A DNA stretch of 32,265 nucleotides from an uncultured Mucilaginibacter sp. (GCF_903913935.1 NZ_CAIWNH010000152.1:1-32265), one strand, 5' to 3'; numbered from the stretch's first letter, positions 1 through 32,265 are shown. Made by a program: numbers and translations. The notes: generated from the sequence alone by a model not told the origin.

Positions 1-1
1 A

Positions 2-244
2 AACCTGCTGGGGGTTGCCCATCATTGGCTCATATTGCATGGCCGCTACATTTGCCTGGCCCGCAGCCCCAAATGCGAGCAATGCCCTATCAGCTGGTTT
101 TGTAAATATTACGAACAAACCCATACCGAAACGGCGCTTAAAAAAGCAGAAGCGGTAAAAATTAAAAAGGTGAAGGAACAGAAAAAGAAGGTTGCTTTAA
201 ATAAGATCAGCAAGGAACTGGTGAAGCGGAGTGTTGAGGGTTAG
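2..244 (+). CDS. nth: Endonuclease III C-terminus (partial, 5' end outside window)
   Basis: This is the last 80 codons of a DNA glycosylase/AP lyase that removes oxidised pyrimidines in base excision repair. The frame is open from base 2 and runs into the window edge, so the gene starts upstream. The segment reads [16 protein letters not shown] and then carries four cysteines spaced C-X6-C-X2-C-X5-C, the [4Fe-4S] cluster signature of the Nth/MutY family. After the cluster is a lysine-rich tail of about 50 residues, longer than the short tail of E. coli Nth. The catalytic Lys/Asp helix-hairpin-helix lies off the window. The only in-window start is an internal TTG at 35, which is not the real start. 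recA follows on the same strand after a 175-nt gap. Confidence 0.93.
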
Positions 245-249
245 TGAGT

Positions 250-329
250 GGTTGATTGAGTTGATTATGTGAATAGTTTGTTTTTGCTATTTATATTTTT
301 ACTTCCTAACTTAATCAACTTAATAAACC
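250..329. repeat. Imperfect inverted repeat built from TTGATT words, 3' of nth
   Basis: Left arm 250-271 (GGTTGATTGAGTTGATTATG) pairs with right arm 305-329, whose reverse complement begins GGTTTATTAAGTTGATTAAG. The loop is AT-rich. A further partial right-arm copy (cacttaataaacc) follows at about 333-346. It sits just after the nth stop and could end nth transcription, but it lacks a clean GC stem plus T-run. It resembles in style the other short-word repeats in this window. Confidence 0.6.
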
Positions 330-367
330 CTTCACTTAATAAACCAACAAATAATTTACTAAAAAAA

Positions 368-399
368 TTAGCAATTATCAAAAATACTTTTTACATTTG
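368..399 (+). promoter_or_regulatory. Bacteroidota-type promoter of recA
   Basis: TACATTTG at 392-399 matches the Bacteroidota -7 consensus TAnnTTTG exactly. TTAG at 368-371, 20 nt upstream, is a 3/4 match to the -33 TTTG. The expected start of transcription near 405 leaves a leader of about 15 nt before the recA ATG. No LexA-type SOS palindrome is evident upstream. Confidence 0.6.
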
Positions 400-419
400 T
401 TTTCACAATTTTTATAAAG

Positions 420-1427
420 ATGAGCAGCGCAGATAAATTAAAAGCATTACAGCTAACCCTTGATAAGCTGGAAAAATCATACGGAAAAGGTACCATCATG
501 AAACTGGGTGATACCGCGATCGAAGCGACGGAAGTTATATCAACCGGTTCTATCGGGCTGGATATTGCTTTAGGCGTTGGCGGTTTGCCAAAAGGCCGGG
601 TAATTGAGATTTACGGCCCTGAATCATCCGGTAAAACCACCTTAGCGATCCACGCCATTGCCGAATCGCAAAAAAAGGGTGGCATTGCCGCCTTTATTGA
701 TGCGGAGCATGCATTCGACCGGTTTTATGCAAAAAAATTAGGGGTTGATGTAGAAAACCTGCTGATCTCACAACCGGATAACGGCGAGCAGGCCCTTGAA
801 ATTGCCGATAACCTGATCCGCTCAGGCGCTATTGACATCCTGGTGATCGACTCTGTTGCCGCCCTGGTACCCAAGGCCGAAATTGAAGGCGAAATGGGTG
901 ATTCCAAAATGGGTTTGCAGGCACGCTTAATGTCGCAGGCATTGCGTAAGCTTACCGGTACCATCAGCAAAACGGGTTGCTGCTGTATATTTATCAACCA
1001 GCTGCGCGAGAAGATCGGCGTAATGTTTGGTAACCCTGAAACAACCACCGGCGGTAACGCTTTGAAGTTTTATGCTTCGGTACGTTTGGATGTGCGCCGG
1101 ATCTCGCAGATCAAGGATACCGACGAAGTATCAGGTAACCGGGTGAAAGTAAAAATTGTGAAGAATAAAGTTGCGCCTCCTTTCCGCATCGCAGAATTTG
1201 ACATCATGTTTGGCGAGGGCATTTCCAAAGCCGGCGAGATCATCGATTTGGGTGTGGAACATAATATAATCAAAAAAGCAGGCTCATGGTTCAGCTATGG
1301 CGAAACCCGTTTGGGCCAGGGCCGCGATGCCGTTAAACAACTGATCCAGGATAATCCTGAACTGATGGAAGAACTGGAAGCTAAAATAAAGCAAACCGTT
1401 ACCGGGGATCATCTGGCGGAAGTTTAG
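420..1427 (+). CDS. recA: Recombinase RecA
   Basis: RecA forms ATP-dependent filaments on single-stranded DNA, catalyses strand exchange and stimulates LexA-type self-cleavage. The 335-aa protein is full length for the family. It shows the N-terminal polymerisation helix, Walker A GPESSGKT at residues 66-73, Walker B LVIDSV at 141-146, and the L2/DNA-binding stretch [20 protein letters not shown]. The C-terminal tail is short and moderately acidic. The ATG at 420 is 21 nt past an exact TAnnTTTG element. A tandem repeat and then a hairpin terminator follow, so recA is probably transcribed alone. ORFs antisense to it are shadows. Confidence 0.99.
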
Positions 1428-1432
1428 TTTTT

Positions 1433-1513
1433 GATTTCACCGATTAATTTTTGATTACCCCGATTTTATTTGGGGGGATTTCACCGATTAATTTTTGATT
1501 ACCCCGATTTTAT
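1433..1513 (+). repeat. Tandem 37-bp direct repeat after recA
   Basis: Two identical 37-bp copies, 1433-1469 and 1477-1513, are separated by 7 nt (TTGGGGG), a period of 44. Each copy contains GATT-CACCGATT and GATTACCCCGATT, so the unit is itself built from related GATT words. It starts 6 nt after the recA stop and lies upstream of the terminator, so it should be part of the recA 3' untranslated region. Function unknown. Confidence 0.85.
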
Positions 1514-1535
1514 GTAATTAGACAAATAGTTTTAG

Positions 1536-1559
1536 AGCCTTCCGTTTGGAGGGCTTTTT
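1536..1559 (+). terminator. Rho-independent terminator of recA
   Basis: The stem AGCCTTCC (1536-1543) pairs with GGAGGGCT (1548-1555), one G-U pair, around a GTTT loop, and is followed by TTTTTC. It lies about 110 nt past the recA stop, beyond the tandem repeat. Any longer frame for the next gene that begins inside this hairpin is therefore unlikely to be real. Confidence 0.8.
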
Positions 1560-1617
1560 CTTTGTTAATAAGTTCTATATTTATATTGCAGATTTTATAG
1601 AGCAAGGCTACCTTCTC

Positions 1618-2181
1618 ATGGCAAATGAAGATATTATTTCAATAGTTGACTATCACCTTCAAAAATGGATGGGGGCGGAAGGGAACAAATTACCGACAGA
1701 AATTGATTCATTAATGGCTGACCCCGATCAAAACCCTAAGGAAGAATGGAGAACCTGGTTCCCAATCAATAGCAGAGTTACAGATTCGGAAATTTCAGAA
1801 TTTGAGGACAGAATAGGGCATGTACTACCTGCGGATTATATAACATTTCTTAAGCATAAACATTTCTATGAGCTGAATATCTCAGAGGCATCGTTTTGTG
1901 AACATCCTGTATTTACCTGGAGGAAATCACTATCAGAAATGATTTTCGATGGTTATCCAAAAGAGTTTTTGATAGAAAGAGGCCTTATTCCCTTTGCTAA
2001 CTGGAGCGACTGGGGGCATTTATGTTTTGATACAAGCGGAAAAAATTCAGATCACAACTATCGAATAGTCATCTGGGATCATGAAATCCCCTACGACAAT
2101 CAATTTTTTGCCAGCGATTTTAAAACCTCGATGATAAAGCTTGACAAACAAGATAGAGAAAGCTGCGGGGATAAAGAGTAA
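1618..2181 (+). CDS. SMI1/KNR4 (SUKH) family protein
   Basis: This is a 187-aa protein of the SUKH superfamily. The recognisable core is an acidic helix followed by an IGHVLPADYITFLKHKH-type motif (a 'lPaDY..FL' pattern), then strands rich in W, F and Y with a P-F-A-x-W-x-D-W-G segment and a late G-x-N-x-D. SUKH proteins serve as immunity proteins in polymorphic toxin systems and as general binding domains. No toxin gene, Rhs/VgrG or secretion gene lies nearby, so it is an orphan here. ATG 1618 was chosen because the longer frame starting at 1546 begins inside the recA terminator. A loose -7 match, TATATTTA at 1576-1583, precedes it. No terminator is obvious after the gene. Confidence 0.75.
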   Translation: MANEDIISIVDYHLQKWMGAEGNKLPTEIDSLMADPDQNPKEEWRTWFPINSRVTDSEISEFEDRIGHVLPADYITFLKHKHFYELNISEASFCEHPVFTWRKSLSEMIFDGYPKEFLIERGLIPFANWSDWGHLCFDTSGKNSDHNYRIVIWDHEIPYDNQFFASDFKTSMIKLDKQDRESCGDKE

Positions 2182-2264
2182 TTCCTTTCAAGTCATTATT
2201 ATCTCATATTAACCAAATATTCCAATAAGGAATTCCATTCTTACTCTATTTGACACCAATATTT

Positions 2265-2272
2265 TACCTTTG
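2265..2272 (+). promoter_or_regulatory. -7 promoter element of the DUF3050 gene
   Basis: TACCTTTG matches TAnnTTTG exactly, 24 nt before the ATG at 2297. No good -33 TTTG is seen at 19-21 nt upstream; a TTTG at 2249-2252 is too close (12 nt). Confidence 0.5.
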
Positions 2273-2296
2273 CCGCCTTTAAAAGCAGCGGAATAG

Positions 2297-3088
2297 ATGA
2301 ACCCCCATATCAAAAAAATACAGGAAACAATTGAACCTTTAAGGCAGCAGATCATTAACCACCCGGTATACAGTTTAATTGAAAACATTGATGATTTGGG
2401 CGTTTTTATGAATTCCCATATTTATGCCGTTTGGGATTTTATGTCGCTGCTAAAAGCGCTTCAAAATAATTTAACCTGTACACAGGTGCCCTGGTTCCCG
2501 GTGGGTTCGGCCAATACGCGCTACCTGATCAATGAAATTGTATGCGGCGAAGAATCTGATGTGGATGCCACTGGTGTCCGCAAAAGCCATTATGAGCTTT
2601 ATTTGGATGCAATGAAGCAATGCGGGTACGAGCCGCAGAGGTTTCTAAACTTTATTTATGCCTTAAAAAATACAGGGAACATTCAGCAGTCATTTGATGA
2701 AGCTGAAGTGCCGGATGCAGCCAAAGAGTTTGTAAATTATACCTTTGATATCATCAACAGCGGCAAAGCACACCTGCAGGCTGCCGTGTTCACCTTTGGC
2801 CGGGAAGACCTGATCCCTAATATGTTTTTGTCGGTCGTAAATGACCTTAACCAAAAATTCCCGGGCCAGGTATCTGAATTTAAATACTACCTCGACCGCC
2901 ATATTGAAGTTGACGGCGATCATCACAGCCACCTGGCTTTAGAAATGACTGCCGGACTTTGTAGGAATGACGCAGAGAAATGGGATGAGGTTGAAAAGGC
3001 GTCCATCATAGCGCTAAAAAAACGGATCGGTTTGTGGGGTGGAATTTACAACGAAATCATTAGGTCCCGAGTTTTAACGGATAATTAA
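2297..3088 (+). CDS. DUF3050 protein (heme-oxygenase-like fold)
   Basis: The 263-aa cytosolic protein matches the DUF3050 family by its opening HPVYSLIENIDDLGVFMNSH, the following AVWDFMSLLKALQ, and the VPWFPVGSANTR segment. The family belongs to the heme-oxygenase/TenA-like all-helical fold, which also holds diiron oxidases. Acidic and histidine clusters that could bind metal are visible: GEESDVDATGVRKSHYELY around residues 93-111, and HIEVDGDHHSHLALEM near residue 205. Whether it binds iron, and its substrate, is unknown. It has its own -7 element and converges with the next gene, only 26 nt apart, without a visible terminator between them. Confidence 0.8.
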   Translation: MNPHIKKIQETIEPLRQQIINHPVYSLIENIDDLGVFMNSHIYAVWDFMSLLKALQNNLTCTQVPWFPVGSANTRYLINEIVCGEESDVDATGVRKSHYELYLDAMKQCGYEPQRFLNFIYALKNTGNIQQSFDEAEVPDAAKEFVNYTFDIINSGKAHLQAAVFTFGREDLIPNMFLSVVNDLNQKFPGQVSEFKYYLDRHIEVDGDHHSHLALEMTAGLCRNDAEKWDEVEKASIIALKKRIGLWGGIYNEIIRSRVLTDN

Positions 3089-3114
3089 GCAAAAATATTG
3101 GCCGGGAGCAGTTT

Positions 3115-4287
3115 TTACGAACTCCGCATCTCCTCAAAAAAAGGTGTTTTTCTTAGTTCCACACATTTTGCCGCATACAGGTACATCGCCGCGCTCCAGG
3201 TTTGCCAGTCTACACCCATAATAACGCCGGTTTGGGCTTTTATCCATTCGTTAAAGCCAAACTCCAGTTCGGGATCTTTTGATAACTTGTTTAATCTGGT
3301 CAATTCAACCAGTTTTTGTTCAGCGAGTTCATATCTCTTTGCGGCGACCAGCGCGGCCACATACAAGCCGCAAATAAAAGGCCACACGCCTCCATTGTGA
3401 TAATTACCGGGCAGGTTAAATTGCGCATACCGCGGATGCCAGTCGAGGTCGCCGGGTAAAACGTAGGGGAAAAAATTAGGCGGCAGTCCAACAGCCAGAT
3501 CGCCGTTTTTTTTCATTGCATTACAATTATTTTCAATCCAATCCACTATTTCCTCCGCCCGGCTGAGGGATGCCAGGCCAGATAATATGGCCAGGCTGTT
3601 TCCTAAAAGATCGAACCTGTCAGAGCAAAATACTTTGTACGACCAAAATGCGAAATACGGCTTACTTCTAACCATCAGCCCTTCATGGATATGATGCGGC
3701 ATATAGCCGTCGTCGATGGTGAATTGTTTCATCTCGTGACTAATATCTTCGGCACGTTCATCATCGCCCAGCATCTTCAGGTAACTGTATACTACCGTAT
3801 TTACAAACAGGCCATAACCTATAACCCATTGTTCGTCGCGCCAGTCGCTGGTAGGCTGCTGGGCAACCATATATTTGTCGGCCGGGCTTTGGTATTCCAT
3901 CCAAACCAGGGCCTTATTAACAGCAATTTCCAGGAAATCGGGCTGATGGGTCAGCTTCCGGTAAATCGCGGCACCCAAGATAAACAGCGGCGTGGTATCA
4001 CTGGCGCCGCGGTCGTCGTTATCATGCACCAATGAAGGAATATGGCCATGCTCCGTTTGGTTTTCAGCCAGTGTTTCCAAAACGATGCGGATACTTTCAA
4101 TCAATTCGGCATTTCCGCTAACCGCGATACCAAATATCGAAAACATCAGATCTCGGGTATAGGGTTCAGGATATCCCCAACCCGCGGTACGCGGCAGTCC
4201 GTTAAACGGTCCGTGTGCATTATGCAGTAATACTTCAATAGCAACTTTTGTTGCTTTTTCAATTTCATCCCTCTCTGTTTTTTGCAT
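3115..4287 (-). CDS. Six-hairpin glycosidase, GH100/neutral invertase-like
   Basis: This 390-aa protein has the (alpha/alpha)6-toroid character of GH100 alkaline/neutral invertases and related glucosidases. Seen motifs are YPEPYTRDLMFS (40-50), ASDTTPLF (95-102), DWRDEQWVIGYG (148-159), YHNGGVWPF (296-304) and WQTWSAAMYLYAA (361-373). The last two are typical of the invertase family. No signal peptide is present, so it should be cytosolic. It is the last gene of an operon with a GT4 glycosyltransferase (46-nt gap) and a PIG-L deacetylase. The partners suggest that it acts on, or recycles, a small glycoside made by the other two rather than on dietary sucrose. Substrate and true GH family are uncertain. 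Confidence 0.65.
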   Translation of the reverse strand: MQKTERDEIEKATKVAIEVLLHNAHGPFNGLPRTAGWGYPEPYTRDLMFSIFGIAVSGNAELIESIRIVLETLAENQTEHGHIPSLVHDNDDRGASDTTPLFILGAAIYRKLTHQPDFLEIAVNKALVWMEYQSPADKYMVAQQPTSDWRDEQWVIGYGLFVNTVVYSYLKMLGDDERAEDISHEMKQFTIDDGYMPHHIHEGLMVRSKPYFAFWSYKVFCSDRFDLLGNSLAILSGLASLSRAEEIVDWIENNCNAMKKNGDLAVGLPPNFFPYVLPGDLDWHPRYAQFNLPGNYHNGGVWPFICGLYVAALVAAKRYELAEQKLVELTRLNKLSKDPELEFGFNEWIKAQTGVIMGVDWQTWSAAMYLYAAKCVELRKTPFFEEMRSS

Positions 4288-4333
4288 GGTATAATTACCT
4301 TTACTAATATAATCCCGGGTCCTTTCTTTCGCC

Positions 4334-5476
4334 CTATTTTATCCCCAATTTCCGGTTGATGATACTTACAAATTGCCTTGCCACCGGCCTGTAATCAAAA
4401 TGTTCCAATACCCGTTTCCGTCCGGCTTTACCCATTTGTATCCTTAATAACGGATGGTTCATTAAATCGAGCAAATACGTTGCAATATCTTCGGAACTGG
4501 CCCTGTAATCAACAGTACGCGGGATATCAAAATCTACGCGGTGATGATTCTCATAGCCTGCCTCAGTACCAATAAACACATGGTCAACCACTATTTTTTG
4601 GGCCACACCGGCCAGGTAAGCGGTTTCCCCGTCAATCATGGTATCCAACAAGGCCATTGCTTTTATGCCGATAACCGGTTTTTCGCAAGCGTTCGCTTCT
4701 ACTTGTGGCATGCCAAAACCCTCAAGACGTGACGGCGCAGCATAAATATCACAGGCACCGATAAGGTAAGGCATATAGTTCCGTGAATTAATGCCCGAAG
4801 AGAAGATGATGTTATCGGCGATCCCTAATTTCATCGCCAATTCGATATCGGTTTTGTTTTGTATTTCGGTGCGTGGCTGGGGCCATACCTTACAAACGTA
4901 TTTAAACGGGGGCACCTTATCTTTTATCATCGCCAGCGCCTGCATTACTTCTTCGGCCCCTTTTGAAGCCGCATCGCCCCCCACCGTCAGGATCATGAGT
5001 TCATCGGACGACACCCCTAATGATTCCCGAATAGCCAATACTTTAGGGTTGTCCTTGGCAAATGGGACAAACGTATCGGTGTCGCAGCCCACCGGCAGCA
5101 CTTCAATATTATCCCCGTTTATTCCATCCCTCATGTACATTTCCTTTACCCAATTGGAGGTTACCAGTATTAGCGGAAGATCATTCAGAACATCCTGGTA
5201 ATTGGCGATATAACCGTCGGCAACCAGCCAGGGAACGGGTTGCATCATGTATTTTTGCGGATGTAAAATCAAATCGGGGGTATGCCACCAATAGCCAATC
5301 CCCACTACCACATCAGGCTTGAACCATTTGTAATACCATTCTTTCTCCTGCGGCGATTCGCAGTTCACTGCATGCGCGTCTACGCCAATTTCAAGCAGTC
5401 CCCTGTATAATAAATCCCCCTGGGTCGCTAATCCGCTTGGCGAGGCAGGGTAATCATATAATAATAATACTTTCAT
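4334..5476 (-). CDS. GT4-family glycosyltransferase
   Basis: This is a 380-aa GT-B fold retaining glycosyltransferase. The C-terminal half shows a VGGDAASKG nucleotide-sugar loop (165-173) and the E-x7-E motif EGFGMPQVE (252-260) of GT4 enzymes. The N-terminal acceptor domain begins MKVLLLYDYPASPSGLATQG and lacks the GGSGVV-type start of the bacillithiol enzyme BshA. No membrane segment is seen. Its ATG overlaps the stop of the upstream PIG-L gene (ATGA, 5473-5476), so the two are translationally coupled. Donor and acceptor cannot be read from the sequence. Confidence 0.85.
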   Translation of the reverse strand: MKVLLLYDYPASPSGLATQGDLLYRGLLEIGVDAHAVNCESPQEKEWYYKWFKPDVVVGIGYWWHTPDLILHPQKYMMQPVPWLVADGYIANYQDVLNDLPLILVTSNWVKEMYMRDGINGDNIEVLPVGCDTDTFVPFAKDNPKVLAIRESLGVSSDELMILTVGGDAASKGAEEVMQALAMIKDKVPPFKYVCKVWPQPRTEIQNKTDIELAMKLGIADNIIFSSGINSRNYMPYLIGACDIYAAPSRLEGFGMPQVEANACEKPVIGIKAMALLDTMIDGETAYLAGVAQKIVVDHVFIGTEAGYENHHRVDFDIPRTVDYRASSEDIATYLLDLMNHPLLRIQMGKAGRKRVLEHFDYRPVARQFVSIINRKLGIK

Positions 5477-6114
5477 GATTTTATATTTCCGCTATCCAGC
5501 CACTCCTGCGCCTGGTTTGCATTTTTAAATTGCCAGAACGCTTCTTTTTTGGGAGTGGTTTGCGCCTCCCAGCTATCCCAGGCAAATCCGTATGTTTTGG
5601 TAATGATGTTAAATTTATTTTCCCACGCATCGTGCGTTAAAGGGTAAAATAGGGGTGCATCCTCGTTTACTACGGGCAAATAGGCTTTATGCCCGTCTTC
5701 GTAAGCAAATGCCCAAAGTTCATTTGTATTTATTTTGCCACTATGCCATAAATTAATTACAGCCCTCCCAATTTCCTCGTGCCGCCGATGCCTCGTGTAC
5801 TCCCCGTAAATACTATGCGTAATGATCAGATCGAAATGTTTGGCGGGCAACAATTGAAGGATTGCGGTTTGAACGTCGTGTTCAGGCAACTGGGCTTGGT
5901 CAGGGCCGTCATCCAGGTCGCCCATAATGCCTTCTGCACCAAGAATCCTAAGAACCTTTTCAAATTTCGGGGCACGGTCAGTGTCGTATTTTCTACACAG
6001 GCATACGATAAAATATTGCTTTCCGGGATTGCTAAGGATTGTTCCTCCCGCCCACAAAGTCTCGTCATCAGGGTGCGCTACAATAATGGCAATCGTACTG
6101 GTATTATTATCCAT
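5473..6114 (-). CDS. PIG-L family (LmbE-like) deacetylase
   Basis: This is a 213-aa zinc-dependent N-deacetylase of the LmbE/PIG-L family, which usually removes acetyl from GlcNAc-type glycosides (MshB, BshB, PIG-L). The hallmark AHPDDE motif is at residues 13-18, giving metal ligands His14 and Asp17. A later RHRRHEEIG supplies the third, histidine, ligand. It leads the operon with the GT4 and invertase-like genes. Deacetylase plus GT4 is the core of bacillithiol and mycothiol synthesis, but no cysteine ligase or thiol gene is present and the GT does not look like BshA. No exact TAnnTTTG is seen upstream in the 148-nt gap to the response regulator gene. Confidence 0.85.
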   Translation of the reverse strand: MDNNTSTIAIIVAHPDDETLWAGGTILSNPGKQYFIVCLCRKYDTDRAPKFEKVLRILGAEGIMGDLDDGPDQAQLPEHDVQTAILQLLPAKHFDLIITHSIYGEYTRHRRHEEIGRAVINLWHSGKINTNELWAFAYEDGHKAYLPVVNEDAPLFYPLTHDAWENKFNIITKTYGFAWDSWEAQTTPKKEAFWQFKNANQAQEWLDSGNIKS

Positions 6115-6262
6115 CGGTTAAAAAACAAACATTCATAATTACAAATGGTTTTTATCCGCACGGTTATTTCTGTGTAATTAATTTTCACATCTATCGACCA
6201 GTTAATTGAAATATTCGGCGAGATGGAAAATTTAAGCCCAATGCAGGGGATGTGACCGGCGA

Positions 6263-6895
6263 CTACCTTAACCCGGTTTTGCGCAAGGCCTCCTTTTTGT
6301 TGCGCACGTGCAATTTTTCGTACAGGTTTCTGATATGGGTACGCACCGTATCAATCGCAATAAACAGGTGATCGGCTATTTCCTGGTAGCTATAGCCTTT
6401 ACTCAGCCATGCCAGTACCTCATTTTCGCGATCGCTTAAACTATCTTTGGCATCAACATAAGGCATTTCCTGTTGAAAAGCCATCACTACTTTGCGGGCG
6501 ATCTGGCTGCTCATGGGGCTGCCGCCCCGCTGCAGGTCTATCAATGATTCGATGAGCTTATTTGATGAAGTATTTTTTAAAACATAGCCAGAGGCACCGG
6601 CCTGCAGGGCCTTAAATACCTTATCGGCATCATCGTATACACTCAGCACCATAAACTGTATGTCAGGCCGGCGCGGCTTTAGCCAGGCGATCAACTCAAT
6701 CCCCGATTTTCCCGGCAGTTGAATATCTGTTAATACCAGTTCAATGTCATCACCAAGTCCTGCTTCAAAATACTCCATTGCTTCTTCAGTACTAATGAAA
6801 GAGGCCTTTAGGTTAAACTCACCTGAACCGGCCAGCAACGCACCCAAATAGTTGCGTATCTTCTCGTCATCCTCTATGATTACTATCGGTGTCAT
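6263..6895 (-). CDS. NarL/FixJ (LuxR-type) response regulator
   Basis: This is a 210-aa two-component DNA-binding regulator. The receiver domain (1-120) has the acidic pocket E8-D9-D10, phospho-acceptor Asp57 in LVLTDIQLPG, Ser85, and Lys107 in GYVLKNTS. The LuxR/NarL helix-turn-helix occupies about 149-205, with LSDRENEVLAWLSKGYSYQE and then IADHLFIAIDTVRTHIRNLYEKL. It follows the sensor kinase gene on the same strand after 140 nt and is surely its partner. It has its own promoter: the shared 22-bp box at 6931-6952 and a -7 element TAAATTTA at 6903-6910, giving an almost leaderless mRNA. That suggests expression independent of the kinase and possible autoregulation. Confidence 0.95.
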   Translation of the reverse strand: MTPIVIIEDDEKIRNYLGALLAGSGEFNLKASFISTEEAMEYFEAGLGDDIELVLTDIQLPGKSGIELIAWLKPRRPDIQFMVLSVYDDADKVFKALQAGASGYVLKNTSSNKLIESLIDLQRGGSPMSSQIARKVVMAFQQEMPYVDAKDSLSDRENEVLAWLSKGYSYQEIADHLFIAIDTVRTHIRNLYEKLHVRNKKEALRKTGLR

Positions 6896-6902
6896 TTGCT
6901 TA

Positions 6903-6952
6903 TAAATTTAATATTTCACTACCTGTTTCCAAATGTTAAAAAAGTAGTAATT
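6903..6952 (-). promoter_or_regulatory. Shared 22-bp box plus -7 element, response regulator promoter (site A)
   Basis: Read on the minus strand, the 22-bp box (6952 down to 6931) has the core TACTACTTTTTTAACATTT. Exactly 20 nt later comes TAAATTTA (6910-6903), a 7/8 match to TAnnTTTG. The box is identical over 22/22 positions to the one at 13009-13030 and 21/22 to that at 12005-12026, and the 20-nt spacing to the -7 element is kept in all three. The ATTT end of the box sits where the -33 element should be. Confidence 0.75.
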
Positions 6953-7035
6953 ATGAAGAAAGAGCCGAGAGTAAAGAACCAGGATTCAAGATAGAAACAA
7001 AGTCGAAATAAGCATAGCCCATCGTTATTACAGCA

Positions 7036-10000
7036 TCAAATAGCCGTTGCGTTTTTCCTTGCCTTTGACTCCTGATTATTTTCCAGGCTCAGCGCATAAA
7101 CAACTTTTAATCCCCGCTCCTGGTTTATCCATTCAATGGTGCCGCCAATATCTTCCATGCGTTTGCGCATATTTTTTAACCCGTTTCCACTTAGCCGGGT
7201 AGTTTTAGCATGCATTCCATGGCCGTCATCGCTCACTTCAAAATTTACCCGGTCAATATCGAGCCTTAGCGAAAGCTTAACATGATTGGCATCTGCATGC
7301 TTCATTACATTGTTGAGGGCCTCTTTAGTAACCAGGTATAAATTCCGGCGCTGCTCGTTGCTTAACCTTATTTGTGGTACATCATCCGGGAAATCGATCT
7401 TTAACGTGAGTTTAAACGGTTCAAAAAGCTGCTGCATTTGTTCACGTATGTAAGACAAAAGATTTTCAAGCGAGTCGTTTTGCGGATTTAGGGCCCATAT
7501 GATCTCGCTCATAGTTTCAACCAATTTCCTGGCGACAATGGAGATGCTCCCCAAATCATTTTTTATGGTACGTTCAGTTTTTTGCTGGGTTTGTATCAAC
7601 TCACTCAAAAGCGCAATATGTGTTAATCCGCTGCCAATTTCGTCGTGCATATCCCTGCTTATCCGGTTCCGCTCTGCATCAATAGCAGCTTGCTTTTCGA
7701 GTTGCCCTAATCGCTTTTTAATTTTTTGCCGCGAAACATAATAGGTAATATAAATAATCAGCGCTAAAAACACAATTGAAGCACACACATAAAACCAGGT
7801 CTTTTGCCAGAATGGCGCATTTACTATAATATTTAATTTCTCTTCTTTGCTCCAAACGCCATCGCTATTTGCCGCTTTAACCCTTAATATATAATGCGAG
7901 GGCATCAAATGTGTGTAGCGCATATTTTTATCGCCTGAGGTGATCCAATTTTTATCCCAGCCCTCTAAAATAAATTTAACCTTATTTGCCTGTGGCCGGG
8001 TAAAGTCAAGCGCCGCAAACCTGAAGCTAATGTTGTTTTGATCGTAATTAAGCGATATGGTTTTACTTTTAGAAAACTGCTCGTCCTTAACATACGGATT
8101 GTCATCAATACTGATAGAGGTGATAGCCACTCCCGGCGCAGTATAAGCGGGAGTTCTGGTGATTTTTGGATTAAACCAATTAAAACCCCTTATGCCCCCA
8201 AAGTACATGTTGCCCGATGCGCCCTTATAAAATGCCTGGGTGTTAAATTCGTTGCTCTGAAGGCCGTCTTTTGCCGTATAGTTTTGAAAGGTTCCTTCCT
8301 GCCGGTCAAAAAAAATGAGGCCCATATTCGTGCTCATCCAAAAATTATGCTGTTCATCCTCTAAAACGCCATACACATAACTGTTTGCCATGCCGTTCCT
8401 TTCATCATAAAAGCTTTGCTTATTGGTGAGGGTGTTAAATTCAATCAGGCCGATCCCGGTACCGATCCAAAGAGCGTTTCTATCCTTTTCATCAGGGTGA
8501 ATGCTCCTGATATCAATCAGCAGAAACCGCTTCTCTAACACCTCAAATTCATCGCCCTTTTTTTTATAGTGGATGAGCCCATGTAACGGGCATGAGGCCC
8601 ACAGGGTATGATCGCCCATCTCAACCACGTCAGTTGTGAGGAAAACGTTAGCCGTTTTCGATTTATCAAAAAAACAAGTGTAACCCGCCCCGTTTTTTTT
8701 TATTGTCATCAGGCCGTAAGCAGTTGCGCCAACCAGTTCGCCATTTTCCAGCTGGATTAGCTTATAAACAAAATTGCTGTGTTCATTAAGCACCGGGCCG
8801 TTAATTACCTTAACCGGCTTGAAAATACCGGTCGCTTCATCAAAAATAGTAATACCCAAACTGCCGGATATCCAGATCTGCCCATCTCTGTCTTTTAAAA
8901 TACTTGAAATGATTGATCCGGGCAATCCCTTTGATTTGTAGTGCTGGTAATCATAACTTTTAATCAACCTGGTTTCCGGATCGTAAATATTTAGCCCACT
9001 GCTATGGGTTCCAAGCCAAATACGGCCGCTTTTATCTTCAAAAAAACATTTAATAAAGTAGTCCTTTAAAAATGGATAATCGCCTTCATTCAGCGGGAAC
9101 AGGTTGAATTTCGGCGGCTTCAGGTCTAATTTACATACGCCACCTCCATCTGTCCCGATCCATAAATTACCTGATCGGTCAATACATAGGGCAGACAGAA
9201 TATTGATTGGCAAAGTTTTCACCCTTGAATTATCGTGCAGGTAATTGATATAAGTACGGGTGTGTTCATCATAACAAAGCAAACCATTATCATAGGTACT
9301 GATCCAGATCCGGTGGTAGGCATCGCTCCGAATGGCCTGCACATCAAGCGTTTTGTTTAACGGTAGCCCAAAGGCTACACTATCCAATACATTAAAAGCC
9401 GAATCTGTAACGATTATTTTCCCCGGCGATTGCAGGTTATACAGCCTCCCGTCGCCTGTATAAAAGGTAGAGTAAAAATCAATTGCCGGCCTGATGAATT
9501 TAAGCTTTCCGGTTTGTGTATTAAAAGCAAATACGCCCTTATCTTCCGGGGATTTTATCCAAATCGTATTTTTATAATCTGTGGTTAACTGTTCCGATAC
9601 AAAATTTGTGTAGGGTTCTTTAAGCCGGCAAGCCGTTAAGATAAGCTGACTAGTAGAGATATGGTAGGCGTAAATGCCCGCCGCCGGATTGAAAATATAG
9701 AAAATGTCATTGCTGTCGATGAAGATACCCGCTGTCCACCCATACTTTTTAAAGATAAGCTTACGGCTAAGTTTGTCATTTAGCGGGTCGTAATAAAACA
9801 AACCGGTTTCATTGCAAAACCATATGTTGCCATGGCTGTCTTCCGAAATGTTACCGTGGATAAAGTTCGAATTGGCTATTTTTTTATCATTTATTTTATA
9901 AATGCGAATATTTTCACCATCATACCTGTTAAGTCCATCGGCTGTACCAAACCACATAAACCCTTTCTTATCCTGAAAGATACTATATACTGAGCTTTGC

Positions 10001-10107
10001 GAAAGGCCATCATTGACCCCGATATTTTCGAACCGTGGAATAATATCCTGCGCAGCTACCCTGCCCGAAAACAGGACAATAAAAAGTACAATAAGAGAGC
10101 TTCTCAT
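7036..10107 (-). CDS. Sensor histidine kinase with periplasmic reg_prop propeller and Y_Y_Y domain
   Basis: This is a 1023-aa membrane sensor. Residues 1-19 are a signal peptide ending VAAQ. A chain of two-component-propeller repeats follows, each of the form (N/R)xWxGTxxGLxxYD, for example FMWFGTADGLNRYD and NLWIGTDGGGVCKLD, and these build a large periplasmic beta-propeller. Next come a Y_Y_Y immunoglobulin-like domain (about 690-765), one membrane helix (about 771-791) and a HisKA_3 dimerisation helix with phospho-acceptor His821 in ISRDMHDEIGSGL. The HATPase domain has an N box near 929 and the G motifs SDDGHG and GNGLKNM. It resembles the hybrid HTCS sensors of Bacteroidota but lacks the fused receiver and AraC domains; the separate NarL-type regulator downstream fills that role. 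HTCS relatives sense glycans; the ligand here is unknown. Confidence 0.95.
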   Translation of the reverse strand: MRSSLIVLFIVLFSGRVAAQDIIPRFENIGVNDGLSQSSVYSIFQDKKGFMWFGTADGLNRYDGENIRIYKINDKKIANSNFIHGNISEDSHGNIWFCNETGLFYYDPLNDKLSRKLIFKKYGWTAGIFIDSNDIFYIFNPAAGIYAYHISTSQLILTACRLKEPYTNFVSEQLTTDYKNTIWIKSPEDKGVFAFNTQTGKLKFIRPAIDFYSTFYTGDGRLYNLQSPGKIIVTDSAFNVLDSVAFGLPLNKTLDVQAIRSDAYHRIWISTYDNGLLCYDEHTRTYINYLHDNSRVKTLPINILSALCIDRSGNLWIGTDGGGVCKLDLKPPKFNLFPLNEGDYPFLKDYFIKCFFEDKSGRIWLGTHSSGLNIYDPETRLIKSYDYQHYKSKGLPGSIISSILKDRDGQIWISGSLGITIFDEATGIFKPVKVINGPVLNEHSNFVYKLIQLENGELVGATAYGLMTIKKNGAGYTCFFDKSKTANVFLTTDVVEMGDHTLWASCPLHGLIHYKKKGDEFEVLEKRFLLIDIRSIHPDEKDRNALWIGTGIGLIEFNTLTNKQSFYDERNGMANSYVYGVLEDEQHNFWMSTNMGLIFFDRQEGTFQNYTAKDGLQSNEFNTQAFYKGASGNMYFGGIRGFNWFNPKITRTPAYTAPGVAITSISIDDNPYVKDEQFSKSKTISLNYDQNNISFRFAALDFTRPQANKVKFILEGWDKNWITSGDKNMRYTHLMPSHYILRVKAANSDGVWSKEEKLNIIVNAPFWQKTWFYVCASIVFLALIIYITYYVSRQKIKKRLGQLEKQAAIDAERNRISRDMHDEIGSGLTHIALLSELIQTQQKTERTIKNDLGSISIVARKLVETMSEIIWALNPQNDSLENLLSYIREQMQQLFEPFKLTLKIDFPDDVPQIRLSNEQRRNLYLVTKEALNNVMKHADANHVKLSLRLDIDRVNFEVSDDGHGMHAKTTRLSGNGLKNMRKRMEDIGGTIEWINQERGLKVVYALSLENNQESKARKNATAI

Positions 10108-10244
10108 TAATCAGGGCATTGGATTAGTGTTATAAATATACCTGAATTTTAATATATAATAAATAGATATCGATATTAACTTTTCATAAACTATGTGGAT
10201 TGAAACCTGATGTTTAAACATTTAACGCCCGGGTACAGGATAAA

Positions 10245-10266
10245 AAATACCACTTTTTTACTACTG
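10245..10266 (+). promoter_or_regulatory. Weak copy of the shared box (site D) upstream of the MORN-like gene
   Basis: The stretch contains TACCACTTTTTTA and matches the 22-bp box of sites A-C at 16 of 22 positions, with the TAC-Y-ACTTTTTTA core kept. It is in the same orientation as the downstream gene, 68 nt before its ATG. No TAnnTTTG follows at 20 nt, so this may be chance in an AT-rich gap or a diverged site. Confidence 0.3.
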
Positions 10267-10334
10267 TATTGTTAGGTAAAATAATATGGCCATTCATGAA
10301 ATTTAGTACGTAAAACTGCATTAAATTTTTGACG

Positions 10335-11939
10335 ATGAATACACCAAAACCTTTGATGTGTATCCCGCTCATCACGCTGTTGGTAGCCGGGATTTTAAAT
10401 ACGGTAAATGCCCAGCATATTAGTTGCGAAAATTTACTGGCTATTGTTAAAGCAATAGCCGGTGATTCGACAATGAGGACCATTAAAGCCGAAATAGCAA
10501 AAGAGGCCATGGGCGATGACAGCGCACAATACTTTACATCGATTCCGATTTGGGATTACCTTGATGATTTGCATGGTGAATATATTGAATATGATAAAGC
10601 ATTGGGTGCTGTTGTTTACAATGGTTACTCCATTAACAGGGCTACGCTAACAGATGAGAGAGAACGCACTATTAAGGCGTTTGAAAATTGCCTTGGGGAC
10701 GGCTGGATCATCCGAACGGCTATTGATGGTTTAGGAGACACGGTTACTTATTTTAAACACCCGGCTGACTATACCACGCTAACTGTTAAAAACCATGAGG
10801 GATGGATGCGGATTAAATGCTACCACGAGCCAAAAAATGGCTCGCCGGTATGTGTTAGCGGCGATTGCTACAACTTTTACGGCGGGGTTCAGTTTTTTAA
10901 CAACGATGCATATACAGGTACTTTTATTGACGGTACACTGAGCGGCGTTGGCCATGCAAACTGGTTTGCAACCCAAAAACAATACCAGGGTTCATTTTTG
11001 GATAACCAGCTCGAAGGTTACGGGGCTATTTATGACGAAAACAACCATGCAGTGAAAAAGGGCTTCTTTTTTAAAGGGGATACGGTGCCCCTGGACAGGC
11101 ATAAAACCGGATGCCAGTACGGCGATTGTGAAAACGGATTCGGCGTCAAATTAACTTCAAGTGAATTTTTTGTTTATGCCGATGTATATATAGGGTATTT
11201 TAAAAACGGGCTTCCGGAAGGCCTGGGAGAATCGGTAACAGGTTGGGGAAACACCGAAACTGCTTTTTTTGGACATTACAGAAAAGGCATTGCTGATGGC
11301 ACTGGGATTTTTATAAACTACAATGGTAATATAACTTTCGGCGATTATATAAATACCATTGCGCAGGGGAACTACCTGACTGCGGTAACGGATAAAACAG
11401 TAATCCAGGGTAATTACGATGATCATTCATTAACTTATTTTGATGCAAACGGGATCTTAACCAAATCGGGAAAACAACTCCTGGCATTCGTTGAAAACAC
11501 TGATCCGGTTTACCTGGATAGAAAAGCAACTGCAAAATCATTAAGTGAATTTTATAATTACCGGCAAACGGGTTATAAGGAGATTTTAAATGTACAAAGC
11601 AAATCGTTAAAGAGCCCCGTTTTTGAAAGTTATAAAAGCAAGCGGCTATTCCAGGGCCGGTTTGACACGAATGTTTGTTCGGATCAACATCACGACTTGT
11701 ATATAATTGTATCCTTGTCAGGGAAAAGCGTTGATAAACCCGCATGGGTAAAGCTTTATAATAAATATTATAAAATGCTGGACAAAGCGCTTGGTAACCA
11801 GTGGCGGGTAACTACCGACAAAGGCATTGCAGGCGTCGAAAAAATTTCAAGTAGTATTGTTTTTCGCAACATATTCGATCTGTCAAAATCAATTGAGCTT
11901 TTGATAGACAAAAGAGGCGTCCAACTGGAAATACACTGA
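10335..11939 (+). CDS. Secreted protein with MORN-like repeats
   Basis: The protein has 534 aa counted from ATG 10335; an in-frame TTG 6 nt upstream is less likely. Residues 1-26 are a signal peptide ending NTVNAQ, so it is periplasmic or secreted, with no lipobox. The middle (about 150-330) carries MORN-type repeats of the form Y-x-G-x-F-x-(N/D)-G-x-x-x-G-x-G, for example YTGTFIDGTLSGVGHANW, YQGSFLDNQLEGYGAIY and YIGYFKNGLPEGLGES. MORN repeats in bacteria often bind surfaces or other proteins. The N- and C-terminal parts are not recognised. It is divergent from the sensor kinase gene across a 227-nt AT-rich gap, which suggests a link with that system. Confidence 0.7.
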   Translation: MNTPKPLMCIPLITLLVAGILNTVNAQHISCENLLAIVKAIAGDSTMRTIKAEIAKEAMGDDSAQYFTSIPIWDYLDDLHGEYIEYDKALGAVVYNGYSINRATLTDERERTIKAFENCLGDGWIIRTAIDGLGDTVTYFKHPADYTTLTVKNHEGWMRIKCYHEPKNGSPVCVSGDCYNFYGGVQFFNNDAYTGTFIDGTLSGVGHANWFATQKQYQGSFLDNQLEGYGAIYDENNHAVKKGFFFKGDTVPLDRHKTGCQYGDCENGFGVKLTSSEFFVYADVYIGYFKNGLPEGLGESVTGWGNTETAFFGHYRKGIADGTGIFINYNGNITFGDYINTIAQGNYLTAVTDKTVIQGNYDDHSLTYFDANGILTKSGKQLLAFVENTDPVYLDRKATAKSLSEFYNYRQTGYKEILNVQSKSLKSPVFESYKSKRLFQGRFDTNVCSDQHHDLYIIVSLSGKSVDKPAWVKLYNKYYKMLDKALGNQWRVTTDKGIAGVEKISSSIVFRNIFDLSKSIELLIDKRGVQLEIH

Positions 11940-12004
11940 ATTTGTAAAGCCAACTTGCTAATAATAGGACATGATGCCTTCGCCGAAATATGTTCACCTA
12001 AATA

Positions 12005-12054
12005 AATTACTACTTTTTTCACATTTAATAAATATCTCCGGCACCCTACCTTAG
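12005..12054 (+). promoter_or_regulatory. Shared 22-bp box plus -7 element, promoter of the 82-aa gene (site C)
   Basis: The box at 12005-12026 matches site A in 21 of 22 positions (one A-to-C change, giving ACTTTTTTCACATTT). After 20 nt comes TACCTTAG (12047-12054), a 7/8 match to TAnnTTTG. The expected start near 12060 leaves a leader of about 18 nt to the ATG at 12078. Confidence 0.75.
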
Positions 12055-12077
12055 ACGTAAACCAAAACAATAAAACC

Positions 12078-12326
12078 ATGAATATTTTAGTAAACCACCA
12101 CATCTCAGACCCCGATGCTTATTGGGGTGCTTTAGGCGCAAACCCTCCTGTTCCGGAAGGCTTTAAAGTTGTTACGTTTATGGCCGGGACAGACCCCGCT
12201 TCATCAGCCTGTTTATGGAGCGCACCTGATGTTGAATCATTAAAAGCGCTGGTTGACAAAACAGTTGGACATGCAAGCAGTAATAGTTATATGGTAATTA
12301 ATGATTCAAAGTCATTCGGCTTATAG
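12078..12326 (+). CDS. Small cytosolic protein of unknown function (82 aa)
   Basis: I do not recognise this family with confidence. The protein begins MNILVNHHISDPDAYWGA, has no signal peptide or membrane segment, and ends with a segment typical of small ferredoxin-like alpha+beta proteins (SSACLWSAPDVESLKALVD, then a Ser/Asn-rich strand). The VESLKALVDKTVG helix and 'clW.ap' pattern recall dimeric alpha+beta-barrel or DUF4242-like proteins. It is a real gene: it has a box-plus-TAnnTTTG promoter and a strong terminator directly after it, so it is transcribed alone. It likely shares regulation with the response regulator and the 12487-12945 gene. Confidence 0.8.
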   Translation: MNILVNHHISDPDAYWGALGANPPVPEGFKVVTFMAGTDPASSACLWSAPDVESLKALVDKTVGHASSNSYMVINDSKSFGL

Positions 12327-12350
12327 AATCATTAATACAGCCAAAAAAAT

Positions 12351-12381
12351 AAAAAGCCGCCGGCAACCCAGCGGTTTTTTT
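12351..12381 (+). terminator. Terminator of the 82-aa gene
   Basis: AAAAGCCGC (12352-12360) pairs with GCGGTTTTT (12371-12379), one G-U pair, around a 10-nt loop, and the T-run follows. It lies 25 nt after the stop. Confidence 0.8.
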
Positions 12382-12392
12382 ATGTCAACAAT

Positions 12393-12423
12393 AAAAAAAC
12401 CGGCAGTTAAAAATAACTCCCGG
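12393..12423 (-). terminator. Terminator of the 152-aa secreted-protein gene
   Basis: CCGGCAGTTA (12400-12409) and TAACTCCCGG (12414-12423) form a stem with one mismatch around AAAA. On the minus strand the stem is followed by a run of seven T (12399-12393). It therefore ends transcription coming from 12945, back to back with the plus-strand terminator beside it. Confidence 0.75.
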
Positions 12424-12486
12424 CTCACTCTAACTAATCACTCCGGCAGAAATGCAGGATCTGAACCTTTGTATTAATACTTTATA

Positions 12487-12945
12487 TTAACGCCCCGGAA
12501 CCAATACCAGGCCCAGGTAACCCTTTCTTGCTTCGGGGTTCAAAAAAGCAGCATATTGGGGTGTTGCATAGGCGGTAAACCCGGGAGGGGCCGCTGTACC
12601 GGTGGCAGTCATCCCCATTAAAACAATGGCCTTTTGTGCCGTACTCAACATAGAAACCGGCATATCACAAATAATGATCTTAACCTGGCCCGACTCAGTT
12701 ATCTGAAAATCAAAAACCGAATCATATTCCTTACAACCATAAAACACATCTGTAGCTGTTTGCTGCGTCTTTTTAAACTGACCCAGCACAGTTAAGTAGC
12801 TTGCAGCAGAGTCAACCGGCATCCCCAGCTTCGTAACCATGATCGAGATCTGGCTGGCGAGTATGTAGTTTGGCAAATCAGTTGATTGCTGCGCGTTTGC
12901 GCCGATGCCTGCTATAATTAAAATTAAAAGAAGCTTAAATTTCAT
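12487..12945 (-). CDS. Small secreted protein of unknown function (152 aa)
   Basis: The signal peptide MKFKLLLILIIAGIGANAQ is followed by a mature protein of about 133 residues that I do not recognise. Two cysteines (one in YGCKEYD, one in IIICDMP) could form a disulfide. The rest is mixed hydrophobic with a proline/alanine-rich stretch (TGTAAPPGFTAYATPQYAAF) near the C-terminus. It is monocistronic, with its own box-type promoter at 12981-13030 and its own terminator. The promoter is identical in the 22-bp box to that of the two-component response regulator, so it is a candidate target of that system. Confidence 0.75.
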   Translation of the reverse strand: MKFKLLLILIIAGIGANAQQSTDLPNYILASQISIMVTKLGMPVDSAASYLTVLGQFKKTQQTATDVFYGCKEYDSVFDFQITESGQVKIIICDMPVSMLSTAQKAIVLMGMTATGTAAPPGFTAYATPQYAAFLNPEARKGYLGLVLVPGR

Positions 12946-12980
12946 GAGATCAGGGAGTTTAAATGGATTTTATAACCCTT

Positions 12981-13030
12981 ACAAGTTAGGCAGCTTCCCC
13001 TCATCACAAAATGTTAAAAAAGTAGTAATT
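12981..13030 (-). promoter_or_regulatory. Shared 22-bp box plus -7 element, promoter of the 152-aa gene (site B)
   Basis: Minus-strand box 13030 to 13009, identical over 22 nt to site A. After 20 nt comes TAACTTGT (12988-12981), close to TAnnTTTG. The expected leader is about 30 nt to the ATG at 12945. Confidence 0.75.
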
Positions 13031-13036
13031 TAAAAT

Positions 13037-13065
13037 AAAAAAAGCCGCCTTTTTAGAGACAGCTT
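13037..13065 (-). terminator. Terminator of the ice-binding lipoprotein gene
   Basis: On the minus strand AAGCTGTC (13065-13058) pairs with GGCGGCTT (13049-13042) with two G-U pairs, followed by TTTTTTT (13043-13037). It lies 27 nt after the stop at 13093 and directly before the site B promoter. Confidence 0.65.
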
Positions 13066-13092
13066 CAAATTTAAATACGAGGCTAAATATAT

Positions 13093-13959
13093 TTAATAGG
13101 GATAAACATCATCCGCAATTAAAGTAACTGCTGTTTGGGCAAGTAGCCTGCCGGTGACTTTAGAACCAGTATTTACTGATATCAGCGTTTTACTAAGGAT
13201 ATTTCCTTTGAAATTTACTGCAGTACCAAGCGTTGCCTTTCCTGAAACTACCCAGAAAATATTTTTGGCCTGTGCCCCGCCTTCTAAGGTGATGATGGCA
13301 CCATTACTTACAGTAAGGTTTTTTGCGATCTGAAAAACCCAAACATCATCCGCAAGGCCGCTTAGCTTAACGCCCACTCCTGATATTAATACGCCGGTAC
13401 CCCATTTGTACAAACCGGGATGCAAAGTCCTCCCGCTTAAATCGCCGGCAAATTTTTCAGTAAGCGGGGCCGGAAAAGTACGGCCGTTAGCTTTAGTAAA
13501 AGCGGTCTTCATGTCACTGATTGCTGTGGTCATTTTTGCCGGTGTAGGTGGCGCATAATTAGCTGCAAAAACCTCGCCGGTTACAATGGGCGTAGTTGAA
13601 AATTGATTGGATGCATCCATTTTTAATCCAAATCCGGTAATTGCGGTTCCGGCTATTGGGCTGACACCAATATTACCTGTAATTGCTGTAACACCCGTTG
13701 TAGAAATTCCGGTTTCTGATAAAATAGTAAAGTTAACTGCTGTGCCCAGGTAAACCGGCTTAGCATCAACATCAGTGCTTGATGTAAGGTTTGTAGAAAT
13801 AGATGCCTGTGGTGTTGTACTTGTTGAATTATCTTTTTGGCATCCTGCCATTAATAATGCAGCAAGGACTGCCATTCCACAAAAAATGGTTACTTTTTTG
13901 GAACTTTTTTGTCCCTGAGGTATCCGGGTATTTTTAACCAACCCGATTTTTTTTATCAT
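13093..13959 (-). CDS. DUF3494 ice-binding lipoprotein
   Basis: The 288-aa protein is of the ice-binding/antifreeze family DUF3494 (IBP-1 type), a right-handed beta-solenoid that binds ice planes or mediates ice adhesion. The family pattern runs over about 65-288: LGTAVNFTILSETGIS, then TGNIGVSPIAGTAITGF, then DLSGRTLHPGLYKWGTGV, then DDVWVFQIAKNLTV and GGAQAKNIFWVVSGKATLG. A long basic N-terminus leads into a lipobox with Cys40 (LLMAGCQKD), so it is a lipoprotein; C-Q-K-D resembles the surface-export signal of Bacteroidota. It is the last of three genes with the OmpA-like and large DUF3494 genes, but a 578-nt gap separates it from ompA, so it may have its own promoter. Confidence 0.9.
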   Translation of the reverse strand: MIKKIGLVKNTRIPQGQKSSKKVTIFCGMAVLAALLMAGCQKDNSTSTTPQASISTNLTSSTDVDAKPVYLGTAVNFTILSETGISTTGVTAITGNIGVSPIAGTAITGFGLKMDASNQFSTTPIVTGEVFAANYAPPTPAKMTTAISDMKTAFTKANGRTFPAPLTEKFAGDLSGRTLHPGLYKWGTGVLISGVGVKLSGLADDVWVFQIAKNLTVSNGAIITLEGGAQAKNIFWVVSGKATLGTAVNFKGNILSKTLISVNTGSKVTGRLLAQTAVTLIADDVYPY

Positions 13960-14462
13960 GATGTATTTTTTTAATACTATTTAAGGTTTTGATCTCCCGG
14001 ATTTTTACCCGGCTAAAACAAACCAATTATATATTGCAAAGCCGATGCCTGTATTTACCAGATTTAATTTGGCCAATTATTCTATTTTATTTTGAGGGAT
14101 TATTTTAACGGGGCATGTAGCCTGAAGGCCTTATGGAGGGTGTTTTTAACGAATTGGCCCAATTTAAGTTGATGCTAATTGATGAAATAATATTTTTATT
14201 TCTAATTAAATAAAACTACGCTACTTATACTTACAAGAAAATATGCTTATTATAAAGGATTAAAGTGTATGCTGACAACTAATAAATGAAGAAAATATTG
14301 TGATTTAATAAATTAAAAACCAGCAAAATAATTATCGATGATAGCATTTTGCCATATTTTTTCTGAAGCTCGCGGTCGCGCTCAATACAAATAAATGGTT
14401 ATGTATTTCCTGTTTCGCCATTTACTTTAAAGGCGTATCATTTTTTTGGGTGCAAATAATTA
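13960..14462. other. Gene-free gap holding two inverted 13-bp near-palindromes
   Basis: No coding frame of note is seen on either strand. AATTTGGCCAATT (14066-14078) and AATTGGCCCAATT (14152-14164) are inverted copies of each other at 12 of 13 positions, and each is itself nearly palindromic. They lie about 105-205 nt upstream of the ice-binding gene start and could be operator sites. No exact TAnnTTTG was found for that gene. Confidence 0.35.
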
Positions 14463-14532
14463 TGGGTTGACTAAATCGAATCTTAACCACGGGTTAACCC
14501 ATGTAACATTAAAAAACAACTCAATCAACCCA
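14463..14532. repeat. Inverted repeat 3' of the OmpA-like gene
   Basis: TGGGTTGA (14463-14470) pairs with TCAACCCA (14525-14532), and a perfect palindrome GGGTTAACCC (14491-14500) lies between. The right arm (AACTCAATCAACCCA) resembles the TTGATT-word repeat after nth. It starts 5 nt after the OmpA-like stop on the minus strand and may help end that transcript, although the T-run is not placed classically. Confidence 0.5.
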
Positions 14533-14537
14533 ATAAT

Positions 14538-16487
14538 TTATTTAACCGGCACTATATCAATAATAACTGTCCTGTTGTAAAAACGCTCTTCAGGAAGATT
14601 ATTATCAAACGGCGAGTGGGCGGCATCTTCACCAAACCCTGTTGTTTCAAATTTCACATGATCCCGGCCTGAATTGGCAATCGCGCGCTCAATAATTTTT
14701 TGCGTTTGCTGTGCCCTCTCATCCGAAAGCTTTTGGTTATAAGCCTCCAGACCGATGATGTCCGTATGCCCATGAATAGTAACGGTTGCCCCGTCAATAA
14801 TCAATGGCGCTACGGTGTTGGTTAAAAATTTATCATATTCAGCGATGGATTTCGCTTTGTTATAGTCAAATACGATACTGTAACGGAAGCCGTTCGTGAT
14901 TATAGGATCTGGGCGTAACAAATGAACGGACGCTTGTTTTGTAACGGTTGATCCGTTATTTAACTCCGCCAGCATGGTTATTTTATAGTCGCCGCTCGGG
15001 CTACCGCCTAAAATGGTTGCCGCCGGTAAACCCTGCTGGTTACCAGTGAAAGGGCCAAAATGCTGAACAGTTCCTCTTTCGTCAGTCGCATTAACGGACC
15101 ATGACTTAACCTTCTGCTGCGCCGAATCCACACTGAAAACTACCTCAAAATCAAGCGGATTTTCCTGTGTTGTATTAATTTGAACCGGCTTCATTATACC
15201 ACCGCCAGCTTCAACCAGTAATTCAGGAGATTTGCTTTCAATATCAACCCTGCGGTTTTCGGCTCCCAAAAGTACAAGTTCCGTGGTGCCGCCCGGATGT
15301 TCCGAAGACGGATGCGCTCTTAAACTACCGTGGGTGGTGATCCTTGATCCGTCAATTTCAAATACGGTTACAAGATAAAGTTTGATTGATTCGGCAAACT
15401 CTTTTGCATCCTTCGGGCCCTGCGCTGATGAGCCTTCAAGAGAGACGATAGCCGCAGGATTGGCCCGCATACGGTCGCCCAAAACATTCAAAACATTATA
15501 ATAAACTGTTAATTGCCCGGCGGAACGGACTGTTCCGGAGAGCGACTGCGCATTTTGCAACTGGTTTTCTTTAAAACCAGCAGCCTGCTCTTTTGTAAGC
15601 AATATATACCTGCCTGGGATAGCCGCTGATCCGTCATCAAAAAACACTGAATTTAGCACCGGAAAGGTTTCGCTTACAACGTGTACTGGCGGGGCATTTA
15701 TCGGGCCGCGTACGGTAAAGGTAACATCACTTAACACCACCGGGGGTGCAGCAACAGCAACCGGTTGGTCCTGTACAGGCGCCTTATGCCCTTTTCCAAA
15801 TTTAAGTGCAAGCCCGGCCCTAACGGTCGTAATTGATAAACTTTCGATATTGCGGGGATCCTGTCCAAAATAGGGATGGTAAGAAATAAATGGCGAAAGA
15901 CTAACTTTCGATTCACTGTTTGGCGACGAAAGAGGTATATCAAATCCGGCACCCACCTGGCCCGAAAACATGGTACTGTTAACGGAACTGAAATCAGCAT
16001 TGGTATTTGGTTGTTTAAGCTGTGTATAAGCAAATCCTTTATTTACATTAATTGCCAGGCTAGGGCCGGCAAAAAAGTATAAACTTGTGGTTTTAAAACC
16101 TAAACGCAGACTGGGTTCTATGGAAACATAGCTCAACTCTGAAGTTAAGTCAGCAGGGCAGTTACATGGCGCTTCAACACCATCAAACTTTGCGCCAAGG
16201 CCATCATAGCCCACGTTCAGCATGCCGCCCCATGTCGGGCCGGGGCGGTATTCAACCAGCAAAGATGCGTATGGCCTTACGCCGTTACCCTTGTGAAATG
16301 GAGTTGGCGTAATCAATGCATTATTTAGCCGCTGGGTTGTCCCATCATAAAAATTAAAATTCGCAGCGCCTGATACACCAAACCACCATACTGGTTGCGT
16401 AGTTTGAGCCATGGCCGCTGTGCTTATAAAAATTACCGTCAAAAAGCTGATGGTAAGTTTACGCGATATGTTATCTATTAGTGACAT
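14538..16487 (-). CDS. OmpA-family outer-membrane protein with two OmpA-like modules
   Basis: The 649-aa protein has a signal peptide (1-27, ending AMAQ), then an eight-strand-type outer-membrane barrel region (about 35-235, many aromatic alternating strands). A first OmpA-like module (about 285-420) follows, starting near NSVFFDDGSAAIPGRYILL; then a linker; then a second OmpA module at 535-649 with VTIHGHTDIIG and LSDERAQQTQKIIERA, carrying the Asp and Arg that hold diaminopimelate of peptidoglycan. The first module keeps the fold pattern but lacks the Arg of the second, so it may not bind peptidoglycan. The gene lies between two DUF3494 genes on the same strand, 110 nt after the larger one. 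Confidence 0.88.
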   Translation of the reverse strand: MSLIDNISRKLTISFLTVIFISTAAMAQTTQPVWWFGVSGAANFNFYDGTTQRLNNALITPTPFHKGNGVRPYASLLVEYRPGPTWGGMLNVGYDGLGAKFDGVEAPCNCPADLTSELSYVSIEPSLRLGFKTTSLYFFAGPSLAINVNKGFAYTQLKQPNTNADFSSVNSTMFSGQVGAGFDIPLSSPNSESKVSLSPFISYHPYFGQDPRNIESLSITTVRAGLALKFGKGHKAPVQDQPVAVAAPPVVLSDVTFTVRGPINAPPVHVVSETFPVLNSVFFDDGSAAIPGRYILLTKEQAAGFKENQLQNAQSLSGTVRSAGQLTVYYNVLNVLGDRMRANPAAIVSLEGSSAQGPKDAKEFAESIKLYLVTVFEIDGSRITTHGSLRAHPSSEHPGGTTELVLLGAENRRVDIESKSPELLVEAGGGIMKPVQINTTQENPLDFEVVFSVDSAQQKVKSWSVNATDERGTVQHFGPFTGNQQGLPAATILGGSPSGDYKITMLAELNNGSTVTKQASVHLLRPDPIITNGFRYSIVFDYNKAKSIAEYDKFLTNTVAPLIIDGATVTIHGHTDIIGLEAYNQKLSDERAQQTQKIIERAIANSGRDHVKFETTGFGEDAAHSPFDNNLPEERFYNRTVIIDIVPVK

Positions 16488-16534
16488 GATATTTTTCTTT
16501 TAAAATTGAGTTTCTGTTTGTTTTAGCTTTTGTA

Positions 16535-16568
16535 AATCCACTACCCGGATATAAGCGGGCAGTGGATT
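16535..16568 (-). other. Strong intergenic hairpin between the large DUF3494 and OmpA-like genes
   Basis: Arms AATCCACTACCCG (16535-16547) and CGGGCAGTGGATT (16556-16568) enclose GATATAAG. The one non-complementary position is G-U in the minus-strand RNA but A-C in the plus-strand RNA, which favours a role in the minus transcript. No T-run follows, so it is more likely an mRNA-stability or processing hairpin than a full terminator. It lies 30 nt after the upstream stop. Confidence 0.55.
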
Positions 16569-16597
16569 ATTGGATTAATGCCTATGTGGTTTGCGTT

Positions 16598-18694
16598 TTA
16601 TGGCACATTAACCGTCGTATTCACCATGGTAACCGATGCAACCAGGGAAATAGCCCTGCCATTAAGCACCGTTTGAACGGCATTTCCTGCCGTAGAGATG
16701 GTAACCCCCGCGGTCGCAATAATGGTTCCCACCATAACGCCACCGCCGGCGCCGTTAATGGTTGCTGCTGTTCCTACATACCAAAAAACATTTTTAGATT
16801 GTGCACCGCCAATTAATTTAACGCTGCGTGCACCTGCCGGCCCGGCTATCCCAACCGTTAGTCCGGCTGCTGTCTGGAATATCCAAACTGCATTCGGGTC
16901 GCCTTTGGCATCCAGCGTTAGATCACCGTTTGATATTTTAAAAGTACCGCTTGCAGCTTTATAAACACCAGGAGCTAAGGTTAAACCCCCTAATTCTCCG
17001 GCGCCCGGATCCGAACCACCTGGTTTCGACGCTGGTGAAATACTGATATATGCGGTATTAGCGTCAAGCAAAGCTTTTGAAGCAATGGCAAATGAGGTAG
17101 CCGTTCCGGGAGCTGGTGGTGCTGTAAAGATGCCGCCGGAAACCAAACCTTTATTTAAAGGTGTTTCGGTGTAAACATCGCCAGTTAACCCGTCATGAAA
17201 CCCGGTAATCAGCGTAGAAGCGGCCGTCGTGCCTATTCCACCATTGTTAATTACTGTATTTAACCCCTGGTTGGTAACGCCGGCGTTTCCTCCGAAAGAT
17301 CCGAAATTCGAGATGCTTCCTAAGGTGGGCGGCGCTAAAACTATTAAGGTAAAGTTTGCAGTGATATTTTTATTCGCGTTCATTAATACGGCCAATGGAT
17401 TGGCTGTGCCGGCGGCGTCTCCACTCCACGACTTAAATTTGTAGCCGGTATTTGGCGTTGCCGTAAGATGAACAACACTTCCATAATTGTACGTTAACTG
17501 GTCGGGCGTTTTTAAAACCGTTCCATTAACTGCGGTAACGTTCAATGTAAATGTATTGATGGCGAAATTGGCCACTAAGTTTGTATTTGCATTTAAAGGA
17601 AAGGTATAAGCCGCACTGGTGGATACGATCAAGCCGTTTTTTGTCCAATTTATAAAGGTATACCCGGTATTAGCAATCGCTGTCGCTGTAACGGATGTTC
17701 CCCCATTGTATGAGCCTGATCCTGATGTTGTTCCGCCTACTGCCGGACTTGATGAGAGCACTAAAGCAAATTGAGATGACTGAACAGCGCTGAAGTTGGC
17801 AACCAGGGTAGTATTTGCTGTCAAAATAAACTGGTAGTTTGAACTGGTCGAAACAATGGTTCCGTTATTTGTCCAGTTAACAAAAGCATAGCCTGCATTT
17901 GGCGCAGCGCCAACAGTTACAAACGCCCCTGCTTTAAACGCCCCGGATCCGGATGTTTTACCACCTGCGGCAGGATTTGAGGATAAGTTGACCGCAAAAT
18001 TTCCGGCAACAACCGGCGTGTAGTTTGCAACTAATGTTATGTTTCCATTGACGATAAACTGATAACTTGAGCTTTTAGATACTATAACGCCGTTGTTGGT
18101 CCAACTGGTAAATGTAAATCCAGTATTGGGGGTTGCAACTACAGTAGCTACCGAGCTTTGGGCAAATGTACCCGCCCCCGCGGTTATTCCGCCCGCTACA
18201 GGGTTTGATGATACACCTATTTGCGGAATAGTAGTGAAAGTCCATACGTAATTGCCGGCCATTGCTGAACCTAAGGTATCAGTAGCACCGGTGGTAATTG
18301 TACCTGTATATTTAATAAAGGGTAATAATGCCACCGTCGGCGTGAACGTAAATACCGCGTTATTGGCGGTGGGCGCTACCGTTCCGGCAACAACTGTTGA
18401 ACCCTGCATAATGGTAAAAGTTGTACCATTGATTGACGAGGGACGCATGGCCGTATTAAATGTAACTGAAATAACTTTGTTGAGTACAACGTCAACCGCT
18501 GCATTCATCGGATCGGTAACAGTCACGATCGGGCAAACGCCCTGGATAGCTCCTTTATAATTATCCTTTTTACAACCGGCCGTAAATATGGCAAGCAGTA
18601 ATACCATTGACCACATGGTGTTGAATATCCTGGAATAGTCTCTGCTTTTACGCTTTGATATACTATCCTTAGTCGGGGTAGATTTTTTTTTCAT
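16598..18694 (-). CDS. Multidomain DUF3494 ice-binding/adhesin lipoprotein
   Basis: The protein has 698 aa from ATG 18694. The longer frame starts with TTG at 18766, inside the -7 promoter element, so it is rejected. Order: a basic n-region and lipobox with Cys41 (TAGCKKD); a Big_5/SbsA-type Ig-like domain (about 53-156); four InlB-type bacterial repeats at about 158-226, 234-302, 309-377 and 381-449, each with a GY-x-F-x-x-W core and ending N-x-x-L-V-A-N-F or similar; and a C-terminal DUF3494 domain (about 455-698) with GGAQSKNVFWYVGTA and APGVYKAASGTF. This layout, with a stalk of repeats and an ice-binding tip, fits an ice-adhesion protein on the cell surface. Promoter at 18764-18771. Confidence 0.9.
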   Translation of the reverse strand: MKKKSTPTKDSISKRKSRDYSRIFNTMWSMVLLLAIFTAGCKKDNYKGAIQGVCPIVTVTDPMNAAVDVVLNKVISVTFNTAMRPSSINGTTFTIMQGSTVVAGTVAPTANNAVFTFTPTVALLPFIKYTGTITTGATDTLGSAMAGNYVWTFTTIPQIGVSSNPVAGGITAGAGTFAQSSVATVVATPNTGFTFTSWTNNGVIVSKSSSYQFIVNGNITLVANYTPVVAGNFAVNLSSNPAAGGKTSGSGAFKAGAFVTVGAAPNAGYAFVNWTNNGTIVSTSSNYQFILTANTTLVANFSAVQSSQFALVLSSSPAVGGTTSGSGSYNGGTSVTATAIANTGYTFINWTKNGLIVSTSAAYTFPLNANTNLVANFAINTFTLNVTAVNGTVLKTPDQLTYNYGSVVHLTATPNTGYKFKSWSGDAAGTANPLAVLMNANKNITANFTLIVLAPPTLGSISNFGSFGGNAGVTNQGLNTVINNGGIGTTAASTLITGFHDGLTGDVYTETPLNKGLVSGGIFTAPPAPGTATSFAIASKALLDANTAYISISPASKPGGSDPGAGELGGLTLAPGVYKAASGTFKISNGDLTLDAKGDPNAVWIFQTAAGLTVGIAGPAGARSVKLIGGAQSKNVFWYVGTAATINGAGGGVMVGTIIATAGVTISTAGNAVQTVLNGRAISLVASVTMVNTTVNVP

Positions 18695-18763
18695 GGTAGT
18701 TTTTTTTATTAATAGATGTATTTTTGACGTCCTGATTCTGTTTTGATGGGAATTATGACTATA

Positions 18764-18771
18764 CAAACCTA
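18764..18771 (-). promoter_or_regulatory. -7 promoter element of the DUF3494/OmpA gene group
   Basis: TAGGTTTG on the minus strand matches TAnnTTTG exactly. It predicts a start near 18757 and a leader of about 60 nt to ATG 18694, which rules out the in-frame TTG at 18766 as a start. No clear -33 TTTG is seen. Confidence 0.55.
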
Positions 18772-18816
18772 CCCCGAAACGTAGGGCAGCCCGTTACATA
18801 ATTTTTTATAAAAGTT

Positions 18817-19386
18817 CTATAATTCACACATCTGAGGGCGATGTATATTGAGGTTGCTAAAATGCCTGAAAAGGGATGGGGTAATGCCGGTAACTTTTTT
18901 AAATTGAGTAGAGAGGTGGGCAACACTGCTATAGTTGAGTTTCCACGAGATTTCGGTAAGGTTTAGCTCGTTGTAGCTGATCAGTTCCTTTATACGCTCA
19001 ATTTTAGTGAAGATAAAAAACTGTTCAATAGTTGCCCCTTTTTCATCTGAGAATACATTGGCCAAATAGGTATAATCGTGTTTTAACTCCTGGCTTAAAT
19101 AATTGGAGAAATTTATTTTTACCTGGCATTCTGAATTATAAACCATGCTCAGGATGGTATTTTTTATCTTTTCAGCCAAAATGCTTTTTTTATTATCTAT
19201 TAACTCCAGGCCTGATTTTGATAGGGCGTTTTTAATTTCTAACATTTGATTGTCAGATAGAGTTTCATAGGTTTCAACTTTCCCCAATGCTACAGAAGCA
19301 CAATGTATCCCAAGTTTTTCAAACTCCAGTTCGACTATTATTTTGCACCGGACGCACATCATATTTCTTATGTAGAGTACCATCAT
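18817..19386 (-). CDS. AraC-family regulator with N-terminal CxxC domain
   Basis: The protein has 189 aa from ATG 19386; a GTG at 19428 would add 14 residues. The C-terminal half is an AraC helix-turn-helix (about 110-185) with LTEISWKLNYSSVAHLSTQF and the family ending FKKVTGITPSLFRHF. The N-terminal half is the HMA-like ferredoxin-fold domain common in Bacteroidota AraC proteins. It has M-C-V-R-C near residue 11, E-L-E-F-E-K-L-G-I, then GKVE and LELIDNKK. The CxxC may bind a metal or sense redox, but many homologs keep the fold without a proven ligand. It lies immediately downstream of nothing on its strand and convergent to no gene; it follows the DUF3494 promoter region and could regulate it. 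Confidence 0.85.
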   Translation of the reverse strand: MMVLYIRNMMCVRCKIIVELEFEKLGIHCASVALGKVETYETLSDNQMLEIKNALSKSGLELIDNKKSILAEKIKNTILSMVYNSECQVKINFSNYLSQELKHDYTYLANVFSDEKGATIEQFFIFTKIERIKELISYNELNLTEISWKLNYSSVAHLSTQFKKVTGITPSLFRHFSNLNIHRPQMCEL

Positions 19387-19861
19387 GTATACCGTTAATA
19401 CAAAACAAGTGCCCTGTATTTGCTTCACCTAATATGTATCCGAATAATTGATTTATTTATTAGTTGATTTTTGATTTTCGCTCTCCATTACAACCAAGGG
19501 CTATATTGCGGCAAAATGTGCGCAACTATTTAATTCAACAGGCGGCATTTAAACTGGATAGTATTTTGCATGGTTTAGTTAAAATTGATCACTTAAACGG
19601 AATAATTGTATGCTATTAACTAAAAAATAACTAAAGAAAACCCAAAAAAATGACGCCTGCTGAACATTTATTTAAATTTTGATTTTCAGCAACCCTCCAC
19701 GCAGAAATGCCGTATATCAGGTAAATGTTTATATGAAATGGCCAAAGGACGGACTGCTTGTTTCCAGGGTGTCCAAAATAATATGTATTTTTAAACCGGT
19801 CCTATACACTTAGGCACAAAAAAGCGTTAGAACATTTATTATTGATTGATATAGCATAAAT
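19387..19861. other. Divergent intergenic region without a gene
   Basis: This AT-rich gap separates the AraC-type gene from the pepsin-like gene. No frame with coding character was seen. TGCTGAA (19658-19664) and TTCAGCA (19685-19691) form a 7-bp inverted repeat around a 20-nt AT-rich loop, too weak to name. No exact TAnnTTTG was found for either flanking gene. Confidence 0.4.
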
Positions 19862-20965
19862 ATGAGAAATATATACTCTGCCTGCCTTCACTTTTTTGCG
19901 TGTGGATTGTTATTAGTAACAATGATGATGTCCTCCTGTAAAAAGGACCATAACTCAACCCCCATACCCGTTCCGAAGCCTATTGCAACACTGGGGATGT
20001 ATGAAGTAGACAGCGGCATTTATAAAAGAATATTTATTCCGATAACCAAAGTAGGCACACAAAGTGTTACCTATTATAGTGTATTTGATACCGGCTCAAC
20101 GGGGATGACTATTGATGCCACGGGTTTAATACCTGCATCGATGATCACCAATACAGGCATTACCGTTGCGGGAGACTCGGTAAATGTGAATGGAATTACT
20201 ATTACCAGCCAAACGGCAGTGATAGCCTACGGTAACACGCAAAGCGAGATCCAGGAGTTTGGCAACCTGGCCTACGCACCCGTAACCATCGGCGATCAAA
20301 ACGGCAACGTAACCACTACACGTATCCCTTTCTTCCTATACTATAAAATTGTTGACAATACCACCGGGCAAAAACAACCTGCACATTCAAATGATGTATT
20401 TGGCGTTGGGCCGGGCGTTAGTTTTGCCAATAGTAATATTGGCAGCCCCCTGAGTTATTTTAAAACCGCTGCTGAAGTAACCAGTGGATTTAAACTGGCT
20501 ATGCTTAATAATGCCTCATTCAGCCTAACCGGTACTTACGTTTCAGGCTTGCTTACCATCGGGTTGGTACCCAATGACCTTGCGATCAATGGCTTTGTAA
20601 TGCACAATCTTACTTATTATTCGCAGGGTGGCTATTCGCCTGATATCCCCGCGACCATAAATTACAATGGCACCAGTGTTGCCGGTACGATATTGTTTGA
20701 TACCGGAACCCCGGCTATATCAACCATTGCAAATCAAAACGCCGCCAGTAATATCAGCCAGCTCCCGGCAAACACCAGTGTAACCATAACAACAGGCAAA
20801 GGATTTAGCTATTCCTATACCACCGCGAGCGCTAATGATATTACGCAGGTTGCGAAACCATCTTATACCGGCGACCCGAGAACCATTTTCAGCATCAACT
20901 TTTTTACTGAAAATGAATTTTTAATGGATTATGCGGATCATAAGATCGGCCTGAAGAATAATTAA
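19862..20965 (+). CDS. Pepsin-like bilobal aspartic protease-type lipoprotein
   Basis: The 367-aa protein has a lipoprotein signal with Cys26 (MMSSCKKDH), so it is membrane- or surface-anchored. It carries two Asp-Thr-Gly motifs about 200 residues apart: FDTGSTGMTID with Asp76 and LFDTGTPAIS with Asp280. That is the two-lobe arrangement of A1 (pepsin) proteases rather than the single-motif retropepsin type. Between them DVFGVGPG resembles the 'DGilGLG' loop of pepsins. The usual flap Tyr is not clearly identifiable. No propeptide of pepsinogen type is obvious. Bacterial pepsin homologs are rare, and activity here is unproven. It is convergent with the S10 carboxypeptidase gene across a repeat that may end both transcripts. 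Confidence 0.7.
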   Translation: MRNIYSACLHFFACGLLLVTMMMSSCKKDHNSTPIPVPKPIATLGMYEVDSGIYKRIFIPITKVGTQSVTYYSVFDTGSTGMTIDATGLIPASMITNTGITVAGDSVNVNGITITSQTAVIAYGNTQSEIQEFGNLAYAPVTIGDQNGNVTTTRIPFFLYYKIVDNTTGQKQPAHSNDVFGVGPGVSFANSNIGSPLSYFKTAAEVTSGFKLAMLNNASFSLTGTYVSGLLTIGLVPNDLAINGFVMHNLTYYSQGGYSPDIPATINYNGTSVAGTILFDTGTPAISTIANQNAASNISQLPANTSVTITTGKGFSYSYTTASANDITQVAKPSYTGDPRTIFSINFFTENEFLMDYADHKIGLKNN

Positions 20966-20967
20966 TT

Positions 20968-21040
20968 CAAGTCTGAAGTCTTGAGTCCAAAGTCGAATAT
21001 GACTACAGACTCAAGACTTTAGACTCAAGACTTAGTACTT
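20968..21040. repeat. AAGTC-word inverted repeat between convergent genes
   Basis: Left arm 20968-20994 consists of 7-nt words CAAGTCT-GAAGTCT-TGAGTCC-AAAGTCG; the right arm 21001-21040 has the opposite words (GACTCAAGACTTTAGACTC and so on). The loop is AATAT. The repeat overlaps the stop codon of the S10 peptidase gene (21032-21034) and begins 3 nt after the pepsin-like gene stop, so it fills the whole gap and probably serves as a two-way terminator. Confidence 0.75.
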
Positions 21041-22552
21041 AGCAGGAGTACCCGGTTTCGGTACAGCTTCCTGGATGAATTTTCTCAAATTTTCTGTTGC
21101 GGTTGCCAGGTCTTCTTTACGGAGGTAAAGCATGTGCCCGCTTTTGTACCCTTCCCATTTTAACCGGTCTTTCAACCTGCCGCTTGGGTCGAGCTGCCAG
21201 AGGCTGTATTTAGCATTAAAATAGTCGCAGGCGCCATCATAATAGCCTGACTGGATCAATAAATGCAGGTAAGGGTTTTGGGCGATAGCCTGCCTCAAGT
21301 TTTCGCCGGTATGGTCGTTTTTATCATCCCATGGCCAAACATCACCAAACATATTGTATTTTAAATCTGTTTTATAGTTGAGTTCATTGCGCAGATAAAT
21401 GTTCATCGCCGGGGTAAACTCGTGCAGCCAGGCTACCAGTTCGGCATTGTAATCGGGGCTGCCGCCGTAGGCCTGCCTGTCGATCCCTTTATAACGTGAA
21501 TCAAGCCTGCCAATAGTATATCCCTTTACTCTCAATAACTCTTTCCAGAAAAGGTCATATGATACATCGAGGTTATTCCCTAAAATAACATCTACTGATA
21601 TGCCGCTGTATTTTGCCATTTTAGCAGCCATATCCCTCTTTTGGGCATCATCAATAAACCCGCCGCGTGCCATCGCGGGGATCAATTCATTAATGGTGAA
21701 ATTTTCCACTTCGGGCAAAAATGTGGTAAGATCTTTTTGCTGATATTCGGATGATAGCATACCGTGGTACCATGCTGTTGCTGCAAAATACGGCAATTTC
21801 AATGCTGCCTGTACAGGACCGCTCCGCTCAATGCCCAGATCTGTCGGCGATACGAGGATCACACCGTTCAAATACATCCATTGTGCATTCTGCAGTTCGA
21901 GTGCCAGTCCCGAGGCCCGGGTGGTACCATAGCTTTCGCCGATTAAAAACTTTGGTGACGCCCATCGGTTTTTACGTGTAACGAACGTGTTGATCCATTC
22001 AGCCAGGTATTTGATGTCCTCATTCACCCCAAAAAATTTGGAGCCGGGTGTTTCTTTGTTTACGATCCTTGAATAACCCGTATTTACCGGGTCGATATAA
22101 ACGATATCGGCCACGTCGAGGATAGAATTTGGATTGTCTTCCATGCCATAAGGCTGCACCGGGTAACCCTCGTTATCGGTATTCAGCCTTCTTGGGCCGG
22201 TATAACCTATTTCCATCCAAACCGACGGCGTACCGGGACCACCGTTAAACGAGATCACCAATGGCCTGGTCGACCTGTCGCTAATATCATCTCTTTCATA
22301 ATAAGTGTAAAATACGCCTGCAACCGGGCGCCCGTCCTCATCCCAAATCGGCATACTGCCGGCAGTAGCAGTATAGGGTACAGCTTTCCCCTTTATACTT
22401 ACCGAATGTTTGGTAACTACAGCAGAATCAACCTGCAAAATGCGGGTTTTTGTTATGGGATTAGGGTTTTTGGCAGGTGTTGACGGTTGCTGTGCCAGGG
22501 CTGTCCCGGCGATTAAACAAACGAATACAATTGAAATATAAAAATTTTTCAT
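21032..22552 (-). CDS. Serine carboxypeptidase, S10 family
   Basis: The 506-aa secreted peptidase has a signal peptide ending GTALAQ (about residue 21). The family motifs are in order: NGGPGTPSVW for the oxyanion region, the catalytic serine in IGESYGTTRASG, the catalytic aspartate in YYDGACDYFNAKY, and the catalytic histidine in GYKSGHMLYL. The protein is of normal length for bacterial S10 enzymes. It removes C-terminal residues, usually at acidic pH, in the periplasm or outside. It is transcribed on its own, convergent with a pepsin-like gene: an interesting neighbour, since pepsins and S10 carboxypeptidases both prefer acid. Confidence 0.95.
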   Translation of the reverse strand: MKNFYISIVFVCLIAGTALAQQPSTPAKNPNPITKTRILQVDSAVVTKHSVSIKGKAVPYTATAGSMPIWDEDGRPVAGVFYTYYERDDISDRSTRPLVISFNGGPGTPSVWMEIGYTGPRRLNTDNEGYPVQPYGMEDNPNSILDVADIVYIDPVNTGYSRIVNKETPGSKFFGVNEDIKYLAEWINTFVTRKNRWASPKFLIGESYGTTRASGLALELQNAQWMYLNGVILVSPTDLGIERSGPVQAALKLPYFAATAWYHGMLSSEYQQKDLTTFLPEVENFTINELIPAMARGGFIDDAQKRDMAAKMAKYSGISVDVILGNNLDVSYDLFWKELLRVKGYTIGRLDSRYKGIDRQAYGGSPDYNAELVAWLHEFTPAMNIYLRNELNYKTDLKYNMFGDVWPWDDKNDHTGENLRQAIAQNPYLHLLIQSGYYDGACDYFNAKYSLWQLDPSGRLKDRLKWEGYKSGHMLYLRKEDLATATENLRKFIQEAVPKPGTPAKY

Positions 22553-22626
22553 AATTAAAGGTCTTAAATATTTTTATAAGAACAATATAAAGAGCGAACA
22601 GGAAAGTAAATTGTTACAATTAAAAT

Positions 22627-23004
22627 TTATTTGGGCTGTACAGCGTAAATTTTCAGCCCCAAAATTCCGGTCATTATCAATAGCATAAAAAACACTTCGG
22701 GCCACGAGATCCGTTGCTGAAAGAATACTATTTCAGAAATTTTAAGAAATATTAGAGTTGTTGCTGTCCAGACTGCAAATGCCATTGCGGTTGGGATCTG
22801 TTTTATAGCGGTTGAGAAAAAATAGATGTTGGCCAACCCAAATAAAACATAACCCACAAAAGGCAGTAAAAACTGTAAACCTCCCTGCCATTTATAAAAA
22901 TTGGTAAAGGTTAAGGTCTTCAGGTCGCTAAATTTCATGAACTTTAAACAAAAGGTCCAGGCGGTTTCGCAGGTTGCGGCTAAAACTAAATATATCCAGG
23001 CCAA
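22627..23004 (-). CDS. SMR-family transporter (EmrE/Gdx-like)
   Basis: This is a 125-aa four-helix membrane protein of the small multidrug resistance family. The membrane-embedded Glu13 in MAWIYLVLAATCETAW aligns with EmrE Glu14. Helices lie at about 1-20, 44-65, 72-94 and 103-121. Its length is slightly above the typical 105-110. The likely start is TTG at 23004: there is no ATG between the upstream in-frame stop and this point, and the resulting N-terminus aligns with the family. SMR proteins exchange protons for quaternary ammonium cations or guanidinium as antiparallel or parallel dimers; substrate not readable here. A single gene, with no paired SMR partner. Confidence 0.9.
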   Translation of the reverse strand: MAWIYLVLAATCETAWTFCLKFMKFSDLKTLTFTNFYKWQGGLQFLLPFVGYVLFGLANIYFFSTAIKQIPTAMAFAVWTATTLIFLKISEIVFFQQRISWPEVFFMLLIMTGILGLKIYAVQPK

Positions 23005-23090
23005 TACTATTAGTTTTTAAATACAGGTTGCAAGATATAAATTTTCAATAGCATTGAAATGCTTTTTCAGGCAGCAGGAACTCAATATGG

Positions 23091-24074
23091 TCATTGCTGT
23101 TTGTAGGTATAATTTACAACATCCCCATCAAGCTCATTAATGGCAGCATGCGACGGGGTATTGTCCGTTTCCAATTCATCGGGGTGCATATAAAATACTC
23201 TTGCGGATTTTTTGATCCCTAAAAATTTGCTCAATGCCGTTACCAGGTTTGGGCGTAATTCATAATACCATTTAAACCATTTGTATTTCAACAGGCTTTT
23301 TTCGTCGAACCTTTTTACAGAGAAAACGTGCTGCAGGAAATAGTCTTTAGGATAATCATAATACAAGCCCCAGTTCTCGCGGCGGTTGCCAGGTTTATGG
23401 CCCGGAAAATATGCTGTCCCAAAGAGATAGTCCCATATAGAAAACTTAGTAGCGAAATTGGCATGAAAAACCTCGCGGTAATTGGCATGGTGCCATAAAT
23501 GCAATTCGGGCGAATTCAGAAAGTACTTTAATTTCCCAAACTTTACATTCACATTGGCATGGATAAACATGCCGAACATGGCATCAAGCAGGGCTTTGAT
23601 AGGTATTACTTCGGGATGTGCCCCTAAAATTATTATGGGTGCAAATTCAATGGTTTGATTAATGATAATTTCGACAACGTGAGACCTTGATCCCGCCAGG
23701 AAATCAACTTCTTTGCCGGAGTGGTGAGCCTCATGCGTACGCCAAAGCAACTTATTAGCATGCTGTAAACGATGGAACAGGTAGATATACAGATCATGGG
23801 TAACCAGGAAAAACAAAACCTGTTCGGTTATCGACCAGCTTCTGAAAAAGGCGAAACCGTGCCAGTGGATAAAATTTTGCAGCGATGGTATGATGTATGC
23901 GAAGATCAGGATCTTCAAAAAATAACTCTGAATGATGGTATACCATACCAAATCAACCCAAAAACCCTCCCTAAAAAAAGGCAGGCCTTTACGGTACGGC
24001 GAGATCCGTTCCCAGGAGATGATGAAGATCACCCAGCAAATGAGGATTGTTGTTGTGGTTTGAATTAATGTCAT
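23091..24074 (-). CDS. Sterol desaturase / fatty-acid hydroxylase superfamily membrane protein
   Basis: The 327-aa integral membrane protein has the histidine clusters of the diiron hydroxylase superfamily: H-D-L-Y-I-Y-L-F-H-R-L-Q-H, then H-E-A-H-H, then H-L-W-H-H-A-N-Y. An FGTAYFPG motif follows the third box. Several membrane helices lie in the N-terminal half. Bacterial members hydroxylate or desaturate lipids, carotenoids or alkylglycerols; the substrate is not deducible. The ATG at 24074 is directly preceded by four AAGTC words (24076-24105), so its leader is composed almost wholly of that repeat and no Shine-Dalgarno is visible. Confidence 0.92.
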   Translation of the reverse strand: MTLIQTTTTILICWVIFIISWERISPYRKGLPFFREGFWVDLVWYTIIQSYFLKILIFAYIIPSLQNFIHWHGFAFFRSWSITEQVLFFLVTHDLYIYLFHRLQHANKLLWRTHEAHHSGKEVDFLAGSRSHVVEIIINQTIEFAPIIILGAHPEVIPIKALLDAMFGMFIHANVNVKFGKLKYFLNSPELHLWHHANYREVFHANFATKFSIWDYLFGTAYFPGHKPGNRRENWGLYYDYPKDYFLQHVFSVKRFDEKSLLKYKWFKWYYELRPNLVTALSKFLGIKKSARVFYMHPDELETDNTPSHAAINELDGDVVNYTYKQQ

Positions 24075-24075
24075 T

Positions 24076-24105
24076 CTAAGTCGAAAGTCTTGAGTCTTAA
24101 GTCGG
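24076..24105. repeat. AAGTC-word repeat next to the hydroxylase start codon
   Basis: Four consecutive 7-nt words TAAGTCG, AAAGTCT, TGAGTCT and TAAGTCG lie directly upstream of the hydroxylase ATG on the minus strand. They form the left flank of the broken four-helix-bundle gene, whose right flank carries related inverted words at 24497-24590. Confidence 0.7.
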
Positions 24106-24161
24106 AAAACTATTTGTTCAATTTATTATTTAAATTTTTCTGGATTATTTGTCATATAAAT

Positions 24162-24488
24162 TTAGAGATACGTGACCGCTTCGCTTTGCTTATTAAGTTC
24201 GTTGTATTTGCCGACATCAATATAATTACAAGCAAGCGAGGCATCTAGCCAGGCTTGCGTTTCACCATTCTCCATATCTGCATCTGTAAGTTTACTCACA
24301 AAATGATTTGGGTATTTTCGCTTTTTATAAGCTTCTGCAATTTAAGCAAAAACCGATCTTGAAGATCTCCTTATTTGGTCAATAAGACTATATGTTTCTT
24401 CTTTTGGAAAACTTTTCGTTATTGAAAATATTTCCATCGATAACGCAAATGCTTTTTTATAAGCAATCAAATCTCTGAATGAACTCAT
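24162..24488 (-). pseudogene. Four-helix-bundle (S23/23S rRNA-intervening-sequence type) protein, broken by an in-frame stop
   Basis: Read on the minus strand from ATG 24488, the frame gives MSSFRDLIAYKKAFALSM..., then IRRSSRSVFA, an in-frame TAA at codon 49 (24344-24342), and then in the same frame IAEAYKKRKYPNHFVSKLTD and AETQ-type family sequence (ETQAWLDASLACNYI) to a final TAA at 24164-24162. This is the four-helix-bundle family (TIGR02436, 23S rRNA IVS/S23 proteins, 115-120 aa), whose consensus is S-R-S-V-x-A-N-I-A-E-A; the stop replaces the conserved Asn. At 109 codons it is otherwise full length with no frameshift, so the damage is recent, or the stop is a sequence error. The gene is bracketed by AAGTC-word repeats. 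Confidence 0.8.
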
Positions 24489-24496
24489 CGTTTAGG

Positions 24497-24590
24497 CCTA
24501 AAGTTTAAATCCGAAAGTCGTTATTTTTTATGCTTTTTCATGAAATATTTAAGACTTCGGACTTAAGACTTTAGGCTTCGGACTTAAAAC
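24497..24590. repeat. AAGTC-word inverted repeat downstream of the HAD-NeuB gene
   Basis: Left arm 24497-24520 (CCTAAAG, TTTAAAT, CCGAAAG, TCG words) pairs with right arm 24551-24575 (AAGACTTCGGACTTAAGACT and on), around a 30-nt loop of AT-rich sequence; another partial right arm follows (GCTTCGGACTTAAAAC, to 24590). It overlaps the first base of the HAD-NeuB stop codon and ends 9 nt from the start of the broken four-helix-bundle gene. It could end transcription of the sugar operon. Confidence 0.75.
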
Positions 24591-26017
24591 TATGCTTTCG
24601 CCTTTTCCTTATACTCTTCACTTATGTTAACCCTTAAACGTTTCATAGGGCCAAGTTCAGATTCGTACACTCTTTTTATGCCATCACCGGCTGCAATTTC
24701 CACATCGCGGATATCACGCACCAGGCGCTGAAAGCCTTGCGGCTCAACTGATGCGGCATGATCAGATCCCCACATGGCCCGGTCAAGCGTGAAATGGCGT
24801 TCTACAAACGTTGCGCCCATAGTAACTGCGGCAACGGTTGTTGCTAAACCCGTTTCGTGGCCCGAGTATCCAACCGGAATACCCGAATATTTGGTAGCCA
24901 GTGTCTGGATCATCCGAAGGTTCAGTTCTTCAGGTTTGCATGGATAAGCCGAAGTAGAATGTGCGATGAACAAAGGATAATGCCTGTCAAACGACCATAC
25001 CAGGTTCATTGCGTCTTCGATCTCTTTAGTTGTCGACATCCCTGTGGATAGCATCAACGGCTTCCCTGTAAGCAAAATCCGTTTGATCAGCTGTGTATCT
25101 GTTAAAGACGCTGAAGCCAGTTTATACAAAGGGGTATCAAATTGCTCCATAAAATCAACCGCTTCCACATCCCAGGTAGAAACGAACCAATCAATCCCTA
25201 CCTTTTTGCAATACTGGTCGATAGTGGCGTATTCTACAATACCAAATTCGGTTTTGCGCTTATAGTCAATGTACGATATCCGGCCCCATGGCGTGTCGCG
25301 CATAATTTCCCACTGGTCTTTAGGCACACAAAGCTCAGGTGTTCTTTTCTGGAATTTAACGGCAGTCGCTTTTGCCGCTACGGCCTCATCGATCAGTTGT
25401 TTGGCAATTTCAAGTGAGCCGTTATGATTGATACCGATCTCCGCAATAATATAGCAGGGTTCTCCCGGTCCGATTTTGATGCCGCTATTTAAAGTGATCA
25501 CTTCATTTTTTTGCCTGCTCACCTTTTCGCCTTTACGTGCAGCAATGATCATTTCCGCAACTTCCCTGAAACAACCGCTGCCGCCGTTATTTTCACAAAC
25601 TAAAGAAGCCATATCTTTAACAAAGAATATAGCATTTGCCGGGCAAAATGAAACGCCGGCAAGCTTCATTATTTCCAGGTCGTTTACATCATCACCAATA
25701 AAGCCAACTTCCTCGGGTTTTAAGCCAAGCCTGCTGATGATCTCCTGAAACACGGTGGGTTTGTCTTTAACGCCCAGGTGGAGTTCGGTGATCTTTAATT
25801 TTTCTGCGCGTTTAATTACCGATGGAGATAACTCCCCGGTAATAATGCCCGTAGTTACACCCGCAAGGTTTCGCAGGCGTTCAACACCCATACCGTCGCG
25901 GATATCGAACTTTTTCAGTTCTTCCCCGGCTTCGCCATAATAAACGCCGCCGTCCGTTAATACGCCGTCACAATCAGTGAGGAGTAATTTGATTCGTGAA
26001 AGTTTTGCTGCTAACAT
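24590..26017 (-). CDS. Fusion of KdsC-type HAD phosphatase and NeuB-family PEP-condensing synthase
   Basis: The protein has 475 aa from ATG 26017; an in-frame TTG 9 nt upstream is less likely. Residues 1-163 are a KdsC-like HAD phosphatase: LLLTDCDGVLTDGG with Asp15 and Asp17, GIITGE, and GFIGDDVNDLEIM. Residues 184-475 are a NeuB/SpsE TIM barrel: AEIGINHNG (192-200), KFQ (221-223), YKLASAS, LSTGMS, PVGYSGHE and ERHFTLD. NeuB enzymes join PEP to a sugar aldehyde to make sialic-type ulosonic acids; the HAD half would remove a phosphate from the product. The C-terminal SAF/antifreeze-like domain is absent: the chain ends just after KRLRVNISEE. That is unusual, because SAF shapes the active site of classical NeuB. 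Last gene of the operon, 32 nt after the SDR. Confidence 0.9.
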   Translation of the reverse strand: MLAAKLSRIKLLLTDCDGVLTDGGVYYGEAGEELKKFDIRDGMGVERLRNLAGVTTGIITGELSPSVIKRAEKLKITELHLGVKDKPTVFQEIISRLGLKPEEVGFIGDDVNDLEIMKLAGVSFCPANAIFFVKDMASLVCENNGGSGCFREVAEMIIAARKGEKVSRQKNEVITLNSGIKIGPGEPCYIIAEIGINHNGSLEIAKQLIDEAVAAKATAVKFQKRTPELCVPKDQWEIMRDTPWGRISYIDYKRKTEFGIVEYATIDQYCKKVGIDWFVSTWDVEAVDFMEQFDTPLYKLASASLTDTQLIKRILLTGKPLMLSTGMSTTKEIEDAMNLVWSFDRHYPLFIAHSTSAYPCKPEELNLRMIQTLATKYSGIPVGYSGHETGLATTVAAVTMGATFVERHFTLDRAMWGSDHAASVEPQGFQRLVRDIRDVEIAAGDGIKRVYESELGPMKRLRVNISEEYKEKAKA

Positions 26018-26049
26018 ATTGTTCAAGTTTAATTGGGTTCGTTATTTTA

Positions 26050-26856
26050 TTAAATCGCGGTCCATCCGCCGTCAACCACCAGGTTTGCACCTGTCATATA
26101 AGCCGAGGCATCGCTTGCCAGGAAAACCAAAGCGCCCTGGTAGTCTGTTGGTTGTGCCATCCGGCCAAGTAATGTTTTTGCTGAATAGTTGTGTATAAAA
26201 AATTCGTTTTGTGCATTCTCAACGCCTCCGGGAGAAAGCGTATTTACGCGTACGCCCTTGCTTCCCCAGTACGCCGCCAAAAAGCGGGTAAAGTTTATTA
26301 CTGCGCCTTTGGTAACCGGGTAAACAGCCGATTTATAAAAGGTTTGTTCGCCGCATTCATTCCGGTAAATAGATTGATCGGGCCCAACGATACCATAGGT
26401 GGATGCTATATTGATGATACTACCGCTTCCCTGTCCGGCCATCACGGTGCCAAAAACCTGCGAGGCCAGGAAAACCCCGGTTACATTTACATCGAGAGAT
26501 TTTTTAAATGCATCGAGCGGGTAATTTTCAAAAGCCGATAACTCTTTTGCCATTCCCGGATTTTCAAACATATCGTTGATGGCGGCATTGTTCACCAAAA
26601 TATCAATACTTCCGTAGCGCGTTAATATTTTATCACGAGCTGTTTTTAAAGATAACTCGCTGGTAACATCAACTTTTAATCCTCCATGCTGTTCGCCTAA
26701 ACTTGCGGCAAATTTTTCCGAAGCAGCTTCATCCATATCCGCTACCACCACATTGGCACCGGCTTCAGCAAGGGCTTCGCAGTGTTTTTTACCCAGCAAG
26801 CCAAGAGCGCCGGTAACAATTGCAGTTTTATCTTTTAATGAAAATATGTTAGTCAT
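26050..26856 (-). CDS. SDR-family oxidoreductase
   Basis: This is a 268-aa classical short-chain dehydrogenase/reductase. The NAD(P) motif reads TGALGLLG (15-22), a TGxxGxxG variant of the usual TGxxxGxG. It is followed by VVADMDE at the end of beta-2 (Asp suggests NAD), LVNNAA, the catalytic serine in INIAST, and Y-x-x-x-K as YPVTK. The C-terminal LSPGG and MTGANLVVDGGWTA are canonical. It probably oxidises a sugar hydroxyl to a ketone, or reduces a keto sugar, in the pathway of the operon, next to the aminotransferase that would use a carbonyl. Its ATG lies inside the first copy of the GTCATT repeat, so leader and start are built of that repeat. Confidence 0.92.
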   Translation of the reverse strand: MTNIFSLKDKTAIVTGALGLLGKKHCEALAEAGANVVVADMDEAASEKFAASLGEQHGGLKVDVTSELSLKTARDKILTRYGSIDILVNNAAINDMFENPGMAKELSAFENYPLDAFKKSLDVNVTGVFLASQVFGTVMAGQGSGSIINIASTYGIVGPDQSIYRNECGEQTFYKSAVYPVTKGAVINFTRFLAAYWGSKGVRVNTLSPGGVENAQNEFFIHNYSAKTLLGRMAQPTDYQGALVFLASDASAYMTGANLVVDGGWTAI

Positions 26857-26982
26857 TTGCTTCGCGTCATTGGGTCATTGGGTCATTTGCTTCGCGTCAT
26901 TGGGTCATTTGCTTCGCGTCATTGGGTCATTTGGTCATTGTTTTTCCGCTTCAATGACCTAATGACTTAATGACCAAATGAC
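26852..26982. repeat. GTCATT-word repeat with palindromic core between aminotransferase and SDR genes
   Basis: Three 22-bp units at 26852-26873, 26882-26903 and 26904-26925 each start GTCATTTGCTTCGC and end GTCATTGG; an 8-bp GTCATTGG word separates the first two. The left arm ends GTCATTTGGTCATTG (26926-26940); the right arm (26952-26982, CAATGACCTAATGACTTAAT and on) is its inverse, around an 11-nt loop. The repeat fills the whole 130-nt gap inside the operon and contains the SDR start codon. The units are not CRISPR repeats: there are no unique spacers. Confidence 0.85.
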
Positions 26983-26986
26983 TTTT

Positions 26987-28324
26987 TTATACCGCCTTCG
27001 GCTTTATATTATAGTTACTTACTTTACGGAAAACTGCTTCCAGCACTTCGCCTTTTAAATATTGTTTGATATTACCGCTTTGGATAGCTTCTTTCATTAT
27101 CGGCATTACATCACGGTATGCCGAAAGTGTATAGGCAATATCCTCATCGCTATGGCTGTAACACATGTTGTGGAAACCGGCCCACAGTACACCACGTTTG
27201 ATCATTTCCTGCTGCATCAGGGTTTTTACTTCAAGGCCATTACCGGCTTCGGGTGTAAAAGTCACCATGGACCGGCAGTTGTAACCGATGCAGCGGGTGT
27301 AAATATCCATCCCGGTTTCAATCGCGATCTGGTTATAGCCGTCTTTCATTAATCCACCTTTTTCGTCTAAATATTGCGGTACATTTTTATCGCGCAACTC
27401 ATTAATGGTAGCAATGCAAGCTGCCAGCGATAAAGCTTCGCCGCCAAATGTGGTGTAACTAAAGACTTCGTGATTAAACAGTTCCATTACATCAGCACGG
27501 CCGGTTAGCAGGGCAATAGGCATCCCGTTGGCGCATGCTTTTGAATATACAGCCAGATCGGGTTTTACATCAAAGTATTCCTGGGCGCCGCCGATCGCGA
27601 TGCGGAAACCTGTCCACATTTCATCAAAGATCAGCAGGGTACCATTTTCCTTACATACTTCGGCAAGTTCTTTAAGAAAGCCAGGTTTTGGCGCTTCAAA
27701 AATAAATGGCTCCAGGATGAGGGCTGCAACGGTTTCATCCAGCGCGGCTTTTATAGCCTCTATATCATTATACTCAAAAGTATAGGTCATGTTCTGTATG
27801 GCCTCGGGGATACCGGCATTACGGCTGGTGATACCGATATACCAATCGTGCCAGCCATGGTAACCGCAGCAAAAAACTTTCTCGCGTTTGGTAAATGCAC
27901 GGGCAACCCGTATGGCTGCAGAGCAAACATCCGCACCGGTTTTGGAGATCTTTACGGCTTCGGCATTGGGGATCACTTCCTGTATCAGTTCCGACAATTC
28001 AACCTCGAGCGGGTGCATCAGCGAAAAAGTAATGCCATCTTTCAGTTGTTTTTCGATAGCTGCATCCACAGCAGGGTAGGCATAACCCAAGGAAATAGGA
28101 CCGATGGCCGAGTTAAAGTCGATATACTCGTTCCCGTCAACATCCCAAACATGCGAACCTTTGCCTTTTTGCAGGTACTTTGGCGCTACGCCATTGGTAA
28201 ACTGTCCCGGGCCTTTTGCCAGGGTTTGGGTAACCGGTTTTTGAACTTTTACCGCGCGTTGGTACAGTTCGTTTGATTTACTTATATCGGGGTATCCGGG
28301 GTTAAATTTTACAGAATTTGGCAT
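26987..28324 (-). CDS. Class III aminotransferase (glutamate-1-semialdehyde aminomutase-like)
   Basis: The 445-aa PLP enzyme of fold type I has the pyridoxal lysine Lys262 in VYSKACANGMPIALLTG and the Asp of IFDEMWTGFR about 29 residues before it. HGWHDW and the GADVCSAAIRVAR region bind phosphate and cofactor. Homologs close to glutamate-1-semialdehyde aminomutase recur in surface-sugar clusters. Here it would move an amino group to a sugar carbonyl made by the SDR, or act as a mutase; it is unlikely to serve heme synthesis, given the context. It starts 15 nt after the transketolase C-terminal gene; its stop is followed within 5 nt by the GTCATT repeat. Confidence 0.9.
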   Translation of the reverse strand: MPNSVKFNPGYPDISKSNELYQRAVKVQKPVTQTLAKGPGQFTNGVAPKYLQKGKGSHVWDVDGNEYIDFNSAIGPISLGYAYPAVDAAIEKQLKDGITFSLMHPLEVELSELIQEVIPNAEAVKISKTGADVCSAAIRVARAFTKREKVFCCGYHGWHDWYIGITSRNAGIPEAIQNMTYTFEYNDIEAIKAALDETVAALILEPFIFEAPKPGFLKELAEVCKENGTLLIFDEMWTGFRIAIGGAQEYFDVKPDLAVYSKACANGMPIALLTGRADVMELFNHEVFSYTTFGGEALSLAACIATINELRDKNVPQYLDEKGGLMKDGYNQIAIETGMDIYTRCIGYNCRSMVTFTPEAGNGLEVKTLMQQEMIKRGVLWAGFHNMCYSHSDEDIAYTLSAYRDVMPIMKEAIQSGNIKQYLKGEVLEAVFRKVSNYNIKPKAV

Positions 28325-28339
28325 GGTATTCTTGTTTAT

Positions 28340-29278
28340 TTATTCAGAAAATTGCGGGATTGATATTTCGGGTTGATAGGCATTGGTATTGTAGCCCAAT
28401 ATTTTTTCGGCTATTTGTTTGCCGGTAAAGCCCTCGTGTTCCAATACGTTTGGCAATAAGGAGGGCTTGAACCATTTGTCCTTCAATGCCATCGGGATAA
28501 CCTTGGCAGTCTGGCAGTGCTTTAACAACACTTCGGCAACAATACTATAAAGGCCACCTGTTACGAAATGATCTTCGAGCGTGATGGTTAAGGTACTTTC
28601 CCGGGTAGCCTCTAATATAGCCTGCTCATCTACAGGCTTCAGGCTGCGCAGGTTGATCAAACCAACCGACAAACCTTCGTTTTTCAATATCTCAACGGCG
28701 ATCATCGCCTGTTCAAACAATAGGCCGTAGGTTAATATGGTAACGTCTTCGCCTTTTGAGATCACCTCGGCCTTGCCTAATTTAAATGGCCTATGCTGGT
28801 AATCAGTTTTGCGGGTATTGATGCGGACGTAAGACGGATGCGGATGCTTCCATATTTCGGGCAGCATCATTACCAGGTCCTGCTCATCGGCGGGGGCAAA
28901 AACCGTCATGTTCGGAATGCCGCGCATCAGTGAGATATCCTCCACAGCCTGGTGGGTAGGTCCATTACCATCAGATAAAAACCCTGGTATAAAACTGCTT
29001 AGTTTAACTGGTAGGTTAGGGATACCTGCGTCTGTCCTCACAAATTCAAAGGCCCGCATGGTTAAAAATGATGCGAGGGCATGTACCACGGGTATGCGCC
29101 CACGCAGCGCCAACCCGGCGGCAGCGCCAATCATGGTTTGTTCGGTGATGCCGGTATCAATAAAACGGTTGCCCAGTTTACCGGGGATATTGCGTACCAG
29201 GGCACGGTTTTCAGCCGTCATCACGATAAAACGATCGTCGGCTAATGCAGTTTGGGTAAGTAATTCTTCGTAGGTCAT
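28340..29278 (-). CDS. Transketolase, C-terminal subunit (split)
   Basis: The 312-aa second half of a two-gene transketolase comprises the pyrimidine-binding and C-terminal domains. Seen are DTGITEQTMIGAAAGLALRG, with the glutamate that activates the TPP pyrimidine; GPTHQAVEDISLMRGIPNMTVFAPAD; and the C-terminal LEDHFVTGGLYSIVAEVL of transketolase C domains. It pairs with the N-terminal subunit, whose stop is separated from this ATG by one base, so the two are co-translated. Split transketolases in bacteria often belong to pathway-specific clusters rather than central metabolism. Confidence 0.93.
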   Translation of the reverse strand: MTYEELLTQTALADDRFIVMTAENRALVRNIPGKLGNRFIDTGITEQTMIGAAAGLALRGRIPVVHALASFLTMRAFEFVRTDAGIPNLPVKLSSFIPGFLSDGNGPTHQAVEDISLMRGIPNMTVFAPADEQDLVMMLPEIWKHPHPSYVRINTRKTDYQHRPFKLGKAEVISKGEDVTILTYGLLFEQAMIAVEILKNEGLSVGLINLRSLKPVDEQAILEATRESTLTITLEDHFVTGGLYSIVAEVLLKHCQTAKVIPMALKDKWFKPSLLPNVLEHEGFTGKQIAEKILGYNTNAYQPEISIPQFSE

Positions 29279-29279
29279 G

Positions 29280-30143
29280 TTATCTCACCACTAAAGTTTC
29301 AGATGTTAAATTCGTTAAATGTTCGCCGTGCAATTCTTTCAGCAGGCTCGCCACCTCTTCGGCATTAAAATTACAGAACCACCTGTCGGCCCTGCGTTCG
29401 ATGCTGGGCAGCCCCTTACCGCGCACAGTGTCGGCAATCACCACATTTAGTTTGCCTGTTTCAAACGGAAATGCCGAAAACGCTTCGTGCAACGCTTCAA
29501 AGTTATGCCCGTCAATTCGTTTTACTGCTGCGCCGAATGCCTCGAATTTATCGGTTAAAGGTTCCAATGGGATCAACTCTTCGGTAGGCATATTGGCCTG
29601 GAAATGGTTCCGGTCGATCACAAAGATCAGGTTATCTAATTTGTGCGCATTAGCCACCAATGCGGCTTCCCAGCAAGTACCTTCGTTCAGCTCGCCATCG
29701 CCCATAATACAGATCACCTTGTTTTTGCCGCCCCTTATTTTAATATCCATGGCGACGCCTATAGCTACTGAGGGCAAATGGCCCAAAGAGCCTGAATGAA
29801 ATTCGATACCCGGAATATGCGTATTGGGGTGCCAGTAAATATGATCGTTAAGGGCTAAATGATTTTTCAACCGATCTCTCTCCAGCAAACCAAGTTCAGC
29901 GAAGGTGCCGTATAGCGCTGGTACATCATGCCCTTTTGAAAGGAAGAGGTAATCCCTGTCCGGGTCGTCAAGGTTGTTTGGGTTGATATTTAAAAATTCT
30001 GAATACAGGTATACAATCAAATCGGCGGCAGACAAGGATGCTCCAACGAAGCATCCGCCATCTGTTGACATTTTGATTATATGCTCCCTTACTTTTAAAG
30101 CAGTGGCTTCGAGCTGGTCAATTGGTATAGCTAAACTTTGCAT
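29280..30143 (-). CDS. Transketolase, N-terminal TPP-binding subunit (split)
   Basis: The 287-aa first half of a split transketolase has the TPP diphosphate-binding motif GDGELNEGTCWEAA followed after about 20 residues by IDRNHFQ. GHDVPALYGTFAELG and HSGSLGHLPSVAIGVAMD are transketolase signatures. The enzyme moves a two-carbon ketol unit between sugars. In this operon it may shorten or lengthen an aldose before PEP condensation, as the split transketolase of aminoshikimate clusters supplies iminoerythrose phosphate; this is inference. The gap to the SpsF-like gene is 51 nt. Confidence 0.93.
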   Translation of the reverse strand: MQSLAIPIDQLEATALKVREHIIKMSTDGGCFVGASLSAADLIVYLYSEFLNINPNNLDDPDRDYLFLSKGHDVPALYGTFAELGLLERDRLKNHLALNDHIYWHPNTHIPGIEFHSGSLGHLPSVAIGVAMDIKIRGGKNKVICIMGDGELNEGTCWEAALVANAHKLDNLIFVIDRNHFQANMPTEELIPLEPLTDKFEAFGAAVKRIDGHNFEALHEAFSAFPFETGKLNVVIADTVRGKGLPSIERRADRWFCNFNAEEVASLLKELHGEHLTNLTSETLVVR

Positions 30144-30194
30144 TTAATATGAATAAAACTTTAAAGTTAAATCCTGATCATTTAACTTTTGTTA

Positions 30195-31019
30195 TCAAAA
30201 AGTCAATTTTGTTTGGTCTGATGAAATAGTTTTCAATTCATCTATATGGTTACGGTACCAGTTTACGCCTGCGTAGCGGGCATTTATCTCATAAATCTCC
30301 GGCTTTTGTTCAAGCAGGCTAATGATATCATTGCAGGAAAAATCATGTTTGGCCGGGTATAACTCTTCGTAAACACGCTTAATAAACAAGTAATCAGCTT
30401 CATAATCGATCGCAAAGCGATGCGACATGGAATAATCTTTTCCTGTATCCCAGGTTACGTTTCCAATACTGAAGCTTTCAGGGTTTTCCCAGATATAGGG
30501 CGTGGTGTGCTCCAGCTCCAGGTTCTTTGTTGCTTCTTCCCAGGTTCTTTCAAGGCAGGCCATGGTCATGATCTCCACATCGTTCCCATCCGGAAAAGTG
30601 GCCGGGTGCAGGTTGCTTACGTAATCATATTCACCGGGGTGCTCAAAATAGAAATCAAGCACCTGGTCGATAAAGCGCGGGTCTATCAGCGGGCAATCCG
30701 AAGGGATCTTTAATACTATATCTGCATTGTGTTTTTTGCCGGCCTGGTAATGGCGGTCCAGCAGGTTATTGAGGTTGCCGCGAAAGCAGGGCACCTGTAT
30801 CCGGTCAGCTTCCTGTTCAATAATATCGTCGGCACTTTCTTCAGACGTAGCAATAACCACCAGCGCCTGGTGGCGGATCATTTTAAGCCGTTCGATCATC
30901 CTTGACAAAAGGCTTTCGCCCAATATGGGCATCATCACCTTCCCGGGTAAGCGGGTCGACGACATCCTGGCTTGTACAACTATTACAGTATTATCTGCCA
31001 TCATATTAAACGCGTACAT
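30195..31019 (-). CDS. SpsF-like cytidylyltransferase
   Basis: The 274-aa GT-A-fold nucleotidyltransferase of the SpsF/CMP-sugar synthetase group has VVQARMSSTRLPGKVMMPI, with the S-x-R-L-P-G-K cytidylyltransferase signature (about 14-28), and IPSDCPLIDPRFID for the metal/PPi site. NeuA and KdsB use the same motif to activate ulosonic acids with CTP, so it could activate the product of the NeuB fusion. SpsF proteins remain poorly characterised. The start used (31019) lies 2 nt after the previous stop, giving coupled translation; ATG at 31004 or 31001 is also possible, and removing 5-6 residues would bring the VVQAR motif nearer the N-terminus. Confidence 0.85.
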   Translation of the reverse strand: MYAFNMMADNTVIVVQARMSSTRLPGKVMMPILGESLLSRMIERLKMIRHQALVVIATSEESADDIIEQEADRIQVPCFRGNLNNLLDRHYQAGKKHNADIVLKIPSDCPLIDPRFIDQVLDFYFEHPGEYDYVSNLHPATFPDGNDVEIMTMACLERTWEEATKNLELEHTTPYIWENPESFSIGNVTWDTGKDYSMSHRFAIDYEADYLFIKRVYEELYPAKHDFSCNDIISLLEQKPEIYEINARYAGVNWYRNHIDELKTISSDQTKLTF

Positions 31020-31021
31020 GA

Positions 31022-32068
31022 TTAGGCATACCGCACCTCAAGATAAGGTTCGCTTTCTGCCTTAAATGTAAATCCTTTCAGAAAATCTTCTTTTTTACCT
31101 GTAAAATCAATATACTGCCTGCAAATTTGCGCAATGTTTTTTGCAGATGTACCGCCGTTCTGGACGGGGGCCAGGCGGTAAAGCTCCTCAATGTCAAAAT
31201 AGGAATGTACTTTTTTACCCAGCGCTATCCCGGTATAAACCACCGTTGAATATTGCGTGATCAGCTCGCAGCAATTCGCGATCATGTGGTTGGTATTTCC
31301 GTTGCTGAATATCAAAGTGCCTTCGGGCGCATATTTTTTTATCTCTGCTTCTGCCCTTGGTACGTTTTCGTTAGGGTGCAGCTTAAAAAGCAGTTGCCTT
31401 CTATCAGCGATATTTGCAGCATGGCGTATAAAGGCAGCCCTGTTTTCAAAACGATAGGTCTCGCGCATATCCGTGGTAGCAACCATCACATAGTCATGCA
31501 ATGGAAAATCATTATCCAGGTATTGGCGCTGGTTGTCGTAATTAGGGATCCCCGTTACTATCAGCTTTGAAGGGTCAGTACCTTTCCGGGCAAAGTAATT
31601 TTTGTACCCTATTGAGGCTGTACAATAAATATCGCATACATTGGTTGAGCCATTCAACGAAGTGTCGCCCGAGCAATATGGCGGCAGGTTTAAGGCTTTA
31701 ACCAAACCGGTTAACAGGGTGGTTTTATCGATCATTCCTTCCTGCACCCAGATGGTTTTGGTATGCCTGAATTTTTTGGCTACGATCATATCGGTACAGT
31801 TAACCACCAAATCGTATGGATGCCTGTTGCCACCCCGGTCAATCTGGGCGCCAAAGTGGCTAAGGTAGTTTTCTGATTTTTTCCGGAAGTGATCAGCAAG
31901 CACCGTATGGTTGGCAACAGGCGTGTATTTTAGTATTCCCTTTAAAAAATTGTTGTCTGCGAAGAGCTGGCTAAACCAGCAGTCGAAGTCAGACAAATGC
32001 TCCGAGATCTGGTGCATTTGCGAAGTTTGATTAATAGATCCGGTAATAAATAGTATCTTCTTCCTCAT
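31022..32068 (-). CDS. GT-B-like glycosyltransferase / CDP-glycerol transferase-type protein
   Basis: The 348-aa cytosolic protein has GT-B fold character. The N-terminal domain begins MRKKILFITGSINQTSQMHQ; the C-terminal domain has LLFKLHPNENVP, an FSNGNTNHMIANC segment and TQYSTVVYTGIALGKKV, a pattern seen in CDP-glycerol/polysialyl-type transferases and in non-hydrolysing UDP-GlcNAc 2-epimerases. It lacks clear epimerase catalytic sequence. As the first gene of the operon, it is the best candidate for the transferase that uses the CMP-activated sugar made by the others, but family assignment is uncertain. Next gene follows after 2 nt. Confidence 0.6.
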   Translation of the reverse strand: MRKKILFITGSINQTSQMHQISEHLSDFDCWFSQLFADNNFLKGILKYTPVANHTVLADHFRKKSENYLSHFGAQIDRGGNRHPYDLVVNCTDMIVAKKFRHTKTIWVQEGMIDKTTLLTGLVKALNLPPYCSGDTSLNGSTNVCDIYCTASIGYKNYFARKGTDPSKLIVTGIPNYDNQRQYLDNDFPLHDYVMVATTDMRETYRFENRAAFIRHAANIADRRQLLFKLHPNENVPRAEAEIKKYAPEGTLIFSNGNTNHMIANCCELITQYSTVVYTGIALGKKVHSYFDIEELYRLAPVQNGGTSAKNIAQICRQYIDFTGKKEDFLKGFTFKAESEPYLEVRYA

Positions 32069-32265
32069 CTCGATTCGTAATCAATTTTTAAAACTACAAA
32101 TTAGGTTTCGGCTTTTAACAGCCTCGGAATAATGTTAATACATCCTTAACTTCTACTTAACGGTGATGTTAATGTTGTATTATTTAGCTATTATCTGGTA
32201 AAATAAAATTACAATTAATTTAACACCAGGTACAAGCCCATAGACGAATATTTTTCGATTTTATT
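32069..32265 (-). other. Upstream region of the sugar operon
   Basis: This is 197 nt of AT-rich sequence up to the window edge. On the minus strand CTAATTTG near the ATG is only a partial match to the Bacteroidota -7 element. It should hold the operon promoter, but I cannot place it. No gene is seen. Confidence 0.35.

Follow-up and report, generated by a model that had tools for sequence, protein, structure and literature searches.

A conserved Bacteroidota gene cassette with a dedicated transketolase, a candidate pathway for a CMP-activated ulosonic acid

Characterised nonulosonic acid pathways, to our knowledge, leave the hexose carbon skeleton unchanged and lengthen it only by PEP, and we know of no transketolase step among them. 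A NeuB synthase and a Kdn-9-phosphate-type phosphatase are enough for Kdn, and in Kdo8N formation KdnA and KdnB oxidise and then aminate the terminal position of an ulosonic acid before CMP activation. A further system for comparison is sfmABCDE, a flagellin-modification operon of Shewanella oneidensis that encodes a NeuB-like protein of only 290 aa together with a TPP-dependent enzyme and an SDR with weak resemblance to PtmA, and in which deletion of each of these three genes altered flagellin mass and motility (as described in part of PMC3765264). The literature searched contains no description of a cassette such as the one analysed here.

The window (that is, the whole stretch of DNA analysed, 32,265 nucleotides from an uncultured Mucilaginibacter sp.) is an entire contig, and the view upstream of gene G ends with it. 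A first-pass annotation had described seven co-directional ORFs, and all were found on the minus strand at 24590–32068, with gaps of 2, 51, 1, 15, 130 and 23 nt; overlapping short repeats (26852–26939) lie in the largest of these. The families it had named also agree: a KdsC-like HAD phosphatase and NeuB in a single chain, an SDR, a class III aminotransferase, Transket_pyr plus Transketolase_C, Transketolase_N and CTP_transf_3. The predicted model of its GT-B-like transferase is indeed GT-B-like, though Pfam gives nothing for the window copy at E≤0.001. The operon runs past these seven genes to an OlsE-like membrane hydroxylase and an SMR transporter (22627–24074), which gives the following features.

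31022–32068, minus strand: gene G, GT-B-fold transferase with polysialyltransferase-like catalytic marks, probable CMP-ulosonic acid transferase (model, fold search, residue conservation)
30195–31019, minus strand: gene F, SpsF-like cytidylyltransferase (CTP_transf_3; PF02348, E=2.6e-29)
29280–30143, minus strand: gene E, transketolase N-terminal (TPP-binding) half, cassette type (PF00456, E=1.9e-26)
28340–29278, minus strand: gene D, transketolase C-terminal half (PF02779/PF02780)
26987–28324, minus strand: gene C, class III (GSA-aminomutase-like) aminotransferase (PF00202, E=4.4e-50)
26852–26939, no strand: overlapping short direct repeats, C–B gap
26050–26856, minus strand: gene B, SDR dehydrogenase, PtmA-like among others (PF13561, E=3.4e-48)
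24590–26026, minus strand: gene A, fused putative ulosonate-9-phosphate-type phosphatase and NeuB-type PEP-condensing synthase (Pfam/NCBIfam; PF03102, E=2.2e-74)
24120–24488 (approximate limits, by eye), minus strand: degenerate 23S-rRNA-intervening-sequence (four-helix) element between A and H
23091–24074, minus strand: gene H, FA_hydroxylase-superfamily membrane hydroxylase, OlsE-like (PF04116, E=5e-27)
22627–23004, minus strand: gene I, SMR-family small transporter (PF00893, E=3e-15)

The order G-F-E-D-C-B-A-H recurs across Bacteroidota, and the conservation of the cassette is far beyond chance. The family sample gave fused-synthase orthologues in 13 other genomes of the genus, and every one of these has the seven genes in identical order and strand (gene A being two ORFs in two of them). 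The best 80 named relatives of the aminotransferase, a set that shares some genomes with the genus sample, all lie in the cassette: A–G is complete in 70, gene A is missing from 4 and 6 are cut by a contig end. In the four Mucilaginibacter cassettes without A, the gene is found elsewhere in the genome (E<1e-293). Outside the genus, gene order is kept in 29 of 36 loci fetched (from 38 such genomes), two of these 29 (L235 and L238) having gene G unlabelled, and five f29 genomes with scattered genes encode the synthase elsewhere. A Methylomagnum plasmid carries G-F-E-D-C-B with a synthase and a phosphatase, the synthase preceding the phosphatase. Cassette-bearing named isolates belong to Mucilaginibacter, Spirosoma, Hymenobacter, Arcicella, Flectobacillus and Taibaiella, alongside dozens of environmental relatives.

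Across a phylum sample of 395 genomes, the cassette-type split transketolase occurs in 40, the aminotransferase in 53 (including all 40) and the synthase type in 137 (including all 53; Fisher 7e-44, uncorrected for kinship). The co-occurrence across Bacteroidota that the first-pass annotation had proposed to search for is seen for cassette transketolase, aminotransferase and synthase, which travel together in 40/40 genomes. The relationship is nested: the synthase type accompanies the aminotransferase in 53/53 genomes, and it occurs without the aminotransferase in 84 of its 137. The sole exception seen, G101, lies outside the sample; it has a cassette without A and no cassette-type synthase, and another NeuB there adjoins an ORF of 383 aa, judged by eye to be CMP-synthetase-like, which has a Kdn-type phosphatase at its end.

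Displacement points to a role for the transketolase in the pathway. Of the 13 genomes that have the aminotransferase but not the split form, 12 encode a different, single-chain form (T290), against 0/40 with the split form and 0/27 aminotransferase-free controls, and one T290 copy occupies the place of E-D within a cassette. An E. coli-like transketolase is encoded in addition in nine of the first ten genomes of the T290 set (aminotransferase-positive, split-negative) examined, and also in the window genome. Given this displacement of one form by the other, we consider it very probable that a dedicated transketolase is integral to a CMP-ulosonic-acid pathway. One observation that sits against this is G436, which has the aminotransferase and a transketolase-free cassette, yet no T290-type transketolase.

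The nearest solved relatives of genes E and D are 6yak and 6yaj, respectively (that is, the split transketolase of Carboxydothermus). Equivalents of E. coli TktA D155, N185, E411, H66, H100 and H473 (TPP/Mg-binding residues and the catalytic Glu) are kept in 14/14 cassette copies, gene D itself retaining the catalytic Glu and His473. In the same 14 copies, H26 and H261 are replaced by Phe and H461 by Phe or Leu, and R358 and S385 are absent (the H261 column was placed via Dxs H299, the 6yak alignment and a WFCNF motif invariant in the 14 rows); R520 is kept in 13/14. In gene D, Asp469 has become Asn and the R358 and S385 loop is missing. By alignment, the split transketolase is without the TktA phosphate ligands, Asp469 and two substrate histidines. 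Engineering of S385, D469 and R520 is described as shifting TktA from phosphorylated to non-phosphorylated acceptors (in part of PMC5073344). The Carboxydothermus enzyme differs from the cassette form in that it is stated to have none of the TktA aromatic-acceptor substitutions (R358, S385, D469, R520, L382; PMC7661550), whereas the cassette form has lost R358, S385, D469 and H26/H261. T290 keeps H26, H261 and mostly an H461-like residue, and the active-site losses are thus not all common to both forms, which counts against the pathway proposed below. Loss of H26/H261 also makes the usual ketose cleavage by the split form hard to picture.

Gene A combines a phosphatase (residues about 1–165) with a NeuB-type synthase (about 190–462; PF03102 at residues 211–451, full profile), and Pfam and NCBIfam profiles gave no match past the NeuB domain and no SAF domain. 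The phosphatase domain is nearest, among solved structures, to BT1713 (3e81), and we take 3e81, 4hgo, 4hgq and 4hgr to be the Kdn-9-phosphate phosphatase of Bacteroides thetaiotaomicron. Its E65, R73 and K76 recur in 110/110 loci with a match and include equivalents of BT1713 E56 and K67, presumably the residues that set Kdn-9-phosphate specificity; the variants 4hgq and 4hgr are changed at these positions, and none of six KdsC-type proteins examined has E and K there. Gene A scores 153.5 bits against the cut-off of 180 for the NCBIfam Kdn-9-phosphatase equivalog, 146 for the KdsC subfamily TIGR01670 (cut-off 107) and 141 for the KdsC equivalog NF007019 (cut-off 208). By its residues, the domain is of predicted Kdn-9-phosphate type, and the backbone at the synthase step is probably a C9, Kdn-type one.

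Gene F is a candidate CMP-sugar synthetase (CTP_transf_3, E=2.6e-29). Gene C is nearest to PRK06209 among NCBIfam models (370 bits, 486 needed) and does not reach the hemL (glutamate-1-semialdehyde aminomutase) equivalog (238.8 versus 527.3 bits), and gene B scores 127 bits with the PtmA model (cut-off 350). Relatives of both the SDR and the aminotransferase also occur in transketolase-free Leg-type clusters, which speaks against our proposal. The first-pass annotation had held that enzymes of standard aldose supply are absent. For NeuC this extends to the whole genome of the window (96.6% complete), in which no Epimerase_2 lies above cut-off and a single weak match has 19.3 bits; the NeuC-bearing operon that would have counted against its reading is thus not seen. 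For the dehydratase it applies to the cluster only: the nine operon genes include neither a 4,6-dehydratase nor a DegT aminotransferase, and elsewhere in the genome PF02719 has nine weak matches and a strong one of 388.8 bits, in a 656-aa frame whose size is PglF/CapD-like.

We lean slightly towards reading the operon as self-contained, encoding both the synthesis and the transfer of a single CMP-activated 3-deoxy-ulosonic acid; step order, carbon count and acceptor we infer. Families and residues support predicted NeuB-type condensation, Kdn-9-phosphate-type dephosphorylation, CMP activation and HP-motif transfer; the dedicated transketolase, class III aminotransferase and SDR are supported as putative members in their capacity of constant partners only. 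In the proposed sequence, the synthase would condense an aldose phosphate with PEP into a Kdn-type nine-carbon acid, from which the phosphatase would remove the phosphate, the SDR would oxidise a side-chain hydroxyl, the transketolase would move a two-carbon ketol unit onto or off the oxidised, unphosphorylated side chain, and the aminotransferase would convert the resulting carbonyl to an amine. The cytidylyltransferase would form the CMP sugar after amination, gene G would pass it to a membrane or envelope acceptor, and the OlsE-like hydroxylase and small transporter may serve the lipid side. In the boldest form of this reading, which we consider less likely than not, the product would be an undescribed class of ulosonic acid: a Kdn-type acid oxidised in its side chain, which a dedicated transketolase of unphosphorylated sugars extends to C11 or trims to C7 before amination, CMP activation and transfer by an HP-motif enzyme. 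Environmental Bacteroidota might then share a widespread envelope sugar, or lipid head group, that has so far escaped recognition.

That transketolase, aminotransferase and SDR act after the synthase is close to an even bet; that they act before it, as the first-pass annotation had it for the transketolase, is a lesser possibility. Its claim holds insofar as the transketolase is very probably a dedicated part of the pathway (40/40, 12/13). Its placing of transketolase action before PEP condensation is less well supported; action after or beside the synthase is favoured by the Kdn-9-phosphate phosphatase markers, the lost phosphate ligands, the many synthase genomes without the aminotransferase and G101, none of them decisive. 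The aminoshikimate analogy that it drew is a fair picture, without homology.

The rival that survives best, although we think it rather unlikely, has the transketolase make a ketose phosphate, the aminotransferase and SDR turn this into a 2-amino-aldose phosphate at its C1–C2 end, and NeuB and PEP convert that into a C7–C9 amino-ulosonic acid. Its step order equals the gene order E-D-C-B-A, and the phosphatase implies a phosphorylated synthase product. GSA-aminomutase-like enzymes swap carbonyl and amine between neighbouring carbons, and the nearest solved structures to gene C are GSA aminomutases of this exchange family. PtmA is assigned to the opening part of the Leg pathway, in which the precursor is made (per part of PMC4481668). 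Set against this route are the missing phosphate ligands of the split transketolase, the 84 of 137 synthase-type genomes without the aminotransferase, and G101, in which an A-less cassette stands beside another NeuB and a Kdn-type phosphatase.

An ordinary route to Kdn (or another known NulO), with the transketolase, aminotransferase and SDR making a separate second sugar or head group of the same molecule, would suit the presence of NeuB with a Kdn-9-phosphate-type phosphatase nearest to BT1713, and in the f18 loci viewed this pair alone is labelled. It is unlikely: the operon has a single cytidylyltransferase, a single transferase and no second sugar-activating enzyme, and the synthase type follows the aminotransferase throughout the phylum sample, G101 being the one exception outside it.

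Similarly improbable, in our view, is a free or lipid-bound small metabolite (that is, an aminolipid head group) in place of a glycan sugar. In its favour, the OlsE-like gene H adjoins the cassette in 13/13 genus relatives, no polysaccharide gene set recurs among neighbour families (by eye from sequence starts), and the Methylomagnum plasmid copy is followed by genes for a lysophospholipid transporter, an OlsB-like N-acyltransferase and a PlsC-type acyltransferase. However, the operon has CMP activation and a transferase, the OlsE and OlsB matches are under cut-off (gene H reaching 96.7 bits against 475 for the OlsE equivalog), and the acyltransferases were seen in one locus only, the other side of which is flanked by several glycosyltransferase genes. 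These last make a polysaccharide setting possible, a point against the proposed pathway, as is the finding that H and I are not universal (labelled in 22/40 and 6/40 loci of the neighbour survey, gene I being present in 11/13 genus relatives). The 23S-rRNA-IVP element, degenerate in the window, has an intact copy in L033 (PF05635, E=7.5e-30).

Gene G, judged from its model and residues, is a probable CMP-ulosonic acid transferase. The model (pLDDT 89.7) matches GT-B folds at Z 14–18, and its marks are Q14/Q17, E110-G111, K229, H231-P232-N-E and S274-T275; across 77 copies, Q14, E110, G111, K229, H231, P232, N233, E234 and S274 are conserved to at least 95%, Q17 and T275 not. The HP motif of CMP-sialyltransferases is conserved, and the acidic motif, D/E-D/E-G in HP-motif sialyltransferases (part of PMC2169525), is Q-E-G, with its E-G part kept. 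GT38 polysialyltransferases resemble gene G in GT-B fold and in catalytic E-G, K-HP-(K/N)E and S marks in the same order (parts of PMC5517516 and PMC2169525), and differ from it in their 13% identity and its Q-E-G motif. That motif and the top structural matches, which are 2-epimerases (Z 18) and not transferases, count against our proposal. A NeuC/WecB-like 2-epimerase, and with it a disguised sialic or legionaminic route, is nevertheless very improbable: UDP-GlcNAc 2-epimerases and NeuC match best structurally (Z up to 18.4) and distant copies match Epimerase_2 (PF02350) weakly (E down to 6e-6, below cut-off), but hhalign finds little similarity to a WecB/NeuC profile (probability 6 in local and 20 in global mode), and the resulting alignment, itself of low confidence, does not show GTRPE, EAGLRT and HRRE retained. 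Gene G does retain the HP, E-G and S residues that mark CMP-sialyl- and polysialyltransferases. PF04464 (Glyphos_transf, TagB/TagF type), also matched weakly by distant copies, scores about as well as the epimerase family (1/5 copies above its cut-off), and TagB-type proteins are cited as candidate NulO transferases in Tannerella (part of PMC7439481).

If the transketolase is required, the skeleton would be altered by two carbons somewhere, and such a change would add new biosynthetic logic to the nonulosonic sugar class. The displacement offers a clean handle, as either transketolase type would be expected to rescue the other. Because the cassette is common (53/395 phylum genomes by the aminotransferase) and found in named isolates, its product may have gone unnoticed on the surface of many bacteria from soil and water.

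Compared with known systems, the cassette shares three elements with sfmABCDE, whose TPP enzyme, however, consists of one chain and bears the name ilvB rather than being a transketolase, and which has a methyltransferase and an ATP-grasp protein and, in the operon as given in part of PMC3765264, lacks a class III aminotransferase, phosphatase and cytidylyltransferase. CMP-legionaminic acid (Leg/Ptm) type clusters of the same family (L161, L164–L167 and L171) share NeuB, a PtmA-like SDR (38–40% to B) and a class III aminotransferase (about 33% to C); these six loci differ in having a NeuC-type epimerase and no labelled transketolase, and L164, the one scanned, also has a dehydratase, a DegT aminotransferase and a Gfo/Idh oxidoreductase. 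The Kdo8N enzymes KdnA and KdnB would be analogous in oxidise-then-aminate logic and differ in enzyme families and in having no two-carbon step. The Kdn pathway of B. thetaiotaomicron shares the synthase–phosphatase logic, the nearest phosphatase structure (3e81) and its residues; unlike the cassette, it does not need a transketolase, an aminotransferase or an SDR.

All seven co-directional genes that the first-pass annotation placed at 24590–32068 are present on the minus strand and belong to the families named there (that is, a GT-B transferase (G), an SpsF-like cytidylyltransferase (F), the N- and C-terminal halves of a transketolase (E and D), a class III aminotransferase (C), an SDR (B) and a phosphatase fused to a NeuB-type synthase (A)), with intergenic gaps of 2, 51, 1, 15, 130 and 23 nt, of which the longest holds short overlapping repeats. 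The operon is longer than these seven genes, as H and I continue it behind an element that looks degenerate:

22627–23004, gene I, SMR transporter
23091–24074, gene H, FA_hydroxylase superfamily
24120–24488, broken 23S-IVP element, between gene A and genes H and I

Synthase orthologues (at least 73% identity) occur in 14 of 35 genomes of the genus, including the present one, and in none of the 166 other-genus genomes of the family sample. In all 13 others with an orthologue, the order and strand of A–G are identical (A being two ORFs in two of them) and an FA_hydroxylase-superfamily gene lies directly behind the seven genes, with an SMR transporter gene behind the cassette in 11 of the 13. Among 40 more distant loci, a hydroxylase was labelled in 22 and an SMR gene in 6, several of these labels having been given by eye from sequence starts. 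The nearest named family to H is OlsE (ornithine-lipid hydroxylase), at a score far under the cut-off, and a search for a useful solved relative of H found none. On the other side, 197 nt separate the start of G from the contig end, at which the visible upstream region stops; the source genome comprises 5.26 Mb in 603 contigs, one of which is the entire window. Separately, 23S-rRNA-IVP-like four-helix genes were seen in or beside cassettes of unrelated genomes (L033:9347–9709, the one copy domain-scanned, and loci L216, L219, L221 and L230).

Elsewhere in the window, an OmpA-type protein lies between two ice-binding-like (PF11999) proteins at 13093–13959 and 16598–18766, the larger of which also carries Big_5 and InlB-type repeats. 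A PIG-L deacetylase, a GT1-type glycosyltransferase and an invertase/amyloglucosidase-like gene form a single-strand run at 3115–6114, which is a separate small carbohydrate operon, and 6263–10107 encodes a two-component-propeller histidine kinase next to a gene resembling a response regulator.

The cassette extends well beyond the genus. An aminotransferase-profile scan of one-per-species genomes gave at least 532 confirmed relatives, and the best 80 of these, whose hosts include Mucilaginibacter, Pseudarcicella, Spirosoma, Arcicella, Fibrisoma, Taibaiella, Flectobacillus and Hymenobacter, all lie in a cassette (A–G complete in 70, cut by a contig end in 6 and without A in 4). In a 395-genome phylum sample, which overlaps with this named set, matches to the gene E profile fall into two well-separated groups (40 genomes lie at E<1e-100, and the next best match is at 2.4e-60); 36 of 38 loci outside the genus were viewed, and the cassette order is kept in 29 (G being unlabelled in two) and partly or wholly scattered in 7. 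A chance neighbourhood is ruled out by this order being kept in genus relatives, named loci and loci outside the genus. A phage- or virus-borne gene set is likewise rejected, as 94 viral_contigs stretches fitting gene D patterns included no relative by tblastn and all 16 phage-collection matches to gene E fell below 40% identity. In distant lineages, metallophosphoesterase-like genes of two kinds adjoin the cassette (the first, LpxH-like by eye only, in L224, L238 and L240–L244; the second in L209, L211, L220, L226, L231 and L237), and a membrane protein of about 350 aa directly upstream of G in L218, L220, L232 and L233 is a possible alternative flippase. In Spirosoma telluris (L138), tblastn recovers several cassette genes in pieces, which would fit frameshifts or a poor assembly.

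The first-pass annotation treated the transketolase as part of the pathway, and the phylum sample bears this out: a dedicated transketolase is very probably integral to it. At cut-offs of our own choosing (E profile, 1e-100; aminotransferase, E≤1e-100; synthase, E<1e-120, which drops 6 of 143 genomes matching at 1e-60), the split transketolase occurs in 40, the aminotransferase in 53 and the cassette-type synthase in 137 of the 395 genomes, and the sets are nested, with all 40 inside the 53 and all 53 inside the 137 (Fisher test for split transketolase with aminotransferase, 7e-44, which ignores kinship and is indicative only). Thirteen genomes have the aminotransferase without the split form; in these, all viewed and five labelled by eye, 12 cassettes read G-F-C-B-A1-A2-H with no E-D (one with an extra gene before H), and the cassette of genome G797 carries in the E-D place a 652-aa single-chain transketolase (T290) that differs from the split form, no phosphatase being labelled beside it. 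Relatives of T290 (E<1e-150, also our choice) were sought in 80 genomes, and were present in 12 of these 13 and absent from all 40 split-form genomes and from all 27 aminotransferase-free controls searched, a further 39 such controls lying outside the search (Fisher test for displacement, 5e-11, again indicative only, as kinship is ignored). The exception is G436, in which no T290-type transketolase was found. Within family f17 alone, the type occurs in 0 of 13 split-form genomes versus 5 of 6 others. That one vacancy is filled by two different transketolases says more about function, in our view, than co-location does.

The T290-type proteins of the ten first-examined genomes are 58–61% identical to T290 and sited outside the cassette; in G771, one of the 12, the gene is in two pieces. 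An E. coli-like transketolase is also present in nine of those ten; none of that strength was seen in G648 or G797, the latter having another split-type one. Weaker T290 matches (2e-77 to 1e-63) in six split-form genomes overlap the cassette's own split transketolase in G547, G422 and G559 and are sited elsewhere, at 29–30% identity, in G621, G520 and G528. That the split pair is the organism's sole transketolase is rejected, since the window genome encodes a separate 673-aa transketolase, along with a DXS-like frame, elsewhere. Seven f29/f16 genomes (G496, G539, G547, G798, G551, G422 and G503) have E-D, and mostly C, away from A, all with a cassette-type synthase elsewhere, and four named Mucilaginibacter cassettes lacking A (L116, L126, L128 and L131) have it elsewhere in the genome (E<1e-293).

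The nearest solved relative of the gene A phosphatase domain is BT1713 (3e81), from which the PDB variants 4hgq and 4hgr differ at E56 and K67, residues that we take to mark Kdn-9-phosphate-type phosphatases. All 110 loci with a match have the equivalents E65 and K76, together with R73, whereas this E and K are absent from six of six KdsC-type proteins (five from cassette genomes and one control); a KdsC/Kdo reading was set aside on this difference, and these residues suggest that the substrate is a nine-carbon ulosonate phosphate and not Kdo-8-P. Compared with E. coli TktA and Dxs, all 14 cassette copies of the split transketolase keep the TPP/Mg residues, E411, H66, H100 and H473, and all 14 carry Phe at the H26 position, Asn at D469 and Phe or Leu at H461 and lack R358 and the S385 loop; the H261 position is the Phe of an invariant WFCNF. 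In the T290 form, H26 and H261 are retained, most copies also have an H461-like residue, and D469 is again absent. A TktA study (PMC5073344) assigns binding of the substrate phosphate to S385, places aldehydes on H26/H261 of an engineered mutant by docking, and reports that changes at S385, D469 and R520 shift the enzyme to non-phosphorylated acceptors. The solved protein nearest to the split form is the Carboxydothermus split transketolase (PMC7661550).

We infer an order of steps in which the synthase and phosphatase would act first to give a Kdn-type acid, the SDR would oxidise its side chain, and a two-carbon ketol unit would then be transferred on the resulting unphosphorylated carbonyl, followed by amination, CMP activation and transfer. 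This order is favoured by the Kdn-9-phosphate marks, the lost phosphate ligands and two sets of genomes: 84, nearly all of family f18 and possibly plain Kdn makers, that have the synthase type without the cassette aminotransferase, and G101, which has G-F-E-D-C-B-H-I without A. A search of G101 for a cassette-type synthase found none; by labels given by eye, it carries another NeuB, of 34% identity, next to an ORF that resembles a CMP synthetase and ends in a phosphatase with Kdn-9-phosphate marks, in what looks like a polysaccharide cluster. Nearly as likely is the proposal of the first-pass annotation that the transketolase acts before PEP condensation, which fits the gene order E-D-C-B-A and the phosphorylated intermediates that a phosphatase implies. 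In f18 loci L280–L282, the synthase–phosphatase pair was seen with the other cassette genes unlabelled within the 20 kb viewed.

The AlphaFold model of G (pLDDT 89.7 from 39 sequences) predicts a GT-B fold. Its best structural matches are 2-epimerases and NeuC (Z up to 18.4), and transferases follow, among them PglA (15.7), TagF (14.4) and polysialyltransferase (14.1). In a profile alignment of G, itself weak, the epimerase motifs expected from WecB residue roles do not appear. Q14, E110-G111, K229, H231-P232-N-E and S274 are kept at ≥95% in 77 copies, and Q17 is invariant in 39 closer ones; these match, in order, Q41/Q44, E153-G, K-L-H-P-K-E and S339 of GT38 polysialyltransferase (PMC5517516 and PMC2169525). 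We read G, on these marks, as a probable CMP-ulosonic acid transferase. An envelope or lipid destination may be envisioned from the hydroxylase, the transporter and a single plasmid locus of the gammaproteobacterium Methylomagnum ishizawai, in which G-F-E-D-C-B, synthase and phosphatase are followed by LplT, an OlsB-like N-acyltransferase and a PlsC-type acyltransferase (L279:17589–20651), with several glycosyltransferase genes on the cassette's other side; the three trailing genes hint at an acylated amino product.

As to the product, Kdn is possible. Known routes are unlikely to give sialic or legionaminic acid here, as no Epimerase_2 (NeuC/WecB) match over the cut-off occurs in the window genome, and the standard Neu/Leg route is rejected on this result. 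A Pfam search of that genome gave one NeuB. Of its PF02719 matches, which lie away from the cluster, one is strong (a 656-aa frame) and nine are weak. The pseudaminic route was compared by neighbours only, and these are missing. The Kdn and Kdo8N pathways form the background here, with the aminoshikimate route as an analogy.

Among related systems, Leg-type clusters of the same family have a B-like SDR (38–40%) and a C-like aminotransferase (about 33%) adjoining NeuB, and six of them include NeuC; the one fully scanned encodes a dehydratase and a DegT aminotransferase as well. In a second kind of cluster, NeuB occurs together with an SpsF-like gene and a C-like aminotransferase. In the literature searched, with subscription papers largely outside its scope, no precedent was found for a dedicated transketolase beside NeuB, and nothing useful on xylulose/capsule transketolases, Mucilaginibacter ulosonic acids or this gene combination. 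A TPP enzyme beside NeuB does have a precedent in the S. oneidensis sfm operon, where such an enzyme accompanies a NeuB-like protein and a weakly PtmA-like SDR; NulO-type flagellin modification needs all three (PMC3765264).
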